Origin: an uncultured Elusimicrobia bacterium
GTDB taxonomy: Bacteria; Elusimicrobiota; Elusimicrobia; UBA1565; UBA9628
Direction of reading: 5' to 3'
Assembly: GCA_903830945.1 (NCBI GenBank)
Contig: CAIKVT010000072.1
Span: 1 to 64,000 of the forward strand
DNA length: 64,000 nucleotides
Part shown: in pieces, positions 1 through 64,000 of the stretch
How the letters are laid out: each line of letters starts with the position of its first letter
Position numbering within the stretch: position 1 is the first letter of the stretch
Position numbers and translations under genes: made by a program
The notes under the pieces: generated by a model
Databases searched by the model: none
What the model was told of the DNA's origin: nothing
The model's input: only the letters and a program-made list of their open reading frames with translations

Positions 1-114
1 CCAAAAACAAATCCGCTGGCCACGTTTCCACCGCGCCTTGAGTTCGGCCAACTCTTCACACAGACTCTGCAGCCGCGCCTCAAAACCCTTCTCCCCTATC
101 AGATTATCTTTCAT
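1..114 (-). CDS. Hypothetical protein, 3' part outside window
   Basis: Too short for the ORF track. An ATG at 112-114 (minus strand) opens a frame that stays open to the window edge, giving 38 visible residues beginning MKDNLIGEKGFEARL. A purine-rich GAGGTG lies six bases upstream, a good Shine-Dalgarno. The visible part is charged and could form a helix (LCEELAELKARWKR). It follows the AroQ-like gene by 10 nt, so it is probably the last or next gene of the same operon. No family is recognisable from this fragment. Confidence 0.5.
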   Translation of the reverse strand, partial: MKDNLIGEKGFEARLQSLCEELAELKARWKRGQRICFW

Positions 115-124
115 GACACGCACC

Positions 125-445
125 TCACACAATGAAATGACGCCGCCGCAAAAAGGAACGGGACGATCTTAGCAAAGCCCGATAGACTTCCCCGACAAAA
201 GTCCGGTCGAGGCCTTCGCGTCCCGCCTGCCGCACGACCGACCGCAGGATGATGGCCTCGCGCCGGGTGTCGCGCAGGCGCGTCTTAAACGGCTTTATGG
301 CCGCGACGAGCCGCTGGCGAGCCGCAAGCAGGCGGACGATGCGACGGTCGAGGGCATCGACGCGGCGGCGCAGGATGACGAGCTGTCCCCCTAACGCCAC
401 GGACGCCCCCCGCGGAAATCGACGACCCGCTCGGGGAAGATCCAT
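125..445 (-). CDS. AroQ-fold (chorismate mutase type II-like) protein
   Basis: A 106-residue protein with the AroQ helix pattern: a first helix LRRRVDALDRRIVRLLAARQRL (about residues 25-46), a Lys-containing turn (KPFK), then the DTRREAIILRSV block that matches the D-x-x-R-E signature of chorismate mutases, and a last helix near GEVYRALLRSSR. The family includes chorismate mutases and isochorismate-pyruvate lyases (PchB). The Gln expected near the end of the last helix appears to be Phe or Leu here, so activity on chorismate is not assured. The start at 445 lies 3 nt after the stop of the B12-radical SAM gene; a GTG at about 400 would give a more typical length. Its operon partners include an isochorismatase-type hydrolase domain, which makes a chorismate- or isochorismate-derived substrate attractive but unproven. 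Confidence 0.7.
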   Translation of the reverse strand: MDLPRAGRRFPRGASVALGGQLVILRRRVDALDRRIVRLLAARQRLVAAIKPFKTRLRDTRREAIILRSVVRQAGREGLDRTFVGEVYRALLRSSRSFLRRRHFIV

Positions 446-448
446 GCC

Positions 449-2410
449 TCAGAGCCCAAAACCGCCCTTATACTCGTGGAACATCTTGGCCAGGATGAGG
501 AGCTCCGGATGAGCGCGCTGAAGCCTGGGCAGGACGATGCGGACGCGGTCGCGATATCCGGCGAGCTTGGCCCGGAACTCGGGGGAAAGGGATGTCTCAT
601 CCCAGTGGAAGCGCTTGAGGTCCAGGATCACGCGGCTGCGGCAGCGCTCCAGCGACTGGCCCAGGTCTCGCCACATGCGTTCGGCCTCGCTGCCGCTGAG
701 CTTGCCCTCGAACTTGAGCCAAACCTCGCGGCGGGCGTGCAGGAACTCGACCTGCACCCGGAAGTTCTGCGCCTTGAGGCGCGCCGCCAGGGACTCCCAG
801 ACCTTGTGGTTGACCCAGAAAACCCCGGGCTGGCGGTAGGCCGTGCGCCGCAGCTTGGGGTGCTGAAAGAGATCTAACTTGAGCGCCAGCCCGGTCCAGG
901 CCGCCGCGCCGACCCCTGCCCATGACGTAAGCCGCTCGCTGCGCGTAGGCGCGCCAACGGCCGCGTGCACGCGTCGCTCCAGCTCCGAGATCCAGTGCCG
1001 GACGTTGCGGTTGGGCCCCAAGACCCGTCCGGCCTGGAAGATGGGATAGGCCTTGCGAATATCGCGGGCGAAGAGTCCGGCCTTCTTGACCAGCATCGGG
1101 TTAGCAGAGTCCTTGAGCTTGAGATAGCCGTTAAGCCAGACCTCCACCGCGCGATAGATGCTCGGCCCCAGGCGGCGGTAATCCTCCGCGAAACAACGCC
1201 GCTGGATCTTCTCGATCTGCGCGGCGGAAAGCTTGGGGTGCTTGACCATGGCTGTAAAGCCCGAGGCGTTGCGGCAATAAAGCTCCGGATCGGCCGCAAG
1301 ATCCTCGCGCAGCCGGCCTTCCGCGGTCACCCGTTCCCAATAAGGGGTCCCCGGGGTGGGGCCGTAGATGAGGAACTGCGTCAAGGCCGGCTTCATGGCG
1401 AGCAGTCCGTCGAGTTCGGCGGCCACCGTGCTCTCGTCCTGGTAGTCAAAACCCACAATCATGGAAGCCAAGATGGTGATGCCGTGCTCACGCAGCTCCC
1501 GGAAGATCTCCTCGGCCGACCGGCCCGCGCGCTTCTCGTAGCCGGAGCGCGTGCCTTCGTAGCCGATCCAGACCCCGTCGATCCCCATCTCAAGGAGCTC
1601 CTCGATCTTGTACTGGCTGAGAGCCTTAATGCTCGCGAAGGCGAAGATGGAGAGAGGCCGGCCGGACTTGACCACCAAGTCGTGGAATTCCATGGCCCGC
1701 TCTTTGTCGAGCAGGAAATCCTCGTCGATGACCGTGAATGACATATGCGGGTCCATGTCCAGGTAGCGCTCGACCACATTATAGATGTCGCGGCCCGTCG
1801 GCAGGAGCTTGACGTGCTGGCGCTTGAAGAAATGCGAGGTGCAGCAGAAGTCGCAACCGTTAGGACAACCCAGCCCGGCGAAGATCATGCCCGTGTTTCC
1901 CGCGCGCTGCCCAAAAACCTTAAGCTTGCTTACGATCAAGGGGTGCTGGTACGGCCCGGGCTGATGCCCCTCGCCCAGGAGTTTGCGCATGAACTCCACG
2001 CCCTCACCGCGACAGATGTGGTCAGCGTAAGGCTTGAGGAACTCCTCGCCCAACACCGTGCCATAGCCGCCTAGGATGATCTTGGCCTGAGGGGAGTGCT
2101 CGCGGATGAGGGCCACGATCTCCTTCGCGCGGTGGAAGGTGGAAAGGATGAAGGAGACGCCCACGTAGTCATACCCATTCTTGAGCTCACGAATAAGTTC
2201 GCTCTTGGAAGGATACTGCAGGACCACGGTCGGGACTTGGATGTTCGCGGCGATATATTCGAGAGAAAAGTGGTGATGGATGGCGCGCGGACTGAAGAGC
2301 CCTTGCGCCCGTGTGACCTGGCCGAAGAGCAGCTCATAACCCACGCTGGGCCCATCGCCGTGCTTGGGACCCAACGGCCGGCATATGCTGGTCAAAAGAA
2401 CTCTTTTCAT
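449..2410 (-). CDS. B12-binding domain radical SAM protein
   Basis: 653 residues. The N-terminal third has a cobalamin-binding-type Rossmann fold (VGVSFILSTFHRAKEI, then IILGGYGTV and ICRGEGVEFM at about residues 75-140). The radical SAM core follows, with the cluster motif CPNGCDFC (CxxxCxxC) at about residue 182 and a classical tail of the domain (GIDGVWIGYEGTRSGYEKR, then ILASMIVGFDYQ). The roughly 230-residue C-terminal region is not recognised. Relatives of this architecture catalyse radical methylations or rearrangements, often in natural-product or lipid pathways. The DxHxxG cobalamin motif is not evident, as in many class B enzymes. It sits 9 nt after the RlmN-like fusion gene and 3 nt before the AroQ-like gene. 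A TAAAAT motif 6 nt before the ATG could drive a leaderless transcript. Confidence 0.88.
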   Translation of the reverse strand: MKRVLLTSICRPLGPKHGDGPSVGYELLFGQVTRAQGLFSPRAIHHHFSLEYIAANIQVPTVVLQYPSKSELIRELKNGYDYVGVSFILSTFHRAKEIVALIREHSPQAKIILGGYGTVLGEEFLKPYADHICRGEGVEFMRKLLGEGHQPGPYQHPLIVSKLKVFGQRAGNTGMIFAGLGCPNGCDFCCTSHFFKRQHVKLLPTGRDIYNVVERYLDMDPHMSFTVIDEDFLLDKERAMEFHDLVVKSGRPLSIFAFASIKALSQYKIEELLEMGIDGVWIGYEGTRSGYEKRAGRSAEEIFRELREHGITILASMIVGFDYQDESTVAAELDGLLAMKPALTQFLIYGPTPGTPYWERVTAEGRLREDLAADPELYCRNASGFTAMVKHPKLSAAQIEKIQRRCFAEDYRRLGPSIYRAVEVWLNGYLKLKDSANPMLVKKAGLFARDIRKAYPIFQAGRVLGPNRNVRHWISELERRVHAAVGAPTRSERLTSWAGVGAAAWTGLALKLDLFQHPKLRRTAYRQPGVFWVNHKVWESLAARLKAQNFRVQVEFLHARREVWLKFEGKLSGSEAERMWRDLGQSLERCRSRVILDLKRFHWDETSLSPEFRAKLAGYRDRVRIVLPRLQRAHPELLILAKMFHEYKGGFGL

Positions 2411-2419
2411 ACCACTATT

Positions 2420-4027
2420 TTAACTTTTCCTCGTCTCCATAGAAAGCTTCGCGATCACATCCGCGGCCCGTGTCACCACCGAGAACCCTCGCGCCATGGC
2501 CCGCAAGGCTGCGACATGCTGCTCCTCGCTGCGGGCCGCAGTCGCGTCCGCCGAGACGAAGGTCAGACAGCCCAGGTCGAAAGCGGCCCGCGCCGTGGAT
2601 TCCACGCAGAGGTCGGTCTTGACCCCGGCCAGAACAAGCTGCGAGACCCCCTCGGCGCGCAGCCGCCCCTCCAGGGCGGGATTGGAGAAGGCGCTGTAGC
2701 CGGTCTTGAAGAACACGTCGGCCGCGCGGGGCTCGAGCACCGCGGCGACCCGAGCCCCAGGGGAGCCCGCCAGGCAGACCTCGTCCCACCAATCTCGCAT
2801 CAGCGACCCGTCCAGCGTTGAGCCTTCGTGCGCGTGGACCGTGAACAAGACCGGCCGGCCGGCCCGACGGAAGGCCTCAATAAGGCTCCGGATATTGAAC
2901 AGCGCGGCCCGCCCGGGCGGCAGATAGGCCGGGGAGTGCCGGTCGAGGAAGAACTCCTGCATATCCACGACCAGGAGGGCCGCATGTTCCGGCTCGAAAG
3001 CCCGGTCGCGTGAGGACTCCTGATCCAACGCCTGCATCCAGGCCTCAGCTCTCTGCGCCATGGAGTCGGCCGTCACGTAGCCGCGCCGCTCGCGACGCTC
3101 GGCGCGCAGTCCGGCGGACGCCGCGCCCTTGAGGCTCTGGCTCCAGAGCTGGCCGCACGAGGTCTCGGACTCGATCTCCTCGGGGAAGCTGGGCGAGAGG
3201 ATGACCTCGAAACCCCGGCGCTCCAGCTCCGCCGCCGCGGCGCGGATCGGCTCCGGCGCCTGCGTCCAGACGAAGGTCGTCTGGCTGCGACGCGCCGAGA
3301 GGGTGGGATTGATGGGAGTAACCTTGACCAGAAAATGCTCCGGGTCGAAGACCCGGGCGATGGCGGCCGCATCCAGGGCCTCGCCCGGACCCGGGGCGAA
3401 ATTAAGGGTCACTTTACGGTCGCCCGGCCGCACGAAGCGACGGCCGTAGTCCGCCACTTCCTCCAGGGTCCACTTCTTGATGGGAACTATCTTGTGGCGG
3501 ATCTCCTCATCCGTCGCGTGCAATGAGAACTGGAGCTGGAAGCGGCCGCCCGGGAAGCACTCATCCTTGACGCGGCGCAGCTCCTCGAACCAAGGCGCGA
3601 TGGCCGGGCTCTTGGGAGCCACTGTGGACACGCTGGCGATGAGGCCCGGCCGGACCGACTCGCGCGCCAGGTCGCGCAGGGCCTGCGGGACCGCGGGGTT
3701 AAGGGAGGGTTCGCCCATGCGCGCGAAATGGATCTTGACCTTGGGGTGGCGCGCGAGGTCCAGGCCGGGGTTCTGCGCGGCGATGAAGCGGATCTGTTCG
3801 AGCATCTCCGGCGCGGAGAGGTTGCCATGATAGCCGGTCGCCCCCGCGTCGCACATGCGGCAGCCGACCGCGCAGCCGGCCTGGGTCGAGATCATCATGA
3901 CCCACTTCTCGGCCTTGGGCACCCCCGGCTCCATGGTATCCACGAACTCGATGCGGCGTGCCGCATCGAGTTCGGCCAGATAAAGCGTCGCCAATCCCGG
4001 CACGTCGCGCCTTTCTACGATTTTCAA
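2420..4027 (-). CDS. RlmN-like radical SAM domain fused to isochorismatase-type cysteine hydrolase
   Basis: 535 residues with two domains. Residues 1-310 resemble RlmN/Cfr: the 4Fe-4S motif CAVGCRMC, a GEPSLNP segment like the GEPLxN of RlmN, and ETSCGQLWSQ, which matches the methyl-carrying cysteine region (Cys355 in E. coli RlmN). The second essential RlmN cysteine (Cys118, in LCxSSQ) is absent; the equivalent here reads WVMMISTQ. Residues 345-530 are an isochorismatase/nicotinamidase-fold hydrolase with its triad: Asp in LLVVDMQEFF, Lys in VFFKTGYSAF and Cys in KTDLCVES. Start is TTG: its TTGA overlaps the stop of the upstream flavoprotein gene. The fusion implies that a radical SAM step and a hydrolase or amidase step act on one pathway. 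A role as a 23S rRNA methylase is unlikely given the missing cysteine and the operon. Confidence 0.85.
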   Translation of the reverse strand: MKIVERRDVPGLATLYLAELDAARRIEFVDTMEPGVPKAEKWVMMISTQAGCAVGCRMCDAGATGYHGNLSAPEMLEQIRFIAAQNPGLDLARHPKVKIHFARMGEPSLNPAVPQALRDLARESVRPGLIASVSTVAPKSPAIAPWFEELRRVKDECFPGGRFQLQFSLHATDEEIRHKIVPIKKWTLEEVADYGRRFVRPGDRKVTLNFAPGPGEALDAAAIARVFDPEHFLVKVTPINPTLSARRSQTTFVWTQAPEPIRAAAAELERRGFEVILSPSFPEEIESETSCGQLWSQSLKGAASAGLRAERRERRGYVTADSMAQRAEAWMQALDQESSRDRAFEPEHAALLVVDMQEFFLDRHSPAYLPPGRAALFNIRSLIEAFRRAGRPVLFTVHAHEGSTLDGSLMRDWWDEVCLAGSPGARVAAVLEPRAADVFFKTGYSAFSNPALEGRLRAEGVSQLVLAGVKTDLCVESTARAAFDLGCLTFVSADATAARSEEQHVAALRAMARGFSVVTRAADVIAKLSMETRKS

Positions 4028-4908
4028 ATCCAGTCCTCCAGGAAGTCGATGCAGCGCATGGCCGCTTTGATGCCGGACCCCGCGGCGACAGCCACCTGCC
4101 GATCAGCATCCCCCGACGCGTCTCCAGCCACGAAGAAGCCCGGCGGCAGGCGCCCGGCAGAGAAGGGCAGCGCCGCCGGAACCTTTCCTACGAGAACGAA
4201 CAGCGCGTCCGCCGCAAGCCGCAAGCTGCCGTCACGGCCCGCGATTTCCAGGGCCTCCAGACGCCGCCGGCCCTGCAGACGGCATATGGTGGCCCCAAGG
4301 ATCAGGACGATGCGGGCGGTTTCTCCCAGGCGACGGCACAAAAGACGATGCGCTTTGATGGACCCGGCGCGGCAGACCAGATAGACCCGGCGGGCTTGGC
4401 GCGCCAGCGCCAGGGCCTGGTGGACGGCGGCTTCCCCGCCCCCGGCCACGACCACGGTCCTACCGCGCCAACGCGAAGGGCGGTCGAACGCCGCATGGAA
4501 CAGCCCCCGGCCTCGGAGCCGCCCTTCCCCGGAGATGCCCAGTCCCTTGAACTCCGCGCCCGGACAATAGACCACGGTCCGGGACCTCAAAAGCCTCCCC
4601 CCCTGCAGACGCAGGACGAACCCGCGCCCATGGCGGCCGACTCCGCGCACCTGAGCGCGTCGGGTCCGCAGACCCCAGCGCCGCGCCTGCCTGACCCAGC
4701 GGTCCATCAGCCGGCGGCCGTCTATCCCAGACGGGAAGCCGGGATAGTTCTCGATGCGTCCCAAAAGCCGCGCCTGCCCTCCCAAACGGTCCTGCTCCAC
4801 CAAAAGGGCGCGGTAGCCCGCGCGGGCCAGATGCAGGCCCGCCGCCAAGCCGGCCGGCCCCCCGCCTACGATCACGGACTCCCAGACGATGTCGTTGGGC
4901 ACAGGCAT
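4024..4908 (-). CDS. Thioredoxin-reductase-like NAD(P)H flavoprotein without CxxC
   Basis: 294 residues from the ATG at 4908; the ORF track start at 5019 adds an unconserved leader. There are two dinucleotide folds: the FAD site VIVGGGPAGLAAGLHLARAG near the start and the NAD(P)H site VVVAGGGEAAVHQALAL in the middle. The C-terminal FAD motif is FFVAGDASGDADRQVAVAAG. In thioredoxin reductases the redox CxxC precedes the second fold; here the same place reads LFHAAFDR, so both cysteines are gone. It may pass electrons from NAD(P)H to a ferredoxin, flavodoxin or directly to the radical SAM partners. It is first in the minus-strand operon and overlaps the next gene by TTGA. Confidence 0.85.
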   Translation of the reverse strand: MPVPNDIVWESVIVGGGPAGLAAGLHLARAGYRALLVEQDRLGGQARLLGRIENYPGFPSGIDGRRLMDRWVRQARRWGLRTRRAQVRGVGRHGRGFVLRLQGGRLLRSRTVVYCPGAEFKGLGISGEGRLRGRGLFHAAFDRPSRWRGRTVVVAGGGEAAVHQALALARQARRVYLVCRAGSIKAHRLLCRRLGETARIVLILGATICRLQGRRRLEALEIAGRDGSLRLAADALFVLVGKVPAALPFSAGRLPPGFFVAGDASGDADRQVAVAAGSGIKAAMRCIDFLEDWI

Positions 4909-5048
4909 AAAGTCTATCAGTGTCCGAGGCCCCGCAACAAGCCGAACCCCATCGCTCGGCGGTCCCGCGGCGGAAGCTTCTAATGAATATCCGGAATTGC
5001 TACCATAAGCGCCTTCCACATCCCCCAGTCCATGGAGGCATGACCCCG

Positions 5049-5498
5049 ATGATACACGGCGTAACCATACACCCCTTGCGCCAGATCCTCGACGAGCGCG
5101 GCCAGGTGATGCACATGCTGCGCCGCGACGACCTCTGGTTCGAAAAGTTCGGGGAAATCTATTTCTCAGTGGTCAATCCGGGCGCCATCAAGGCTTGGCA
5201 CCTCCACAAGAAGATGACCCTCAACTATGCGGTGATCAGCGGAAATATAAAACTGGTTCTCTACGACGACCGCGCCGGCTCTCCCAGCCGCGGTCGGCTG
5301 CAGGAGATATTCACAGGGGAAGGCCATTATGCCCTGATCACGGTCCCGCCCAGGATATGGAACGGCTTCAAGGGCATATCCGCCGCTCCGGCTATCGTGG
5401 CCAACTGCGCCACCGTGCCGCACGACCCAAAAGAGATCGTGCGGGCGGACCCCTTCACCAAGGACATCCCCTATGACTGGACGCTCAAACACGGCTGA
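5049..5498 (+). CDS. RmlC-like dTDP-sugar epimerase family cupin
   Basis: 149 residues in a single cupin barrel. Visible family features are KAWHLHKKMT (metal or active-site histidines), YAVISGNIKLVLYDDR, VPPRIWNGFKG and the closing PHDPKEI with IPYDW. These match the group of short dTDP-4-dehydrorhamnose 3,5-epimerase relatives that act on nucleotide-activated 4-keto sugars. The ORF track starts at 4920, but GGAGG at 5034-5038 points to the ATG at 5049 (10 nt spacing) rather than 5040 (1 nt). It is followed 8 nt later by an RmlD-like reductase, so the pair probably completes a deoxysugar for the neighbouring glycosyltransferases. No RmlA or RmlB is in the window. Confidence 0.85.
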   Translation: MIHGVTIHPLRQILDERGQVMHMLRRDDLWFEKFGEIYFSVVNPGAIKAWHLHKKMTLNYAVISGNIKLVLYDDRAGSPSRGRLQEIFTGEGHYALITVPPRIWNGFKGISAAPAIVANCATVPHDPKEIVRADPFTKDIPYDWTLKHG

Positions 5499-5506
5499 CC
5501 CCCGCA

Positions 5507-6439
5507 ATGGATGAGGCAAGTTCCGAAATAAAGGCCTTGGTGGTCGGCGCTTCGGGACAGCTAGGAGCCGCTCTCGTCTCCTTGCTCGACTCGCGCGGCA
5601 TCCCGGCCGCGGGAACGCACTGCTCACGACTCAAGCCCGGATCCGTACACCTTGACGTTCGCGACCGCGACGAAGTCCACCGGCGCATCTTGGCCCTCGC
5701 GCCCGACCTCGTCTTCCTGATGCAGAACACGCCCGGAGGGGTGGACTTCTGCGAGGATCATCCGGATGAGGCGGCCGCCGTCATCGTCGGCGGCACCCGC
5801 CACGTCCTGGAGGCCGCGGCGCGACACAGCGCCAAGGTCGTGTTCTTCTCCAGCGATTACATCTTCAACGGGAAGTCCGGCCCCTATGACGAAGAGGCGG
5901 CTCCCTGCCCTATCAGCGTCTATGGACGGGCGAAGCTCGATGCCGAAATCCTGATCCAGTCCTATCCTCACGCCTCCCTCATCGTGCGGACCACGGCCGT
6001 GTTCAGCTGGGCCCCCGGGACCAAGAACTTCGCCATGCAGGTCCACCAGCGCCTACGAGCCGGCCAACCCTTCCCGGTCCCGAACGACCAATGGTGCAAT
6101 CCGACCTTGGCTGAGTATCTGGCCGAGACCTGCCTGAAGTTAGCCCGGTCGGACGAGAGCGGCACGTTCAACATCGTCGGCCGGGACTGGATGCCCCGCT
6201 CCGATATGGCCGTCGCCCTGGCCCGAGCCATGTCTTTGGACCCCGCCCTCATCCAAGCCGTGCCGACCTCGGAACTGCGCCAACGCGCCCGGCGGCCGCT
6301 CAAAGGCGGCCTCAAAACGGACAAGCTGTGCCGGATCCTGGACAGAGCGCCTTGGGACCTGGAACGCTCGCTTGAACTCTTCACCAGAAAATTCCGCCAG
6401 AACGCGCCCATAGCCGCCCCGGACCACGATCATGCCTAA
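5507..6439 (+). CDS. RmlD-like dTDP-4-dehydrorhamnose reductase family protein
   Basis: 310-residue short-chain dehydrogenase of the extended RmlD type. The NAD(P) loop is VVGASGQLGAAL at residues 12-23, the catalytic block is FFSSDYIFNG followed by SVYGRAKLDAE (YxxxK), and FNIVGRDW is typical of the C-terminal part. It should reduce the 4-keto group of the sugar made by the upstream RmlC-like enzyme. The exact sugar cannot be read from sequence; QNTPGGVDFCEDHP replaces the usual TAVDKAE segment of true RmlD, so a relative with another substrate is possible. The ATG at 5507 is 8 nt after the previous stop and the 3' end overlaps the GT2 gene by 8 nt. Confidence 0.85.
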   Translation: MDEASSEIKALVVGASGQLGAALVSLLDSRGIPAAGTHCSRLKPGSVHLDVRDRDEVHRRILALAPDLVFLMQNTPGGVDFCEDHPDEAAAVIVGGTRHVLEAAARHSAKVVFFSSDYIFNGKSGPYDEEAAPCPISVYGRAKLDAEILIQSYPHASLIVRTTAVFSWAPGTKNFAMQVHQRLRAGQPFPVPNDQWCNPTLAEYLAETCLKLARSDESGTFNIVGRDWMPRSDMAVALARAMSLDPALIQAVPTSELRQRARRPLKGGLKTDKLCRILDRAPWDLERSLELFTRKFRQNAPIAAPDHDHA

Positions 6440-7211
6440 GGCACCCGCGCTCAAGATCGCCATATTCATCCCCGCTTACAACGCCGCATACACCCTCCCG
6501 GTGGTACTGGACCGCATCCCTCCGGAGATCAAGGAGAAGGTTCAAAAAATATTCGTCGTCGACAACGCAAGCCCCGACAACACCTACCTCATCGGGATCG
6601 GCTACCGCGAGGCCAAGGGCCTCGACAAGCTGGAAGTCTTCCGCAACGACCACAACCGTGGCTACGGCGGCAGCCAGAAGCTCGCCTACCGCTACGCCAT
6701 CGACAACGGCTTCGACATCGTGGTCATGCTGCACGGCGATGCCCAATACGCCCCCGAGAAGATCCCCTACCTCCTGGAGCCCCTGGAACGCGGCCAGGCG
6801 GATATGGTCTTCGGCTCGCGCATCGCGGGGTTGCCCCTAAAAGGCGGCATGCCTCTCTACAAGTTCCTGGGCAACAAGCTCCTCACGGCCATCCAGAACC
6901 GCATCCTGGGCCTGAATCTGACCGAGTTTCACTCCGGGTTCCGGGTGTTCCGCTGTGCCGCTCTGGCCCAGGTGCCTTTCGAGCTCTGCTCCAACGACTA
7001 CCACTTCGACACGGACATCATCATCCAATTCAAGATCAAGGGCCTGCGCATCGTGGAGATGCCCATCCCGACCTACTACGGCAAGGAAAAATGCGGCGTC
7101 AACGTCGTCAGCTATGGCCTCAACGTCCTAAAGTCCATGGCCACCTACTGGCTATGGTCGAAGGGGCTGCTGAAGATCCCCATGTTCGACGACTGCCGGA
7201 CCCGCGCTTAA
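6432..7211 (+). CDS. Family 2 glycosyltransferase (DPM1/ArnC-like)
   Basis: 259 residues. The GT-A fold is clear: IAIFIPAYNAAYTLPVVLDR at the start, FVVDNASPDNT, the RNDHNRGYGGSQKLAYR turn and the metal-binding MLHGDAQY in place of DxD. EFHSGFRVFRCAAL is the conserved mid region of polyprenyl-phosphate glycosyltransferase relatives. No C-terminal membrane pair is present, so it is the soluble type. It likely moves a sugar from a nucleotide donor to a lipid or glycan acceptor at the inner membrane, using the deoxysugar built by the two genes before it. Its stop shares the TTAA of the converging minus-strand gene. Confidence 0.87.
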   Translation: MPKAPALKIAIFIPAYNAAYTLPVVLDRIPPEIKEKVQKIFVVDNASPDNTYLIGIGYREAKGLDKLEVFRNDHNRGYGGSQKLAYRYAIDNGFDIVVMLHGDAQYAPEKIPYLLEPLERGQADMVFGSRIAGLPLKGGMPLYKFLGNKLLTAIQNRILGLNLTEFHSGFRVFRCAALAQVPFELCSNDYHFDTDIIIQFKIKGLRIVEMPIPTYYGKEKCGVNVVSYGLNVLKSMATYWLWSKGLLKIPMFDDCRTRA

Positions 7212-8458
7212 CGACGGCCGGCCGGAGACACCCATCGTGCGCCAGGAGACCGACTCCATGGCAGGAAGTCATCCAGTGCCGCTGCGGCGAAAAGGATCAT
7301 GACCGGCATCACGGGCATGCGGTAGCGCATGACGGCATAGATCAAGGCGTAGGCCAAGGTCCAAAGCACGACGGCGCTATACAGGGGGAAAAGTTCCCGC
7401 CAGCGCCGACGCGCGCCCCACAAGCCCAGGAGCGCCAAGGGGATGATCCAGCCGTCCGACAGCAAGCTGATCCAAAATATTATCCGATAGTGGTAGGGAT
7501 AAGCGCGCTGGTAGGGATAAAGCCTCCAGAGTTTTACGACTCGATAAGCGCAGGACGAAAGGTAGGCAAAAGGGCGCGCCTTGATGCGCGCCAAGCTGCC
7601 GCGCAGAAGCATCTCGTTAGCCTCGATATAACGGCGCTGCTGCATGACCAGCATGATTTGCTGGTAATAGGAATCCGCGTCGAAATCCCGAGTCTGTTGC
7701 GGGGTCCCGAGATCATCAGGAGATACGATCAACGCTTGATAAAGATTAAGCCCACCGTGGATGTTGGTGAGCACGGGCTTGCCGAAAGCGATCTGATTGC
7801 GGATGGGCCAGGGCGCGTAGACCGCTACGCCCAACAATGAGTAGAGCCAGAATGCGCGCCAAGCACGAGAACGCTCTTCGCGGATGAAAAACCACAACGG
7901 GATGACGCCGATCCAGGGCAGAGCGGCCGGGTTGACGAGCCCCGCCAATGCCGCCAAGATGCCGCAGCCCCCCGCCCAGAGGCAGTTGCGGCTTTCGCGC
8001 CACTTATAAATGGCCGCGAGCAGAGCGGTGAAAAGAAAAAGAAGGAAGGTTTCCAGATAATTCCAGCCGCCATAGTAAACAGCGAAGGGATAGACGCTCC
8101 AGACGGCGAGAACGATCAGGGCGCAGCGCCTGGTGAAAAGCCGCAGGGCCAGCCACGCCAACAGAAGGCCGGTGACGACGTTCAAGACGGCGTTGCCAAG
8201 CAGAACAACCAAGGGATTCCCGCCGAAAACCAGGAACAGGAATGCGATCCAAAGTGGGAAACCTGGGCTGCGCTCCAGCGTCAGCACGCCGGGCTCCAGT
8301 GCGTAGCCCTGCCCGCTCAAGAGAGAGCGCGCGATCCCGACATAGCCATCGACATCCAGGATATTAGCCGGATTATGAGAGAAATGCGCGATGAAAACCA
8401 AGCGTGTGAGCAGGGTCAGCGCGGAGAAGAAAAAAACGGCCCTCTTAAATCCGCTCAC
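7208..8458 (-). CDS. ArnT/PMT-type (GT39-like) membrane glycosyltransferase
   Basis: About 416 residues, almost entirely hydrophobic helices with short polar loops. Near the N-terminus the periplasmic loop holds ILDVDGYVGIARSLLSGQGY and LERSPGFPLWIAFL, the usual D-x-Y and sugar-binding pattern of dolichyl-/undecaprenyl-phosphate sugar transferases. The ORF track start at 8572 overlaps the upstream methyltransferase gene; the GTG at 8458, preceded by GGGGAG, removes the overlap and fits the first membrane helix (FKRAVFFFSALTLL). It would transfer a sugar from a polyprenyl-phosphate donor to an acceptor on the outer face of the inner membrane. It is the last gene of the minus-strand polysaccharide block. 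Confidence 0.8.
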   Translation of the reverse strand: MSGFKRAVFFFSALTLLTRLVFIAHFSHNPANILDVDGYVGIARSLLSGQGYALEPGVLTLERSPGFPLWIAFLFLVFGGNPLVVLLGNAVLNVVTGLLLAWLALRLFTRRCALIVLAVWSVYPFAVYYGGWNYLETFLLFLFTALLAAIYKWRESRNCLWAGGCGILAALAGLVNPAALPWIGVIPLWFFIREERSRAWRAFWLYSLLGVAVYAPWPIRNQIAFGKPVLTNIHGGLNLYQALIVSPDDLGTPQQTRDFDADSYYQQIMLVMQQRRYIEANEMLLRGSLARIKARPFAYLSSCAYRVVKLWRLYPYQRAYPYHYRIIFWISLLSDGWIIPLALLGLWGARRRWRELFPLYSAVVLWTLAYALIYAVMRYRMPVMPVMILFAAAALDDFLPWSRSPGARWVSPAGRR

Positions 8459-8501
8459 AAGACGTGCGTCTCCCCGATCCAAAGCCAGCAGCGCCCGACC
8501 C

Positions 8502-9443
8502 TCATGATCCTCCGCGCTTGCGCGCGCATATCTCGACAGAATCCCGCGTGTCCAGATACAGAAGTTTATCACCGATGTCCAACCAACGGATCATCCAGCG
8601 CAAGGAACCGCAGATCCATGGCGGATAGTGTTTCAAGCGGCTCACCCAATAACCGTATGAGAAGATCCGGCCGAACGACTTGATCAGGACCATCTCCAGG
8701 CCCGCCGAATCGAGCATTTTCCCGATGGTGCTCTGGTCTAAATAATAAAGATGTGCGGGACGTAGGCCCCACCAATAACCGCCCAGCATACGCGCCGAAA
8801 GACTGCCGATGTCCGGGGTGACAAAATAAAGCAATCCCCCCGGCCGCAGCAACTCCGCGGCCCGGCACACCGCGGCCCGAGGGTCTGGCAAGTGCTCGAT
8901 CACGTCAATCATCGCGACCACGTCGAAACTTCCGGGGACAAAGCGCCGGGAGGACTCCAGCGTCTCCGGATGCACCTCAAGTCCGAATCGTTCACGCGCG
9001 ATGCGGCAGGCCCACTCAGACGGCTCTAGACCTGCCACTTCATAGTCGACACGAGCCGCGTTGAGAAAATACCCGGTCGAGGCGCCGACCTCTAAAAGCC
9101 TGCCGGAGCGCACAAAGCGCTTGACTGTGTTCAGGCTGAAATGGGAATTGATCGAGCGGCTCGTGCTTTCGGAAAGGTACGTTTCATCGACACAAGCAGC
9201 GTAGCCGGCGGCAATATCCGCGATCTTGGGCCGCGGGTTGGTGTAGGCGAGCCCGCAATCCAGGCAGCGCACGATACGTCCATAATTTTGGAACTCATCA
9301 GTAGTGGCGGTGAAGGCTCCCTCTTCCTGGGCCAAATACGGCTGGTAAGGCCGTTCGTGTAAAAGGCGCGCGCGACGGCCTCCGCAAAGGTTGCAGGGGA
9401 TCTCCTCCAGAGGCTCGGTGGCTGCTGGCCGATCAGACGCCAT
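8502..9443 (-). CDS. Class I SAM methyltransferase with N-terminal zinc ribbon
   Basis: 313 residues. A treble-clef-like zinc site comes first: PCNLCGG near residue 17 and VRCLDCGLAYTNPRP near residue 60. The SAM domain follows with motif I LLEVGASTGYFL, the acidic residue in VAGLEPS, and motif IV AMIDVIEHLPDP, then LRPGGLLYFVTPD. This architecture is common in O-antigen clusters, where it methylates sugar hydroxyls or C-methylates keto sugars. A TATAAT box 11 nt before the ATG and the absence of a clear Shine-Dalgarno suggest that it can also be transcribed on its own. It lies between the E3 reductase and the GT39-like gene. Confidence 0.87.
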   Translation of the reverse strand: MASDRPAATEPLEEIPCNLCGGRRARLLHERPYQPYLAQEEGAFTATTDEFQNYGRIVRCLDCGLAYTNPRPKIADIAAGYAACVDETYLSESTSRSINSHFSLNTVKRFVRSGRLLEVGASTGYFLNAARVDYEVAGLEPSEWACRIARERFGLEVHPETLESSRRFVPGSFDVVAMIDVIEHLPDPRAAVCRAAELLRPGGLLYFVTPDIGSLSARMLGGYWWGLRPAHLYYLDQSTIGKMLDSAGLEMVLIKSFGRIFSYGYWVSRLKHYPPWICGSLRWMIRWLDIGDKLLYLDTRDSVEICARKRGGS

Positions 9444-9454
9444 ATTCTGCCCGA

Positions 9455-9460
9455 ATTATA
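9455..9460 (-). promoter_or_regulatory. Candidate -10 box (TATAAT) for methyltransferase gene
   Basis: A perfect TATAAT on the minus strand, 11 nt before the ATG at 9443, in the 66-nt gap after the E3 reductase gene. No good -35 is visible at 16-18 nt. The predicted 5' leader would be about five bases. Confidence 0.4.
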
Positions 9461-9509
9461 CCAATTCCAGGATATTCCCCCTTCTGCCGTCAGAGAATAA
9501 CCAGGCGCG

Positions 9510-10241
9510 TCATTCCCAAGCATCGCTACGGACCCGTTCGCGGGGGATTCCGCGTGCGGACAACTCCTCGGCGAACGCCCGAATCATGGCCGGCGGGCCG
9601 GACAGGTAGTAGGTAGCGGCGGCGGCATCACTCAAAGCGGACCAGACGGCCGCCACGGAAAGGCGCCCCGGTTCCACCCCCTGACCAGGCGCGCCCCCGG
9701 ATTCAGCGAAAAACGCCGCTTGAAGGGTCGGCCGCGCCAACGAAAACTGCTGAAAGAGCCCCCGAAAGAGCAGCAGCCCGGGATGGCGGGCGCCGTAGAA
9801 AAGGCGGACGCGCGAGCCATCGTCGCCTCCGCCAGAAGCATATCCCCGCAAAAAAGCCATGAAAGCGCTCACCCCGGTCCCGCCCGCGATCAGCGCCGCC
9901 TCGGTCCCCGGACCGGCCGTGACCACGAACTCTCCATAGGGCAGCTTAACCCAGACCTCGCTGCCGGCGCGCAGCTCCCTTTCCATGCGCGAAGTAAAGC
10001 GCCCCACAACGGCGTAGAGGATCTCGAGGGCGTCCGTCTCGGCCGAAGGACTCAGGATGGAGAACGCACGAGAGTCCGGCCAGAAGGCGGAGGGCTCGTA
10101 AGGGTCGATGGCGAGGTGCAGGAACTGCCCGGCGGAGAACCGCGGCACGGGGCGCTCGGGCTTGAGCCGGAGCGTGTAGACATGCCCCCCATGGTCGCGG
10201 ACCTCGGACACCGTACAGTTCAGTTTGCGAGGCATGGCCAT
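9510..10241 (-). CDS. Ferredoxin-NADP reductase-type FAD/NAD(P)H reductase (E3-like)
   Basis: 243 residues: a flavin-binding barrel with RAFSILSPS (FAD phosphate and isoalloxazine contacts) and a C-terminal NAD(P)H domain with AALIAGGTGVSAFMAFLRG and YYLSGPPAMIRAF. It resembles the reductase half of CDP-6-deoxy-delta-3,4-glucoseen reductase (AscD/DdhD, E3), which feeds electrons to the E1 dehydratase. True E3 also has an N-terminal plant-type 2Fe-2S domain; it is missing here, so an external ferredoxin may be needed. It lies 14 nt after the E1 gene on the same strand, which strongly supports that partnership. Confidence 0.82.
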   Translation of the reverse strand: MAMPRKLNCTVSEVRDHGGHVYTLRLKPERPVPRFSAGQFLHLAIDPYEPSAFWPDSRAFSILSPSAETDALEILYAVVGRFTSRMERELRAGSEVWVKLPYGEFVVTAGPGTEAALIAGGTGVSAFMAFLRGYASGGGDDGSRVRLFYGARHPGLLLFRGLFQQFSLARPTLQAAFFAESGGAPGQGVEPGRLSVAAVWSALSDAAAATYYLSGPPAMIRAFAEELSARGIPRERVRSDAWE

Positions 10242-10255
10242 GGCGGCGCGCGGCC

Positions 10256-11578
10256 TCAGCGCTTCTTCATGAAGCCCCGGAAGGCCTCGACCATGTGCTC
10301 GAGCCTCGATGCGTCGAGCCCCGGGTAGACTCCGATGAAGAAGGTTGACTCGGTGATACGGTCGGTATTAACCAGACCGCCGCAGACGCGGTGAGGGATG
10401 TTCAGAAAGGCGGGGTGGCGCAATAGGTTGCCGGCGAAAAGCGCCCGCGTCTCGATCTTGCGTTCCTCGAGATGGCACTGCAATTCGGTCCGCGTGAATC
10501 CAGCGCCCTCACGGACGGTAATGACGAAGCCGAACCAAGCGGGGTCCGCGCCGGGTGTCGGAACAGGCAGCACCAAACGGTCCTCGTAGGGAGCTAGGGC
10601 TTTTCTCAAATACTCGAAGTTCGCCTTGCGCCGGGAGATGAATCCAGGGAGCTTTTGCCATTGTGCGCAACCGATTGCCGCCTGAAGGTCCGTCAGCTTG
10701 AGGTTGTAGCCGATATGCGAATAGACGTATTTGTGGTCAAAGCCCAAGGGAAGCGTCCCGAACTTCTGGGAAAAGCGCTTGCCGCAGGTATTGTTCTCCC
10801 CTCCCGCACAGTAACAATCACGGCCCCAGTCGCGCAGGGAGCGCACGATACGGCCCAACTCATCAGCCTGCTCCCCGGCGGCGATGACACAACCTCCCTC
10901 CCCCATGGTGATGTGATGCGCCGGATAGAAGGAGAAGGTCGCCAGATGGCCGAAGGTGCCAGTCAACCGGCCATGATACGTGGAGCCCAAGGCGTCGCAA
11001 TTATCCTCGACGAGCCACAACCGATGCCGCCGGGCGACCTCCTGCACGACATCGAGGGCGAAAGGATTGCCCATGGTATGAGCCATCATGATGGCCCGGG
11101 TCTTGGGACCCACGGCCTGGGCGATGCGCTCCGGAATGGCCGTGTAATCGCCGATGCCCACGTCCACGAAGACCGGGATAAGCTGGTTCTGCAGGATCGG
11201 CGCGAGCGTAGTGGGGAAGCCCGCGGCCACGGTGATGACCTCGTCGCCGGGCTGGAGCCGTCGCTCGCCCAACTTGGAAGAGGTCAAGGCGGTGAGGGCC
11301 ACGAGGTTGGCGGAAGATCCAGAGTTGACTAGATAAGCCCCGGGCGCGCCGAAGTAGTCGGCGAAGTCCGCCTCGAATCGTTCGGCGAAGCGGTTGGCGG
11401 TCAGGAAAAAATCAAGGACCGCCTCGGTCGCGTAACGCAGCTCCTGACCGTCGAACACCCGGCCCGCGTAATGGACCAAGTCCCGGTCAGCCACGAACGG
11501 CCGCGCATCGAGCTTATCCTGGGCATACTTCTCAACCAGGTCCAGGATCTGCCGTCTGAGGGTCTCCGACTTATCCAT
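10256..11578 (-). CDS. rfbH: CDP-4-keto-6-deoxyglucose-3-dehydratase (E1, RfbH/DdhC family)
   Basis: 440 residues, collinear with RfbH/AscC. The PLP-fold block SFYPAHHITMGEGG has His where DegT aminotransferases have the Schiff-base Lys, the hallmark of E1, which uses PMP and a one-electron step. Cysteines that fit the 2Fe-2S site are in VEDNCDALG and RDCYCAGGENNTC (C-x-C-x7-C). It removes the 3-hydroxyl of a CDP-4-keto-6-deoxyhexose to make 3,6-dideoxyhexoses for O-antigen. The usual preceding enzymes (glucose-1-phosphate cytidylyltransferase and CDP-glucose 4,6-dehydratase) are not in this window. A TATCAT motif lies exactly 8 nt before the ATG. Confidence 0.92.
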   Translation of the reverse strand: MDKSETLRRQILDLVEKYAQDKLDARPFVADRDLVHYAGRVFDGQELRYATEAVLDFFLTANRFAERFEADFADYFGAPGAYLVNSGSSANLVALTALTSSKLGERRLQPGDEVITVAAGFPTTLAPILQNQLIPVFVDVGIGDYTAIPERIAQAVGPKTRAIMMAHTMGNPFALDVVQEVARRHRLWLVEDNCDALGSTYHGRLTGTFGHLATFSFYPAHHITMGEGGCVIAAGEQADELGRIVRSLRDWGRDCYCAGGENNTCGKRFSQKFGTLPLGFDHKYVYSHIGYNLKLTDLQAAIGCAQWQKLPGFISRRKANFEYLRKALAPYEDRLVLPVPTPGADPAWFGFVITVREGAGFTRTELQCHLEERKIETRALFAGNLLRHPAFLNIPHRVCGGLVNTDRITESTFFIGVYPGLDASRLEHMVEAFRGFMKKR

Positions 11579-11586
11579 ACAGACCT

Positions 11587-11592
11587 ATGATA
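11587..11592 (-). promoter_or_regulatory. Candidate leaderless -10 box (TATCAT) for rfbH
   Basis: TATCAT on the minus strand with 8 nt to the ATG at 11578, so transcription would begin at or beside the start codon. No -35 is evident. The short AGG next to it is a weak alternative ribosome site. The same spacing occurs before the polymerase gene at 14213, bamA and the gene at 39330. Confidence 0.38.
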
Positions 11593-11618
11593 ACATAAGG
11601 CCGATGCGCGCGCTCCGT

Positions 11619-14213
11619 CTACTTCTTCGAGTGGATGATCTCGAAACGCGGCGACCCGTTCTCGGGCTGGTAGCCGGGCAGGGGCGGCGGAACGGCTTTA
11701 AGCCGACCCTCGGACCGTATCTTCTGATCTAAAACGGCCAAGTTGGTCTTGGCTTGCGCGAAACCCGGGTTGAGCGCCAGGGCGCGCTGGTAGGCCTTCT
11801 CGGCGTCCCGCCAGCGCTCCATCATGAAATAGGCATTAGCCAAGTTCGTATAAGCCTCGGCGGATTCGTGCTTGTGCATAGGCGCCTCGCCCGGGAGCGC
11901 CACATAGGGCTGGTAGGAGAGGATGCTTTTGCGAAGATAGCCTAGAGCCAGCAGGGCGGGATCCACCGTGCATTTGGGCGCGTTGATCAGCATCTCGTAA
12001 GTCTCAGCGGCTTTCATGAAGTTGGCCCTGGCCTCGTCCTTGCGGCCCTGCTGCTGGGCCCGCTGGGCCCAGATCATATAGACCTGCCCGATGCGGAAAT
12101 AATTCGGCTCGAAGACCGGGTCGACGGCCTGATACATGTAAAAACGCGTAAGCGCCTTCCTGAGGTAAAGGTCGCCCTCCTCGACCCGGCCCTGGTTCAT
12201 AGCCCACTCCGCCCGGCGCATATGCAGGTTTCCGACCTGATGATGCATCTGGACGTAGTTGGGGGCCAACCGACGCACGTACTCGTAGGAATCCAGCGCG
12301 CGCTCATAATCGTCACGAGACACGTTGTTGGTATCACCCCAGCCCGGGTTGTAGACCTTGCGCATGTCAAACCGATCGTTGTAAACGTTGCCCATGAAAT
12401 ACATGGACATGACGAAGTTGGGATTCAGCTTCCTGACCTTGAGGTAGTTGGCCAGGGCGTCGTCCCAACGCCGCTCCTTGGAGAAGTAGATGGCGATGTT
12501 ATGGTCCACATCGGCCTTAAAGTAGCCCCAGAATTGATACAGAGGCAAGAGCATGCACGCGATCATGAGGGGCACGGCTGGGTTCTCGGAGAGATAGCTC
12601 AGGTAGACAAAAACGCCGCCCAAGGACAGGAGACATCCGGCGAATATCCCCCACGCCAACCACCACTGCAGGAGTTCTCCTCCCATGGGCAGACGCCCCA
12701 GCGGCCCTTGCACGCCGGAGAAATCGGAGAGCAGCAAAAACCCCACGTAGAACAGGCCTCCCCACGCCGCGAGGCGCGCGGGCCAGATCAGGAACTCACC
12801 GATCAGTTTCCAAACGGAAGAGGTGCTGGCCGGATCGGATGCCGCGGCGCCCCGCAAATCATGGAGCTCATAGAGAGCCTTGCCGCGGGCAAGATTGACG
12901 ATCGTGCCCGACAGAAGCCCCAGGTAGACCCCGCTGGAGACGAAACGCAGGCTCACGTCGAAGCAGTTATGGCCGAGCATGCCCATGAAGGCGATCATAT
13001 AACCGACCAAGTCGTAAGCGCGCGGTGGAGCTCGACCGTCCTTGGTGGAGAAAAGCGTGGAGAGCTGTCCTAATGAACGGAAGCCCACGACCAGCGTGCT
13101 CAAGGCCAACCAGATGAAGACACCGAAGCCCAGGATGCCGTTGTCGAAGAACTCCTCGAGGTACTCGTCCTCGGAATGGTCGGTCTCCGTATTGTGTTTG
13201 CCTTCGATGTGGAAGATGGGCGGCCGCCGGAAAGCGGGATAGATGGGAGGGAAGCTCCCCAGGCCCGTGCCGATCCAGGGGTGGGTCATGATCATCTCCC
13301 AGGTCGCCTCCCAGGTGAAGAGCCGGAAGTTGACGGAAACGACGCGCGCCTGCAAGTCCTTGGCCACATAGCCAAGGAACCCCAGGACCCCGATCGCCAC
13401 GACGGAGAGGACAACCTTACGAAAGGGCGCCACGACCACGGAAAAATAGATGAAGGCAACGGCGCCGAAGAGGAAGATGACCAGGGCGAATCCCAACCAC
13501 GCGCCCTTGGTCCCGGTCATGAGCAGATCCACCACCAGCATGGCCATCAGAGGGATGAGGCTGAAGCGGCGGGTCTTGAGGTACTGGGTCAACAGGATGG
13601 GGAAGATGATGACCAGGAAGTCCCCGAAGAAATTCGGGTTGCCGTAGGTGGAGAAGACGCGCGAACCGAATGCCCCGCGCCAGATGAAAGGGTCGATGCC
13701 GTTTCCCACCCCGGAAGGGAACCAGGTGATGTCGACCCATTGCAGAAAACCGTAGCCCACCGCGATCCAAGCGGTGAGAATGAGGATGTCGGTCAGCCGC
13801 TCCATCGCCCGGGCGTCGAACTCGTAAATGACGATGAGCGCCGCAGTCATGAAGAAGCAATGCCGCAGGAAGAAGTCCACGCTGGCCATGTGGTAGGGCG
13901 CGTGGGCAAAAGAGAGGATGCCCACCAGCAAATAGGCCAAGAACGGCGAAAGGCAGACCAAGTCGTCCTTGTTGAAGACCCCCCAGCCCGCCTCCAACAG
14001 ACGCGCGGCCCACAGGGCCAACAGCGCCGCCCCGCCCATCTGCATGACCGTGATCTTGACCTGGGCCGAATCGTAGGTGCGCAGGTAGAACAAAGACGAG
14101 ATGAGGCAATAGAGGATGGGCAGCCACCAGACGATCGCCTTATGGGAGAAGGCCTCCGCCGTCACCGAGGCGGACGCCCTACGCTGGTCCTTGGCGGCCT
14201 TACGATCAGCCAT
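11619..14213 (-). CDS. Wzy/WaaL-type O-antigen polymerase or ligase with C-terminal TPRs
   Basis: 864 residues. About ten membrane helices fill residues 28-500. The Wzy_C signature is present: FSTYGNPNFFGDFLVI and TGTKGAWLGF in the first half, then the large periplasmic loop starting MTHPWIGTGLGSFPP with HNTETDHSEDEYLE. After the last helices come several TPR-like repeats (NPNFVMSMYFMGNVYND, PNYVQMHHQVGNLHMRR, EAYTNLANAYFMMERWRDAEKAYQRALALNP). The membrane part would polymerise repeat units or transfer glycan from undecaprenyl pyrophosphate to lipid A-core or to protein, and the TPRs probably bind partners. Ligase and polymerase cannot be told apart by sequence. A TAGAAT motif lies 8 nt before the ATG. 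Confidence 0.87.
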   Translation of the reverse strand: MADRKAAKDQRRASASVTAEAFSHKAIVWWLPILYCLISSLFYLRTYDSAQVKITVMQMGGAALLALWAARLLEAGWGVFNKDDLVCLSPFLAYLLVGILSFAHAPYHMASVDFFLRHCFFMTAALIVIYEFDARAMERLTDILILTAWIAVGYGFLQWVDITWFPSGVGNGIDPFIWRGAFGSRVFSTYGNPNFFGDFLVIIFPILLTQYLKTRRFSLIPLMAMLVVDLLMTGTKGAWLGFALVIFLFGAVAFIYFSVVVAPFRKVVLSVVAIGVLGFLGYVAKDLQARVVSVNFRLFTWEATWEMIMTHPWIGTGLGSFPPIYPAFRRPPIFHIEGKHNTETDHSEDEYLEEFFDNGILGFGVFIWLALSTLVVGFRSLGQLSTLFSTKDGRAPPRAYDLVGYMIAFMGMLGHNCFDVSLRFVSSGVYLGLLSGTIVNLARGKALYELHDLRGAAASDPASTSSVWKLIGEFLIWPARLAAWGGLFYVGFLLLSDFSGVQGPLGRLPMGGELLQWWLAWGIFAGCLLSLGGVFVYLSYLSENPAVPLMIACMLLPLYQFWGYFKADVDHNIAIYFSKERRWDDALANYLKVRKLNPNFVMSMYFMGNVYNDRFDMRKVYNPGWGDTNNVSRDDYERALDSYEYVRRLAPNYVQMHHQVGNLHMRRAEWAMNQGRVEEGDLYLRKALTRFYMYQAVDPVFEPNYFRIGQVYMIWAQRAQQQGRKDEARANFMKAAETYEMLINAPKCTVDPALLALGYLRKSILSYQPYVALPGEAPMHKHESAEAYTNLANAYFMMERWRDAEKAYQRALALNPGFAQAKTNLAVLDQKIRSEGRLKAVPPPLPGYQPENGSPRFEIIHSKK

Positions 14214-14221
14214 GCGCGGTC

Positions 14222-14227
14222 ATTCTA
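14222..14227 (-). promoter_or_regulatory. Candidate leaderless -10 box (TAGAAT) for Wzy-type gene
   Basis: TAGAAT on the minus strand followed by 8 nt and the ATG at 14213. There is no Shine-Dalgarno in the spacer (GACCGCGC) and no clear -35. It agrees with the spacing at rfbH, bamA and 39330. Confidence 0.35.
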
Positions 14228-14241
14228 GCAATTTCCCATCG

Positions 14242-15909
14242 TCATGGTTCCAAACGATAGATGCGCAGGGACGGCCCGGCCAGCTCAGCGGGGACGGGCG
14301 CAAACGCCGCCTCCAGCCGCGCCTGGACGGGGAGTTCGCGGAAGAAGGCGGCCAGTTCAGGAGAGTGTCCGGGGGCGGCCCCGAAACTCGAGGTCACGAT
14401 CCAGCCGGCCTTGACGGCGCGGGCGGCGGAGATCCCCGGCCGCAGGTCCACCATAGGCGCGTCGGCTTGCGAGAGCTCGACCTGCTTGGGATGGTAAGTC
14501 CCCAGGTCCCGCGCCGAGCGCAGGATGCGGTAGATCCGGTAGCCTCCGCCCGGATGAGAGCGTGCCATGCCCCCAAAAAGGCGGGCCCGCGGCGAACCCG
14601 CGGCATGGGTCCTCTGGGCGAGTTCCTCGAGCTCCTCGCGCACCATCGCCAGATCGGGGGATGCATCGGGCTCATCCAAGATCAGCGTCGCGCCCTGGGG
14701 AACATGCTCAAGGACCCAGGACCGGGCGAGCTGACGCGTGTCGGGCAGGCGCATATCGCGGTCCTGCCGCGCGCACTGGACGATGCCGGGGCCCACGACC
14801 AGAGCGGCCGCCAGAAGTCCGACCCAACGAGCGCGCCCACGCGCGCACAGCGCCAGACCATCCGACGCCAGCAAAGCCCATCCCGGCAGCACGGCCAGCA
14901 GGTAACGCGGCCAGCCTCCGTCCGGATTGGCGCTCAAGACCAGGACATAAAGCAGGACGGGCAGTCCCAAGAGCGCGGCGCGGCGCGGATCCCTGAATAA
15001 CAGGAAGGCCAGGCCCAGCAAGGCCGCGGCGCCGGCCACGGACCAGGTCCCGGCGAAGTGCGCCAGATTAGCCAAGACCTGCCGGGCGACCGACCAATGG
15101 CTCCACGCCCCCATCGCGGCGAGCGCGGTCGGGCTGCGCATGCTGGTCCAGAACCAGAAATTGCGCCAATCGAGCAGGATGTAAGGCGAGGCGGCGAAGA
15201 AGGCCGCGACGACGCAGGCCAAGCCCTCGCCGAGCCAGCACGCGGGCAGACGCCGCGCTCCCAACCCCCAGGCCAACGGCAGAAGGAACGCCGCAGGAAC
15301 GGCCGTGAACTGCGAGGACGCGGCTAGTCCGAGCATGACGCCGCAGAGCCAGCAATCGCGGCGCTCTCCCGATAGAAAAAGTCTCAGCGCGAAGAACCAG
15401 GCCGCGCAGGCGAAAAAAAACATCAGCATGTCGGGCTTGCAAGAATGAGCGGCCTCGTTGACAACCGGAGCGAAGGCCAAAAGCAATGCCGCCCAAGACG
15501 CGCGGCCCTCCCGGTCGTCCGGATTCTCGACGCGCCACAACCAGACCAGCGCCCCCAGCGAGAACCCCGCGGCCAAAAGGCGCCCAATCAGATAAAAGCC
15601 TTCAGGATGCCAGCCATAGAGCCCGACGAAGTCCGCCACGCCGTGCCGCAGGCCCAGGACGGACCAGCAGAGGAAATAAACGCCATAAACGCAGGCCAGA
15701 AAATAGGGCCAGAGACTGGGGTACTTGAACGCGTAGGGATGCAAAGAGCCGCCCCCGAAGGACACGGCCAGATTGACGACATGCGGTTCGTCGGCGTTGA
15801 AGATAGCAGGCAGACCCCAGCGGATGCCGGCTAGGCGCACCAGGGTCGCAACAAGCAGAGCCGCCCAGAGCCACCAGGGTATCCGCGGTCCGTCCTTGAA
15901 GCGCCCCAC
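14242..15909 (-). CDS. ArnT/PMT-type (GT39-like) membrane glycosyltransferase
   Basis: 555 residues with a GTG start 6 nt after the upstream gene. The first periplasmic loop carries FNADEPHVVNLAVSF, the acidic D-E pair typical of the catalytic loop of GT-C enzymes, followed by FKYPSLWPYFLACV. About ten hydrophobic helices follow, then a soluble C-terminal domain from about residue 390 (ILDEPDASPDLAM and onward) without recognisable motifs. It should use a polyprenyl-phosphate sugar, perhaps the product of the adjacent GT2-methyltransferase fusion, and act on the periplasmic side. Acceptor unknown. Confidence 0.82.
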   Translation of the reverse strand: MGRFKDGPRIPWWLWAALLVATLVRLAGIRWGLPAIFNADEPHVVNLAVSFGGGSLHPYAFKYPSLWPYFLACVYGVYFLCWSVLGLRHGVADFVGLYGWHPEGFYLIGRLLAAGFSLGALVWLWRVENPDDREGRASWAALLLAFAPVVNEAAHSCKPDMLMFFFACAAWFFALRLFLSGERRDCWLCGVMLGLAASSQFTAVPAAFLLPLAWGLGARRLPACWLGEGLACVVAAFFAASPYILLDWRNFWFWTSMRSPTALAAMGAWSHWSVARQVLANLAHFAGTWSVAGAAALLGLAFLLFRDPRRAALLGLPVLLYVLVLSANPDGGWPRYLLAVLPGWALLASDGLALCARGRARWVGLLAAALVVGPGIVQCARQDRDMRLPDTRQLARSWVLEHVPQGATLILDEPDASPDLAMVREELEELAQRTHAAGSPRARLFGGMARSHPGGGYRIYRILRSARDLGTYHPKQVELSQADAPMVDLRPGISAARAVKAGWIVTSSFGAAPGHSPELAAFFRELPVQARLEAAFAPVPAELAGPSLRIYRLEP

Positions 15910-15915
15910 GGCGGC

Positions 15916-17328
15916 TCAGGCCTTCTTTCTGCCCACCGCGAGGATCACCAGCCCGAAGCGAATGTCCCAGCGCGCCAGCCAGCGCACCAGGAAATGAAGC
16001 TTGCCGAAGACCGAGAGCTGAAAATCCGAGATGAGCCGACACTGGAACACCTTCCCATTGAGCCACCAGCCCGGCACGGCGATGGGATTGTAAAAGCGCA
16101 GGGCCTCAACCTCGAAGCCAGCCGCGACAAGCTTGCCGCGCACGTCGACGGCATCGTAACGACGACGGTGGCCCAGCGCCTGATCCATCGTGCCGAAGAG
16201 GGACTGATGCGCCGGCAGCATCAGGAGTACCCGTCCCCCGGGCTTGAGCAGCCGAAAGATGGTGCCCAAGGCGGCGGCGTCGTCATGAATGTGCTCAAGG
16301 ACCTGGAAGCAGACCACGCTGTCAAAGCTCTCGCTAAGATCCGCCGGAACCGCTTCCGCGCGGGCCAGATCGAGGGCCCTGGCCTGGACATAGCCCCAGC
16401 CGTGGTAGGTGCGCCCAAGCATCTCGACGTGGCCGGAATCCGCATCGCTCAAGACCAGCCGATCGCGGTCGAGCAGCAGGCGTGAAACGTTGCCCACGCC
16501 CGCCCCCACCTCGATGACCTCGCGGCCCAAATAGGGGGCGATCTGCGCGAACAAGAAGAGATTGTACTGCCCGGCCAGGGCCATATTTCGCAAAGTCTGC
16601 TCGCTGGCGGAGCGCGGACCCTGATCGCTGGAAAGCCAGGCCCGGACCATGGCCAGAGTGCCGGTGACGGCGTCCTTGAACCGGATCTTTTTGCCCTCCT
16701 CATGGGTGCGCCCCTCGTAGCCGATGGGCACCTCGTAGATGCGGCAGCCGAGGCGGGCGATCTTAATGGTCACTTCAGGCTCAAATCCAAAGCCGCGCGA
16801 ACGCATATCCAGACGGCGCAGCATGTCTGCGGGGAATACCTTATAACAGGTCCAGACATCGGTGAGATTCAAGTCGGAGAAGAGGTTGCACCAGAGAGTG
16901 AGCAGTTGATTGGCGACAGCGTGCCAGAAGAGCAGCACCCGCCGGGTCGAGCCGCCGCAGAACCGGCTGCCATAGACCACGTCGGCCCTGCCGTCGGCCA
17001 GCGGTGCGAGCAAGGCGGCGTAATCTTTCGGGTTGTACTCTAGGTCCGCGTCCTGGATGAGCACCACGTCGCCGGTGACGCAGGCCAGGCCCGCCTTGAT
17101 GGCCGCGCCCTTCCCCTCATTGACCGTTTTATAAACGACGCGGAAGGGGACCTTGTGAGAAGCGTAGCGGGACTTGATTTCTTCAAGACGGGCGGTGCTG
17201 CCGTCTTGGGATCCATCGTCTACGGCTACGACCTCGTGCAGAAGTTCGCTCTGCTCATAGACCCGGCGCACCAGCTCGCGCAAAGTCCAGCGTTCGTTGT
17301 AGACCGGGATGAGGACGCTGACTTTCAT
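15916..17328 (-). CDS. Fusion of GT2 glycosyltransferase and class I methyltransferase
   Basis: 470 residues from the ATG at 17328, where MKVSVLIPVYNE begins; the track start lies 8 codons earlier. Residues 1-235 are a polyprenyl-phosphate-type GT2 (VAVDDGSQDGS, the GKGAAIKAG loop, IQDADLEYNP as the DxD motif, WTCYKVFP). Residues 250-470 are a SAM methyltransferase (VIEVGAGVGNVSRLLL, FQVLEHIHDDAAAL, LKPGGRVLLMLPAH). The fusion suggests that the product sugar or its lipid carrier intermediate is methylated by the same protein. Such GT2-methyltransferase fusions exist elsewhere but substrates are rarely known. A TATAAT box lies 12 nt before the ATG; there is no good ribosome site. Confidence 0.87.
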   Translation of the reverse strand: MKVSVLIPVYNERWTLRELVRRVYEQSELLHEVVAVDDGSQDGSTARLEEIKSRYASHKVPFRVVYKTVNEGKGAAIKAGLACVTGDVVLIQDADLEYNPKDYAALLAPLADGRADVVYGSRFCGGSTRRVLLFWHAVANQLLTLWCNLFSDLNLTDVWTCYKVFPADMLRRLDMRSRGFGFEPEVTIKIARLGCRIYEVPIGYEGRTHEEGKKIRFKDAVTGTLAMVRAWLSSDQGPRSASEQTLRNMALAGQYNLFLFAQIAPYLGREVIEVGAGVGNVSRLLLDRDRLVLSDADSGHVEMLGRTYHGWGYVQARALDLARAEAVPADLSESFDSVVCFQVLEHIHDDAAALGTIFRLLKPGGRVLLMLPAHQSLFGTMDQALGHRRRYDAVDVRGKLVAAGFEVEALRFYNPIAVPGWWLNGKVFQCRLISDFQLSVFGKLHFLVRWLARWDIRFGLVILAVGRKKA

Positions 17329-17340
17329 AAGGCGATGGAC

Positions 17341-17346
17341 ATTATA
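17341..17346 (-). promoter_or_regulatory. Candidate -10 box (TATAAT) for GT2-methyltransferase operon
   Basis: Perfect TATAAT on the minus strand, 12 nt upstream of the ATG at 17328, inside the 79-nt AT-rich divergent gap shared with the plus-strand gene at 17408. A matching -35 is not seen. Confidence 0.42.
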
Positions 17347-17393
17347 GCGCATCTCGGAGGCCTATTTTGAGGATACAAATTAGCTAAAATGCT

Positions 17394-17400
17394 AGGTGAG
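17394..17400 (+). promoter_or_regulatory. Shine-Dalgarno deciding the start at 17408
   Basis: AGGTGAG with 7 nt to ATG 17408. The ORF track start is the GTG inside this same site (17396), which would leave no ribosome site, so ATG 17408 is preferred. Confidence 0.7.
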
Positions 17401-17407
17401 ACGAAGA

Positions 17408-19825
17408 ATGAACGACACATTGGAGTTGACGGTTCTGATTCCGACCCTCAATGAAGGCGCGCATCTGGCGCAAGTGCTCGCCGGCGTACGCACTGCTGTC
17501 GGGGAGTTAACCAGCGCTTTTGAAATCCTAATCGTCGACGGAGGCTCCCGCGACGCGACCGTGGCCGCGGCCGAGACGGCGGGAGCACGCGTGGTGCGCC
17601 AACGCGGCCGAGGCTTCGGCGCCGCCATTCGGGAAGGCCTGCAGCTCGCGCAGGGCCGATGGGTCCTGACCATGGACGCGGACGGCTCCCACCCGGCGCG
17701 CTATTTCCAAGGGCTCTGGGCTCGCCGGGAAAACAGCGACTTGGTCATCGCCTCGCGCTTCGTGCCCGGCGGCGGAGCCGACATGCCCTGGCATCGCTAT
17801 ATCCTGAGCCGCCTACTCAATGCGGCATCGCGGCGCGTCCTGGACTTCCCCATCAGGGACAGCTCCAGCGGCCTGCGCCTCTACCGGCGTGAAGCCATGC
17901 TGGGACTGCCTCTGGCGGCCGAGGACTTTTCCATCCAGCAGGAGGCCCTGGCACACCTGCTCGCCAACCAAGGCCGGGCCGAGGAGATCCCGTTTTTCTA
18001 TGAGCCGCGCCTGGGGGGGCAATCCAAGGCGGATATCTGGCTTCTGGCGCGCCGCTATTTACGCATGCTGTGGACTCTCAAAAAGATACGCGGCGGCCGC
18101 GCGGAGTGGACGGCACTGACTTCGGTCCTGGTCCTTGGCCTAGGCCTAGGCCTGTGGGGCCTGGGCTGGGGCTTGCCGGGAGCAGGCCGCCTGCGCGCCC
18201 TGGCCGACGGCCGACCGACTCCGGCCGTGGCTCAAGAACTGGAAGATCGCTGGTCCGCGCTCTACGCGGATCTGCGCCGATCCCACGAAGAGATGCGCCG
18301 CGAGGAACCAGTGACCCGCTTGCAGGGCTTCCAGGAGATTGCGCCGGGCTGGACCTCCCCCCCCCAGCCCTTGATCAATTCCTACCGATCTTTCCTCTTA
18401 CAAGCGGACAATCCGGATGAAAAAAAATCTTTCATCATCCTCTCTCAGATGAGACCCTGGAAACTGGAATTCCAACCGCTCTATATCCAGTACGGTGGAG
18501 CCTTCATCTATCCCTTGGGCGCCTTCCTCAAGGCCCTGTCCTGGCTGCACGCCGTCACGCTCGTGCCGGAGCTTCGCCATTACCTCCAACAGCCGGAAGA
18601 CATGCGCCGGCTTTATCTGGCCGGCCGGGTCTTCATCCTCCTATTCCATCTAGGCAGCCTGGCGCTCTTATTCAACCTGGGCCGACGTCTCTCCGGCTGG
18701 CGCACGGGCCTGGCCGCTGCGGCGTTCTGGACCCTCTGCCCAATTGCCGTGATCAACGGCCACACGATCAAGCCTCATGATTACTCCGTCTTCTGGGTCT
18801 TGGCGGCGGCACGTCTCATGTTGAGCGCCTATGATGAAGGGACGCGAAAGCGCTATCTTTGGTGCGGCGCTTGCGCGGGCCTGGCACTAGGCGCCAACTT
18901 CACCCTGGGGGCCCTGCTCATCCTGCCGCTATTAGCCTGGGCAGGCCGGAAACTGGAGACTCGCGCCGCCTCCGGAGAAGGCGCCTGGGCCCTGGCCGGC
19001 ATCGCCACCTCGGCGGCCGTGTGCCTGGCCCTTAATCCTTACTTAGCCATCTCTCCACGGGCCTACGCCTGGGAAACGACGATATACGGCATCCCCCCAA
19101 GCCTTAAGATGGCCATGACCGGACTGCCGCTCATGCTGGCCAATTCCATCCCAGGAGTCGGCCTGTTCCTGTGCGCACTGGCATTGACCGGAGCCATCAC
19201 GGCTTTGGCGCGGACCGGTCCCAAGCGGCTTCTGGCCCTGGCCTTGTGGCTGACCACCGCCACGCTCTGTTGGAGATTTGCAGGGCTCATGGCGGATCGC
19301 ACCATTCTGCGCCTTTATCTGCCGATGCTGGCCCTGGGCATCTTGCTGGGGGCCGATTTTATCGCCGACCTAGCGCGCCCGCGCTTCTGGAAAGCCGCCA
19401 TCTTGGCCGCCCTTCTGATGGAAAACGGTTGGCGCGCTCTGGTGATCCTGGACAACGCCCAGCGGGCGGCGGGAGCCGACGCCACCCGGGCGCAGGCCGC
19501 GGATTGGATCGAGGCCCATATACCGGCAGGCTCCTCGGTGGGACTGCTGCGCTACCCGGAGCCAGCGCACACTCCCCCCTTCCGTTTCAACCGCTACCGT
19601 CTAGTCCTTTTTGACTCGCCCACCTGCCTGCCCGCGGGACGAGAGCCCGATTTCATCGTGGCCGACGAGATGATCCGCGGCGCGATGGAAAACTGGCTTG
19701 GAAAGGATTACGACCAAATTCAAGCTTTTCAGCCCTGGCGGGCCCTATGGGCAGACCGCTCCATGGAAGACTACGGGATCAACAACGGCATGTTCGTATA
19801 TCGGCGTCGAGGCGCCAAGATTTGA
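17408..19825 (+). CDS. Fusion of GT2 polyprenyl-phosphate glycosyltransferase and PMT-type membrane transferase
   Basis: 805 residues. Residues 1-235 form a GT2 of the Dpm1 type: LIPTLNEGAHLAQVL, LIVDGGSRDATV, the GFGAAIREGL turn and MDADGSHP as the metal motif. From about residue 240 the chain becomes a GT-C membrane protein with a long first periplasmic loop (including FQPLYIQYGGAFIYPLGAFL) and many helices, ending in a soluble tail. The design couples synthesis of a lipid-phosphate sugar to its use by the PMT-like half. It is the first gene of the 17.4-22.9 kb plus-strand operon and is divergent from the GT2-methyltransferase gene. The stop overlaps the next TTG start (TTGA). Confidence 0.85.
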   Translation: MNDTLELTVLIPTLNEGAHLAQVLAGVRTAVGELTSAFEILIVDGGSRDATVAAAETAGARVVRQRGRGFGAAIREGLQLAQGRWVLTMDADGSHPARYFQGLWARRENSDLVIASRFVPGGGADMPWHRYILSRLLNAASRRVLDFPIRDSSSGLRLYRREAMLGLPLAAEDFSIQQEALAHLLANQGRAEEIPFFYEPRLGGQSKADIWLLARRYLRMLWTLKKIRGGRAEWTALTSVLVLGLGLGLWGLGWGLPGAGRLRALADGRPTPAVAQELEDRWSALYADLRRSHEEMRREEPVTRLQGFQEIAPGWTSPPQPLINSYRSFLLQADNPDEKKSFIILSQMRPWKLEFQPLYIQYGGAFIYPLGAFLKALSWLHAVTLVPELRHYLQQPEDMRRLYLAGRVFILLFHLGSLALLFNLGRRLSGWRTGLAAAAFWTLCPIAVINGHTIKPHDYSVFWVLAAARLMLSAYDEGTRKRYLWCGACAGLALGANFTLGALLILPLLAWAGRKLETRAASGEGAWALAGIATSAAVCLALNPYLAISPRAYAWETTIYGIPPSLKMAMTGLPLMLANSIPGVGLFLCALALTGAITALARTGPKRLLALALWLTTATLCWRFAGLMADRTILRLYLPMLALGILLGADFIADLARPRFWKAAILAALLMENGWRALVILDNAQRAAGADATRAQAADWIEAHIPAGSSVGLLRYPEPAHTPPFRFNRYRLVLFDSPTCLPAGREPDFIVADEMIRGAMENWLGKDYDQIQAFQPWRALWADRSMEDYGINNGMFVYRRRGAKI

Positions 19826-20349
19826 AGCGGCTATTCTCCTTACTCTGGGACGGACCGCCCGAGGTGCGCTTACGCGCCATCGCACCCGACGATCTCGAAG
19901 ACCTGCGCGTCTGGAAAAACGCCAACCGCGAGGCTTTCTTCTTCAAAGACGAGATACCCCCGCCTATGCAGGAGCGCTGGTTCCAGAGCTATCTCGCCCG
20001 CCCCCAAGACCATATGTTTTTAGTCGAGTCCGGAGGACTACGCGCCGGCTGCATGGGCTTCCGGATCCAAGGTGATGCCGCCGACTGCTACAACATCATC
20101 GGGACGCCCGCCGCCGCGGGCCGCGGGATCATGTCGGCGGCCATGCGCGTGATGTGCAGCCACATACTCGCGGAACACACCCGCGACATCGGACTGCGTG
20201 TCCTTAAAAATAACCCGGCGGCTACCTGGTACCAAGCAAGGTGCTGCTACCGCATCGCAAAAGACGGCCCGGATTACCATCAGCTCCAACTGGACCTGGA
20301 ACGATTCCAGCCCTGCCGCTACGAAAAAAAGGAGGTCCTCGGCCCATGA
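19822..20349 (+). CDS. GNAT-family N-acetyltransferase
   Basis: 175 residues. VRLRAIAPDDLEDLRVWKNA and the strand-helix order fit GNAT acyltransferases; the acetyl-CoA loop corresponds to TPAAAGRGIMSAAMRVM, and LRVLKNNPAATWYQ is the conserved late segment with the Asn-x-x-Ala pattern. The start is TTG at 19822: TTGA overlaps the previous stop. The track start at 19747 would run 79 nt into the fusion gene and lacks conservation. Directly followed by a DegT aminotransferase (ATGA overlap), it probably N-acylates the amino sugar made by that enzyme, as PglD-, WecD- or FdtC-like proteins do. Confidence 0.82.
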   Translation: MKRLFSLLWDGPPEVRLRAIAPDDLEDLRVWKNANREAFFFKDEIPPPMQERWFQSYLARPQDHMFLVESGGLRAGCMGFRIQGDAADCYNIIGTPAAAGRGIMSAAMRVMCSHILAEHTRDIGLRVLKNNPAATWYQARCCYRIAKDGPDYHQLQLDLERFQPCRYEKKEVLGP

Positions 20350-21449
20350 TCAACGTTTTTGGTTCCTTAGTCGGTGAAGAAGAGCTCGAAGAGGTCCGCT
20401 CCAGCCTCAAGGCCCAATGGCTGGGCATCGGTCCCAAAACCGCATCCTTCGAGGCGGCATTCGCCCAGCGTCTCGATCTCCCCCACTTTACGCTCCTCGA
20501 CTCCGGCTCCAACGCCCTCTACATGGCCGTCAAGCTCCTGGACCTGCCCCCGGAATCCGAGGTTGTCGTACCCTCTTTCACCTGGATATCCTGCGCCCAC
20601 GCCGCGGTCCTATGCGGCTGCCGCCCGGCCTTCTGCGACGTAGATTATGAGACGCATAACGCCACAGTCGAGACCATCTCGCGGGCCCTGACCAAAAAGA
20701 CCAGGGCCATCATGGTGGTCCACTACGGCGGCCTGCCGGTGCCCGTCGAAAAACTGGCCCAGTTCGGCCTGCCGGTCATCGAAGACGCGGCCCATGCCGT
20801 GGATTCCCGACGTCAAGGCCGCGCCTGCGGCGGCCTAGGCGATATCGGCATCTACAGCTTCGACGCGGTCAAGAACCTGGCCATGGGAGAAGGAGGCGGC
20901 ATCACCACAAAGGACCCAGCCCGCGCCGCGCGCGCGCGGCAATTGCGCTATTGTGGGATCGGGAAGTCAGGCTTCGAGGCGTCCGCCAACAAAGATCGCT
21001 GGTGGGAATATAATGTCACCGACTTCTTCCCCAAAATGCTGCCCTCGGACATCGCCGCCTCCATCGGCCTGGCCCAGCTGCGCAAGCTCGACAGGATGCA
21101 GGCCCGGCGCCGGCAGCTGTGGGACCTCTACCAAAAAGAATTCTCCAGCCTGCCCTGGCTCCTGCGGCCCCAGGAAGCGGCCGAGGGCGACCGTCATTCC
21201 TACTTCACCTATTGCATCCGCCTGCCCGGAGGCCGTCGCGACGCCTTCGCAAAATACCTTTACCAAAACGGAATTTATTCTACATTGCGATATCATCCCC
21301 TGCACCTCAATCCCATCTACCAGTCACAGGCCAAGCTGCCTGTCTGCGAGCGTCTCAACGAGGAAGCCCTGAGCCTACCACTGCATCCGGGCATCTCGGA
21401 TGCGGACGCCGCCGACATCATCCAGGCCGTCAAGAAGTTTCGCGCATGA
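20346..21449 (+). CDS. DegT/DnrJ/EryC1/StrS-family sugar aminotransferase
   Basis: 367 residues from the ATG at 20346, which has GGAGGT 9 nt upstream and overlaps the GNAT stop (ATGA). PLP-fold features: LDSGSNALYMAVKLL near residue 50, VIEDAAHAVDS with the cofactor Asp, and YSFDAVKNLAMGEGG with the Schiff-base Lys, so it is an aminotransferase and not a dehydratase like RfbH. Family members aminate nucleotide-linked keto sugars, usually from glutamate or glutamine. Together with the GNAT it should give an N-acylated amino sugar; sugar position and nucleotide cannot be read. It is also the only DegT enzyme in the window that could partner the GnnA-like gene of the lpx operon. Confidence 0.9.
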   Translation: MINVFGSLVGEEELEEVRSSLKAQWLGIGPKTASFEAAFAQRLDLPHFTLLDSGSNALYMAVKLLDLPPESEVVVPSFTWISCAHAAVLCGCRPAFCDVDYETHNATVETISRALTKKTRAIMVVHYGGLPVPVEKLAQFGLPVIEDAAHAVDSRRQGRACGGLGDIGIYSFDAVKNLAMGEGGGITTKDPARAARARQLRYCGIGKSGFEASANKDRWWEYNVTDFFPKMLPSDIAASIGLAQLRKLDRMQARRRQLWDLYQKEFSSLPWLLRPQEAAEGDRHSYFTYCIRLPGGRRDAFAKYLYQNGIYSTLRYHPLHLNPIYQSQAKLPVCERLNEEALSLPLHPGISDADAADIIQAVKKFRA

Positions 21450-22870
21450 CGGCTGGCAGCCACGCGGCCGACGAAAAGCCCCTTCCCATCATAGTTCTGG
21501 GGGCTGGCTGCGCCGGCCTGGCCGCCGCCTGGCGTCTGGTCGAACGCGGCCAGCGCGTCCTGGTGATCGAGGCGCAGGACACCGTCGGCGGCCTGGCCGG
21601 AGGGGTCCATGCGGGCGGGGACCTCTACGAGTACGGCCCTCACGTCTTCCACACCCAGGATCCCGACATCCTCGCCGATATCAAATCCCTCATGGGCGCG
21701 GACCTGCAGCCCTACAAACGCACCATCCAGATCAAATTCATGGGCGGATACTTCCGCTTCCCCCTGCGTCTCACCGATATCCTGGGCCAACTACCCATCA
21801 AGACGATCCTCGCCGCGACCGCCGCCTACGCGTGGCGATCTCTCGAGGGCCTGGTCCGCCGCCCCACCCTGGAAAATTCGGAAACCGTTCTCGTGCGCAG
21901 CTACGGCGACGTGCTCTATCGACTGTTCTTCCGGGACTACATCACCCGGGTCTGGGGAATCCCGCCAGCCGAGTTCTCCCCGGCCTTCGCGCGCGAACGC
22001 ATTCCGCGCCTCAACATCCTGGAGGTCTTCGAAAAGGCCGCGGCCGCATTACGGCGCCGGCTGGGCCGGAGGCCGCGGGAGGGATCGGCCACCCAAGGCT
22101 ACGTAGAGAAGGTGACGGGGGATCTCCACACCACACGGGAAGGTTTCCACCTGATCGTCGAGCGCATGGCCGCCCGGCTGCGCGCCGTGGGAGCGCAGAT
22201 CCGACTCGGGGCCCGAGTAGAACGGCTCGAACGCGAAGGCTCGCGGATCACCGCCGTCGTCGTCCGCAGCGGCGACCGCGAGGAGTCCCTCCCCTGCGCC
22301 GGGATCGTCAACACGCTCCCCCTCGATGAAGCGGCGCGCGCCATCACGCCCGGACTGGGCCCGGAGATCGAATCGGCGGCAGCAGCCTTGCGCTTCCGGG
22401 CCATCGTCTTCGTAGGCTTGAAAGTCCGCCGGCCGCGAGTACTACCTGCCTCCTTCATGTATTTCCGGGAGCATTCCTTCAACCGCATAACGGATTTTTC
22501 CTATTTCGGCTTTCACATCGACCCGCCGGGCTTCACTTTGCTCGTAGCCGAGATCACCTGCGCGCCGGCGGACCGGATCTGGACGGACGACCAGCTGGCC
22601 CGGGAATTGGTCTTGGGCGATCTCCGGCGCGAGGGAATATTGGCGCCGGACGAGGTCGAGGCGACCCACGTCTTCCGCGCCCGACATGCCCACCCCATCT
22701 ACACCCTAGGCTACGAAAAATCCCGACAAGCCTTACTCGATGCCTTCACGCACCTGCGCAACGCGGAGACGGCAGGCCGACAGGGACGGTTCCAATACGT
22801 GAACACCCACGTGGCCATAAAGATGGGTCAGGAAGCCGCAGACCGTCTCTGCGAGAAATTTCCCGGATAG
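21446..22870 (+). CDS. UDP-galactopyranose mutase-like FAD protein (amine-oxidase fold)
   Basis: 474 residues starting at ATG 21446, inside the previous stop (ATGA); the track start at 21119 lies out of frame within the aminotransferase. The FAD loop is VLGAGCAGLAAAWRLVERG and the next conserved block is YEYGPHVFHTQDPDI, very like the GPHIFHT of UDP-galactopyranose mutases. The C-terminal FAD contact around HAHPIYTLGYEKS is also amine-oxidase-like. It could isomerise a UDP-hexopyranose to the furanose, or act in desaturation or oxidation as protoporphyrinogen-oxidase relatives do. Convergent with asnB, 11 nt between stops. Confidence 0.78.
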   Translation: MTAGSHAADEKPLPIIVLGAGCAGLAAAWRLVERGQRVLVIEAQDTVGGLAGGVHAGGDLYEYGPHVFHTQDPDILADIKSLMGADLQPYKRTIQIKFMGGYFRFPLRLTDILGQLPIKTILAATAAYAWRSLEGLVRRPTLENSETVLVRSYGDVLYRLFFRDYITRVWGIPPAEFSPAFARERIPRLNILEVFEKAAAALRRRLGRRPREGSATQGYVEKVTGDLHTTREGFHLIVERMAARLRAVGAQIRLGARVERLEREGSRITAVVVRSGDREESLPCAGIVNTLPLDEAARAITPGLGPEIESAAAALRFRAIVFVGLKVRRPRVLPASFMYFREHSFNRITDFSYFGFHIDPPGFTLLVAEITCAPADRIWTDDQLARELVLGDLRREGILAPDEVEATHVFRARHAHPIYTLGYEKSRQALLDAFTHLRNAETAGRQGRFQYVNTHVAIKMGQEAADRLCEKFPG

Positions 22871-22881
22871 AAGAGGCTGCC

Positions 22882-24783
22882 TTATTGCCCCTTCTCCAGG
22901 CACTCCTCGTGCCAGAGCTCCAGCATGAGCAGGGCCCAAAGACGATAGCCATGGTCCCGCTGACGGCTCTGGTGCTCTTGCCAAAGACGCCGCAAGGCCG
23001 ACTCTTGGAAATAGCCGCGCGCCAAGGCGCGGGAGCCAAGCACGTGGTCCGCCCAAAAGGACTTGAGCGGCCCCCGAAACCACGCGCCCAACGGGATGCC
23101 GAAACCCATCTTGCCGCGGTTGAATATGCGCGGCGGCAGCTTGTCGCGGAAAGCCTCCTTGAGCAGCCATTTCTGCCCGCGCAGGCCCTTAAGCTTCCAA
23201 TCCCCGGACATCCGGAAGATGGTCTCCACGAACTCATGGTCCAGGAAAGGCGATCGGCCCTCCAAGGAGTTCGCCATGGCCGCGATGTCCATCTTAGTCA
23301 TGAGACATTCGGGGAGGTAGGTCTTGAAGTCGACGTAGAGAAGGCGGTTGATGAAGTCCTCGTTCGGACAAGCGGCGAAGGCTTGCGCGATGTAGTCTTG
23401 CGCTGATCCCTTCCGCTGCCCCAGCCGGGCCTCGAATTCCGGCGTATAGAACCCGTCTTTGTCCTCTTCCGTAAAATAGCAGATCATCTTGAGATGCCGC
23501 CGGGGCAGATCCGTGAACAGGGCCGAGCGCAGGAAGCGCTTGAGCCGCCAGGTGAAGCCGTAGGGGGCGTGCCAGTCCGGCAGCAACTCGGCTCCGGACC
23601 GCAGGGCTGCGCGCGCCGGGCCCGGCAGGAGGTCGAAGGAGCGGGCCAGCTTCATGGCGAAATAGCGCACGTAGCCCGCGAAGTTCTCGTCGCCGCCGTC
23701 GCCGTTTAAAGCCACGGTCACGAAACGCCGGGTCTCGCGGGACACATAGTAAGAGGGCAGGGCCGAGGGGTCGGCGTAGGGCTCGCCATAATGCCAGGCG
23801 AGCTTGGGCAGGACGTCGGCCATCTCTGGCTTGACCACGAACTCGGCATGTTCGCAGCCGTAGCGCTGGGCGACCTCCTTGGCGAAGTGCAGCTCCGAGA
23901 ATTCGGCCTCCTCGAAGCCGATGGAGAAGGTCTTGACGGGCTGCGACGACATCTCGGCCATGAGAGCCACGATGATGGAGGAGTCGATGCCGCCGGAGAG
24001 AAAGGCTCCCAGCGGGACGTCGGAGATCAGGCGCAGGCGCACAGCCTCGCGGAGCTTGTCGGCGACCAGGCGCTTGGCCTCCTCGACATCGGTGGTGATC
24101 GGCGGTTGGCCCACGGGCAGGTCCCAGTAGCGCTCCACCGTGACCTGGCCTTTGTGCATGACCAAGAAATGCCCCGGCGGCAGTTTGTGGACCTGGTGGT
24201 AGATGGTCCTGGGCGACGGGATATACTGGAGCGAGAGGAACTGGTCTATGGCTTCGGGGTCGATCTCGCGCGAGACGCCGGGCCAGACGAAAAGGGAACG
24301 CAACTCGGAAGCGAAGGCTAAAAATCCCCGCTGCTCCGTGTAGACCAACGGCTTCTTTCCAATGCGGTCGCGGGCAAGGAACAAGCGCTCTTCCAGCTTA
24401 TCCCAAATAGCGAAGGCGAACATGCCGCGCAGGCGGCTCACGCAAGCGGTACCCAGCTTTTGGTAGAGGGTAAGGATGACCTCGGTATCGGTCTTGGTGC
24501 GGAAGGCGCAGCCTTGCTCGACGAGCTCAGCGCGCAGCTCCAGGAAATTGTAGATCTCGCCGTTGAAGACGATGGTGTAGCGGCCGTCCGCGGTGGAGAT
24601 GGGCTGGTGCCCGGTGTTGAGATCAATGATGGCCAGGCGCCGCATGGCCAGCCCGGCGGGGCCATGGATGAAAAAGCCCTCGTCGTCAGGACCGCGGTGG
24701 GTGAAAAGATCATTGGCGGTCTTGAGCCGCCCCGGGTCCGGGATGGTGCCGTCCTTATAGACTATGCCGCAGATGCCGCACAT
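22882..24783 (-). CDS. asnB: Asparagine synthase (glutamine-hydrolysing)
   Basis: 633 residues. The start is set at 24783 because the class II amidotransferase needs Cys2 (MCGICGIVY) as the N-terminal nucleophile after Met removal. The glutaminase domain has FNGEIYNFLELR; the synthetase domain has the pyrophosphatase-type ATP loop LSGGIDSSIIVALMAEM and NGDGGDENFAGYVRYFA. In surface-polysaccharide regions such AsnB-like proteins often amidate uronic acids or peptides rather than making asparagine, so the true acceptor is open. It ends the long minus-strand run from pilM, but a TATCAT box 9 nt before the ATG suggests it also has its own promoter. Confidence 0.9.
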   Translation of the reverse strand: MCGICGIVYKDGTIPDPGRLKTANDLFTHRGPDDEGFFIHGPAGLAMRRLAIIDLNTGHQPISTADGRYTIVFNGEIYNFLELRAELVEQGCAFRTKTDTEVILTLYQKLGTACVSRLRGMFAFAIWDKLEERLFLARDRIGKKPLVYTEQRGFLAFASELRSLFVWPGVSREIDPEAIDQFLSLQYIPSPRTIYHQVHKLPPGHFLVMHKGQVTVERYWDLPVGQPPITTDVEEAKRLVADKLREAVRLRLISDVPLGAFLSGGIDSSIIVALMAEMSSQPVKTFSIGFEEAEFSELHFAKEVAQRYGCEHAEFVVKPEMADVLPKLAWHYGEPYADPSALPSYYVSRETRRFVTVALNGDGGDENFAGYVRYFAMKLARSFDLLPGPARAALRSGAELLPDWHAPYGFTWRLKRFLRSALFTDLPRRHLKMICYFTEEDKDGFYTPEFEARLGQRKGSAQDYIAQAFAACPNEDFINRLLYVDFKTYLPECLMTKMDIAAMANSLEGRSPFLDHEFVETIFRMSGDWKLKGLRGQKWLLKEAFRDKLPPRIFNRGKMGFGIPLGAWFRGPLKSFWADHVLGSRALARGYFQESALRRLWQEHQSRQRDHGYRLWALLMLELWHEECLEKGQ

Positions 24784-24792
24784 GCTGACCAA

Positions 24793-24798
24793 ATGATA
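24793..24798 (-). promoter_or_regulatory. Candidate leaderless -10 box (TATCAT) for asnB
   Basis: TATCAT on the minus strand, 9 nt before ATG 24783, in the 83-nt gap after the amidohydrolase gene. No Shine-Dalgarno or -35 is seen. Confidence 0.35.
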
Positions 24799-24866
24799 TG
24801 AAGATTTACCGACGCCTCACCAGAGGGACCATCCGAAATAGGCAGGGCATCAGCCGCATCCGCGGC

Positions 24867-26093
24867 TCAAATCCGCAAGTCGACGAGCCGTCGCTCTTCG
24901 TCGACGAAGAGCCGGAACGTCCTTTCCCCGGGCGCGGCCGGACCATATCCCTGAGAGAGTTCCTCTGAAGAAAGGCGCTGGCCTTCCTGCAAAGGGAACA
25001 AGCCCCACTGCCAGGCGACTTGAGCGCCGTGGGGCATCCCGTCCGAACCGAACAAGAGGTCGCGCCCAGGCCGGAAGCCCGCCCGGTCGATGAGCATCCG
25101 GAAAGGGTTGAGATAGCGCAGGTGGCTGGCCGGAAGACGGTCCGCGTAATCCCGGCTTTCCACGCTGAAATTGGGTTGCATGCACAGCGTCACTCCCAAC
25201 TCCTTAGCCCTGCGAGCCTGCGCCTCATCGATGAACTGCACGTGCTCCAGCCGAATCGACGGCAAGCGCAGGCCGTCGCGGCCCAGCATCTCCAGGACCG
25301 CTACAGCCTGCCCGATGGCTCGACCGCCGATGGCATGGATGGCGACCGGCTTGTCCAGACGTGAAAGGCCTGCCAGCCTCTCCCGAAGAGCCTCGTCGCT
25401 GTAAAGAAGGATCCCTTCGCCCCCTTGTAGATAAGGTTCGCTGAGCGCTGCGGTGCGCATGGCCAGGGCCCCATCCAAGAAAAGCTTAAATCCGGCCACG
25501 GCCTGCTGACTCCGTGGGCTGAAGGCCTGGAATGCGCCAGGGTCCGCCCAACAACGCAGGTCGCAACCCCAAGGAGAATCTTGGATCACGGTCAGGGCCT
25601 GCTCATCGAGGATCAACATGTCCTCCGCCAGACCCACACCCAGAGCGGCCAGCCGCTCCATGTAGGCGCGCAGCTTTACCGGAGTGAGGCTGGACAAACG
25701 GCCGTAAAGAGCCAGCACCGTCGCGATGTTGCTTTCGCGCCACCGCAGATCGGCATGCTTTTCCACGAACTCCGGGGCCGTGCCCCGCAGCTGATCCCTG
25801 GCCCCTGGCGAGAGGAGCATGCCGTGCAGACTGGAATTGACGACGACCACCGGAGGCAAGGATGCCAGATCTTCCGGGGTGAAGCCCACCCGGGCGCTGT
25901 ACCAACCGAGCACGATCGACAGCCGGTCCTGGGGCAGGCTGCGCAGCAGGCGCATAGCCTCATCCTTGGCCAGGCCGGAGATGCTGGGACAGCCTTCCAA
26001 CGCGGCGTAGAGCGAGATATGAGAATGGTGATCTCGCAACAGAGGGAGTTCGAGCACTGAAGTGTCTACAGGACAGCGAGACATCCCGGCCAT
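24867..26093 (-). CDS. Amidohydrolase superfamily (YtcJ-like) metal hydrolase
   Basis: 408 residues. Metal-site signatures of the TIM-barrel amidohydrolases are visible: RDHHSHISLYA (HxH) near residue 22, AGFKLFLDGALAMRT (barrel strand with Lys/Asp), PVAIHAIGGRAIGQAV, SIRLEHVQF and LLFGSDGMPHG (final Asp). YtcJ relatives are about 530 residues; here the N-terminal half of the composite beta-sandwich is absent, since the HxH lies almost at the N-terminus. The substrate is unknown; presence in a glycan operon hints at deacylation or deamination of a sugar derivative. The ATG at 26093 overlaps the stop of the GT4 gene by one base (TGATG). Confidence 0.8.
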   Translation of the reverse strand: MAGMSRCPVDTSVLELPLLRDHHSHISLYAALEGCPSISGLAKDEAMRLLRSLPQDRLSIVLGWYSARVGFTPEDLASLPPVVVVNSSLHGMLLSPGARDQLRGTAPEFVEKHADLRWRESNIATVLALYGRLSSLTPVKLRAYMERLAALGVGLAEDMLILDEQALTVIQDSPWGCDLRCWADPGAFQAFSPRSQQAVAGFKLFLDGALAMRTAALSEPYLQGGEGILLYSDEALRERLAGLSRLDKPVAIHAIGGRAIGQAVAVLEMLGRDGLRLPSIRLEHVQFIDEAQARRAKELGVTLCMQPNFSVESRDYADRLPASHLRYLNPFRMLIDRAGFRPGRDLLFGSDGMPHGAQVAWQWGLFPLQEGQRLSSEELSQGYGPAAPGERTFRLFVDEERRLVDLRI

Positions 26094-27244
26094 CAGCTGC
26101 CGAGATAGAGCTTCTCGTAGCTCTCAGCTACGCGTTCCAAGGAATAATCCCGGGCCGCTTTCTCTCTGGCGGCCGCACCCATGCGGACCGCCAGGCCCGG
26201 CTCGGCGAGGAACCTCTTGAGCTTCCCGGCGAGTTCGTCAGCGTCCTGGGCAGCGAACAACAGACCGACCTTCCCCTCCTCGACCGCCTCGGCCGTCCCC
26301 CCCACCCGACTGCCAAGTACGGCCAGCCCGGAAGCCATGGCCTCGAGAAGAGCATTAGAAAGGCCCTCGGAGACGGAGGGCAGCACGAAGACGTCCGCGG
26401 CCGCATAAGCCTCCTGGATCGCGTCCATGGCAGGCAGAATGAAGATGCGCTCTTGCAAATGACTTTCCCGCGCCAGGGCCTTGAGCCCCTCCACCTCCGG
26501 CCCATCTCCCACAAAAGCGGCAAAGCCGGGCTTCTCTGCCGCGGCTTGGCACCAAGCCAACAAGAACTTACCGAGCTGTTTCTCAGGAGCCAATCTTCCC
26601 ACGTAAATAAATCCCATGCCCTCAGGCCAGCCGAACTTGCGCCGAAGCGCCTGCTTCTCGCAGGCCGTGATCGGACGATACCGGACCGTGTCCACGCCGT
26701 TGGACTGAACCTGAACCGGCACCGGCCCGAGGAACTGCGCGCATTCCTGAAGCAATTCCGTGGTCACGGCGGTGAACTGGGGCTTGAGCCAGGAGAGCAG
26801 CCGCAGTTTCAGTCGTCCTCCGATCGTCCCGACTGAACAGGCGAGCTCGCCGACGCCGCGGCCGCCGCCGAGCTTGATGATAACGCGCTTTCCCAAGAGA
26901 CGGCCGACCAGAGCCGCGGGCAGCGCCGGAGAACCAGCGAGGTGAACGTGCACGACTGCATACTCGGAGGCCCGGGCCCAGAGCCACCAAGCGAGGGACG
27001 ACATAAAGGTGAGGGCGTTGAGAAATCCTCCGCCCGCGCACCAGAGGCGCTCCACCGGGACGCCGCGGATCACCTCGCGCCGGGGCAGTTCGGGCAGTCG
27101 CCGGGTCAAGACCTGGACTTTGACCCCGCGCGCGCGCAGAGCGACCGAGAGCTCCAGGGCCTGCTTCTCCGCCCCCCCCACATACGGATGAAAGCCGGCG
27201 CTGACCATCACGACGGAGAGCTCTAACGTGGTCATCACCGCCAT
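26093..27244 (-). CDS. Family 4 glycosyltransferase
   Basis: 383 residues with a GT-B fold. The N-terminal domain begins VSAGFHPYVGGAEKQALEL (the GGAE acceptor loop), and the C-terminal nucleotide-sugar domain has FIYVGRLAPEKQLGKFL and the E-x7-E block PSVSEGLSNALLEAMASG. It is probably cytoplasmic and adds a hexose from a nucleotide donor to a growing lipid-linked glycan. The start could be ATG 27244 or 27235; neither has a strong ribosome site. It is 22 nt downstream of the flippase-like gene and translationally coupled to the amidohydrolase. Confidence 0.9.
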   Translation of the reverse strand: MAVMTTLELSVVMVSAGFHPYVGGAEKQALELSVALRARGVKVQVLTRRLPELPRREVIRGVPVERLWCAGGGFLNALTFMSSLAWWLWARASEYAVVHVHLAGSPALPAALVGRLLGKRVIIKLGGGRGVGELACSVGTIGGRLKLRLLSWLKPQFTAVTTELLQECAQFLGPVPVQVQSNGVDTVRYRPITACEKQALRRKFGWPEGMGFIYVGRLAPEKQLGKFLLAWCQAAAEKPGFAAFVGDGPEVEGLKALARESHLQERIFILPAMDAIQEAYAAADVFVLPSVSEGLSNALLEAMASGLAVLGSRVGGTAEAVEEGKVGLLFAAQDADELAGKLKRFLAEPGLAVRMGAAAREKAARDYSLERVAESYEKLYLGS

Positions 27245-27266
27245 CGATCAGACATAAGGCCCATCC

Positions 27267-28259
27267 TCATGCCCGGATCCTCCGAAGGAAATCCTTGATC
27301 CCTCCCACGGACAGCCCCACGCGGTAGAGGAAGACCAATCCCATGCCCGTCACCAGCAGGTACATGCACATGTGCAGAAACACCGCGTAAGCCAAGGCCT
27401 CGGGAGCGGTGGCGCCCAGGTTGACGACGATGGATTTCACCAAAGACTCGAAAGTCCCGATCCCGCCCGGCGCCGCGGGCAGAGCCGCCCCCGCTCCGGC
27501 CCAAGAAAGCACGAGGATGGACCGCGGATAATCGATCCAGCCTTGCAGTCCCAGGGCAAAAGCCCCCAGCCAATACACAATGGCGTCGACGGACCAAAGT
27601 CCCAAACTCAAAGCCACCACCGGGACCAAGGCCCGCGGACGACGCAGCACCGCCGCGCCCCAGGCCAAGTGCGACATCACCTCATGGAGCTTGCGCCAAG
27701 AGCGCAGGCGGCGCTCCACCAGCCCTCCCGGCTCCAGGCTGCGCTCCGCCAGGATGAGGAATACCAGGAAGGCCAGGACCATGACTAGCAGCACGACCGC
27801 GCCCCGGCGGAGATGGCCGTCCACGAGGTTCGGCAGCAGACCCGAAGCCACGACAAAGAGTGTCAACAGCGCCGCCACATCCAGTACCCGCTCCACCACC
27901 ACGCTCGCCAAGGTGGTGGCAAGAGGCACACGCAGCCTCTCGGCCGCCAGCATCGCGCGCAGGACCTCCCCCAGACGGGCGAAGAGCAGGTTATTGACCG
28001 CCAAGCCGATGGCGGAGAGCCGGAAGAGTTCGCCCACGCTTGCCTTCACGGCTCCCGAAAGCAGGATGCGCCAGCGCAAAGCGCGCAGCCCTATGTCCAC
28101 GAACATGACGATGAAAATGATCCCAGGCAGCCAGCGCCAACGCACGCCGGCCAGAGCGCAGCCCAGCTCCGCGAACTGCACGTTGCGCAGGGCCAAGGCC
28201 AGGAAGAGTCCCGTAAAACCCACGGCCACGGCCACGGAAAAAACATTACGGCGGCTCAC
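27267..28259 (-). CDS. LPG-synthase-TM/UPF0104 (AglD-like) membrane protein
   Basis: 330 residues, many helices. RALRWRILLSGAVKASVGELFRLSAIGLAVNNLL and RLGEVLRAMLAAERLRVP are the conserved arginine-rich and G-E/R loops of this family, and GAGAALPAAPGGIGTFE is its typical late motif. Members include the flippase part of MprF and archaeal AglD, so it may move or transfer lipid-linked sugars. The track start (28427) lies in the coding part of the upstream gene; GTG 28259 forms a GTGA overlap with that gene's stop and is placed right before the first membrane helix. Confidence 0.82.
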   Translation of the reverse strand: MSRRNVFSVAVAVGFTGLFLALALRNVQFAELGCALAGVRWRWLPGIIFIVMFVDIGLRALRWRILLSGAVKASVGELFRLSAIGLAVNNLLFARLGEVLRAMLAAERLRVPLATTLASVVVERVLDVAALLTLFVVASGLLPNLVDGHLRRGAVVLLVMVLAFLVFLILAERSLEPGGLVERRLRSWRKLHEVMSHLAWGAAVLRRPRALVPVVALSLGLWSVDAIVYWLGAFALGLQGWIDYPRSILVLSWAGAGAALPAAPGGIGTFESLVKSIVVNLGATAPEALAYAVFLHMCMYLLVTGMGLVFLYRVGLSVGGIKDFLRRIRA

Positions 28260-30109
28260 AGCACCTCCGATCGCCAGGCGACCACGCAGGACGCCAGCCA
28301 AACAAACCAAGCCAGCAGCCCGACCGACACGAAGAGAGCCCAATGAATCGGCCTGAAATCCAAGCGCAGCTCCACGTCCCGGCTCACTGCTTCCAGAGGC
28401 AAACGCACAGCCTGGAAGAAACCCCACGGCTCCAAGTTGACTGGCGCACCGTTCAACCAGGCCCGCCAGCCCGGATAGGCCGGGATTGTCACCACCAGAC
28501 GCTCCGCTCCGATCGGCGCCTTCCCAGCCACCCGCCAGCGCTCCGGCCTCTGCAATTCGACGTCAGCGCCGGGCCCGCCCGCGACAGAGCCCGATCCCAA
28601 TATGAAAAAAGCCAGCGGCAAGGCACCGGGATTGAAGATGAGTTCGCCCGCGGCCGTCAGCCGATAGGAGACCCCTGCCAGACGCATGAGCGGCGTGTCG
28701 ATGCGAGAGAGATAACTGCGACTGGCGTCGGCGGCGGGCCGTCCCTCGCTGGCCGCGGCGAACGCGGGGAAACCGGCCAAATAGAACGCGTCATAGCCGT
28801 TGACGTTCATGGCACGATAGAGCATGGCCTTATCCGCACTGGCCAAGGCCAAATCGCTGAGGATGCGCAAGGGTTGGCCGCCCGCAGCCTGCGCCAGGGC
28901 GGGGTTCACCAAGAGATAGCGGGCGGCGCTCTCCGTCTTGACGAAAGGGCCGGCCCACGAAAATAATTGCACGAAAGCCGCGCCCAACAAGAAGACTTTG
29001 AACTCCAGCTTGAGCGATCCTTCCCAATGCCGGACTCCGGCGCCGGCGGCCATGACCAACCCCCACAACGAGATGAGGAGATAGCGCGACGGCGTCCGCA
29101 GCAGGCCGGCAGGCCCTGCGGCCGCGAGCCGATAGAGAGGATTATTCCAGCCGAGGGCGAGGAATATCCCCAGTCCGATCAGGACTACGGCGCGCCAAGC
29201 ACGCGCGCAATAAAGCCCGGCCGCGGCGGCCAAAAGCCCGACCCAGCCGATGAAGACCCCGGAGGACTCGAAAAAAACAGAGGGGACGTCCCGCCAAGTC
29301 CCATCCAGGGGATTGCCCAGAGCGTTAGGCCAGAGCCAGGTGAATAAATCCCGAGGCGACACCGAATAAGCGGCGAGGAAGGACTGCGGCCATCCGCGGC
29401 GCACGGACAGGCTCACGAACCGCCACGTGGCCGGCCATTGCACGACCGCCAGGACCGCCGCTCCCAAGCCTTCGCGGACCAGTCGGCTCAGAAGCCGGCC
29501 GCGCTCCTTACGGCACAACGCCCAGACCGCCATGCCCGCGGCGTTGGCGAGCAGGAACTGCGGATGTCCGGAGAGGAACTGCAAGGCCCAGACCGCTGCC
29601 AGCAAGCCGGGGCGGGAAGACAGGAAGGCCAGCCAACACCAAGGCACCCAGGCCAAGGAAGCGAGCAAAGTCGGTATGCCTTCGGTCACGCGATAGAGGA
29701 CGAACGGTGAGAGGCAGTAGATGAAGGCCAAGAAAAGCGCCCCGGAGGCGCGCAGGCCTTCACGCCGAGCCAGGAGCAGCAGGCCCAAGCCGCCCCAGAT
29801 GATGTGCCCGGCGAAATCCCAGGACAGGGCCAAGGTCAGAGGTAATATCCTGGAAAGCACGCTGAGCGGATAGAAAAGCCCCATCTGAGAATTCGCCGAG
29901 AGAGGACCGCCACAGAAGATGTAGGGGTTCCAGAAAGGCAGACGCCCCGCTTGCAAGGCGCTGCTGGCCAGAGCGCGCAAGGGATAATGATAAGCGAAAA
30001 GATCACCGAACCCGGCCAGGGTCGTCGCCGGCAAGAAGACCGCCGGAGCGAGCAGCGCCAGGACCAGCCCGGAAAAAAGCGCGAATGCGCCAAAGTCTTT
30101 GGCCCTCAT
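28256..30109 (-). CDS. YfhO-family membrane protein (putative GT-C transferase)
   Basis: 617 residues: about 12 hydrophobic helices to residue 400, then a periplasmic region and a C-terminal beta-domain (VTIPAYPGWRAWLNG, FFQAVRLPLEA) closed by a last helix. The first loop has GFGDLFAYHYPLRALASSALQAGRLPFWNP in the family pattern (acidic residue plus LPxWNP). YfhO of Gram-positives glycosylates lipoteichoic acid, and distant relatives serve in other glycan pathways. Its start ATG is buried in a perfect 16-bp inverted repeat and overlapped (ATGA) by a 19-codon ORF, which suggests control of translation. A paralogue lies just upstream. Confidence 0.82.
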   Translation of the reverse strand: MRAKDFGAFALFSGLVLALLAPAVFLPATTLAGFGDLFAYHYPLRALASSALQAGRLPFWNPYIFCGGPLSANSQMGLFYPLSVLSRILPLTLALSWDFAGHIIWGGLGLLLLARREGLRASGALFLAFIYCLSPFVLYRVTEGIPTLLASLAWVPWCWLAFLSSRPGLLAAVWALQFLSGHPQFLLANAAGMAVWALCRKERGRLLSRLVREGLGAAVLAVVQWPATWRFVSLSVRRGWPQSFLAAYSVSPRDLFTWLWPNALGNPLDGTWRDVPSVFFESSGVFIGWVGLLAAAAGLYCARAWRAVVLIGLGIFLALGWNNPLYRLAAAGPAGLLRTPSRYLLISLWGLVMAAGAGVRHWEGSLKLEFKVFLLGAAFVQLFSWAGPFVKTESAARYLLVNPALAQAAGGQPLRILSDLALASADKAMLYRAMNVNGYDAFYLAGFPAFAAASEGRPAADASRSYLSRIDTPLMRLAGVSYRLTAAGELIFNPGALPLAFFILGSGSVAGGPGADVELQRPERWRVAGKAPIGAERLVVTIPAYPGWRAWLNGAPVNLEPWGFFQAVRLPLEAVSRDVELRLDFRPIHWALFVSVGLLAWFVWLASCVVAWRSEVL

Positions 30110-30141
30110 GACGGCGATTTCCTTACGCCGTCATGAGGGCC
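30101..30141 (-). repeat. Perfect 16-bp inverted repeat around a start codon
   Basis: Arms 30101-30116 and 30126-30141 are exactly complementary with a 9-nt loop. In the minus-strand transcript the 3' arm contains the ATG of the YfhO gene (30107-30109), and the loop contains the only purine-rich ribosome site (TAAGGA). The hairpin would hide the start codon unless an upstream ribosome melts it. No U-tract follows, so it is not an ordinary terminator. Confidence 0.75.
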
Positions 30142-30165
30142 ATAAGGATTGATTGTAACTGTCAT
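30106..30165 (-). CDS. 19-residue leader ORF coupled to YfhO gene
   Basis: ATG at 30163-30165 begins 6 nt after the stop of the upstream YfhO paralogue and reads 19 codons (MTVTINPYGPHDGVRKSPS) to a TGA that overlaps the next gene's ATG (ATGA). It spans the inverted repeat, so ribosomes translating it would open the hairpin and re-start on the YfhO gene. A nested six-codon ORF (ATG 30143 to TAA 30123) ends in the loop. No strong ribosome site precedes either, so re-initiation from the upstream gene is the likely route. Could be chance; coupling geometry is the main support. Confidence 0.4.
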   Translation of the reverse strand: MTVTINPYGPHDGVRKSPS

Positions 30166-30171
30166 GAGCGA

Positions 30172-32145
30172 TCAGCGAGAGGCGAAGCCTTCCCGAGCTC
30201 GTCGGAGAGCGAGAGTATACCAATATAGCCCGAACGCCGACAGGAATACCACGCTCAGAAGCAGCCCCGCATGCCAGGAAGCCGGATCGTAGAAGAACCG
30301 CAGGCGCCACGGCCCATCCGGCACGCGGACCTTTTGAAACGCGCCCCAAGCGGGCAGGGTCTCAACGCGGCGCGCGGCCCCGCCAGCCTCCAGCACCGTT
30401 TTCCAGCCGGGATAGCGGGGCTCCGCCACGAACGCCCAGCCGGCCCGACTCCCGGACACCTCGAATCGATCGTCCCGCGGCCACGACTCAGGCAGCGGCT
30501 CAGCCGCGGCCGGCAACGGCGCTCCGGGGAGATCAGCGGACAGGGACTCCCCCGCGCGCTCATCAAGAGCCCAGGCTAGACCGATCTTGCCGACTGCGCG
30601 ATAAACGCGCCAAAGGACCTCTCCCTCAGGGCACAACAGAGGCGTCGCCGGCACCGGAGCGCGCGTGAGCAAAAAGCCGATCCCGACTCCGGGCAGCAAA
30701 CGCGCGGCGGCCGAGGCCGAAGGCTGCCGGTAAAGCAGATCCATGAAGTCGTACGCGGTCCGCGGAACCAGCGGCTCGCCGAAATTTCCCGCCGCGCGCA
30801 GACGGTATGGATCATTCGTGAGACCATAGAGGCGCCATTTCCAATCCCTGACGCCGAAACCGCTATGGCTTTCCAGGGCCCGAGGCGAAAGGAGATAGCG
30901 CCGGCCGCCGATTCTCTCCTGCAGCCACGACGACAAGGGGCCGGGATCGGTAAAGAGTCCGCGTGGAGCCAGAGGGGCTTGGCCCACGCCGTAGCAGAGG
31001 AGTTCAGCGGCCAAGAGCAGGAAGATCGGCGCCCTCCAGGAGGCCCGCAGCTTCTGCGCGCCCGCGGCCGCGAGCAGCGCCACCAGAGGCCATCCCAGAT
31101 AGGCCAGGTTGCCGGGATAACGGACGAAACGCAACGGCGCGAAATGCTGCCACGCCGCGCGGGAAGCCGCCGTCGCATCACCCAGTATCAGAAAAAAGAC
31201 CATGCCGAGCAATCCCGCGAGGCCCGCCACCCTCCTACGGCCCAGGCTCCAGAGGCCCCAGGCCGCGACGAAAGCGCCGGTGCAGCCCGCGTAGCTGGAT
31301 CTGGTCCAGTTGACCGCCGGGTTGAAGCCGGAGCAGAACAGGGGACTGACCCAGAGGGTCAGGTCGCGCCAGGAGTAACCAAAAAGAAGAGTCTCCTCGA
31401 GTCCCATACCGCCGTTGCGCCGGGAAAGTCCAAAAAGTTCGGCTCCGGGCAGGAACTGGCAAGCGGCAAAGCCCGCGGCCAAGACACCGGCTGCTATCCA
31501 GCCCCGACCACAGGACCAGGCGAACCTGCCCCAGGACACCGCCGGCTTGGCCAAGACCGCGCTCACCGCCCAGGCCAAAAGCGAGCCGCCGAGCAAGAAG
31601 GGCGGATAGCCGGCCAGGAAAGCAGCGGCCAAAGTCAAAGCCAGAAGAGCGGGCCTGCGGAAGAAGAGCAACAACGCCGGCAGGAAACTCAAGACCGCAA
31701 GATGGTTGAGAAACGGCATACGGCTCAGCATCCCGCCACCCATCATGAACACGACGGCTCCCGACAGAGCGGCCATGCCGCGCAAGCGCAAAGAACGCAG
31801 CCATAACCACATCAGCCAGCCGGCCAGCCAGTAGTGGAAGCCATGAAAACAGGCCGCGGCAGTGGCAAAGCCGAAGATGCGGAATGGGATCGTGCCCGGA
31901 TATAAGACGGCCCTTTGCATGTTGGCCGCCATGGGCATGCCAAAATACAGGAACGGATCCCACACCGGCAGCTGCCCCGCCTGCAAAAGCTGCGTCGAGG
32001 CTTGCTGCCAGGGCAGGTGCAGATAGGTCAGGTCGCCCCAGAATGGCATGAGCCCCCGTGACCAGGCCGGCGCGAAAAGTCCCAGGACCAGAAGTCCTAA
32101 TAAGGCGGCGGCCCAAACCTCCGCACGAAGCCTACCTCGATCCAT
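30172..32145 (-). CDS. YfhO-family membrane protein, second copy
   Basis: 657 residues and the same architecture as its downstream neighbour: an early loop WGDLTYLHLPWQQASTQLLQAGQLPVWDP, about 12 helices, then a C-terminal beta-domain with EPRYPGWKTVLE and FQKVRVPDGPW and a final helix. The two proteins are clear paralogues but far diverged, so the duplication is old or they act on different acceptors. It overlaps the upstream Wzy-type gene by 14 nt. Expected in the inner membrane with the catalytic site outside. The name GT-C transferase is inferred from family membership only. Confidence 0.82.
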   Translation of the reverse strand: MDRGRLRAEVWAAALLGLLVLGLFAPAWSRGLMPFWGDLTYLHLPWQQASTQLLQAGQLPVWDPFLYFGMPMAANMQRAVLYPGTIPFRIFGFATAAACFHGFHYWLAGWLMWLWLRSLRLRGMAALSGAVVFMMGGGMLSRMPFLNHLAVLSFLPALLLFFRRPALLALTLAAAFLAGYPPFLLGGSLLAWAVSAVLAKPAVSWGRFAWSCGRGWIAAGVLAAGFAACQFLPGAELFGLSRRNGGMGLEETLLFGYSWRDLTLWVSPLFCSGFNPAVNWTRSSYAGCTGAFVAAWGLWSLGRRRVAGLAGLLGMVFFLILGDATAASRAAWQHFAPLRFVRYPGNLAYLGWPLVALLAAAGAQKLRASWRAPIFLLLAAELLCYGVGQAPLAPRGLFTDPGPLSSWLQERIGGRRYLLSPRALESHSGFGVRDWKWRLYGLTNDPYRLRAAGNFGEPLVPRTAYDFMDLLYRQPSASAAARLLPGVGIGFLLTRAPVPATPLLCPEGEVLWRVYRAVGKIGLAWALDERAGESLSADLPGAPLPAAAEPLPESWPRDDRFEVSGSRAGWAFVAEPRYPGWKTVLEAGGAARRVETLPAWGAFQKVRVPDGPWRLRFFYDPASWHAGLLLSVVFLSAFGLYWYTLALRRAREGFASR

Positions 32146-33613
32146 GGTCCCTCAAGCTCGGGCACGCGGCGGCGCCGCGAGCATGGGCGGCGCGGGCCAA
32201 ATCCTCGCGGCCCGATCGGCGATAAGTCGTCTCAAGCAAAGACCAGGCGGAAGCCCGGAAAGGATTCTGCGCCACGGCGCGCTCGAAATCAGCGGCTGCG
32301 GCGTGAAGGTGGGACGCAGCACCCGGCTGGTCGCCTGAGAGCGACGCTTCGATAAGCCCGGAGAGCCGCGCAGTCTCCGGGTGGTCGCAATGCCGGGAGG
32401 AAGCTTCCAAGAGCGCCAACGCCTCCGTGGCTGAGCCGCCGGAGCGCACCAAGACCTGCGCCTGGGAGAGTCCACGATCTGCCTGCCACCGTTGCCAGAC
32501 CGATTGCCCGGCGCAGACGCCCGCGGCCAAAACCAGCATGCAGGCGGGCAGCCTCCAACGAGCAGGAACATCGAACCCCTGCCGGCTCTCCGGCAAGCAG
32601 GAGCCGACACAGCAAGAGAACAACCACAACACCGCCGGGATGGAGAGGGCGTAGTCCCACAGGGACTGTATCAGTAAAGCCACTGCGGCGACACGCATGG
32701 CCGCGGGGCCGCGCCTGAGGATCATCCAGAGCCCCGCCAACCAAGCCGCCAAAAAGGGCCAGCCTTGCTCCGCGGCGGTCTCCAAGAAATGCTGATGAGC
32801 AAAGAGGCTGGCCAACGGCCGACCGGGGTCGACATAAGCCGGCAGCGCATAAGCATAGGTCCCGGGGCCGAAACCCAGCCAGGGCCTGGCCAGGCTCATA
32901 CGCGCTGCGGCCGTCCACCAGCACCATCGGTCGCGCACGTCCGGAGTCCCCAACTTAGCCACGATCAAGACCAGACACACTGCCATGACCACAACTGCGG
33001 CTATGACCGCAGGCGTACTCCCCCCGCCACCGCGGCGGCGCGCGAGCAGCGTCGCCGCGGCCAGCCCCAGCCACGCACCGACGCAGTGCGTCCAAGACAG
33101 ACACACAAGGAGCAGTCCCGCCAACAACCAATCCTTCCGCGCGACGGCCAAGGGCAGGAAGAGCAGTATGGCGCCGGCGAAGACATTCGGATTGAGCAAG
33201 CTGGCAGGGGGACGGTCCAAGTGCAATCCATAATGCTGATAGAAGGCCAGCAGGACCAGAGCCCAAGCGACCGCCCGCATCGCAAAGTCTACGAGCCGGC
33301 GCTGGCCTTCAGGCATGACCGAAAAGGCCAGCAGCACGCCCAGGGCCGCCAGCCATACGTGCCAAGCGGGGACCGCATAAGCCGGCAGAGGCCCGACGTA
33401 GGCGCAAAGCCCTCCCCAAGCCGCGAGACCGGCGGTCCAAGCCACCAAGGGCGGGGGAGGCAAAGGCATGTGGCCGCGGAGCAGCCGGCCGCAGATCCAC
33501 AAAGCTAAGACAATAAGGACGGCCAGAAGGATCAAAGACTGCGCCCAGAGATCCCAGGCACCGCTCAGGAGCGGCCCCAGGACGGCCAGCAGTCCCGGGC
33601 AGAGGGCCAACAC
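32132..33613 (-). CDS. Wzy/PglL-type O-antigen ligase family protein with TPR-like tail
   Basis: 493 residues with GTG start 7 nt after pilQ. Ten or so helices hold the Wzy_C signature: SLLNPNVFAGAILLF, GAWLGLAAATLL and the periplasmic loop LARPWLGFGPGTYAYALPAY with FAHQHFLETAAEQGW. The H-x-x-x-E pattern is shared by ligases and by pilin O-oligosaccharyltransferases (PglL/PilO type). The last 130 residues are helical and TPR-like (AVAQNPFRASAWSLLETTYRRSG). Its position directly after pilQ makes a pilin-glycosylating role a reasonable inference, but O-antigen polymerisation is equally possible. Confidence 0.82.
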   Translation of the reverse strand: MLALCPGLLAVLGPLLSGAWDLWAQSLILLAVLIVLALWICGRLLRGHMPLPPPPLVAWTAGLAAWGGLCAYVGPLPAYAVPAWHVWLAALGVLLAFSVMPEGQRRLVDFAMRAVAWALVLLAFYQHYGLHLDRPPASLLNPNVFAGAILLFLPLAVARKDWLLAGLLLVCLSWTHCVGAWLGLAAATLLARRRGGGGSTPAVIAAVVVMAVCLVLIVAKLGTPDVRDRWCWWTAAARMSLARPWLGFGPGTYAYALPAYVDPGRPLASLFAHQHFLETAAEQGWPFLAAWLAGLWMILRRGPAAMRVAAVALLIQSLWDYALSIPAVLWLFSCCVGSCLPESRQGFDVPARWRLPACMLVLAAGVCAGQSVWQRWQADRGLSQAQVLVRSGGSATEALALLEASSRHCDHPETARLSGLIEASLSGDQPGAASHLHAAAADFERAVAQNPFRASAWSLLETTYRRSGREDLARAAHARGAAACPSLRDHGSR

Positions 33614-33620
33614 GCCGCGG

Positions 33621-35750
33621 TCAGTCCGCCAAGATCTTCGGCGTCACGAAGATCAGCAACTCCGTGCGCGTGCGCGCCACGTGTTTGCTGCTGAATAGAA
33701 AACCCAGAATCGGGATATCCCCGAGAATCGGGATCTTGTAGACCCTGTTCTCCATGTGGTCGCTGATGAGTCCACCGATGACGATGGTCTCGCCGTCTCG
33801 GATCAGCACCGTGGTCTGGGCCTGGCGCGAATCGATGCCCGGAGCGCCGCCTGTCGCCGTGGGGGCCGTAGCCGAGGGTTGGCTGACCACGGGGTTGATA
33901 TTGAGCGTGATGCGGCCATCGGCGTTGATGGTCGGCGTCACGGTGAGCTGGATGCCTACGGAAACATAGGTGACTTGAGAGCTGACCGCGCCTCCGGCGG
34001 TCGAGGCCAAGCTGGTGGTCACGTAGGGATACTGGGTCGTGACGTTGATGTTAGCCGGCTGGTTGTTAAGGGTCGCGACCTTGGGGTCCGAGAGGACCTT
34101 GATCTTGCCCTGTGAAGCGGCCGCGGTTAAAGTCATGTTAAGAATCTGGTTATTTGTGATGCGGCCTAGCGTCAGGGCGCCGAGGATGTTCGATGCCGGG
34201 ATACTGACGCCCGTGCCCTGACCCGTGGCGCCGAGTGGGTAGTTGCCGCCGGTGCCGCTCTGGGACTGCACGGCCGCATTGCTGTCGAGCGAGCCAAAGG
34301 GGAAAGGGGTGAGGATTTGCCCCACGGGAGCGCCGACGACGGTGGTGCCATTCTTTCCGAAAGCCTTGCCACTCTCGGCGGAAAAATAGTTCCACTGGAC
34401 GCCGTAGTCGAGGTTATTACTCAGATTAACCTCGATGAGCTTGGCCTCGATGAGGACCTGTTTGGGCCGCACATCGATTTGGGCGAGCATCCGCTCCTCG
34501 GTGGCCATCCCGTCGGGAGACTCGGTCAGGATCAGGGAGTTAGTCTTGGAATCGGCCGTAGCCGAACCGAAGCGCCCCTCGGCCGTGCGTACGGCGGTGA
34601 GAGCGGGCAGAATGTCGACGGCCTTGGTGTAGTTGAGCGGGATGACCTTGGTGATGGTCGTGGCCGTGGTGCGCTCCTTGGCCATCTGCGCCGGGGTCAG
34701 CACGCGCACGATGCTGTCGCCAACCTGCGAGGTAACCAAGCCGCTCACGGACAGGATGGTCTGCATCGCCTCGTTGAAGGGCACGTCACTCAAGTGCAGG
34801 GTCAAGGGCGCAATGGCGGCCACATCGCTACCGAAGATGATGTTGACCTGAGCCTTGACCGCGAGGAGCTTGAACACGTCCCGGATATCCGTGCTGTCAA
34901 AGTCCAAGGTCACCAGATCCCGGGGCAAGCGGCTCATGATGTCGGAACGTGTCACCCGCTTGGCCACCCCCGAGGCGTGGGATACGGACTCCTCCTCTTC
35001 AGCGGCTGATTTCACTCCAGGCTCCGTCCTGCTCATGGCCGCAAGCTCGACAGCCCCCCTCTCCGGACCTTTCTCCGCCCGCTCTTTCGCCAGTATCCTC
35101 GGCTTGGTCGCCGCCGCGGGGGCGACCGTCACCGGGGCCGCAGCCTCCACAGCCGCCGGAGTATTCCCGCCGTCAACGGCGGAAGCAACCGCCGCCGCCG
35201 CCTTCTGGCGCTTAGGCGTGTGTTGAGCCATTGTCTGAGGCGGCACGGCGACAATGGCGGAGGAGACCAGGCCCTCAGTGCCCGGCGTCTTCAGCGACGG
35301 TGGCTGCGGCGCCTGCGCCGTGGCGGATTCCGCCACCAGAGTGACGACCAAGGCATGATCCGACTGGGTAAGCCGATACCCGGCCATCTCATTAAGATCC
35401 ATGACAACGCGCGAGATCATCTTCGGGGAGCGTTGGTACTGGGCCACGCGCACTCGTTTAAGGAAGCGCCCCTTGCCGGCGATCTCCTGGGCTCCCACCT
35501 GATCGTCGACATCGAGAAGCTCCACGACCAGGCGCGGCGGCTTCGCGATAAGGATGCCGTTATACTGCGCCGCGGCACTGAGCTGGATGGTCACCGTGTC
35601 GTCGCCGACGCGGATGCCCTCCACGGTGGCCGCCGCTTCCGCCGCAAAGCTCCGGATCAGCAGTCCCTCGGGGCACACCAGGGCGAGAGCCAAGGCCGCG
35701 GCCAAAGACCGCCTCGCAATTGCTTTCACGCAGGACCGCTTCGTAGTCAT
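33621..35750 (-). CDS. pilQ: Type IV pilus secretin PilQ
   Basis: 709 residues. A signal peptide (SLAAALALALVCPEG region) is followed by one AMIN domain (about residues 38-135; RVVMDLNEM), a long Ala/Pro-rich linker to about residue 260, the STN domain (LDFDSTDIRDVFKLLAVKAQVNI), a secretin N domain (VIPLNYTKAVDILPAL) and the secretin barrel ending QTTVLIRDGETIVIGGLISD with LLIFVTPKIL. It forms the outer-membrane pore for the pilus. Only one AMIN domain is seen, where some PilQ have two. Last of the canonical pil genes here, 19 nt after pilP. Confidence 0.95.
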   Translation of the reverse strand: MTTKRSCVKAIARRSLAAALALALVCPEGLLIRSFAAEAAATVEGIRVGDDTVTIQLSAAAQYNGILIAKPPRLVVELLDVDDQVGAQEIAGKGRFLKRVRVAQYQRSPKMISRVVMDLNEMAGYRLTQSDHALVVTLVAESATAQAPQPPSLKTPGTEGLVSSAIVAVPPQTMAQHTPKRQKAAAAVASAVDGGNTPAAVEAAAPVTVAPAAATKPRILAKERAEKGPERGAVELAAMSRTEPGVKSAAEEEESVSHASGVAKRVTRSDIMSRLPRDLVTLDFDSTDIRDVFKLLAVKAQVNIIFGSDVAAIAPLTLHLSDVPFNEAMQTILSVSGLVTSQVGDSIVRVLTPAQMAKERTTATTITKVIPLNYTKAVDILPALTAVRTAEGRFGSATADSKTNSLILTESPDGMATEERMLAQIDVRPKQVLIEAKLIEVNLSNNLDYGVQWNYFSAESGKAFGKNGTTVVGAPVGQILTPFPFGSLDSNAAVQSQSGTGGNYPLGATGQGTGVSIPASNILGALTLGRITNNQILNMTLTAAASQGKIKVLSDPKVATLNNQPANINVTTQYPYVTTSLASTAGGAVSSQVTYVSVGIQLTVTPTINADGRITLNINPVVSQPSATAPTATGGAPGIDSRQAQTTVLIRDGETIVIGGLISDHMENRVYKIPILGDIPILGFLFSSKHVARTRTELLIFVTPKILAD

Positions 35751-35769
35751 GGCATTCTCCCGCTCTCCG

Positions 35770-36360
35770 TCAATCCTTCTCTTCTTCGCCCAACCGAAAA
35801 ACCTGCACGTCGCCTTCCGAGGCGGTCAAGGTCACCGTCTTCCTCTTGAAATCGATGGCGCCGGCCACGCCCGGGATGACCTTCTTCTTGGGATCGTAGA
35901 GCCGTCCCTTGCGCAGGAGGCAACCTACGCCGGCATCGTTATCCACAAACAGCGCGAAATCGGTCCCTGCATCGCGCATAATGCCCCGTAGAGAAAGCTT
36001 ATGAATGCTGAAATCCTGCAGCGAAAAAGCCCGCGCGTGCCCATGGTTGGCTCCCCAGCGCGCGAAAGGATCGCGCAAACGCTCCGCCGTGTATATGCCG
36101 CCGACGGTGGCCGAAGTGGAGACATCAACAACAGCGCGGCCTCGCGTCCCGCTCAAATTCGCCGCTGCCGACGCACCTGGCGCGCGCTGCGGCAGCTGCG
36201 GAGCCGCCGCAGCCTTCGGGCGCGGCACATCGGCATGAGCCGCGACGTACTCGTGATGAGGCATCCTGTGAAAGAGCAGCCAGACAGACCCGCAAAGAAG
36301 CAGGACGCCTCCGGCGATCTTCAATGGATTCCGAGCAATCTCCACCTTTAATTTGGCCAT
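35770..36360 (-). CDS. pilP: PilP-like type IV pilus assembly protein
   Basis: 196 residues. One N-terminal membrane helix (KIAGGVLLLCGSVWLLF) rather than a lipobox, a disordered Pro/Ala segment, then LRDPFARWG and a beta-domain: FSIHKLSLRGIM, FALFVDNDAG, LLRKGRLYDPKKKVIPGV. The DPF motif plus this HR-type domain match PilP, which links the PilN/O platform to the secretin. Sequence similarity to proteobacterial PilP is modest, so the assignment leans on position before pilQ. Confidence 0.8.
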   Translation of the reverse strand: MAKLKVEIARNPLKIAGGVLLLCGSVWLLFHRMPHHEYVAAHADVPRPKAAAAPQLPQRAPGASAAANLSGTRGRAVVDVSTSATVGGIYTAERLRDPFARWGANHGHARAFSLQDFSIHKLSLRGIMRDAGTDFALFVDNDAGVGCLLRKGRLYDPKKKVIPGVAGAIDFKRKTVTLTASEGDVQVFRLGEEEKD

Positions 36361-36831
36361 TTAATAGCTCGTCCAAGTATTGCCGATAGTATCGGTGTGG
36401 TCGCACGCAACCCAGATACCGCCGGCCTGGGAATCCGCCGGAAGAGCGCCGTCGTAATACCAGCCCTGGCCGTCATGGATAGAACCCGGGATCATCAGCG
36501 AATCGCAGTAAACGCCGCTGATCGGAGGGTGGAGTCCGTTCTTGACCGCCGGAATGCTCGCAAGATACTTCGGGATAAGAACGTCGGCTAGGACAGTCGA
36601 ATTGGGCCCCACGGCGCAACTCGGATTGGTGCCTTGGTTGTCGGAATAATAAATCATAAGGGCCGACCGCATCGTTCCCAAATTCCCCTTCAGGCTCCCT
36701 TCCTGCGCTTTCTGCAGCATGTTTGAGAACTTTGGGATGGCGACCGAAGCCAAGATCGTCATCACGCTGACAACGATCAACATCTCCAATAGAGTAAAAC
36801 CACCAGGCCCAAGTCGTCGAGCGGTCATCAT
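36361..36831 (-). CDS. Type IV pilin / GspG-like pseudopilin
   Basis: 156 residues with a prepilin leader MMTARRLGPGG ahead of FTLLEMLIVVSVMTILASVAIPKF; cleavage is expected between Gly11 and Phe12 and Glu5 of the mature chain is present. The globular part has GTMRSALMIYYSDNQG, as in GspG-type major pseudopilins, and three later cysteines (SCAVG, VYCDS, ACDHT), one pair of which could form a disulphide loop. It overlaps pilO by 4 nt (ATGA), so pilin and platform proteins are made together. Whether it is a major or minor pilin cannot be told. Confidence 0.9.
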   Translation of the reverse strand: MMTARRLGPGGFTLLEMLIVVSVMTILASVAIPKFSNMLQKAQEGSLKGNLGTMRSALMIYYSDNQGTNPSCAVGPNSTVLADVLIPKYLASIPAVKNGLHPPISGVYCDSLMIPGSIHDGQGWYYDGALPADSQAGGIWVACDHTDTIGNTWTSY

Positions 36832-37379
36832 CCCTCTTTGTACTGGTAAGAGACCAGCGTGAAGGTCACCTGCATTTCGCCCGTCGTGGCCATGGGCTCC
36901 GGATACTTCACGTCGTAAACGTTATAAAGGCGCGGCTCCAGAGCCAATGATGCCAAGAATTTCCCAATATTATGGAACATGCCGCGCACCGAGACCGGGA
37001 ATCTATATTCGATGAAGTATTGTTGGGCCTTGCTTGCGCCCGGCGAAAAACTCAGCAAGAAGACGTGGTGCTGGGCGCCGAGGGAATCCAGCGTCACCAG
37101 GATATCCGGCACCGACTTGTTCTTAGGCAGGCGCTTCTCTGCCTCGATCTTGCGCTCATTGAGGCTCACCAACTGCTTTTCCAGATCACCGAGCCTGTCA
37201 GCCTGGCGCTTGGCGGCCTGAATGTCGCGGTCCAGACCCGCGATCTGAGTCTGGAGCGCACTCGTCTTCGTGGAAACCGGAAGCCAGAAGAATTGGATGT
37301 AGCAGTACATGAAAGCACCCAACCCCAGGACGCCCGCGGCCAAGGTCTGCTGCTGCTGCTTCGTCAGTTTGATGGCCAT
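36828..37379 (-). CDS. pilO: Type IV pilus inner-membrane platform protein PilO
   Basis: 183 residues: a cytoplasmic stub (KLTKQQQQ), one helix (TLAAGVLGLGAFMYCYIQFF), a coiled coil to about residue 85 (LDRDIQAAKRQADRLGDLEKQL) and a ferredoxin-like periplasmic domain (YRFPVSVRGMFHNIGKFLASLALEPRLYNV). It pairs with PilN. Lies 7 nt after pilN and overlaps the pilin gene. Confidence 0.9.
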   Translation of the reverse strand: MAIKLTKQQQQTLAAGVLGLGAFMYCYIQFFWLPVSTKTSALQTQIAGLDRDIQAAKRQADRLGDLEKQLVSLNERKIEAEKRLPKNKSVPDILVTLDSLGAQHHVFLLSFSPGASKAQQYFIEYRFPVSVRGMFHNIGKFLASLALEPRLYNVYDVKYPEPMATTGEMQVTFTLVSYQYKEG

Positions 37380-37386
37380 GATGCGA

Positions 37387-37941
37387 TCACAGTTGGGGCG
37401 TATGGGCCGCGGTCAAAGTGAAGCTGCGCAGCGAGCCGACGGCGGACTCCTGCGTGGTCACCACGCCGAGTTCTATGCTGGTGAACCTGCCCATCTCCTC
37501 CATCCTGCGGACCCAGGCACGGATGTCATCGTTCGTGCGGGCCTCCGCCGAGATGCTGAGCTTCAGTTGGGAGCCGCCGCCGGTCGTGTCCAAAGACTTG
37601 ACCCGCACGCCGGCCGGGACGCTTCTCACAAAATCGCTCATGAAATAAGGATAGGCGCGCCGGCCGCAGTCCAGGTCGTCGATGACCTTAAGCCGCGCTC
37701 GCAACTGGGCGGCCAGGGCCTCCTCCTCCTTAACCTTAGCCACGACGGTGTCCAGCCGCTTCAGTTCGACCTGGTCGGCCGCCAGCTGACTCTGCAAATG
37801 ATGGAGCCGGGCCAAAAATCCCAAAGACGCCAGCACGATCAGAAAAGCCGCTGCGGCGCCGGCCAGCCCAAGCTGCAAGGCCTTCTGCCGCTGCTGAGCC
37901 TTGGCCAGGATGTCGCCGGGGACGAGGTTTATCTTAATCAT
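37387..37941 (-). CDS. pilN: Type IV pilus platform protein PilN
   Basis: 184 residues beginning MIKINLVPGDI, the conserved N-terminus that docks on PilM, then one helix (LAGAAAAFLIVLASLGFLARL), a coiled coil and a small alpha/beta domain (VRVKSLDTTGGGSQLKLSISAEA). It is 6 nt downstream of pilM. Confidence 0.93.
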   Translation of the reverse strand: MIKINLVPGDILAKAQQRQKALQLGLAGAAAAFLIVLASLGFLARLHHLQSQLAADQVELKRLDTVVAKVKEEEALAAQLRARLKVIDDLDCGRRAYPYFMSDFVRSVPAGVRVKSLDTTGGGSQLKLSISAEARTNDDIRAWVRRMEEMGRFTSIELGVVTTQESAVGSLRSFTLTAAHTPQL

Positions 37942-37947
37942 GGCGAC

Positions 37948-39087
37948 TCAGAGCCAATCCCTATTGCGCCGCAGCGCCAGGCCGACCGCCACCGCGAAGG
38001 CAGGGGCCAGGGACGCCGGCACGTCCGCGGGAGGATTCTTCAAGCAAGCGAACGGCTCCATAATCGAGACCGGGACCTTGAGCTCCGCGGTCAGATGCTT
38101 GGAAAGGTTCTTAAGCGAAGCGGTCCCGCCCGCCAAGATAATGCGCGCGATGGCCCGCTCCGGCCCCTGGGACAAATAGAAGTCCACCGAACGGTGGACC
38201 TCGGCCACCAGATCCTTGACGACCGCCGTCACCGCCTGAGACACGCCCAGGGCCTCGCGATTTCCCTCGGCCAGAGCCTTCTCCTTCTCGGCGGCGTCCA
38301 CGATGATGCCCTGGCTCTTTTTCAACTCCTCGGCCGTAGCCGCGTCGACCTGCAGCCCCTTCATGATGGCCTTGGTCAGGGTGCTCCCGGAGATGAAGAT
38401 GTCGCGCACCACGCGAGTGACGCCGCCCTCGATGATGGAGAGGTTGGTCACGCTATGCCCGATGTTGAGATAGAGTGTGGCCCCACCCGCGGCCTTCGGG
38501 TCGCGCAACCGCTCATGGATGTTCTCCAAGGCAAAGGAGTCCACGTCGATGATGGTGGGCACGAGCCCCACGCCCTGCAATATTTCCAGACGCGCGGTCA
38601 CAAGATCCTTTTTTGCCGCCACCAGGACCGTCTCCATCTTCTTGATGCCGTCCTCCACGACATCGTCAAGGATGTGAAAGCCCAGCTGCACCTCGTTGAT
38701 GTCGAACGGGATGAAGGGCTCGGCCTCGGCCGGCAGGGTAGAGGAAAGCTCGGTCTTGGTCAGGCGAGGAAACTTCACATAACGCACGATGACGGAATTA
38801 CCGGAGAGCGCGGTCACGGCCTCCTTGACCTTAAGATCCCGCTCAATGAGGAAGGCCCGCAGGACATTGATGGTCTGGACTTTCCTCTCCTCCGGGCTCG
38901 CCTCAGACTGGGAAGCCAGAGGCAGATACCCCCAGGCATGCAACACCAGCCCGTCGCCTTCCTCCGTAATGAAGGCGACCTTGATGGCATAGCTGCCCAC
39001 GTCGACACCCAAAACATAGCGGGGGCCGGTCAAGGCCGCACTGAGACCTTTAAATTTTTTAAACACTTCGTCGAATTTGCCAACCAT
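37948..39087 (-). CDS. pilM: Type IV pilus actin-like ATPase PilM
   Basis: 379 residues with the FtsA/actin fold: YVLGVDVGSYAIKVAFI (phosphate 1), LYLNIGHSVTNLSIIEGG (phosphate 2) and ARIILAGGTASLKNLSKHL (adenosine motif). Cytoplasmic, it binds the N-terminus of PilN. It is the first gene of the minus-strand pil operon and has a consensus promoter about 115 nt upstream. A weak AGGCG precedes the ATG at 39087. Confidence 0.94.
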   Translation of the reverse strand: MVGKFDEVFKKFKGLSAALTGPRYVLGVDVGSYAIKVAFITEEGDGLVLHAWGYLPLASQSEASPEERKVQTINVLRAFLIERDLKVKEAVTALSGNSVIVRYVKFPRLTKTELSSTLPAEAEPFIPFDINEVQLGFHILDDVVEDGIKKMETVLVAAKKDLVTARLEILQGVGLVPTIIDVDSFALENIHERLRDPKAAGGATLYLNIGHSVTNLSIIEGGVTRVVRDIFISGSTLTKAIMKGLQVDAATAEELKKSQGIIVDAAEKEKALAEGNREALGVSQAVTAVVKDLVAEVHRSVDFYLSQGPERAIARIILAGGTASLKNLSKHLTAELKVPVSIMEPFACLKNPPADVPASLAPAFAVAVGLALRRNRDWL

Positions 39088-39200
39088 AAAAAACGCCTAC
39101 GCCCAGGCTCTCCATGCTTGCCAAAAACAACCCCTGGATACTCTCGGCGCGGGCACTATCACGACCGGCTCCTTCCTGCATTCTGGGACAGCAAAAAGAA

Positions 39201-39229
39201 TTTATAACAGGTATGTAATGATTTGTCAA
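39201..39229 (-). promoter_or_regulatory. Sigma70-type promoter of the pil operon
   Basis: On the minus strand: TTGACA (39224-39229), a 17-nt spacer, then TATAAA (39201-39206). This is the best consensus promoter in the window. Transcription would start near 39194, giving a leader of about 105 nt before pilM. The surrounding DNA is much more AT-rich than the average. Confidence 0.8.
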
Positions 39230-39315
39230 GTCTTACAATTAGGGAGATATTAATAATATATCGTGTCCCGGTCAAGTTGTCAGCAAGTGCCCCCTGATTC
39301 ATGCCCCTAATATAG

Positions 39316-39321
39316 TAGAAT
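39316..39321 (+). promoter_or_regulatory. Candidate leaderless -10 box (TAGAAT) for inositol-type operon
   Basis: TAGAAT ends 8 nt before the GTG at 39330; an overlapping TATAGT lies at 39311-39316. There is no Shine-Dalgarno before the GTG and no clear -35. Confidence 0.38.
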
Positions 39322-39329
39322 GCTGTTCT

Positions 39330-40754
39330 GTGGACGGTATCCTTTTTGACTACGGCGGGACCCTCGATTCCGACGGGGTGGCCTGGATCGATCGGTTCTT
39401 CCGCATCACCCAGAACCTGGGGATGGGATTCCCTCGGCCTCGTTTCGCCCGCGCGTTCTACGACAGCGACGACAACCTCCCCACCCGCTTCGCGCTGAAG
39501 GGCCTGTCCCTGGAAAAGACGCTGACCCTCCAGGTCAACGGCGTCCTCCAAGCCCTGGCCCCGGAACGTGCCGCCGAGACGCATCATGTCGTGGATCGCT
39601 TCCTCGCTGAGTCGCGCGCCGCATTCCAACGCAACCGGCCGGTCCTGGAGAGACTCGCCGCCCGCTACCGTCTCGGCCTCGTCTCCAACTTCTACGGCAA
39701 CCTCGAAAGCGTCCTGGCCAGCGAAGGCCTGCGTGGACTTTTTTCAACGGTCGTGGATTCGGGAGTCATTGGAGTCACGAAACCGGAACCTGCCATTTTC
39801 CAAAAAGCCCTGACCGACATGGGCATCACCGCGGAGGATGCCGTCATGGTGGGAGATTCGGTGCCGCGGGACATGCGTGGCGCCGAGAGCCTGGGCATGC
39901 GCCATATCCTGGTGGGAAACCTCTCCCAACCGGCCTGCTGCCCAAAAGCCTTGAAGGTGGCCTCCGTGGCGAATTTAGAAAGCGTGCTGCCCGCCCCCTT
40001 GCGCGCCGGCATCATCGCGGCCGGAGACGGGTCGCGACTGAAGTCCAGCCATCCCGGAACCATCAAGCCCCTGGTGCCGATCCATGGCCGACCTCTTTGC
40101 CACTGGATCGTCAGCTCTCTGTGTGAGGCGGGGGTGCAAGACTTCACGATCTTGCTCAACTCTCGTGGACGCCGCGCCCAGGAAAACCTGCTGGCGGCCT
40201 TCCCCCGGCTTCGCTGGACCTTCCTTTCGCGCGACACCGCCTCTTCCTGGGAGAGCTTCCGACTGGTGGCCAGATCCTTAGCCGAGATGGATGGTGATTG
40301 CCTCATCAGCACGGTCGACGCGCTCGTGCCCCCAACGGAGGCTCGACGCTTCGCGAATGCGGCCCGCCGCGCGGGCACTCCGGCGGCCCTGGCCCTCACC
40401 TCCTTCATCGACGATGAGAATCCACTCTGGGCCGACTTCGGTCCAGACGGGCTGGTCACGGCGCTTGGGCCCGACGCCCGCACGCGTCAACACGCCACCT
40501 GCGGCCTCTACTATCTGACCGCGGCCGTGGCCCGAGCCATGCCGCCGGCGCAGGCCCACTGCAAGCTGCGGGAATACCTGCAGTCCTTGGTCGCGCAAAG
40601 CGCCGTATCGGGGATCGTCCTGGACAAGACCCTGGACGTCGACCGCCCCGAGGACATCCGCCAGGCCGAGGATTTCGTCGCGGCGTTTCCCTGCGGTATC
40701 GGAAGTTCATCAGGAACCGTCCGGACGAAATTCCCTGCGGACTGTCGGAGCTGA
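39330..40754 (+). CDS. Fusion of HAD phosphatase and NTP-transferase (sugar/cyclitol-phosphate nucleotidyltransferase)
   Basis: 474 residues, GTG start. Residues 1-210 form a HAD-like hydrolase: nucleophile Asp in LFDYGGTLDSDG (the usual second Asp is Gly, as in some HADs), LVSNFYGN, TKPEPAIFQKAL and VMVGDSVPRDM. Residues 226-460 form an NTP-transferase: GIIAAGDGSRLKSSHPGTI with the nucleotide loop and KPLVPIHGRPLCHWIV. The second domain should activate a phosphorylated alcohol with CTP, UTP or another NTP; the HAD domain may remove phosphate from the same or a later intermediate. With inositol-phosphate synthase and a CDP-alcohol phosphotransferase in the operon, CTP:inositol-1-phosphate cytidylyltransferase is the favoured guess. 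Confidence 0.83.
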   Translation: MDGILFDYGGTLDSDGVAWIDRFFRITQNLGMGFPRPRFARAFYDSDDNLPTRFALKGLSLEKTLTLQVNGVLQALAPERAAETHHVVDRFLAESRAAFQRNRPVLERLAARYRLGLVSNFYGNLESVLASEGLRGLFSTVVDSGVIGVTKPEPAIFQKALTDMGITAEDAVMVGDSVPRDMRGAESLGMRHILVGNLSQPACCPKALKVASVANLESVLPAPLRAGIIAAGDGSRLKSSHPGTIKPLVPIHGRPLCHWIVSSLCEAGVQDFTILLNSRGRRAQENLLAAFPRLRWTFLSRDTASSWESFRLVARSLAEMDGDCLISTVDALVPPTEARRFANAARRAGTPAALALTSFIDDENPLWADFGPDGLVTALGPDARTRQHATCGLYYLTAAVARAMPPAQAHCKLREYLQSLVAQSAVSGIVLDKTLDVDRPEDIRQAEDFVAAFPCGIGSSSGTVRTKFPADCRS

Positions 40755-40769
40755 CTCCAGGAGCGGATC

Positions 40770-41618
40770 ATGGTCTCTTGTCTGGGCATCTGCCGAGAAC
40801 TGACGAACTCCCCTAATCGGGAAACCGACGACGCCCTCATCCTCAAGGCGGTCATGGAGCAGCTCTCCATCTACAAGGCCCGCACCATGGTCATGACCCC
40901 GGAGGAGGCCGACACCGCGGACCTGGGCTCCTGGGACATGATCGTGCCCATGTGCGAGTCCTATCCGCGCCTGCGCCGCCTCATCGCGCAGCAGCGCACG
41001 CGCCCCGTGCTCATGGTCAATCCGCCGGAATCGGTCCTGGCCTGCTACCGTTTGAGCATGTACGAGGCCTTCGCCAAGGACCCCAATATCCTCCTTCCCC
41101 CCACCGAGACCCGCAACATCCAAGGCTCGGCGTCCCTGCCGCCCCCGACGTTTGCGGACCGCGACGGGCTCTGGGTCAAGCGCGGCGACGTGCACAACAC
41201 CTGCACCCACGACGTCGTCTACGCAGGCGACTGGTCCGAGGTCGAGGCCATCCGCCAAGACTTCGCCTCCCGCGAGATATCATCTTTGGTGCTGCAGCAG
41301 CACGTCGACGGCGACTTGGTCAAGTTCTACGGCGTGGGCCCGGGGCGCTGGTTCACCTACTTCTACCACGACCCGACCACGGCCCGCAAGCTCCCCTTCG
41401 ACATCGACATTTTGGCCGCCATGGCCGCGGCCGGCGCCTCGGCTGTGAAGCTCGAGGTCTTCGGCGGCGATGCCATCATCACGCCCGAAGGCCGCATCTA
41501 TCTCATCGATATCAATTCCTGGCCGAGTTTCGCGCGCGTGCGCACGGAAGCCTCGATTCAAATCGCCTGGCAGTTGCGCTCCAGACTCAAGACCCTACAG
41601 GCTGTGAGGAGACCTTGA
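40770..41618 (+). CDS. ATP-grasp superfamily enzyme
   Basis: 282 residues with GGAG upstream of the ATG. The ATP-grasp C-terminal half is clear: LWVKRGDVH (ATP Lys), SLVLQQHVDGDLVKFYGVG (adenine-binding strand and acidic residue), then KLEVFGGDAIITPEG and IYLIDINSWPSF with the metal ligands D-x-N. The N-terminal domain is short. ATP-grasp enzymes join carboxylates to amines, but the inositol 1,3,4-trisphosphate 5/6-kinases share the fold, so in this operon it may either attach an amino acid to an aminocyclitol or phosphorylate an inositol. Sequence alone does not decide. The stop is 2 nt before the aminotransferase gene. Confidence 0.75.
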   Translation: MVSCLGICRELTNSPNRETDDALILKAVMEQLSIYKARTMVMTPEEADTADLGSWDMIVPMCESYPRLRRLIAQQRTRPVLMVNPPESVLACYRLSMYEAFAKDPNILLPPTETRNIQGSASLPPPTFADRDGLWVKRGDVHNTCTHDVVYAGDWSEVEAIRQDFASREISSLVLQQHVDGDLVKFYGVGPGRWFTYFYHDPTTARKLPFDIDILAAMAAAGASAVKLEVFGGDAIITPEGRIYLIDINSWPSFARVRTEASIQIAWQLRSRLKTLQAVRRP

Positions 41619-41620
41619 TC

Positions 41621-42976
41621 ATGCCCGATTCCACACGTGCGCCGTCCAAAACCTTCCACTACGTCCCGGGCCCCAAATCCAAAGCCCTCTGCGAGGAAGA
41701 ATCCCGATATATTGCACCCGGCCTGCAGACCATCGCGCTTTACTCTCAGATCGCCTTGGAGAGCGGCCATGGCCGGCACCTGCGCGACCTCGACGGCAAG
41801 GAATACCTTGATTTCGTGGCTGGTATCGGCGTGGCCTCTTTGGGCTACTCGCATCCGGAATACGTGCGCATCGTCGCCGAGCAGCTCCAGAAGATCTCCG
41901 TAGGCAGCTTCACCACCCCGCACCGGGCGCACTTCGTCAAGTCTTTGGCCACGGTGACGCCCCAGGGCCTCGACCGCATCCAGCTCTACTCATCGGGCGC
42001 CGAGGCGGTGGAGGCCGCGGTCCGCCTGGCCAAAAGCCGCACAAAAAAATACGAGCTCATCGGATTCTGGGGCGGATTCCACGGCAAAACCGGGGGCATC
42101 CTGCCGGTTCTGGGTGACAGCTTCAAACACGAGCTCGGCCCACTGATGCCCGGGCTCTACCTCTCCCCCTACCCGAACCAGGACCACTGCCCCTTCGGGA
42201 CCAAGGGCGAGCACGACTGCGCCGCCCACTGCCTGGACTTCATGCGCGAACTCATCAAGCGCTCCACCGCCGGAGCCCTGGCCGCGGTCATCGTGGAGCC
42301 CATCCAAGGCACGGCCGGCAACGTCATCCCGGCTGCGGGCTGGCTCAAAGGGCTGCGCGCTCTCACCAATGAATTGGGCGCGCTGCTCATATCGGACGAG
42401 ATGATCACGGGCTTCGGGCGTACCGGCACGATGTGGGGTTGCGACCATGAGAAGATCATCCCTGACATCATGACCGTGGGTAAGGGTTTAGGCGGCGGCT
42501 TCCCGGTCTCCGGGGTCATCACCTCGACCGAAATCTCGCAATCCAAACCCTGGGGCAACCCTAGCGGCTCCTCGTCGAGCTACGGCGGCAATCCTTTTGC
42601 CTCCGCGGCCTGCGATGCGGCACTGCAGATCATTCTGAAGGAGAAACTGGTGGACAATTCCCGCACGATGGGGACCCTGCTGCTCTCTCGGCTTGCCGAG
42701 CTAAAAACCCGGAGCCCCCTCATCGGCCTAGTGCGCGGACGGGGCCTTATGATCGGCGTCGAACTCGTCAATCCCAAGACCCGCAAGCCTCTCGAAGGGG
42801 CCCTCTGCCGAGAACTCTTCGAGGAATGCCTGACCCGGGGCCTTTTGACCATGTCCTACAACCCCATGCTGCGCATCAACCCGCCGCTCACCATAACCAA
42901 GGACGAAGTGGAACACGGCGTCGCGGTGTTCGCCGAAGCCTTGGGAGCATTGGCCGGGCGCCACGACCTGGCCTAG
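41621..42976 (+). CDS. Class III PLP-dependent aminotransferase
   Basis: 451 residues from ATG 41621 (GGAG 9 nt upstream); the track start at 40952 is an out-of-frame read through the ATP-grasp gene. Conserved class III features: DLDGKEYLDFVAGIGVASLGYSHP, LYSSGAEAVEAAVRLAKS (PLP phosphate), FWGGFHGKTGG, VIVEPIQG, LLISDEMITGFGRTG (cofactor Asp) and MTVGKGLGGGFPVSG (Schiff-base Lys). These enzymes aminate ketones or aldehydes from amino donors. A keto-inositol (inosose) made by the next gene is a plausible substrate, giving an aminocyclitol; an ordinary omega-amino acid is the alternative. A cysteine-rich loop (HCPFGTKGEHDCAAHC) is unusual. Confidence 0.9.
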   Translation: MPDSTRAPSKTFHYVPGPKSKALCEEESRYIAPGLQTIALYSQIALESGHGRHLRDLDGKEYLDFVAGIGVASLGYSHPEYVRIVAEQLQKISVGSFTTPHRAHFVKSLATVTPQGLDRIQLYSSGAEAVEAAVRLAKSRTKKYELIGFWGGFHGKTGGILPVLGDSFKHELGPLMPGLYLSPYPNQDHCPFGTKGEHDCAAHCLDFMRELIKRSTAGALAAVIVEPIQGTAGNVIPAAGWLKGLRALTNELGALLISDEMITGFGRTGTMWGCDHEKIIPDIMTVGKGLGGGFPVSGVITSTEISQSKPWGNPSGSSSSYGGNPFASAACDAALQIILKEKLVDNSRTMGTLLLSRLAELKTRSPLIGLVRGRGLMIGVELVNPKTRKPLEGALCRELFEECLTRGLLTMSYNPMLRINPPLTITKDEVEHGVAVFAEALGALAGRHDLA

Positions 42977-42984
42977 AAAAGGCG

Positions 42985-44037
42985 ATGGAAAAGCTCAAGG
43001 GCGCGCTTATCGGCTACGGGGCGGTGGCGCACAACGCCCACACTCCCGCCCTGCGCAGCCGGAACGACATAGATATCAGAGCGGTCGCCGACGCCGACCC
43101 GGAGCGCTTGCGTCTGGCCGAGGCGGCCTTCCCCGAAGCGCGGCCCTACCCCAGCCTCGAAGCCCTTCTTGAGACCGAGTCCCACCTCGATTTCCTGGAC
43201 CTGGCCACCCCGCCCTGGCTGCATGGCCGGCAGGTCCTTATGGCTCTCGAACGAAGCCTGCACGTGCTCTGCGAGAAACCCTTGACACTCGACACCGTCG
43301 AATACCGCCGCATCGTCGAGACGGCGCAACGGCGAGACCGCGCGGTCTTCACGGTGAACAACTGGGCCTACGCGCCGATCTGGGCCAAGGCCGCCGATCT
43401 ATCGGCCGCGAGCGCGCTGGGCGAGGTCCATCACTGCGAACTCCACGCCGTGCGCACCAGGCCCTCCGTCGCCGCGGGCCACAAAGACTGGCGGACCGAC
43501 GCCAACCTGGCCGGAGGCGGCATACTCGTGGACCACGGCTGGCACAACCTCTATCTCCTAAAACGAATGCTATTCCCGCAGGCCGACGCCCCTGAACCCG
43601 TCGAGACCGCCGCCTTCTTCCACCGGCCGGCCCCGACCATGGCCGAGACCGAAGCCACCGTTTTCTACCGCTTCCCGGCGGCCACGGCACTCCTGCATCT
43701 GACCTGGCGAGGCGCCTCCCGTTCCAACTGGGCCATATTCCATGGCTCGCAAGCCGCCCTGGAGCTGCACGACGACCACCTCCTTCTGCGACCAGCCGCG
43801 GGCAACGAACAGCGCTTCGACTTCCCGGAGAAACTTTCCACCGGCTCGGCCCACCCGGAGTGGTTCGCGGCCCTATTGCCTGACTTCTGCGCCGAAGTCA
43901 GAGACCCCGGACGACGCGGGCGCAACCTCGCCGAATCTGGGTTCGTCTTGGACCTCATCCGACAAGCCTACGATGGCGGACGCAAACCCCGCACGATCCA
44001 AAGACGGTCCCGCGCCACGGAGATAGTCCATCCTTGA
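42985..44037 (+). CDS. Gfo/Idh/MocA-family oxidoreductase
   Basis: 350 residues starting at ATG 42985; the longer track ORF begins inside the aminotransferase. The Rossmann loop is ALIGYGAVAHNAHTPAL, the family EKP motif is HVLCEKPLTLDTVE, and GGILVDHGWHNLYLLKRML holds the active-site His/Asp region. Members oxidise hydroxyls of sugars and cyclitols with NAD(P), inositol 2-dehydrogenase being the classic case. Placed between a PLP aminotransferase and the inositol-type phosphotransferase, it is a candidate for making the ketone that is then aminated. Confidence 0.88.
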   Translation: MEKLKGALIGYGAVAHNAHTPALRSRNDIDIRAVADADPERLRLAEAAFPEARPYPSLEALLETESHLDFLDLATPPWLHGRQVLMALERSLHVLCEKPLTLDTVEYRRIVETAQRRDRAVFTVNNWAYAPIWAKAADLSAASALGEVHHCELHAVRTRPSVAAGHKDWRTDANLAGGGILVDHGWHNLYLLKRMLFPQADAPEPVETAAFFHRPAPTMAETEATVFYRFPAATALLHLTWRGASRSNWAIFHGSQAALELHDDHLLLRPAAGNEQRFDFPEKLSTGSAHPEWFAALLPDFCAEVRDPGRRGRNLAESGFVLDLIRQAYDGGRKPRTIQRRSRATEIVHP

Positions 44038-44050
44038 GGCCACCTCGACC

Positions 44051-45208
44051 ATGATCAACGATGCGATCCTTTGGGTCTCTAATCCGGTCACCCTGTTCCA
44101 GCGTGTCGGCGGCATAACCGTCCTAGAGCGCCAACTCCACGCCATGCGTCGGGCCGGCCTGCGCCGAGTGTGGGTCTCCGCAGATCAGATGCCGAAAGCG
44201 GCCGCCGGACTAAGGCTCCCCGTGGGCCTGGAGGTTGTCTGGACTAACGGCAGCGCACCCGCGCCGCCGCAGTGCCAGCCCCCCTATCTGGTGGTCTCCG
44301 GCAGCCATTTCATCCGGGTCGAAACCCTCACCCACATCGTCTGCCATCCCGGCAGCGCCCGCACGACCTACCTCGACGACCGCCAAACTTCCGTGGTCCA
44401 AGTCGTGCCGGCCAGTGTCGACGATGCATCGCCCGGTCGCAGCCAGCTGTTGCCTGAGGGCGCCAGCATCCCCCTGCAACATCCCATCCCAAACGCCCCC
44501 ACGGTGGAGTGGCTGTTGACAACAGGGACCAAAAGCCAGGATGGATTCATGGCACGCCACTTCGATCGCCACATCTCCCTGGCCATCTCCCGCTGCCTTC
44601 TGGAGACCCGGGTCTCGCCCAACATGATGACAGTCATCAGCAGCCTGGTCGGGCTGTTCGGGACATCATTCTTTCTCATCCATGCCTGGGGCGCCCACAT
44701 GACTGGTGCGACGCTGATCTGGCTACACTCCGTCCTCGATGGGTGCGACGGGGAACTCGCCCGCATCCGCTTCCAGGAGAGCCCCATGGGCGCAGACATC
44801 GACTTCTGGGGCGACAACCTCGTGCATGTCTCCTTATTCGGATGCCTATCCCTGGGCTTCACCCTCGCAGACCACAGCGTCATGCCTCTGTTGGCTGGGC
44901 TGACCGCCACGGTCGGCATACTCGGATCCGCGATTCTAGTGTACCGCCGACGCCAGACTCGCCGCCGGCTCCCTGCGCCGTCGACCCCTGAGAGTTCCGG
45001 CTCTCTGCTCGCGCGCGTGGAGAACGTACTCGAACAACGCGATTTCATCTATGTACTCCTGATCCTAGCCTATTTCAATCCCGACCTGGGCTGCACTTAC
45101 GCTTTCATGTGGGCAGGCGCCGTCGGGGTCATCCTCTTCTTCGCCATGACGCTTCATATCGGGAGGCTCAATCGTGAGCAAGAATTCCAACCGCATCGCG
45201 CCAGCTAA
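44051..45208 (+). CDS. CDP-alcohol phosphotransferase with degenerate nucleotidyltransferase domain
   Basis: 385 residues. Residues 175-375 are a membrane CDP-alcohol phosphatidyltransferase: the full motif DG-x2-AR-x8-G-x3-D-x3-D is present in DGELARIRFQESPMGADIDF followed by WGDN. Residues 1-150 look like a decayed NTP-transferase (RVGGITVLERQLHAMRRAGLRRVWV, YLVVSGSHFIRVETL) without the glycine-rich nucleotide loop. The layout copies the bifunctional inositol-phosphate cytidylyltransferase/di-inositol-phosphate synthase of thermophiles, but the activating half seems dead here and may be replaced by the fusion at 39330. It would join a CDP-activated inositol derivative to an alcohol, or inositol phosphate to CDP-diacylglycerol. 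Confidence 0.85.
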   Translation: MINDAILWVSNPVTLFQRVGGITVLERQLHAMRRAGLRRVWVSADQMPKAAAGLRLPVGLEVVWTNGSAPAPPQCQPPYLVVSGSHFIRVETLTHIVCHPGSARTTYLDDRQTSVVQVVPASVDDASPGRSQLLPEGASIPLQHPIPNAPTVEWLLTTGTKSQDGFMARHFDRHISLAISRCLLETRVSPNMMTVISSLVGLFGTSFFLIHAWGAHMTGATLIWLHSVLDGCDGELARIRFQESPMGADIDFWGDNLVHVSLFGCLSLGFTLADHSVMPLLAGLTATVGILGSAILVYRRRQTRRRLPAPSTPESSGSLLARVENVLEQRDFIYVLLILAYFNPDLGCTYAFMWAGAVGVILFFAMTLHIGRLNREQEFQPHRAS

Positions 45209-46589
45209 GGGCAGACTGGGGGTCCTGCTGCCCGGCATGGGCGCCGTCACCAGCACCTTCATCGCCGGGCTCTTGCTGTCCCGCAAAGGCAAAGGCCGAC
45301 TCATCGGATCCCTCACCCAGATGCAGACCATCCGCCTGGGCAAACGCTATGAGCACCGCACCCCCCTCATCAAGGATTTCGTGCCCCTGGCCCAGCCCTC
45401 CGACCTCGTCTTCGGCGGCTGGGATCTCTTCCCGGACGACATGTACGAAGCCGCACTGAAGGCGAAGGTGCTTGAACGCTGGACCATCGAACCTGTGCGC
45501 AAGGAACTCAAATCCATCCGCCCGATGTCCGCGGTCTGGGACCCCGCCTACCTGCGCAACCTGAAGGCCACGCACGTCAAAAAAGGCCGCACCAAGTGGG
45601 ATCTGGCCCAGAAACTCATAGCCGACATCCGCGGATTCCAAAAACGGACCAGGGCGGCGCGCCTGGTCATGCTCTGGTGCGGCTCGACCGAGATCCTGCC
45701 CGTACCGGCCCCGGTCCACAAGTCCCTCGCCGCCTTCGAGAAAGGCTTGCGCGAAAGCCATTCGGCCATCCCGCCCTCCATGATCTACGCCTACGCCGCC
45801 CTCAAACTAGGCATCCCTTACGGCAACGGCGCGCCCAATCTCTCCGTAGACGTCCCGGCCATGATCGAGCTAGCCGAAAATACCGGCACGCCCATCATGG
45901 GCAAGGACTTCAAGACCGGGCAGACCCTCATGAAGACCACCATCGCGCCCATGCTCAAGGCGAGGATGCTGGCCCTGCGCGGCTGGTACTCCACCAACAT
46001 CCTAGGAAACCGCGATGGCGAGGTCCTCGACGACCCGGGCTCGTTCAAGACCAAGGAGAAAAGCAAGATGTCGGTCTTGGACACAATCCTGGAACCGAGG
46101 CTCTATCCTCAGCTCTACGGCCAATACCATCACAAGGTCCGCATCGACTACTATCCTCCTCGGGGCGACGCCAAGGAAGGCTGGGACAACATCGACATCA
46201 CAGGCTGGTTGGACATGCCCATGCAGATCAAGATCAACTTCCTCTGCCGGGACAGCATACTCGCTGCCCCCATTGTCCTAGACCTGGTCCTGTTCCTGGA
46301 CCTGTCCAAGCGCGCGGGCCTGCGGGGCATCCAGGAGTGGCTGTCCTTCTACTTCAAATCCCCCCAATGCCGGGCCGACCTTGAACCAGAACACGATATC
46401 TTCATCCAGCATCTCAAGCTCAAGAACACGCTGCGCCTGCTGATGGAAGAAGAAGTCCTCGACCACTCCGGCCTGGACTACTATGACCCAAAAAAGGGCC
46501 TCCCCACACCGGCATCGGCCGCCAAGCCGCTGCCCATGTCGCCCAAGAGTCCGACTAGGAGAAAACCGCGGCCCACAATTCCGCATTAA
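45174..46589 (+). CDS. ino1: myo-Inositol-1-phosphate synthase
   Basis: 471 residues; GTG start with GGGAGG 7 nt upstream, overlapping the previous gene by 35 nt. Conserved segments of the family are unmistakable: LVFGGWDLFPDDMYEAAL, GNGAPNLSVDVPAMIELA, MGKDFKTGQTLMKT, LRGWYSTNILGNRDG and FKTKEKSKMSVLD. It converts glucose 6-phosphate to inositol 3-phosphate (L-1-phosphate) with bound NAD+. The first residues GVLLPGMGAVTSTFIAG form the NAD loop. It is last in the six-gene operon but supplies the first substrate of the proposed pathway. No inositol monophosphatase of the usual type is seen; the HAD domain at 39330 could fill that role. Confidence 0.95.
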   Translation: MSKNSNRIAPAKGRLGVLLPGMGAVTSTFIAGLLLSRKGKGRLIGSLTQMQTIRLGKRYEHRTPLIKDFVPLAQPSDLVFGGWDLFPDDMYEAALKAKVLERWTIEPVRKELKSIRPMSAVWDPAYLRNLKATHVKKGRTKWDLAQKLIADIRGFQKRTRAARLVMLWCGSTEILPVPAPVHKSLAAFEKGLRESHSAIPPSMIYAYAALKLGIPYGNGAPNLSVDVPAMIELAENTGTPIMGKDFKTGQTLMKTTIAPMLKARMLALRGWYSTNILGNRDGEVLDDPGSFKTKEKSKMSVLDTILEPRLYPQLYGQYHHKVRIDYYPPRGDAKEGWDNIDITGWLDMPMQIKINFLCRDSILAAPIVLDLVLFLDLSKRAGLRGIQEWLSFYFKSPQCRADLEPEHDIFIQHLKLKNTLRLLMEEEVLDHSGLDYYDPKKGLPTPASAAKPLPMSPKSPTRRKPRPTIPH

Positions 46590-46742
46590 CTCTCAAATCT
46601 CTCAGATTGCCCTCTCTTCCAGATTGTCAGCCAATGACTTAGGACTAGTGCCTATTTTTTAAAGTTAATTCACATAGTATATAAAGCCATAACTCTCGAA
46701 ACTTTAAATGTCTTTAAACCAACGTCTCGGTTTTCTATTTTG

Positions 46743-46748
46743 TATACT
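46743..46748 (+). promoter_or_regulatory. Candidate leaderless -10 box (TATACT) for bamA
   Basis: TATACT is followed by 8 nt and the GTG at 46757. The 167-nt region between the inositol operon and bamA is AT-rich; no consensus -35 was found at 16-18 nt. It should carry the promoter of the envelope operon. Confidence 0.42.
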
Positions 46749-46756
46749 CTCTGGGC

Positions 46757-49336
46757 GTGAAAATACTTTTTATGACCACGCTCCTGATCGGAGCCCTAGG
46801 CTCTGTCGCCATCGGCGAGAGCGGCGCATCTTCGGCCGCAACCCCGACCAGCACCGGAGCCCCACCCCAGGCCTCCACAGGCCCGACCACAACCGCCTTC
46901 CAGGCCCCAGTCGCAGTGCCGATATCCTTGTCCTCAACAGCAGTCGCAGCAGCAGCGTCACCGGTCGCTCTGCCCGGCTTCTCCACCGGGACCATCCCTG
47001 CGGCCTGGACTGCGCCTACGCCCGGAACCGGGGGGCCGGCGACTTCGGCGCCATCAGGCCAGGTCCCTAGACCCTGGGTCCTCGGTGAGATCGCAGTAGA
47101 AGGCAACCAGAACGTCAAGCCCGGAGTGGTGCGCTCCGAAGTGAAGGCCCGCAAAGGGAACCTCTATGACCGCCCGGACCTCGACCGCGACGTGCAGACA
47201 CTGCTCGGCATGGGCAACTTTGAACGCGTGGCCGCGGATGTCACGCTCACGGACAAGCCGGTACCCGCCCATTTCGTCAAGGTCGCCGGGGCTGACCGCA
47301 TGGTGTGCCTGACCTTCTTGATCAAAGAGAAGCCTCTGGTAAAAAAGATCAAGTTCAACGGGAACAAAAAGCTCTCGCGCTCCGCTCTCGACGACGCCAC
47401 CACGCTCAAAGCCAAAGACCCGCTAGACGACACCAAGCTGCGCGACGACCTCGAGAAGATCCTCGCCAAATACCACGAAAAAGGATTCCTCGACGCCGCC
47501 GCGCGCTACGAAGTCCAGCGCGACACCGCGGCCCAGCAGGCGGAAATCGGCTGGTTCATCACGGAAGGACCGAAGTCCCACATAGAACTCATCACGCTCA
47601 GCGGGGTCAAGGCCTACAAAACCAAGAAGCTCCTCACGCTCATGAAGAACCGGACCAAAGGATGGTTCCGCTCTGGCGTCTTCACCGAGAAGGATCTGCA
47701 CGATGACGTCAAAAAGATCTCCGATTACTACCACAACCACGGCTATCTGGAAGTCTCCGTCAGCACCCCCGAGGTCAAGGTCAGCACGGACAAGACCCGA
47801 ATCTTCATCGCGCTGGACCTCAACGAAGGCCGGGCCTATAAGTTCGGCAACACCAGCTTCTCCGGGAACATCATCCTCAGCTCCACCGATCTCGTCAAAG
47901 CCCTCGAATACCACCGCGGCCGCGTGTTCAATCAAGAGAAATTCGACGCTTCGGTGCGGGCCATCCAGGAACTCTACGCGGACAAGGGCCGCCTGCGGGC
48001 CCGCCTAACGCCCATTAAGGGCCTCAATGCGCAGACCGATCTGATGGACGTGGCCGTCGACATCGTGGAAGGCAACATAGTCTACATCGATCATGTCGAC
48101 GTCGAGGGCAACAAGGCCACCAAGACCTATGTGCTCAAACGCGAGGTCACGATCAAGCCGGGGCAGTCCTTCTCGCTTTCACGAATCAAGAAGAGCCGCG
48201 AGCGCATCATGAACCTGGGCTTCATCGACGACGTGGACGTGGACATCCAGCCCACCCCGGATCCAAACAAAGTGGACCTGGCCTTCGACGTCACGGAAGG
48301 CAAACCCGGCATGCTGACTGCAGGCGCGGCCTACTCCTCAATCGACGGCCTCATCGGAACCCTCTCTCTGCAGCACATGAACCTCTTCGGCCGGGCTCAA
48401 CGCGCCTCTTTGCAGTGGTCGTTCGGCAAACGCGTCCAGGACTATTCGGCGAGCTGGTCGACGCCCTGGGTCAAAGGCAAGCCCATGAGCCTCGGCCTCG
48501 ACGCATTCAACACCCGCCGCATCAGCCCTTATGCCACTAGCCTCTCCGCTTATACCCAGAGACGAACCGGTGGAACCATCAGACTGGGGCCTCGCTTCCA
48601 GGAAGACAAATACCACCTCAATCTCACCTACACCCTCTCCAAAGTTTCGATTGAGAACGTGGAAAGCGAGTTCCTGGACCAGCTCAGCCCCGGCACCAGC
48701 ATATACTCCTCCCTGACCGCCGAGCTCGCCCGAGACACACGCGACAACATCTGGGACCCAACCCACGGCACGCGGCACGCCATCGGCGCGGCCCTCACGG
48801 GAGGACCTCTCCTGGGTGGCGTGAATTTCTTCAAGCCGTGGGTGACCGACGCGGCCTACTGGACCCCGTTGACGGTGGGCGACGAGGATTGGCCGATAGT
48901 TCTGGGCGCCTCGAACCGCGCTTCCTATGTCAGCCAGTTCGGAGCGACTAAGGAAGTCCCGGTCTTCGAGCGCTTCTTCATCGGCGGGCAGGACACTCTG
49001 CGCGGCTACAACGCCAACGGCGAGGCGGGCTTTCCCACCGGGGGCAAGGTCTACGATATCTTCAACATTGAACTGGGCGTACCCCTGGCCCGCGAACATA
49101 GAAAAAGTATCGTCAAACTCGTGGGCTTCTTCGACATGGGCGGGTCATGGGCCGCAGTCCGGGAGCTCAGCGCCCGCATAGGCCCCGACGGTCGCGACCT
49201 CAAGACCGACGCCGGCATCGGCATCCGCTTCGTCACCCCCGCCTTCCCCATCCGCCTGGACTGGGGCTACGGCTTCAACCATCGTCCAGGCGAAAAAGTC
49301 TACCAGATCAACTTCGGAATGGGGAACCTTTTCTGA
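46757..49336 (+). CDS. bamA: Outer-membrane protein assembly factor BamA
   Basis: 859 residues. A signal peptide is followed by about 85 residues rich in Ala, Thr, Pro and Ser (21-105), then five POTRA-type repeats (VLGEIAVEGNQNVKPG, VKKIKFNGNKKLSRSAL, IELITLSGVKAYKTKK, YKFGNTSFSGNIIL, IDHVDVEGNKATKTYVLK) and the Omp85 barrel, with DTLRGYNANGE as the loop-6 VRGF/Y region and a C-terminal aromatic (FGMGNLF). It inserts beta-barrel proteins into the outer membrane. GTG start with no ribosome site; an in-frame ATG lies five codons later. It opens the operon skp-lpxD-lpxC-fabZ-lpxA-lpxI. Confidence 0.95.
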   Translation: MKILFMTTLLIGALGSVAIGESGASSAATPTSTGAPPQASTGPTTTAFQAPVAVPISLSSTAVAAAASPVALPGFSTGTIPAAWTAPTPGTGGPATSAPSGQVPRPWVLGEIAVEGNQNVKPGVVRSEVKARKGNLYDRPDLDRDVQTLLGMGNFERVAADVTLTDKPVPAHFVKVAGADRMVCLTFLIKEKPLVKKIKFNGNKKLSRSALDDATTLKAKDPLDDTKLRDDLEKILAKYHEKGFLDAAARYEVQRDTAAQQAEIGWFITEGPKSHIELITLSGVKAYKTKKLLTLMKNRTKGWFRSGVFTEKDLHDDVKKISDYYHNHGYLEVSVSTPEVKVSTDKTRIFIALDLNEGRAYKFGNTSFSGNIILSSTDLVKALEYHRGRVFNQEKFDASVRAIQELYADKGRLRARLTPIKGLNAQTDLMDVAVDIVEGNIVYIDHVDVEGNKATKTYVLKREVTIKPGQSFSLSRIKKSRERIMNLGFIDDVDVDIQPTPDPNKVDLAFDVTEGKPGMLTAGAAYSSIDGLIGTLSLQHMNLFGRAQRASLQWSFGKRVQDYSASWSTPWVKGKPMSLGLDAFNTRRISPYATSLSAYTQRRTGGTIRLGPRFQEDKYHLNLTYTLSKVSIENVESEFLDQLSPGTSIYSSLTAELARDTRDNIWDPTHGTRHAIGAALTGGPLLGGVNFFKPWVTDAAYWTPLTVGDEDWPIVLGASNRASYVSQFGATKEVPVFERFFIGGQDTLRGYNANGEAGFPTGGKVYDIFNIELGVPLAREHRKSIVKLVGFFDMGGSWAAVRELSARIGPDGRDLKTDAGIGIRFVTPAFPIRLDWGYGFNHRPGEKVYQINFGMGNLF

Positions 49337-50238
49337 TGAAAACACCATGGCTAGCCACTGCCGCTGTCGTACTCCTGGGCTTGACTGGGCCCGTCCGCGT
49401 AGGCGCCATCGAGCTCTCGCTGGAGGAGAATAAGGCCGAGCGCGGCAACATCGGATTCGTCGATACCCAACGGTTATTCAAGTTCTTCCCCGAGACCATC
49501 AAAGCCAAGGAGAACTTCGAGGAGGCCGTACGACAGGCCGAAGATCAGATCAACCTGCGCAAGGCTGAGGTTCTACGCCTGCGAAAAGAGATCGACGAAC
49601 TCAAGGTCGAGCGCGCGGTCCTATCGAGATCCACGCCCACGGCAACCGCAGTTCCCCCCCGCACAGCCGCCGCCGTCCCAATCACGGTATCCACCGCTGC
49701 GGCCAATACGCAGTGGCTCAAACCATCCGTCTCCACGCCCACGGCCTTCCTCCAGTTGCCAGGATTCGGGGGGGTCTCTTCAATGACCGCAGCCCAGCCT
49801 CTCATCATCGATCTTCCGGGTGCCACCACCGGCCCTGTAGTGGTATCCCCTCCGTCCGGGGCCATCGCCCATCCTGGCGCGGCCCCCATGGTCCCGACGC
49901 CACAGTCACCCATCACGACAACGACGGTCTCCTCGGCCCCCGCGCCGGGAGCGCTGAACACGATACTGACTGCGCTCGATGAGAAAATCGCACAGAAGAC
50001 GCACGAACTCGAACGCAAGCAGGCACAGGCCCGTGACGAGCAGGAGGCTGCCGAAAAAAATCTCCTGGATCTGGAAAGCCGCAAATCCGAGATCCTGCTG
50101 GGCAAAATCTACAAAGCCGTCCAAGAAGTGGCCCGTCGAGAAAGCGTCAGCGTCGTCGTTGACAAGACCGGCATCCTCTATGGCCACAATGCCGTGGACC
50201 TGACGGAGAAGGTCCTCAAGTACCTCAAAGGAGGCTAG
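49336..50238 (+). CDS. skp: Skp/OmpH-family periplasmic chaperone with central insertion
   Basis: 300 residues from ATG 49336, which shares one base with the bamA stop (TGATG). After a signal peptide, NIGFVDTQRLFKFFPETIKAKENFEEAV matches the OmpH start and leads into a coiled coil (LRKEIDELKVERAVL). A stretch of about 115 residues rich in Pro, Thr, Ala and Val (about 90-205) follows, then the second coiled arm (LDEKIAQKTHELERKQAQARDEQEAAEKNL) and the closing beta strands (VVVDKTGILYGHNAVDLTEKVL). Usual OmpH is 160-180 residues, so the insertion sits where the tentacle tips should be. The track start at 49147 lies within bamA. Confidence 0.88.
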   Translation: MKTPWLATAAVVLLGLTGPVRVGAIELSLEENKAERGNIGFVDTQRLFKFFPETIKAKENFEEAVRQAEDQINLRKAEVLRLRKEIDELKVERAVLSRSTPTATAVPPRTAAAVPITVSTAAANTQWLKPSVSTPTAFLQLPGFGGVSSMTAAQPLIIDLPGATTGPVVVSPPSGAIAHPGAAPMVPTPQSPITTTTVSSAPAPGALNTILTALDEKIAQKTHELERKQAQARDEQEAAEKNLLDLESRKSEILLGKIYKAVQEVARRESVSVVVDKTGILYGHNAVDLTEKVLKYLKGG

Positions 50239-51324
50239 GTGGGAATCAACTTGAAACAGACCGCAGCCGAGATCGCCGAGCTCGTGGGCGGAGAACTCCA
50301 GGGCGAAGCAGGCCTCATGATCTCGGAGATCAAAGGCCTGCTCGAAGCCGGGCCGAAGGATATCTCCTATCTGGACATGGCCCACGCAAAGTACCTGGCC
50401 GCCGCCGCCGAGACCAAGGCCGGCTGCGTGCTCCTGCCCGCCGCGAACCTTCAGATCACCTGCCCCGCCAAAGCCAGGATATACGTCCCGGACACCCAGT
50501 ACGCGGTCACTTTAGTCCTGGACCTCCTTGCATCCCAAAAACCCAAGCCACCGGTCGGCATACACCCTCGGGCTCAGGTCCACCCCGAGGCACATCTCGG
50601 CAACGACGTCTCGGTGGGCCCCTTCACCGTCATCGAACGCGGGGCTAGCATCGGAGATGGGGCCACCATCGACGCCCAGTGCTACATCGGGGAGAACGCC
50701 CGCATCGGAAGCGCCTCCCGCCTCTATCCGCATGTCACGGTGCGGGAAGACTGCATCCTCGGAGACCGCTGCATCCTCCACGCCGGCGTGGTCATCGGGG
50801 CCGACGGCTACGGCTTCTACACCGACCGCAAGACCGGCCGTCACCGAAAGATTCAGCAGCTGGGCAACGTGATGATCCAGGACGACGTGGAGATCGGCGC
50901 CAACTCCACGTTAGACCGCGGCAAGCTGCCCAGCGACTCAACGAAGATCGGAGCCGGCACCAAGATCGACAATCTCGTACAGATCGGCCACAACTGCAAA
51001 ATCGGCCGGGGCTGCCTCATCGTGGCCCAAGTCGGAATCGCCGGCTCAACGACGGTCGGCGACTTCGTCGTCTTGGGCGGGCAAGTCGGCATCGCGGGCC
51101 ACCTGCGCATCGGCGACCGCGTCCAGATCGGAGCCCAGAGCGGCATCATGACGGACGCGACGCCGGGCCAAATCCTCTTCGGCACCCCGGCCCGGCCTCA
51201 TCGGGAGGCCTTCAAACTCCAGGCCCTCTACGCCAAGCTCCCCGAGATGCGCGCGACCGTCCGGGAACTGCGCCGCGAACTCGGCCCAAGCTCGAGAGAT
51301 CTCTCTCAGAAACCGGAGGCGTGA
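50239..51324 (+). CDS. lpxD: UDP-3-O-acylglucosamine N-acyltransferase LpxD
   Basis: 361 residues; GTG start immediately after the skp stop, with GGAGG 4 nt before. N-terminal uridine-binding domain (to residue 100), then a left-handed beta-helix of hexapeptides (HPEAHLGNDVSVGPFTVIERGASIGDG) with the catalytic His in QIGHNCKIGRG and the GYGF segment (VVIGADGYGFYTD). It adds the N-linked acyl chain in lipid A synthesis. Confidence 0.95.
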   Translation: MGINLKQTAAEIAELVGGELQGEAGLMISEIKGLLEAGPKDISYLDMAHAKYLAAAAETKAGCVLLPAANLQITCPAKARIYVPDTQYAVTLVLDLLASQKPKPPVGIHPRAQVHPEAHLGNDVSVGPFTVIERGASIGDGATIDAQCYIGENARIGSASRLYPHVTVREDCILGDRCILHAGVVIGADGYGFYTDRKTGRHRKIQQLGNVMIQDDVEIGANSTLDRGKLPSDSTKIGAGTKIDNLVQIGHNCKIGRGCLIVAQVGIAGSTTVGDFVVLGGQVGIAGHLRIGDRVQIGAQSGIMTDATPGQILFGTPARPHREAFKLQALYAKLPEMRATVRELRRELGPSSRDLSQKPEA

Positions 51325-51325
51325 C

Positions 51326-52207
51326 ATGCCCCAGACCCCCAGACAAACGACGCTCAAAGAGGAGACGACCCTCAAAGGCATCGGCCTGCATACCGGCAAC
51401 CGCTCGCAGATCGTCTTCCGCCCGGCCCCGGCCAACGCCGGATTGCGCTTCTTCCGGACCGACCTGCCCGGCACGCCCATGATTCCCGCGCGCCTGGAGT
51501 TCGTGGTCACCACGGTACGGGGCACGAACCTGGGCCTGGGCGAAGCCAAAGTACACACGGTGGAGCACGTCCTCTCCGCCTGCACGGGCGTGGGCCTCGA
51601 CAACGCCGACATTCTGGTCTCGGCCAACGAACCTCCCATCCTTGACGGCTCGGCGCTCCCATTCGTCCAGGCCCTCCGGAAAGCCGGGCTCGCGGAGCTC
51701 GCCGCCCCCAAGCGCTGGCAGCGCATCCCCGGAGAAGTCGTCTACGCAGACGGCGCCGCCCGCTACCGCGCCGTGCCGGCGCCGGACTTCACCATCACGG
51801 CCACGCTCATCCACGACCATCCCCTGATGCCCAAGATGACCCAGACCATCCGGCTCGACGCCGAGACCTATCTCTTCGAGGTAGCCCCAGCCCGCACCTT
51901 CTGCTTCGAGCACGAGGTAGCCTTCCTGCGCTCGCAGGGGCTGGCCCAGGGCGGGTCGCTGGACAACGCCATCGTCATCGGCAAGGACAGGTTCCACACC
52001 AACACCGAGGGCCTGCGATTCCCCGACGAATTCGTCCGTCACAAGATGCTGGATCTCGTCGGAGACCTCACCCTCATCGGACGGCCGCTGTTCCAGATGC
52101 ACATCGAGACCCAGTGTCTCGGGCACGCCCACAACGTGGAGTTCGCCAAAAGAATCGCCGCCGCCGGCGCAACCCTACGCCGAAAATCCATATCCATGGA
52201 GGCCTAA
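51326..52207 (+). CDS. lpxC: UDP-3-O-acyl-N-acetylglucosamine deacetylase LpxC
   Basis: 293 residues, GGAGG 6 nt before the ATG. Zinc ligands are seen in VHTVEHVLSA and VRHKMLDLVGDL, the catalytic base Glu in TVEH's neighbourhood (EPPILDGSA) and the ARTFCFEHE loop of the family. It is the committed step of lipid A synthesis. Not fused to FabZ, unlike the LpxC-FabZ fusions of Bacteroidota. Confidence 0.96.
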   Translation: MPQTPRQTTLKEETTLKGIGLHTGNRSQIVFRPAPANAGLRFFRTDLPGTPMIPARLEFVVTTVRGTNLGLGEAKVHTVEHVLSACTGVGLDNADILVSANEPPILDGSALPFVQALRKAGLAELAAPKRWQRIPGEVVYADGAARYRAVPAPDFTITATLIHDHPLMPKMTQTIRLDAETYLFEVAPARTFCFEHEVAFLRSQGLAQGGSLDNAIVIGKDRFHTNTEGLRFPDEFVRHKMLDLVGDLTLIGRPLFQMHIETQCLGHAHNVEFAKRIAAAGATLRRKSISMEA

Positions 52208-52687
52208 ATGTCAGAAGAACGAACCGAGCCGACGGCCCTGCCGCCTGTCGCTAAAACCATGGACATCAAGGCCATCCGCAAGGCCATCCCCCACCGCTAT
52301 CCCTTCCTTCTCGTCGACCGGGTCGAGATCCTGGAAGGGGGAAAGCGCGTCGTGGGGACCAAGTGCGTCACCGCCGACGAGCCATTCTTCACGGGCCACT
52401 TTCCAGAGCATCCCGTGATGCCTGGCGTCCTCATCGTGGAAGCCATGGCCCAGACCGCCGCGGCTATGGTCCTCTCCCGGCCTGACTTCGCTGGCAAGCT
52501 CGCCTATTTCATGGGCATCGATGGCGCGAAGTTCCGCCTCCCTGTATTCCCCGGCAGCGTCTTAAGGCTCCATCTAGAGGCTCTGCGCGTAGGACGCATC
52601 GGTAAATTTCGCGGCGAAGCCTATGTGGACGGCAAGCTCGCGGCCGAGGCTGTTCTAACCTTCGCCGTGATCGACCAGGAGGACTGA
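52208..52687 (+). CDS. fabZ: 3-Hydroxyacyl-ACP dehydratase FabZ
   Basis: 159 residues. The hot-dog fold signature is complete: [14 protein letters not shown], then [22 protein letters not shown] with the catalytic His and Glu. A GGAGG sits 6 nt before the ATG, inside the end of lpxC. It competes with LpxA for hydroxyacyl-ACP, which explains the classical lpx-fabZ linkage. Confidence 0.96.
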
Positions 52688-53484
52688 TGAGCATCCATCC
52701 GACGGCTGTCGTCCATCCCGCAGCCAAGGTCGATCCATCGGCCGAGATCGGCCCCTTGACCGTCATCGGCCCGGAAACCAGCATCGGGGCCGGCTGCATG
52801 ATCGGCCCGCACTGCGTCGTGGAGTACACGACTATGGGCCAAGAGAATAAACTCGTAGCCAACTGTTTCGTGGGCACGCCGCCCCAGGATCTCTCCTACC
52901 GCGGCGAGCCCACGCGCCTGGTAATGGGCGACCGCAACCTGGTGCGCGAGGGCGTAACCTTGAACCGCGGCACTAAGGCCACAGGCGAGACGCGCATCGG
53001 ATCCGGGTGCCTCTTCATGACCCAGTCCCATGTGGCCCACGACTGCCGCATCGGCAACGGCGTCATCCTGGTCAACGCCACGGGCCTCTCCGGCCACGTG
53101 GAGGTCGGCGACAACGCCGTCATCTCGGGACTAGTGGGAGTCCACCAATTCGTGCGCATCGGCCGCATGGCCATGATCAGCGGGGGCTCCATGATCGGCA
53201 AGGATATCCCCCCCTTCTGCCTGGCCCAGGGCGACCGGGCCGGCCTGCGAGGAATAAATCTGGTTGGCCTGCGCCGCTCCGGCCTGCCGCCCCAAACCAT
53301 CCGGGCGATCAAGAACGCCTACACAACTCTCTTCAACGAGGGCCTGCTCTTGAGAGAGGCCGTCGCCAAGCTGCGCTCAGCTTGCCCGACTCCAGAAGTG
53401 ACAGAGATTCTGGATTTCATCTCTAAAAGCAAGCGTGGCATCATGAGGCCCAAGACAGAAGATGCAGATGAGGCCTCGATCTGA
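52687..53484 (+). CDS. lpxA: UDP-N-acetylglucosamine acyltransferase LpxA
   Basis: 265 residues; hexapeptide beta-helix (IHPTAVVHPAAKVDPSAEIGPLTVIG), the catalytic His in SHVAHDCRIGN, GLVGVHQFVRIGRMAMISGG, and the C-terminal helical domain (TIRAIKNAYTTLFNEG). One-base overlap with fabZ (TGATG). It carries out the first acylation of lipid A; if the GnnA-like gene is active the acceptor could be a 3-amino sugar nucleotide. Confidence 0.96.
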   Translation: MSIHPTAVVHPAAKVDPSAEIGPLTVIGPETSIGAGCMIGPHCVVEYTTMGQENKLVANCFVGTPPQDLSYRGEPTRLVMGDRNLVREGVTLNRGTKATGETRIGSGCLFMTQSHVAHDCRIGNGVILVNATGLSGHVEVGDNAVISGLVGVHQFVRIGRMAMISGGSMIGKDIPPFCLAQGDRAGLRGINLVGLRRSGLPPQTIRAIKNAYTTLFNEGLLLREAVAKLRSACPTPEVTEILDFISKSKRGIMRPKTEDADEASI

Positions 53485-54326
53485 ACGGCCCGATCGGCTT
53501 ACTCGCCGGCTCCGGGCGCTTCCCCCTGCTCTTCGCAGCGGAGGCCCGCCGGATGAACATCCCCGTCGTGGCCCTGGGCATCAAAAACGTCACCGACACA
53601 GCCCTGGAAGGCCTGACCGGAAAAGTCCAGTACTTCCCCTTGGGGCAGATATCCAAACCCATCTCCGCACTCAAAGCCGCCGGTGTGCGGCAGGCTGTCA
53701 TGGTGGGCAAGGTCCAGCACGTCTCTCTTTTCGGCGGGGTGATGCCAGACCTGCGCGCGATCAAGGTCATGGCCTCCTTGAAGGATAAACGCACGGACAC
53801 CATCCTGCGGGCCGTAGCCGACGAGTTCGCCAAGGATGGCATCGAACTCCTCTCCTCCGCGACCTTCCTCTCGCATCTGCTGGTCCCGGAGGGACCTCTG
53901 ACCCAGCGCCGGCCCACGGCCGTGGAGCTGGCCGACTTCCGTCTGGGCTGGTCGGCGGCCAAGGCAGTGGCCGGCTTCGACATCGGCCAGACCGTCGTAG
54001 TCAAGGACGGGACTGTCATCGCGGTGGAAGCCATGGAAGGAACCGATGCCGCCATCCTCAGAGCGCGAGATTTGGCGCGCTCCCAGGGCCAGAAGACCGC
54101 GCTCACCGTAATCAAGGTGGCCAAACCCAGGCAGGACCTGCGCTTCGATATCCCGGTCCTGGGGCTCGACTCGCTTAAGATATTCGCTGAAGCCGGGGTC
54201 TCAGCCGTGGCGGTGGAAGCCGGGACCACGCTCATCTTCGACAAGGACGAGTTCCTCCGCCGGGCTGACGGCCAGACGCTGGCCATCGTCGGCCTCCCAG
54301 CCGGAGGCCCTGAGGGAGCAACATGA
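53481..54326 (+). CDS. lpxI: UDP-2,3-diacylglucosamine pyrophosphatase LpxI (CTG start)
   Basis: The ORF track begins at ATG 53553, but the 24 codons before it read LNGPIGLLAGSGRFPLLFAAEARR, the conserved LpxI N-terminus (GLIAGxGxFP). In that frame the only start-like codon after the upstream stop is CTG 53481, forming CTGA with the lpxA stop and preceded by GAGG at good spacing. The full protein is 281 residues, the normal LpxI length. Other family segments: VGKVQHVSLFGG, LKDKRTDTILRAVADEF, DFRLGWSAAKAVAGFDIGQ, VVAVEAMEGTD-like VIAVEAMEGTDAAI. It cleaves UDP-diacylglucosamine to lipid X, replacing LpxH. Confidence 0.93.
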   Translation: MNGPIGLLAGSGRFPLLFAAEARRMNIPVVALGIKNVTDTALEGLTGKVQYFPLGQISKPISALKAAGVRQAVMVGKVQHVSLFGGVMPDLRAIKVMASLKDKRTDTILRAVADEFAKDGIELLSSATFLSHLLVPEGPLTQRRPTAVELADFRLGWSAAKAVAGFDIGQTVVVKDGTVIAVEAMEGTDAAILRARDLARSQGQKTALTVIKVAKPRQDLRFDIPVLGLDSLKIFAEAGVSAVAVEAGTTLIFDKDEFLRRADGQTLAIVGLPAGGPEGAT

Positions 54327-55369
54327 CCCATGATTCCCGCATCAAGATCGGAGTCCTCGGTGCCGGCAAGATCGGCACATTGCATGCCAAGGTCCTGACC
54401 AAGACCCCGGATTTCGATCTGGTCGGCGTCTGCGACACCAACCTCTGGCGCGCGCAGCTCGCGGCCTGGCAATGCAACACGGTGGCGGTGCGCGACTACC
54501 ACGACGTCATCGCCAAGTCTGACGCAGTGATCGTCGGCGTGCCCACCCCCCTACATCACGAGGTAGGACTGGCCGCCATCCGGGCGGGCAAGCATGTCCT
54601 CATCGAAAAACCTCTGGCCTCCTCGGTGGAGGAAGCCAAGGAGCTTCTAGCCGAGGCTGAAAAACACAAGGTCGTGCTCATGGTCGGACATGTGGAGCGC
54701 TTCAACCCCGCCGTGCTGGAGGCGATCAAGCACATCCGCAACCCGCGCTTCATCACTGTCGAGCGCCTGGGGCCCTACGACCCGCGTATGAGCCACATCG
54801 GCGTGGTCCTCGACCTCATGATCCACGACCTCGACATCCTCCTCACCTTGGTGGGCTCCCCGGTGGAATCCCTGGAGGCCGTGGGTGCGCACCTGCTCAG
54901 CCAGCACGAAGACATCGCCAACGTGCGCGTGCGCTTCAAGTCCGGCTGCATCGCGGACCTCACGGCCAGCCGCATCTCGCTCGAGAAGAGCCGCAAACTG
55001 CGGGTCTTCCAAAAGGACTCCTACATCTCCGTCGACTACGGCAACACGACGCTCAAGATCGCCAAGAAAAAGGTCGCGGTCATCAAAAGCCTCAAGGACG
55101 TGGAAGTCATCCGGCCCAAGTTCCCGAAGACCGAGCCGCTGCGCAATGAGCACCTGCACTTCCTCGACTGCATCCGCCACAACCGCAAGCCCTGGCCCAG
55201 CGGCGAACACGGCGTCGAGGCCTTGAAACTCGCCCTGCAAGTAACCGATGAGCTGCAGCGCTACGAAGTCTCCGACTATGCGGAGGCACGGTCTTTGATC
55301 CCGCCCTGGGCCCAGGACCTCGGCCGCATCGCCCAAAGCGTGGGCAAGGATATTTTGCGCGGGGACTAG
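54323..55369 (+). CDS. Gfo/Idh/MocA oxidoreductase of the lpx operon (GnnA-like)
   Basis: 348 residues, ATGA overlap with lpxI. GVLGAGKIGTLHAKVL is the dinucleotide loop, HVLIEKPLASSVEEAKEL the EKP motif, GHVERFNPAVLEAI and LDLMIHDLDILLTL the substrate/active-site regions. Proteins of this type occur in lpx operons; GnnA of Acidithiobacillus and Leptospira oxidises the 3-OH of UDP-GlcNAc so that GnnB (a DegT aminotransferase) can install an amine, giving amide-linked lipid A. No GnnB is adjacent here; the only DegT aminotransferase is at 20.3 kb. The specific function is therefore inferred. Confidence 0.85.
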   Translation: MTHDSRIKIGVLGAGKIGTLHAKVLTKTPDFDLVGVCDTNLWRAQLAAWQCNTVAVRDYHDVIAKSDAVIVGVPTPLHHEVGLAAIRAGKHVLIEKPLASSVEEAKELLAEAEKHKVVLMVGHVERFNPAVLEAIKHIRNPRFITVERLGPYDPRMSHIGVVLDLMIHDLDILLTLVGSPVESLEAVGAHLLSQHEDIANVRVRFKSGCIADLTASRISLEKSRKLRVFQKDSYISVDYGNTTLKIAKKKVAVIKSLKDVEVIRPKFPKTEPLRNEHLHFLDCIRHNRKPWPSGEHGVEALKLALQVTDELQRYEVSDYAEARSLIPPWAQDLGRIAQSVGKDILRGD

Positions 55370-55394
55370 CTCGCAGCCCCGTGGAGGCATGCAG

Positions 55395-55598
55395 ATGACT
55401 TTAGAAGCCAAGAAAGCCCTCGAGAAAGATTTGACCTTGCCGCCCGCAGAACGGGCGGAATTAAACGCTCGGATAAACATGATATTCGACCGTTTAGGAA
55501 CCGTGGGGGACAAGCGCGTGAGCACGACCATGGTGCTCAACCGGGGCGACCGAGAGGTGCAGAGACCCGCGGACAGGTTAGGGCTGGAATTGAAGTGA
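55395..55598 (+). CDS. Small uncharacterised protein
   Basis: 67 residues starting at ATG 55395, chosen because GGAGG (55383-55387) is 7 nt away; the track start at 55389 would be 1 nt away. The N-terminal half is a charged helix pair (LEAKKALEKDLTLPPAERAELNARINMIF), loosely like small addiction-module proteins; the C-terminal half is basic/acidic without a known motif. It follows the Gfo/Idh gene by 25 nt and precedes a 186-nt gap. No function proposed. Confidence 0.5.
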   Translation: MTLEAKKALEKDLTLPPAERAELNARINMIFDRLGTVGDKRVSTTMVLNRGDREVQRPADRLGLELK

Positions 55599-55605
55599 CC
55601 TTGGC

Positions 55606-55733
55606 CCATGATATATGGACCGGAGGGAGCGGCATTTATCGGATATTGGGGCAGGCTTGCCATTGATAAAAAGTAGGCGGATAAATGTATTTTTCGTTGA
55701 CCGCATTCTGAGATGCCATGATATATAGGTCGG
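55606..55733 (+). repeat. Pair of imperfect 18-nt direct repeats in the lpxB upstream gap
   Basis: CCATGATATATGGACCGG (55606-55623) recurs as CCATGATATATAGGTCGG (55716-55733), 15 of 18 identical and all differences transitions. The 186-nt gap they sit in holds no gene. They may be operator-like sites or a chance repeat. Confidence 0.35.
55697..55727 (+). promoter_or_regulatory. Weak candidate promoter upstream of lpxB
   Basis: TTGACC (55697-55702), then 19 nt and TATATA (55722-55727). The spacer is longer than ideal. A TATACT at 55734-55739 lacks a -35. The gap and AT-richness suggest that lpxB has its own promoter. Confidence 0.35.
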
Positions 55734-55784
55734 TATACTCAATAGTTAGAGAGTTCAAGGGATGCAACACACTGTGTCATTGAA

Positions 55785-56912
55785 ATGAAAAATGGCAATG
55801 CGGATATGACCATCCTCATCGTAGCCGGCGACCCCTCCGGCGACCTCCACGGCTCGCACCTAGCCCGACAGCTCAAGACGAACGGCGCGCGGGTGGCCGC
55901 GGTGGGCGGCCCGCACTTGCGCCAAGAAGCCGACGAATTCCTGGAAGACCTCGCCTCCCTCGCCATCACCGGCTTCTGGGAGCCCGCAGCCAAAGCAGGC
56001 TTCCTCCTCCGCCTCGGCCTACGTCTAAAACGCTTCATGCAAGAGCAGCGTCCCGCAGCCCTAGTGTGCATAGACTACTACGGCTTCAATCGCTGGGTCC
56101 TCGCTCTGGCCAAAGCCGCGAACATCCCGGCCTATTACTTCATCAGCCCACAGGTCTGGGCGAGCCGCGCCGGACGGATAAACACCCTCAAACGGCTCGT
56201 GCGCAAAATGCTGGTCATCTTCCCCTTCGAGGAACAGCTCTACCGAACAGCCGGGGTGCCCTGTGCCTTCGTAGGCCATCCGCTCCTGGACCTCATCCCG
56301 GAGCCGCCTAAAAAACCAGACCTCAAGACCCCCTTCACCATCGGGCTTCTCCCCGGCAGCCGGTCCTCCGAAGTCAGCCGCCACCTCCCGGTATTCCTGG
56401 AGGCCTTCCGGGCACTCCAACAAACCTTCCCCGGCTCGCGCGCCCTAATCTTCGCCTCCCCCCATCTGCCCGATTCAGCCTACTCCGCCGTAGCCGGAAG
56501 CGCTGAGCTCGTGCGCGAGGCCGGATATACCCGGCGTGCCGGACTAGACCTCGCCATCTCATCCTCCGGCACCGCCACCTTGGAGAACGCTCTTCTGGGC
56601 GTACCCATGGTCGTGGTCTATAAGATGTCCTGGCTGACCTATGCGGTGGCACGCGCGATCATCCGAGTGCACCACATCTCCATGGTCAACATACTCGCCG
56701 ACCGCCGCCTGGTGCCGGAACTCATCCAGAACGAAGCCACGCCACAGCGCGTGGCAGAGGCGGCGCGGGCGCTGCTGGAAGACCCCAACCGCTACGCGCG
56801 ACTACGCCAAGATCTGCTGGCCCTGCGACGCGTCCTGGGCGAGCCGGGAGCGTCCCGGCGCGCCGCGCAAGAGATCCTCTCCTTTCGGGAAAAGAAGGCC
56901 CCTGACGCATGA
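55785..56912 (+). CDS. lpxB: Lipid-A-disaccharide synthase LpxB
   Basis: 375 residues, GT19 family. ILIVAGDPSGDLHGSHLA stands for the GExSGD motif, IDYYGFNRW and YYFISPQVWASRAGR are conserved in the N-domain, FVGHPLLD, LLPGSRSSEV and ISSSGTATLENALLGVP in the C-domain. It joins UDP-diacylglucosamine and lipid X. The start may instead be ATG 55806; neither has a good ribosome site. Overlaps the MsbA-like gene by ATGA. Confidence 0.95.
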   Translation: MKNGNADMTILIVAGDPSGDLHGSHLARQLKTNGARVAAVGGPHLRQEADEFLEDLASLAITGFWEPAAKAGFLLRLGLRLKRFMQEQRPAALVCIDYYGFNRWVLALAKAANIPAYYFISPQVWASRAGRINTLKRLVRKMLVIFPFEEQLYRTAGVPCAFVGHPLLDLIPEPPKKPDLKTPFTIGLLPGSRSSEVSRHLPVFLEAFRALQQTFPGSRALIFASPHLPDSAYSAVAGSAELVREAGYTRRAGLDLAISSSGTATLENALLGVPMVVVYKMSWLTYAVARAIIRVHHISMVNILADRRLVPELIQNEATPQRVAEAARALLEDPNRYARLRQDLLALRRVLGEPGASRRAAQEILSFREKKAPDA

Positions 56913-57868
56913 ACGTCCCGGCGCGCTTCCTACCCTACCTGAGCCCTTACTGGCGGCGTTTCGCCTGGGCCGTGACCGCCATGTGCGGAGTGGCCGCCTT
57001 CAACGGCGGAGCCGTCCTGCTCCTCAAGCCCATCGTGGACCGCCTCCTCATCGCCCGTGACCTGCGCATGCTCTGGCTGACGGTCGCAGCCGTGCCCCTG
57101 CTGATGGCCGGCAAGACCGCGGTCTCCTACGTGCAAAACTACCTCATGAGCTGGATCGGCCAGAGCGTCACGCAGCGCATCCGCGAAGACCTCTTCCAGC
57201 GCCTGCTGGAGTTCCCCGAGGCCGGCCGGGGCGCCGAGATCCTCTCACGGGTCACCAACGACCTGGCCATCGTACAGACCGAATTGGTCTCGGTCCCGCT
57301 ATACCTGATCCGCGACTCCATGACCTTAGTCGTCCTGACGGGTTCGTTGTTCTACCTGGATTGGCGCTTCGCGCTCATCGCCCTGGCCGGCGCGCCCGCG
57401 ACCGCCGTCGCCTTCGTGGTGCTTGGCCGCAAGATGCGCCGCTACAGCCTGCAGAGCCAGGCCATGATGGAGCGACTGACCGACCGCTTCGAAAGCGGCC
57501 TGCGCGGCCTATTCGCGAATCAAGCCCCGGACCCCGGGTCGACCGTTCTGGGAGAGTTCCGAGCCGAGAACGCCGTTTTTTTCGCGCTCATGATGCGCTA
57601 CCTGCGCGCCACCGCTCTGGCCGCGCCGCTCATGGAGCTCTGCGGCTCGTTGGCCGTGGCGGCACTCCTTTATTTCGGAGGAACCGCCGTCATCACGGGC
57701 CGCATGACGCCGGGGGCCTTCTTCGCCTTCCTGGGCGCTTTCCTATCAGCCTACGCGCCGATCAAGAACCTGGCGCGCACCAATTCCGACTTGCAGCGGG
57801 CGCTGGCCTCGGGGGAACGAATCTTTGAACTCCTCGAAAGGACTCGCGGCCAGGCGGAGACGACATGA
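56909..57868 (+). CDS. MsbA-like ABC exporter transmembrane domain, no ATPase domain
   Basis: 319 residues: six helices in the type I exporter arrangement with QNYLMSWIGQSVTQRIREDLFQRLLEFP (coupling helix region), SRVTNDLAIVQTELV and the end ASGERIFELLER, which is where the linker to the nucleotide-binding domain begins in MsbA. The chain stops there, so Walker A, signature and Walker B motifs are all missing; full MsbA is about 580 residues. No other ABC ATPase is encoded in the window. The ORF ends in a clean ATGA overlap with the RSH gene, so this looks like a stable truncation, not an assembly slip. It may pair with an ATPase in trans or be non-functional. Confidence 0.85.
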   Translation: MNVPARFLPYLSPYWRRFAWAVTAMCGVAAFNGGAVLLLKPIVDRLLIARDLRMLWLTVAAVPLLMAGKTAVSYVQNYLMSWIGQSVTQRIREDLFQRLLEFPEAGRGAEILSRVTNDLAIVQTELVSVPLYLIRDSMTLVVLTGSLFYLDWRFALIALAGAPATAVAFVVLGRKMRRYSLQSQAMMERLTDRFESGLRGLFANQAPDPGSTVLGEFRAENAVFFALMMRYLRATALAAPLMELCGSLAVAALLYFGGTAVITGRMTPGAFFAFLGAFLSAYAPIKNLARTNSDLQRALASGERIFELLERTRGQAETT

Positions 57869-59316
57869 CCCCACTGGGCAAGGAACAACTCATCACCCAA
57901 TTCGCGGCCTATGCCCCGCACGTGGACACCGCCATCCTCGGCAAGGCCTATGATTTCTCAGTCCGCGCCCACGCGGACCAAGAGCGGGCCTCAGGCGAAG
58001 TCTACTTCGTGCACTGCCAATCCGTGGCGACGTCTCTGGTGGAATGGAAGATGGACCTGCCCACCATCTGCGCCGGCCTGCTGCACGACACTCTGGAAGA
58101 CACCCCGGTCACCCAAGAGATCATGCGGGCGGAGTTCGGCGAAGAGATCACACGACTAGTCCTGGGTGTGACCAAGCTCGAACGCCTGGAGTACTCCTCC
58201 CGGGACGACGTGCAGGCCGAGAACTGGCGCAAGATGCTCCTGGCCACGGCGCAAGACATCCGCGTCATCGTCATCAAGCTGGCCGATCGCCTGCACAACA
58301 TGCGAACACTGGGGTACCTCCCCGAAGAAAAACGGCAGCGCATTGCCCATGAGACCATCGCCCTTTATGCTCCTCTGGCACATCGGCTGGGCATGTTCCA
58401 GCTCAAGAGCCAGCTCGAGGACCTCGCCTTCAAACACCTCTGGCCCAAAGAGTTCGCGGATCTGGAGACTAAGGTCAACGCGATGCTGGCGGCCAGGGAA
58501 GCGACCCTAAAAGAATTCAAGGAGTCGCTGGAGAGGGCCTTGGCCGATTCTGAGTTCACCCACCGCATCCTGTCCCGAACCAAAAGTCTCTATTCCATAT
58601 ACGGAAAAATGCAACGCCAAAACAAGCCTTTCGAGGAGATCCAGGACGGTCTGGGAGTACGCATCATCACGGACACGATCTCCAACTGCTATGCGCTTTT
58701 AGGCATCGTTCATACCCAATTCAAGCCGGTCGCTGGAAGCTTCACGGACTACATCTCCATCCCGAAGATGAACCTCTACCAGAGCCTGCACACCACCGTG
58801 ATGGGGCCGGGCGGGGAACTCGTGGAGATTCAGATCCGCACCGACGAAATGCACCGCACGGCGGAATACGGCATCGCCGCGCACTGGCGCTACAAGACGG
58901 CTGAGCACGCCAAGGATGCTCACCTGGAGGAGAAGCTCAATTGGCTGCGGCAATGGATCGAATGGCTGCAGGACCTGAAGAGCCCTCGCGAGTTCCTCGA
59001 CAGCCTGAAGACCGACCTGGAACTCAATCAAGTCTTCGTCTTCACTCCCGCCGGAGAGGTCAAGCCCCTACCCGCGGGCGCCACCCCCCTGGATTTCGCC
59101 TTCGCCGTGCACACGGACATCGGCTACTCCTGCGTAGGCGCCCAGGTGAACAACAAGATGGTGCGCCTAGACTACCAGCTCAAGAGCGGGGACATCTGCA
59201 AGATCATCACCAAGAGGGGCTCGCTGCCAAAAAAGGACTGGCTGATGTTCGTCAAGACCGCCCGGGCGCGATCCAAGATCCGGCATTACCTGCGCGAAAA
59301 AGGCATCGTCGCCTAA
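57865..59316 (+). CDS. RelA/SpoT homologue (ppGpp synthetase/hydrolase) lacking ACT
   Basis: 483 residues. HD hydrolase domain: YFVHCQSVATSLV, LLHDTLEDTPV, IKLADRLHNMRTLG. Synthetase domain: RTKSLYSIYGKMQRQN, DGLGVRIITDT, SIPKMNLYQSLHTTVMGPGG and VEIQIRTDEMHRTAEYGIAAHW. TGS domain: VFVFTPAGEVKPLPAGATPLDFAFAVHT. The chain ends just after TGS, so the helical, zinc-finger and ACT regulatory domains of long RSH proteins (700 or more residues) are absent. Both catalytic sites look intact. ATGA overlap with the truncated exporter gene. Confidence 0.93.
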   Translation: MTPLGKEQLITQFAAYAPHVDTAILGKAYDFSVRAHADQERASGEVYFVHCQSVATSLVEWKMDLPTICAGLLHDTLEDTPVTQEIMRAEFGEEITRLVLGVTKLERLEYSSRDDVQAENWRKMLLATAQDIRVIVIKLADRLHNMRTLGYLPEEKRQRIAHETIALYAPLAHRLGMFQLKSQLEDLAFKHLWPKEFADLETKVNAMLAAREATLKEFKESLERALADSEFTHRILSRTKSLYSIYGKMQRQNKPFEEIQDGLGVRIITDTISNCYALLGIVHTQFKPVAGSFTDYISIPKMNLYQSLHTTVMGPGGELVEIQIRTDEMHRTAEYGIAAHWRYKTAEHAKDAHLEEKLNWLRQWIEWLQDLKSPREFLDSLKTDLELNQVFVFTPAGEVKPLPAGATPLDFAFAVHTDIGYSCVGAQVNNKMVRLDYQLKSGDICKIITKRGSLPKKDWLMFVKTARARSKIRHYLREKGIVA

Positions 59317-59501
59317 AGGATTGGCGCGCCAATAAAACGAATGCTCCAGAACAAGTCCAGACGTTCCTGGGCCTAAGTTGCAGCAATGGCACATCGATGG
59401 AACAACTCCGCAAGGCATATAATGACAAAGAGTGCCTACTGGACCTGACCTTAATGATGGAAAAGATTATTTAGCCCCTCAATCGCTTTTATAGTTTAAA
59501 A
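59317..59501 (+). other. Intergenic stretch after RSH gene
   Basis: The gene-free interval 59317-59624 is 308 nt. Its first part starts with a perfect 14-bp palindrome, ATTGGCGCGCCAAT (59320-59333), four bases after the RSH stop. Two tiny ORFs (20 and 25 codons) occur around 59392-59474 without ribosome sites and are not called. Nothing else recognisable until the rplM leader. Confidence 0.5.
59490..59495 (+). promoter_or_regulatory. Candidate -10 box (TATAGT) for rplM leader
   Basis: TATAGT with a poor -35 (TTATTT) 17 nt upstream. The start of transcription would fall near 59502, exactly where the possible structured leader begins. Confidence 0.35.
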
Positions 59502-59555
59502 AGCACTCAGGGTCGTTGATGGCTCAATGACCGACCTGCCGAGAAGCCTCGTGCT
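59502..59555 (+). promoter_or_regulatory. Possible structured leader RNA of rplM-rpsI
   Basis: Three helices can be drawn as a three-way junction: a closing helix AGCA (59502-59505) with TGCT (59552-59555), a 9-bp hairpin GGTCGTTGA/TCAATGACC (59511-59532, one G-U, loop TGGC), and a hairpin CGAG/CTCG (59540-59551). Ribosomal protein L13 represses its own operon through leader RNA in some bacteria; this may be an unrelated analogue. No covariation evidence is available here. Confidence 0.35.
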
Positions 59556-59560
59556 CTAAA

Positions 59561-59588
59561 ACCGCAAGGACGAAACCGCAAGGACGAA
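59561..59588 (+). repeat. Tandem duplication of 14 nt before rplM
   Basis: ACCGCAAGGACGAA occurs twice in direct succession (59561-59574, 59575-59588). It could bind a protein or be a recent slippage product. Confidence 0.6.
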
Positions 59589-59624
59589 GTTGTGCCCTCT
59601 CTCAGATTTTTGTAACATCTATGA

Positions 59625-60059
59625 ATGCCTCAGAACTCCTATATCCAAAGTCCCAAGACCGCGCCCAACCAAAGGCGCTGGCACCACATCGACGCCGCCG
59701 GCCAAGTCCTCGGCCGCATGGCGACACGCACGGCCACTTTGCTGCGCGGCAAGCACAAACCGACCTACACCGCCTTCGTGGATTGCGGCGACTACGTTGT
59801 CATAACCAACGCCGCACGCGTGCGCCTGACCGGCAACAAGCTGGACCAGAAGTTCTACTTCAGCCACTCTGGTTTCGCGGGCGGCGCCAAGACCACGCCC
59901 CTGCGCCGGCAGATGGAGAGAGATCCCCGCAAGGTGGTCTACCTGGCCGTCAAGCGCATGATCCACGCCAACCGCCTGCGCAGCCGGCAGATGTCGCGCC
60001 TCAAGATATTCCCTGGGGAACAGAGCAAAGATGTGCCGCGCCCCACGAAAACCAGCTGA
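59625..60059 (+). CDS. rplM: Ribosomal protein L13 (uL13)
   Basis: 144 residues with WHHIDAAGQVLGRMATRTATLLRGKHKPTYT, the DCGDYVVITNA segment and MERDPRKVVYLAVKRMIHAN in family order. An early-binding protein of the large subunit. The ATG at 59625 has no Shine-Dalgarno; a TAACAT lies 6 nt upstream. The out-of-frame ATG at 59621 in the track is spurious. Followed 17 nt later by rpsI, the usual pair. Confidence 0.96.
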   Translation: MPQNSYIQSPKTAPNQRRWHHIDAAGQVLGRMATRTATLLRGKHKPTYTAFVDCGDYVVITNAARVRLTGNKLDQKFYFSHSGFAGGAKTTPLRRQMERDPRKVVYLAVKRMIHANRLRSRQMSRLKIFPGEQSKDVPRPTKTS

Positions 60060-60076
60060 GCATAGGGTAATTAATC

Positions 60077-60481
60077 ATGATGAAACAGAACCAGATATGG
60101 GCGACCGGTCGCCGCAAAACCTCGGTGGCGCAAGTGCGCCTCATCCCCGAGGGCGCAGGCAAGGTGACGGTCAATACCAAGCCGGTGGATGACTATTTTC
60201 GAGGCCAGGAGCACCGGTTGCGCAATGTTCTGGCACCGATCGGCGTCGCCGCCGAAGGCGCCAAAACATTCGACTATGTGCTCAAGGTCATGGGCGGCGG
60301 GTTGACAGGCCAAGCCGAAGCGGCCCGCCACGCCATCGCCCGAGCCCTGGTCAAGCTCGACGAAAAGAACAAGAAGGCGATGCGCGCCAACGGCTTCCTC
60401 ACCCGTGACCCGCGCATGGTTGAACGTAAAAAATCAGGCCAGCCCAAAGCACGTAAACGGTTCCAGTACTCCAAGCGATAA
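60077..60481 (+). CDS. rpsI: Ribosomal protein S9 (uS9)
   Basis: 134 residues beginning WATGRRKTSVAQVRLIPEGAG, with GGGLTGQAEAARHAIARAL and the C-terminal tail KSGQPKARKRFQYSKR that reaches the ribosomal P site. Small-subunit protein co-transcribed with rplM. A strong terminator follows. Confidence 0.97.
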   Translation: MMKQNQIWATGRRKTSVAQVRLIPEGAGKVTVNTKPVDDYFRGQEHRLRNVLAPIGVAAEGAKTFDYVLKVMGGGLTGQAEAARHAIARALVKLDEKNKKAMRANGFLTRDPRMVERKKSGQPKARKRFQYSKR

Positions 60482-60508
60482 GGTTCGCTCGGTCCTATGG
60501 CGAGCAAA

Positions 60509-60538
60509 AACCAGGGGGCTTACGCCCCCTGGTTTTTT
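60509..60538 (+). terminator. Rho-independent terminator of rplM-rpsI
   Basis: An 11-bp perfect stem AACCAGGGGGC / GCCCCCTGGTT (60509-60519 and 60524-60534) with loop TTAC, running into a T-tract to 60538. It lies 27 nt after the rpsI stop. Confidence 0.93.
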
Positions 60539-60549
60539 CATGAAGTGGC

Positions 60550-60861
60550 ATGATCCCGCAAGAAAAGATCAAGACAAGAGGATTGGCCCGGCTGACCTCC
60601 TGGATTTTCGGGGTCTGGGGGACCATAGTGACGCTCAAGGCCATTTACGACCTCTTCGCAGGCGAGCCTGAGGCCAACCGCTTCGCGCCGCGCCAGTGGG
60701 CCTTCGTCACCCAAGAGCAGTGGCTTCGCTACGCGGGCTTCGAGCTCGCCTACGGGCTGGCCCTGCTGGCGCTGGCCTGGTACGCAGCAAGATTCTCCCG
60801 GCTCCTACCCGATGTCGTAACGCGCGACCGGACTGAGCCGGAATTCAAACTCTTCGAATAG
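60550..60861 (+). CDS. Small membrane protein, unknown
   Basis: 103 residues with two hydrophobic segments (WIFGVWGTIVTLKAIYDLF and YAGFELAYGLALLALAWYAA) separated by a polar loop, and a charged C-terminus. No family recognised. It lies 12 nt after the rpsI terminator, so it needs its own promoter, which I cannot point to. Convergent with the next minus-strand gene. Confidence 0.55.
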   Translation: MIPQEKIKTRGLARLTSWIFGVWGTIVTLKAIYDLFAGEPEANRFAPRQWAFVTQEQWLRYAGFELAYGLALLALAWYAARFSRLLPDVVTRDRTEPEFKLFE

Positions 60862-60870
60862 AGCCGCGAG

Positions 60871-61293
60871 CTACTGGGGCTTGCCGCCCTTCTTGTGGAC
60901 CGAAGCCTGCGCGTCTGCGGCCGAAGGCATCTCAGGAGACATCATCCCCATATCCTGAGGCTGTCCGGGAGCAGTCATCATGGGACCGCGGCCGCAGCAG
61001 CACTTGCTCAGCGAGCTCTTAATATGGCCCGCCACGGAACAGAGCACGCCCAGAAGCCCCACGATCACCAGGACGCTGCCCAGCACGTCGCCGATCCTCT
61101 TGATGCAGGTGCTGGACTCCTTGACCGCCTGGAGGAGCACCCAATAGCCCAAGGTCGCGACCACCGCGTAAGCGGCTCCGGCCAGAAGCCCTCCATGGTG
61201 GCAAACGCCTCCGCCCGCGCCGAAGCCATGCATGCACATCGCCTGCGCAGCCGCCGGTAGGGACACGAACAAAGCCGTCATCAAAAATCTCAT
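60871..61293 (-). CDS. Small Cys/Met-rich membrane protein, unknown
   Basis: 140 residues; a signal peptide (FLMTALFVSLPAAAQA), two membrane segments (LLAGAAYAVVATLGYWVLL and VLGSVLVIVGLLGVLCSVAG), a cysteine cluster (SKCCCGRGPMM) and a Met/Pro-rich tail (DMGMMSPEMPS). Early Cys and His (MCMHGFG, VCHHGG) add to a metal-binding look. AGGAGGT 6 nt before the ATG is the strongest ribosome site in this part. Function not assigned. Confidence 0.6.
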   Translation of the reverse strand: MRFLMTALFVSLPAAAQAMCMHGFGAGGGVCHHGGLLAGAAYAVVATLGYWVLLQAVKESSTCIKRIGDVLGSVLVIVGLLGVLCSVAGHIKSSLSKCCCGRGPMMTAPGQPQDMGMMSPEMPSAADAQASVHKKGGKPQ

Positions 61294-61367
61294 CGTTGAA
61301 CCTCCTTGACTCCTATAGTCTACGATGTGGGGAGCCCTCCAGGCAAGACATCTCCCCTTAAAGAGGA

Positions 61368-61399
61368 ACCGCCCAGACAGCGTGTGCTGTCCGGGCGGT
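61368..61399 (-). terminator. Probable terminator of cspA
   Basis: A 14-bp stem with one mismatch (ACCGCCCAGACAGC against GCTGTCCGGGCGGT) and a GTGT loop, 20 nt past the cspA stop on the minus strand. The following bases TTCCTCTTT are only partly U-rich, so the call is moderate. Confidence 0.6.
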
Positions 61400-61418
61400 C
61401 TTTGAGGTCGTCGGAAGC

Positions 61419-61622
61419 TTAAAGCTTCTTGACGTTCGCGGCGCGCGGTCCCTTATCGGACTGCTGCACATCGAACTCGACGGCCTGATTCTCGGCCAAA
61501 GTCTTGAACCCTTCACCGGTGATGGCCGTGTGATGGACGAACAGATCTTTGGAACCGTCATCCGGCGTAATGAAGCCGAAGCCCTTCTGATCATTGAACC
61601 ACTTCACTTTCCCTGTAGCCAT
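61419..61622 (-). CDS. cspA: Cold-shock domain protein (CspA family)
   Basis: 67 residues with both RNA-binding motifs, [11 protein letters not shown] and LFVHHTAI, in a five-strand OB fold (GKVKWFNDQ start). An RNA chaperone. GAGGA precedes the ATG by 11 nt. The upstream 200 nt hold no gene, leaving room for a long 5' leader typical of csp genes. The HH in place of VHFS is a small variation. Confidence 0.96.
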
Positions 61623-61823
61623 TATGTTGATATTCCTCTATTTTACTGCTTTGCTCACATGCAACTGTGGCGAGGGCATCATCTGCCCTTATTTTGGATA
61701 ATAGCAATATTCGGTCAGGAACAAAAGACCTTTACCTCTCCAGTACAAATTGCCACAATGCGCCTATGGGAATAGGCCTTTTCTTCGCTTTCTTCCCAAG
61801 CCTCAATGTAGCAGCCCGCATAG

Positions 61824-62192
61824 GAATCCTCATGGAAGGCCTCCACCAACGTCACCCCTGAACATGAAGGTGAGCGCACCAGAACCAACCAGGCTTTGGC
61901 GAACATCACCGGCAACACCTACGTCATCGGCACGATTTTCAAGTACCAGATCCACGACCACATCTGCCGCAACATCCTCCATCAGGATCCGCGCCACTGC
62001 AACTATTACGGCCACAAAGAAGTCGGCGATTTCCTCAAGGGCCTTCTCTCCAAGGTGGCGACCGAGGACGGGCGACGACTGCTGCGTGAGAAGACAGGCT
62101 CGGACCTATCCAGCAAACCCATGATGGACTACTTCAGCCCGCTTCTGCGCTATCTCAAGAAGGAGAGCAAGGACCAAACCTGCGGCTGGTAA
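61824..62192 (+). pseudogene. Remnant of M2 (ACE-like) peptidase with internal deletion
   Basis: The open frame reads SSWKASTNVTPEHEGERT, like the first helix region of M2 peptidases (W-x-A-x-T-N-I-T), and then passes directly into YVIGTIFKYQIHDHICRNIL, CNYYGHKEVGDFLKGLL and MMDYFSPLLRYLKKES, which match the last 90 residues of the family (FQFHxALC, CDIYxSKEAG, YFxPLxxWL). Everything between, including the HEMGH zinc site, is missing: about 120 codons remain of roughly 600. Stop codons (TAG at 61821 and 61809) precede the frame and no good start or ribosome site is present; the track start is a TTG at 61896. Assigned from motif recall, not a database search. Confidence 0.7.
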
Positions 62193-62204
62193 AGATTGAC
62201 GGGC

Positions 62205-62852
62205 TCATCCCAGCAGGGCCAGGAGCTCCCCAGGCCGCCGGATGAGAGCGCGCGCGCCAAAGCGCTCAAGCTCCTCGGCGTCGCGGAAGCCCCACAGCGC
62301 CCCCACTGGGAACATACCCGCCGCCACAGCCGCCTTCATGTCCACACAGGTATCTCCCAAGTAAAGGACCGCACCCGGCCGCACTCCCATGACCCGAGCC
62401 GCGGCCAAAGGCCCAACCGGGTCCGGCTTAAGAGGGACCTTGAGGCGCGCGCCGCGCACCACACTGAAGCGCCAGCGCGGCAAGAGCCGGCTCACGCACT
62501 CCTGCGTAAACCGCTGTGGCTTGTTGGAGACCACTGCCATAGGCAGGCCCCGCCGAGCCACCCCATCGAGCATCCGGGCCACGCCCGGATACGGCCGAGT
62601 CTCATCCATGCTGTGCGCTTCGTAGATTTGCTCAAAACGCCGGACCCGCTCTTTAAGGCCCGGCCCGCGCAGCGCGCGAGCCGGGAAAGCCCGCCGCAAG
62701 AGTTCGGTGAGGCCATCGCCCACGAAAGACTTATAGGCCTCTTTCAGATGAGGCGGCAGGCCCAACTCAGCCCGAACCAGGTTCGTGCAGCTCGCGATAT
62801 CCGCGAGCGTGTCGAGCAAAGTTCCGTCCAAATCGAAGAGCACGGCTTTCAT
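62205..62852 (-). CDS. gph: HAD phosphatase, phosphoglycolate phosphatase type
   Basis: 215 residues with AVLFDLDGTLLDTLADI (nucleophile and acid Asp), a helical cap, AVVSNKPQRFTQE, LKPDPVGPLAAARVM and VLYLGDTCVDMKAA. The HAD-IA subfamily Gph removes phosphate from 2-phosphoglycolate; other small phosphates are possible. Single gene, convergent with the peptidase remnant. Confidence 0.85.
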   Translation of the reverse strand: MKAVLFDLDGTLLDTLADIASCTNLVRAELGLPPHLKEAYKSFVGDGLTELLRRAFPARALRGPGLKERVRRFEQIYEAHSMDETRPYPGVARMLDGVARRGLPMAVVSNKPQRFTQECVSRLLPRWRFSVVRGARLKVPLKPDPVGPLAAARVMGVRPGAVLYLGDTCVDMKAAVAAGMFPVGALWGFRDAEELERFGARALIRRPGELLALLG

Positions 62853-62866
62853 GGGACGAAAAAGAT

Positions 62867-63244
62867 CTACCGGGCCAAAGAGAACCCCGGCTCCGGAATA
62901 CCGGGATTAACTCGGTCCACAATGACGCGCCGGCCAGAGAAGGCCGCGCGGCCTGAAGTCTGGCGCGGCGGCATGGTCCACTTTAATGGGCTCAGAACGG
63001 ATGGGACGTGCGCCACACGGCTCCAAGCAGCCGCACCAGCGGCTCCAAACCACCCTCCGGCGGCCATGGGAAAGACCGGCGAGGCGACGGCGTCGCGCAC
63101 CTCGGCATCGGTCACGGCGACGATCCCCGGAGACGCCAAAAGCGTGGGCGTCTGGTACATATGGGCGACCACCCAACCAATTACAAGAACGACACTGGCG
63201 GCGCCCACGAACAACTTGGTTGGTAAAGGAGAATCCCAATTCAT
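62867..63244 (-). CDS. Small hypothetical protein with one membrane helix
   Basis: 125 residues from ATG 63244 (track start is 9 codons earlier). One helix near the N-terminus (LFVGAASVVLVIGWVVAHMY), then a periplasmic-type tail that begins QTPTLLASPGIVAVTDAEV. No family recognised. The start was chosen because TATAAT lies only 6 nt before it, consistent with leaderless expression; there is no ribosome site. Could be a chance ORF. Confidence 0.4.
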   Translation of the reverse strand: MNWDSPLPTKLFVGAASVVLVIGWVVAHMYQTPTLLASPGIVAVTDAEVRDAVASPVFPMAAGGWFGAAGAAAWSRVAHVPSVLSPLKWTMPPRQTSGRAAFSGRRVIVDRVNPGIPEPGFSLAR

Positions 63245-63250
63245 ACAAAA

Positions 63251-63256
63251 ATTATA
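63251..63256 (-). promoter_or_regulatory. Candidate leaderless -10 box (TATAAT)
   Basis: TATAAT on the minus strand, 6 nt before ATG 63244, in the 47-nt gap after the radical SAM gene. No consensus -35. Confidence 0.35.
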
Positions 63257-63291
63257 CGGGAAACCCATCATCGGAGAAAGGGTCGAAAGTC

Positions 63292-64000
63292 CTATATGTT
63301 TGCAGATAGCGACTGTACTCCCTTCTCTGGGCCGTTATTAAGTTGAGTCATCCCGAGATTCTGCAAAGCCTGAAGGGCCTCCCTAGGATGAAAGAGCTTC
63401 TGGATCGGACTCCCGATCGCCCCGCTCAGGCAACCGCATTGGGCGCAGTTCGCCTGACCGGCGCACAGCCTCTTGCGCCAGGAAACGTCGTAGTGAAGGA
63501 CGCTACGCCCCAAGTAGCAGGACCGGATGTCATGCTCCGCCACGTACCAGGCCAGGACCCGATCGCTCATGCGCACGACTCCCGGGAAAAGCGAGCGGAC
63601 CCGCCGGATCTCGTCCAGGACGGCCCGACGCTGGTCCGGCGAGAGCATCAACGGATCCTCCTCCCCCTGGACGGGAGAATAGAGGCTGCAGCAGAGGCCG
63701 CGCAATCCGTTCTCCCTGGCGGTCCGCACAAGCGTCTCCAAGTCCTTATAATTCGCCTTGCCCAGCATCATGTGGATGAGGACGCGGGGGTCGCCCCGGT
63801 AGTTATCCATGACCCTTGAAAACACACCCTTGCCGCGGAGAGCATCGTGCATTTCAGGCCCGCCGTCCAAAGAAAGGAAGATCCGGTGCCTGAACCAGGT
63901 CGGTATCTTCACCGTGCCATTCGTACACACGTCCACAAAAGGGAAGACCTTATCCGCACGCCAGAGCACGTCCTGACGCAGGGCAGGCTCGCCGCCCAGA
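63292..64000 (-). CDS. Radical SAM protein, C-terminal part (N-terminus outside window)
   Basis: The track ORF starts at an internal GTG (63969), but the frame is open to the window edge and its first residues there read LGGEPALRQDV, the GGEP motif of radical SAM enzymes, so the CxxxCxxC lies beyond 64000. Visible motifs: DVCTNGTVKIP, FLSLDGGPEMHDALRGKGVF, and a cysteine-bearing C-terminus (IRSCYLGRS, KRLCAGQANCAQCGCLSG) that may bind a second cluster like a SPASM or twitch domain. Role unknown. Confidence 0.85.
   Translation of the reverse strand, partial: LGGEPALRQDVLWRADKVFPFVDVCTNGTVKIPTWFRHRIFLSLDGGPEMHDALRGKGVFSRVMDNYRGDPRVLIHMMLGKANYKDLETLVRTARENGLRGLCCSLYSPVQGEEDPLMLSPDQRRAVLDEIRRVRSLFPGVVRMSDRVLAWYVAEHDIRSCYLGRSVLHYDVSWRKRLCAGQANCAQCGCLSGAIGSPIQKLFHPREALQALQNLGMTQLNNGPEKGVQSLSANI

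Follow-up and report, generated by a model that had tools for sequence, protein, structure and literature searches.

The window, a 64,000-nucleotide stretch of DNA, begins at base 1 of its contig, in a genome of 3.24 Mb that is 99% complete. At this end, the ORF listing and its translations place four complete genes, all on the minus strand and read from 4908 to 125 (Table 1). The TTG start codon of the fused gene (FUS) overlaps the TGA stop codon of the flavoprotein gene (FLAV). Gaps of 9 nt and 3 nt follow, from FUS to the B12-radical SAM gene and from that gene to the AroQ-like gene, and a further 10 nt lie between the AroQ-like gene and the next ATG (at 114). A preliminary description of this DNA had reported a compact operon with the same overlap and gaps, which the listing and translations bear out. 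It had counted five genes; four are complete and the fifth is an edge fragment of 38 codons. The RlmN-like and isochorismatase-type parts lie in a single ORF.

Table 1. Genes, domains and active-site features at the contig start (window coordinates).
Feature	Position	Strand	Remark
FLAV, thioredoxin-reductase-fold flavoprotein, 294 aa	4024..4908	(-)	FAD and NAD(P) motifs; CxxC replaced
FUS, single 535-aa protein: RlmN-like radical SAM plus isochorismatase-fold cysteine hydrolase	2420..4027	(-)	
RlmN-like radical SAM domain, residues 1-310 of FUS	3098..4027	(-)	beta-extension kept, HhH absent
CxxxCxxC [4Fe-4S] motif, C52/C56/C59 of FUS	3851..3874	(-)	invariant, 81/81
Met45 of FUS, site of RlmN resolving Cys118	3893..3895	(-)	Cys in 0/81 relatives
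Cys291 of FUS (SCGQLW), equivalent to methyl-carrying Cys355 of RlmN	3155..3157	(-)	present in 78/81
Isochorismatase-fold hydrolase domain of FUS, Asp355-Lys441-Cys474	2453..2995	(-)	
B12-binding radical SAM protein, 653 aa	449..2410	(-)	
AroQ-like protein (chorismate mutase type II), 106 aa	125..445	(-)	operon-linked in this genus only
ORF fragment, 38 codons, cut by contig edge	1..114	(-)	without counterpart in relatives

The unusual TTG start of FUS is supported by its relatives, whose start codons in the corresponding position are ATG, GTG or TTG. The fifth ORF was considered as an operon member and rejected: it is cut by the contig edge, and in two relatives from the same genus (L023 and L025) the operon ends with AroQ, the next gene being a transporter on the opposite strand. 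The fragment is probably not a member of the operon. A promoter and terminator scan gave nothing over chance level.

Pfam matches in FUS and in the B12-binding protein agree with the two radical SAM enzymes described earlier, the Radical_SAM match in FUS (2e-6, 28.3 bits) falling slightly below the cut-off. The AlphaFold2 model of FUS (pLDDT 92.4) matches both RlmN and isochorismatase-fold structures, with Foldseek E values of 1e-12 to 1e-16 for RlmN/Cfr. Profile scores were 66 bits for TIGR00048 (cut-off 290) and 64.5 bits for CfrAB (cut-off 530), and the RlmN-like protein is not covered by any curated NCBIfam model. A housekeeping RlmN identity was ruled out because the same genome encodes a separate, canonical RlmN.

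Class A methylases need two conserved cysteines, and in RlmN without C118 or Cfr without C105 turnover is lost while a protein-RNA crosslink persists (PMC9692996, PMC13001441). In Cfr, an HhH-type N-terminal domain binds the rRNA (PMC13001441). In the proteins studied here, the position equivalent to Cys118 is occupied by Met, Ile, Leu, Thr, Val, Arg, Asn or His and never by Cys. The methyl-carrying position, equivalent to C355 of RlmN and C338 of Cfr, is Cys in 78 of the 79 sequences readable there; one has Phe, and the two remaining sequences have gaps. Only four cysteines are conserved in the RlmN-like domain, namely the three cluster ligands and Cys291, and another cysteine of the domain acting as resolver was therefore ruled out. 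The catalytic Cys of the hydrolase was likewise ruled out as a replacement for Cys118, since the hydrolase is a separate protein in many lineages. The CxxxCxxC motif is preceded by 50-60 residues (82 in one case), compared to 105 in the genome's own RlmN, indicating that the HhH RNA-binding domain is gone; indeed, the predicted model begins with a beta-extension and the HhH domain is absent in all relatives. Without the resolving cysteine and the RNA-binding domain, the enzyme is by definition not a class A methylase. The CGQ and RMGEP/QFS active-site motifs are retained, which suggests that the first half-reaction of RlmN has been kept. The RlmN-like enzyme would work at most like the first half of RlmN.

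FLAV, the RlmN-like enzyme and the isochorismatase-fold hydrolase make up a trio that is found in both bacteria and archaea, across 13 or more groups of phylum rank. These include Thermoplasmatota, other Euryarchaeota, Heimdallarchaeota, Eisenbacteria, Aminicenantes, Krumholzibacteriota, Bipolaricaulota, Chloroflexota, Coatesbacteria, Stahlbacteria, Planctomycetota and Acidobacteriota. With the fused protein as query, some two dozen of 57 related genomes yielded a full-length relative, and tblastn placed FLAV immediately upstream of the FUS relative in most of them. The relatives that carry names are Elusimicrobia MAGs, in most cases from groundwater. When one genome per species was scanned, 225 relatives came up and 80 of them were kept. 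The scan patterns lay within the RlmN-like part only, and the hits were confirmed and ranked with the fused protein at full length; a mild bias towards hydrolase-bearing loci is possible, and FLAV was outside the query.

Outside Elusimicrobiota, the genes usually run hydrolase-FLAV-RlmN-like, and in most cases they overlap by 4 to 20 bases. FLAV and the hydrolase were each present at 27 of the 29 such loci that have 2.5 kb or more upstream. A few loci count against the module proposed below: FLAV was not detectable at L078, L082 and L083, and neither partner was at L121 and L091. Among other neighbor families at the non-Elusimicrobiota loci, an ABC-ATPase occurred at 7 of 40 and nothing else recurred widely; the trio should therefore be functionally complete. 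The distance matrices of the three proteins at 29 non-Elusimicrobiota loci were correlated with Mantel r values of 0.82-0.87, which 0 of 2000 permutations reached. The preliminary description had proposed a search for conserved co-occurrence and had allowed that the genes might be scattered in relatives; instead the three are linked in dozens of genomes, far above chance level. An Rfam scan of eight trio loci returned no matches and hence no riboswitch clue, and PADLOC gave no defence match for the trio core.

Among 248 sampled Elusimicrobiota genomes, 29 encoded the RlmN-like protein, a patchy distribution. In most Elusimicrobiota it is fused to the hydrolase, suggesting that the two act in consecutive steps. 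In one family they are separate genes, adjacent in most cases (L048-L050, L052).

The hydrolase part of FUS matched the Pfam Isochorismatase model (PF00857) at 1e-43, and its triad is strongly conserved (Asp 65/66, Lys 65/66, Cys 64/66). True isochorismatases such as EntB and PhzD have Gly where amidohydrolases have the nucleophilic Cys. The presence of Cys474 therefore points to the amidohydrolase branch, and a true isochorismatase identity was ruled out. The earlier proposal of chorismate-derived chemistry as the common theme is not supported, in view of this cysteine triad and of the confinement of the AroQ operon link to one genus.

FLAV matched Pyr_redox_2 at 5e-16. Its CxxC site is replaced by LFHAAFDR (residues 136-143, at 4480-4503), and CxxC occurs anywhere in the protein in only 2 of 63 FLAV sequences. 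Its absence from the other 61 makes disulfide reduction less likely than electron transfer of the kind carried out by TrxR-fold ferredoxin-NADP reductases. A flavoprotein acting as electron source, as the preliminary description had it, is thus plausible, and we infer that FLAV serves as the reductase of the RlmN-like enzyme.

The B12-radical SAM and AroQ-like genes are local additions and lie outside the trio core. The B12-radical SAM protein has Pfam matches to B12-binding (4e-9) and Radical_SAM (1e-7), and its moderate model has AprD4 and CysS as best fold matches. Its best named-family score was to BchE (49 against 481 bits), and residues 430-653 form an extra C-terminal region without Pfam match. 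In several Elusimicrobiota families the gene lies next to the trio, and orthologues are also encoded by trio-less genomes (for example G013, G016 and G050).

The AroQ-like protein matched CM_2 at 2e-12 (47.6 bits, cut-off 27). Its gene lies beside the B12-radical SAM gene in six of seven genus members; in the one without the B12 gene, a CM_2 domain occurs elsewhere, within a longer ORF. AroQ as a core component was ruled out because its operon link is confined to the genus. Among the active-site positions known from the E. coli chorismate mutase, R26, R43, K54, D59, R62, E63 and S95 are kept, and the position of the catalytic Gln88 is Leu in four of five copies. The preliminary description had also considered that this might be a lone housekeeping chorismate mutase. 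It is the sole CM_2 protein in the genome, which also contains chorismate synthase, but prephenate dehydratase was not found there and prephenate dehydrogenase gave only a match under the cut-off, so that a housekeeping role in Phe/Tyr synthesis is not evident. Other Elusimicrobiota have other additions: a MoaA-like radical SAM gene directly upstream of the trio at nine loci and a tryptophanase/tyrosine phenol-lyase-type gene downstream in six. These differences suggest that the trio product is elaborated in lineage-specific ways, perhaps involving aromatic amino acids.

What was observed directly is the order of the genes, their conservation and domain make-up, the motifs lost and gained, and co-divergence; from these we infer a chemistry, an order of steps and a class of substrate. 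The RlmN-like enzyme would be a relative of the class A radical SAM methylases that has been put to a new use and no longer handles RNA. A first SAM would methylate Cys291, and a second would yield a 5'-deoxyadenosyl radical that converts the S-methyl group to a methylene radical. This radical could attack an sp2 carbon in a small metabolite that is aromatic, heteroaromatic or carries an amide, and the adduct would have to be released without a base of the Cys118 type. FLAV would take electrons from NAD(P)H and deliver them to the radical SAM cluster, with or without an intermediate carrier. Either ahead of carbon transfer or following it, the hydrolase might cut an amide or ureido bond in that metabolite, and in this genus the B12-radical SAM enzyme and the AroQ-like protein would elaborate the product. 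An adenine-derived 2-methylpyrimidine was considered as a candidate substrate. The reaction may not be a methylation: given the crosslinked state of RlmN and Cfr without Cys118/Cys105, methylation by the known route should stall here rather than turn over. Our tentative choice, which we hold at somewhat under an even chance, is one-carbon transfer via Cys291 to a small molecule, powered by FLAV and coupled to amide hydrolysis. The broader proposal is possible but rather doubtful: a pathway complete in itself and shared by both domains, based on a single-cysteine RlmN/Cfr offshoot with release independent of a resolving cysteine, dedicated electrons from FLAV and a coupled amidohydrolase.

The main difficulty for carbon transfer is adduct release without Cys118, and this leads to another reading in which Cys291 takes part in a different radical reaction (thioether or S-C bond formation, radical relay or sulfur donation) and no carbon-transfer product is released. 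An otherwise intact fold that has lost the resolving Cys but kept the methyl-carrying one is the trace that a changed outcome should leave. However, the kept CGQ and RMGEP/QFS motifs suggest that the first half-reaction is retained, and we consider such a reaction somewhat unlikely. Alternatively, the trio might be a divergent system for C-methylation of tRNA or rRNA, with the flavoprotein and the hydrolase serving the modified base. The nearest characterised relatives, RlmN and Cfr, do modify adenine in RNA, and outside Elusimicrobiota the trio stands alone, as a housekeeping modification would. The small share of sampled Elusimicrobiota genomes that encode the RlmN-like protein, the loss of the HhH domain in all relatives, the complete absence of Cys118 and the fusion to a small-molecule hydrolase argue against RNA modification, making this explanation improbable.

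A third possibility is chorismate-derived secondary metabolism, in which the radical enzymes would decorate an aromatic precursor supplied by AroQ together with the isochorismatase-type domain. The adjacency of AroQ to the B12-radical SAM gene in the genus, the chorismate synthase in the genome and the tryptophanase/tyrosine phenol-lyase-type genes adjoining the trio in six other Elusimicrobiota would fit this. On the other hand, the hydrolase has the amidohydrolase Cys, archaea and bacteria carry the trio without AroQ or the B12-radical SAM gene, AroQ is operon-linked in this genus only, and most AroQ copies have Leu at the Gln88 site; this route is therefore distinctly unlikely. Finally, the four might be ordinary genes without a common function that are neighbors by chance. 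The B12-radical SAM orthologues in trio-less genomes and the AroQ linkage limited to one genus are what this would predict for those two genes, but for the trio it is refuted by cross-phylum linkage, translational coupling, fusion and co-divergence, and for the operon as a whole it is highly improbable.

The preliminary description knew of no pathway combining these parts, and none is described in the open-access literature we searched, which covered few subscription journals. The parts are variants of known enzymes; for the module and the single-cysteine RlmN-like family we found no description. RlmN and Cfr define the two-cysteine class A mechanism, and all of the RlmN-like relatives studied here have lost the second cysteine together with the RNA-binding domain. 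With the same loss in bacteria and archaea alike, the function of the resolving cysteine can be tested directly. The trio points to an undescribed small-molecule pathway common to many uncultured anaerobes. If the stand-alone single-cysteine pathway is correct, its radical SAM enzyme would represent a carbon-transfer class with a new mechanism, and anaerobes would have a metabolite or cofactor not yet recognised. As three tightly coupled genes, the trio is a compact, expressible unit for product discovery.

Compared to RlmN and Cfr, the RlmN-like enzyme shares the fold, the CxxxCxxC motif, the methyl-carrying Cys in a CGQL context and the beta-extension before the barrel. It differs in lacking the HhH domain and Cys118/Cys105, in scoring under the cut-offs, and in being fused to or adjoining a hydrolase and a flavoprotein. 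FLAV shares its FAD and NAD(P) motifs and ENYPGFP with thioredoxin reductase and the TrxR-fold ferredoxin-NADP reductases; it differs from thioredoxin reductase by the missing CxxC (61/63) and by a TIGR01292 score of 182.4 bits, below the cut-off of 343.45. The B12-radical SAM protein has the B12-binding and radical SAM domains of class B enzymes (BchE, HpnJ, AprD4, CysS), but lies below every curated cut-off and carries the extra C-terminal region. The AroQ-like protein resembles the AroQ chorismate mutases and PchB in its CM_2 score above cut-off and in most active-site positions, although it is under all NCBIfam equivalog cut-offs and differs at the Gln88 site (Leu in 4/5).

The hydrolase domain shares the fold and the Asp-Lys-Cys triad with the isochorismatase-fold cysteine hydrolases (nicotinamidase, RutB and biuret hydrolase); it reaches no equivalog cut-off, and in most Elusimicrobiota it forms one protein with a radical SAM enzyme. 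It also shares the fold with EntB and PhzD (best PDB sequence match 2fq1, 1e-18), but unlike them it has Cys in place of Gly, no carrier domain, and no isochorismate context beyond the genus.

Six Elusimicrobiota loci carry a PLP enzyme of the tryptophanase/tyrosine phenol-lyase type downstream of the trio of flavoprotein, RlmN-like radical SAM enzyme and isochorismatase-fold hydrolase (see the table). The L030 copy scored 706 bits against a tyrosine phenol-lyase cut-off of 720.7. This locus is a long operon of overlapping genes, comprising SPASM radical SAM, flavoprotein, radical SAM, a 282-aa protein without a Pfam match, the fused RlmN-like/hydrolase protein, B12-radical SAM, PLP lyase and ACT-malic enzyme.

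Coordinates of features in the window and in related loci
Feature	Locus	Positions
PLP lyase-type gene	L030	6295-7701
PLP lyase-type gene	L031	13365-14747
PLP lyase-type gene	L032	7643-9040
PLP lyase-type gene	L043	5810-7228
PLP lyase-type gene	L044	7403-8806
PLP lyase-type gene	L089	12378-13760
Long operon	L030	4735-15396
Flavoprotein/RlmN-like pair with flanking genes	L131	8330-11826
Second RlmN-like paralogue	L041	4711-5949
B12-radical SAM C-terminus	window	449-904
Surface polysaccharide region	window	5040-15909

Directly upstream of the flavoprotein or RlmN-like gene, nine Elusimicrobiota loci (L043, L044, L045, L047, L048, L049, L050, L051 and L052) encode a MoaA-like radical SAM protein of ~313 aa. 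In three members of the window's genus and in one other genus (L023, L025, L026 and L034), an HxsC4-like radical SAM protein of ~328 aa is encoded a few kb away from the trio; none was seen within the window. There, surface polysaccharide genes (RmlD-like reductase, glycosyltransferase, DegT aminotransferase, O-antigen ligase and PMT-type transferases) diverge from the operon, and relatives of the operon have other neighbours.

The organism's genome, G000 (99% complete), encodes chorismate synthase and lacks prephenate dehydratase, and its prephenate dehydrogenase match is below the cut-off. This is so even though chorismate is apparently made.

In the single case of L131, a dihydroorotate dehydrogenase gene and one for a dihydroorotate dehydrogenase Fe-S subunit flank the flavoprotein/RlmN-like pair, and no hydrolase gene was found nearby.

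The C-terminus of the window's B12-radical SAM protein has a modelled beta-beta-alpha-beta-alpha-beta pattern similar to that of a STAS domain, a likeness for which fold search gave no confirmation. At L041, B12-radical SAM adjoins a second RlmN-like paralogue, which also lacks an equivalent of Cys118, the resolving cysteine of RlmN, and retains CGQL, the context of the methyl-carrying cysteine.

Follow-up and report, generated by a model that had tools for sequence, protein, structure and literature searches.

The fusion gene and its operon

At the start of the window, by which we mean the whole 64,000-nucleotide stretch of DNA analysed, a compact operon on the reverse strand runs in the order thioredoxin reductase (TrxR)-like flavoprotein, fusion gene, B12-binding radical SAM protein and chorismate mutase-like protein, after which the contig ends (Table 1). 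The genes overlap or are separated by gaps of 3–9 bp, and the start codon of the fusion gene (4027) is preceded by the sequence GGAGGA and overlaps the stop codon of the gene before it (TTGA). The start of the TrxR-like gene (an ATG) was placed from the starts of its orthologues; the open reading frame itself opens at 5019.

Table 1. Features of the operon, with positions counted from the first nucleotide of the window
Feature	Positions	Strand	Details
TrxR-like FAD/NAD(P)H oxidoreductase without CxxC	4024..4908	-	TIGR01292; overlaps fusion gene
Fusion gene, RlmN-like radical SAM domain plus cysteine hydrolase	2420..4027	-	535 aa, TTG start
RlmN/Cfr-like radical SAM domain	3113..4027	-	residues 1-305; hhalign to RlmN/Cfr
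Met45, at the place of resolving Cys118 (RlmN) / Cys105 (Cfr)	3893..3895	-	alignments
[4Fe-4S]/SAM cluster motif C52-x3-C56-x2-C59, then family-invariant D60	3851..3874	-	54/54 in family
Cys291 of CGQL, equivalent of methyl-carrier Cys355 of RlmN	3155..3157	-	49/49 intact members
Isochorismatase-fold cysteine hydrolase domain	2462..2983	-	residues 349-522; PF00857, Foldseek
Putative catalytic Asp355 of hydrolase	2963..2965	-	kept in 49/49 domains
Putative catalytic Lys441 of hydrolase	2705..2707	-	kept in 48/49 domains
Putative catalytic Cys474 of hydrolase	2606..2608	-	kept in 48/49 domains
B12-binding radical SAM protein	449..2410	-	653 aa; PF02310, PF04055; 9 bp after fusion gene
AroQ-type chorismate mutase / isochorismate-pyruvate lyase-like protein	125..445	-	106 aa; 3 bp after B12 gene

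A preliminary description of the locus had proposed that an RlmN-like radical SAM domain is fused here to a cysteine hydrolase, and model searches bore out both halves: the N-terminal domain matched the RlmN model TIGR00048 (E-value 2.8e-18; 66 bits, cut-off 290) and the Cfr models (E-values of about 1e-17), and the C-terminal domain matched Isochorismatase PF00857 (E-value 1.2e-43, 149.6 bits, cut-off 27). The motifs VMMISTQAGC(52)AVGC(56)RMC(59)D and TSC(291)GQLWS can be read in the protein. Structure prediction of the full-length protein from an alignment of seven sequences gave a pLDDT of 71.2, the hydrolase half being predicted well (blocks from residue 440 onward at ~90) and the radical SAM half poorly; predicted alone, the radical SAM domain reached a pLDDT of 67.7 and had no PDB match at E≤1e-3.

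Comparison of the radical SAM domain with RlmN and Cfr

Of class A radical SAM methylases, a review names RlmN and Cfr, which both act on RNA and use two cysteines, neither of them dispensable, the resolving one being C118 in RlmN and C105 in Cfr (PMC9692996). In RlmN, one SAM methylates Cys355, the radical derived from a second SAM turns the methylcysteine into a Cys-S-CH2 radical, this radical adds to C2 of the adenine, and Cys118 acts as the base that releases the product; in the C118A mutant a covalent enzyme-RNA adduct remains (PMC9692996). The fusion protein shares the radical SAM core of RlmN (TIGR00048, acting on C2 of 23S rRNA A2503 and tRNA A37), including CxxxCxxC, the glutamate that is E27 here and E105 in RlmN, MGEP, and the carrier cysteine of CGQL. 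It shares the same core and carrier cysteine with Cfr (TIGR04432, CfrAB, acting on C8 of 23S rRNA A2503), and a phmmer search matched the Cfr structure 9p0p (E-value 3.7e-11). It differs from Cfr in that the equivalent of Cys105 is absent, the score reaches 60 bits of 550, and there is no resistance context. From RlmN the family differs in having neither an equivalent of Cys118 nor the N-terminal domain, in its other invariant residues and in forming its own clade, and the fusion protein also differs in its added C-terminal hydrolase.

We assigned Met45 to the resolving-cysteine column by alignment with RlmN and Cfr chains of solved structure and with RlmN of related genomes, and we followed conservation in an alignment of 54 members of the family with 24 RlmN/Cfr sequences. 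The partner cysteine of LCxSSQ, which the preliminary description had taken to be replaced (VMMISTQ), is missing from the family as a whole: the column holds Cys in 0 of 53 readable family sequences versus 24 of 24 RlmN/Cfr sequences, the family residues being Met (44), Arg, Trp, Thr and Leu (2 each), and His (1). That description had also raised the possibility of another cysteine at the Cys118 position, and the alignment with RlmN/Cfr revealed none. Outside the cluster motif there is no alternative conserved cysteine among the 54 family sequences, so no shifted cysteine replaces Cys118. The CGQL cysteine is kept, as had been noted; the Cys291 column is Cys in 49 of 51 sequences, the remaining two being frameshifted copies of one locus, and the cysteine persists in the motif variants CGGL, CGRL and NCGQH (G021, G025 and the three-gene forms described below).

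The CxxxCxxC cluster motif is present in all 54 family members, and MGEP, S134 and E27 are also kept. Seven residues (D60, G68, R103, P138, K154, Q166 and W186) are invariant in 54 of 54 sequences and either differ from RlmN or are without a counterpart there, and active-site motifs have shifted relative to RlmN/Cfr, with GMGEP becoming RMGEP and CATG becoming CDAG. An hhalign comparison of the family with RlmN/Cfr (probability 99.9, E-value 1e-31) placed family columns 8-305 on RlmN columns 75-357; since the family begins at column 75 of the RlmN profile, the N-terminal RlmN domain (about 74 aa) is absent. The host genome encodes a separate, ordinary RlmN that has both cysteines and scores 283.5 bits to TIGR00048 (cut-off 290).

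Distribution and phylogeny

A phylum-wide search with an alignment found the family, fused or split, in 52 of 340 Elusimicrobiota genomes and 27 of 100 genera, and this conservation excludes sequencing error or chance as the source of the cysteine pattern. Radical SAM domains 35–75% identical to that of the window protein have the same pattern, and the most diverged arrangement, the three-gene forms (35–42% identical), still keeps the Cys and Gly of the CGQ loop. In a quick tree the 50 family rows formed one clade (SH-aLRT 100) on a long branch, apart from both RlmN and Cfr. One scan of genome contigs, a weak test of other phyla, gave matches in Elusimicrobiota only, and a search of viral contigs gave no match to the family. 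The plasmid search returned Cfr and RlmN-type matches at 23–32% identity; the six we examined were Cfr, RlmN or RlmN-like, and the resolving cysteine was present in all five of the sequences read. A PRK14464-type RNA methyltransferase of Variovorax was considered as a cysteine-less relative and rejected because it has LCVSSQ. Our literature search found no description of the fusion, an absence that is not proof.

The hydrolase domain and its link to the radical SAM domain

The preliminary description had seen an intact Asp-Lys-Cys hydrolase domain, and its triad of Asp355, Lys441 and Cys474 is indeed kept in 48 or 49 of the 49 domains compared. The predicted hydrolase half found its best Foldseek matches in EntB/AngB/VibB and BiuH (E-value 3.5e-12), with RutB also matched. 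It shares with isochorismatase-fold cysteine hydrolases (EntB/VibB/PhzD, BiuH, RutB, YecD) the fold, the Asp-Lys-Cys triad and the motif G-x-x-T-[DN]-L-C-V-E-S. It differs in that its score is below the cut-off of each NCBIfam model for a characterised member, that it keeps the Cys nucleophile, unlike EntB, and that it is joined to a radical SAM domain.

This joining takes several forms. In most lineages the two domains are fused; in others they are encoded by adjacent genes (e.g., in G044, G037, G203 and G187), and G154, G158 and G160 carry a three-gene set of hydrolase, TrxR-like protein and radical SAM protein. Exceptions are G039, whose hydrolase is encoded at some distance from the radical SAM gene, and G041, in which we looked for a hydrolase near the radical SAM gene and did not find one. 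Of all the evidence that the two activities form a unit, this conserved link is the strongest.

The TrxR-like flavoprotein

The gene overlapping the start of the fusion matched TIGR01292 with an E-value of 1.5e-53 and 181.6 bits, below the cut-off. Its product shares the FAD and NAD(P)H motifs of thioredoxin reductase, but the CxxC redox disulfide is absent from the window protein and its orthologues, having been lost across the family. With the disulfide gone, the protein is more likely to be an electron donor or other flavoenzyme than a thioredoxin reductase. The closest known TrxR-like flavoproteins without CxxC are NAD(P)H-dependent ones of the ferredoxin/flavodoxin-reductase type; unlike them, the family here is dedicated to this cluster. 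The operon is fixed in this respect: at 43 of the 50 loci whose contig extends far enough (53 loci in total), the cluster includes the TrxR-like gene. A TrxR-like match at E≤1e-40 is present in 40 of 52 carriers versus 1 of 288 non-carriers (Fisher p 4e-40, uncorrected for relatedness), and the sole non-carrier match, which has a TlpA-like gene beside it, resembles a typical thioredoxin reductase.

Lineage-specific neighbours

Beyond these partners the gene content varies. The B12 radical SAM gene adjoins the family gene in several lineages, and its own family occurs in 60 of 340 Elusimicrobiota genomes in varied gene neighbourhoods; we rejected it as a core component, as 37 of the 60 genomes that carry it are without the fusion. 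The chorismate mutase-like partner, which matched PRK11199 (E-value 4e-8), CM_P_1 (9e-7) and isochorismate lyase (1e-6), was found in the genus of the window. In several Elusimicrobiota (L055:4292-5701, L057:6640-8040 and L066:5810-7231), the gene immediately following the fusion or the B12 radical SAM gene encodes a tyrosine phenol-lyase-like partner, scoring 695.9–708.3 bits to TIGR02618 (cut-off 720.7). Another family has a MoaA-like radical SAM protein as partner, and in a third a complete, contiguous pantothenate/CoA operon (L131:1279-5874) encoding DUF2520, PanB, PanC, a split Dfp, type III pantothenate kinase and PanD stands directly before the TrxR-like gene and the fusion. Neither CoA biosynthesis nor tyrosine phenol-lyase was accepted as the pathway served, as each is present in some lineages only. 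A GMC oxidoreductase gene adjoins the B12 radical SAM gene in G016 and the fusion in G056 (loci L153:7446-11991 and L064:1956-5087), with a weakly matching tocopherol cyclase-like protein in L064 only. The tyrosine phenol-lyase, chorismate mutase and B12 radical SAM neighbours offer only a hint of small-molecule, perhaps aromatic, metabolism.

Proposed function

The preliminary description had suggested a repurposed enzyme rather than an rRNA methylase. This is well supported by what can be read from sequence: the resolving cysteine and the N-terminal domain are absent, the host has its own RlmN, the family is monophyletic on a long branch, and its partnership with the hydrolase and flavoprotein is fixed. 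On the other side, the clear homology to RlmN and Cfr favours the view that the protein still methylates RNA in their manner, with a different residue replacing Cys118 as the base. We regard this as highly improbable given the missing N-terminal domain and low score (66 of 290 bits), the normal RlmN in the same genome, the hydrolase fused or adjacent, the new invariant residues, some of them charged, and the indispensability of C118 in RlmN and C105 in Cfr (PMC9692996).

Our best reading, which we hold tentatively and would give a little less than an even chance, is that the protein couples a radical C1-transferase for a small molecule, which resolves its adduct in another way than RlmN, to a hydrolase of the amidase type. 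The features required for the first half of the RlmN reaction are kept and the cysteine of the second half is lost, which points to C1 transfer in which release falls to a different base or to the substrate itself. We infer the chemical steps, their order and the small-molecule substrate as follows. The N-terminal domain would act as a class A-type radical SAM enzyme in which a first SAM methylates Cys291, a step for which conservation alone is no proof. A second SAM would be cleaved reductively at the C52/C56/C59 cluster, with electrons probably supplied by the adjacent TrxR-like flavoprotein, and the resulting 5'-deoxyadenosyl radical would convert methyl-Cys291 to a Cys-S-CH2 radical. This radical may add to an sp2 carbon in the substrate, which would be a small molecule and probably anionic. 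With no Cys118 to act as base, deprotonation and release would need another group, which could be a family-specific residue (candidates being D60, H/R100, K154 and K235) or a group on the substrate itself. The hydrolase, through Asp355, Lys441 and Cys474, might then cleave an amide- or ureide-like bond in the same substrate or product, after or before the radical step. Counting against this scheme, the radical SAM half is too poorly predicted to set any candidate base next to Cys291, and partners beyond the hydrolase and the TrxR-like protein vary by lineage. A natural clade that has kept the carrier and dropped the resolving cysteine makes other routes of adduct release directly testable, and the constant association of its members with a hydrolase and a flavoprotein suggests that Elusimicrobiota have a small-molecule pathway not yet described.

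A more specific and speculative version, to which we attach little probability, would make the protein a natural 'half-RlmN' in which the substrate's own nucleophile, in place of a cysteine of the enzyme, resolves the Cys-S-CH2 adduct, so that the SAM-derived carbon becomes a methylene bridge or ring atom instead of a methyl group and the hydrolase opens or trims the product. If true, the reaction would be a new kind of one-carbon insertion, and no earlier class A radical SAM enzyme would have had a small molecule as its substrate.

Two other explanations compete with a C1-transferase coupled to the hydrolase. Methylation might have been abandoned, with Cys291 serving as a hydrogen-atom donor, as a thiyl radical or structurally, while the enzyme performs another radical reaction on a small molecule, such as a dehydrogenation, epimerisation or rearrangement. 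The family-wide loss of half of the class A cysteine pair and the many residues changed in active-site motifs (the RMGEP and CDAG shifts) would be in keeping with this, but the CGQ loop retains its Cys and Gly in every intact member, three-gene forms included, for which a methyl-carrier role is the easiest explanation, and we consider the loss of methylation rather unlikely, if a serious competitor. It also seems unlikely, a shade more so, that the two domains act on separate substrates and are fused or clustered for joint expression in a broader pathway, e.g., a tyrosine- or chorismate-derived one with the B12 radical SAM protein, tyrosine phenol-lyase and chorismate mutase. The distant hydrolase of G039, the lack of one nearby in G041 and the change of partner genes with lineage speak for such an arrangement; against it, almost every carrier has the hydrolase fused to or clustered with the radical SAM domain, and the minimal three-gene set of the most distant lineages includes it.

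Other radical SAM genes

In genome G034 the cluster with the normal fusion also holds, upstream of that fusion and of a B12 radical SAM gene, a further copy of the radical SAM domain that has diverged (36% identity; L065:6248-6964). In the genome of the window, whose 3.2 Mb contain 53 Pfam radical SAM matches, three radical SAM genes lie close together at and just past the window end (G000:C72:63664-66211).
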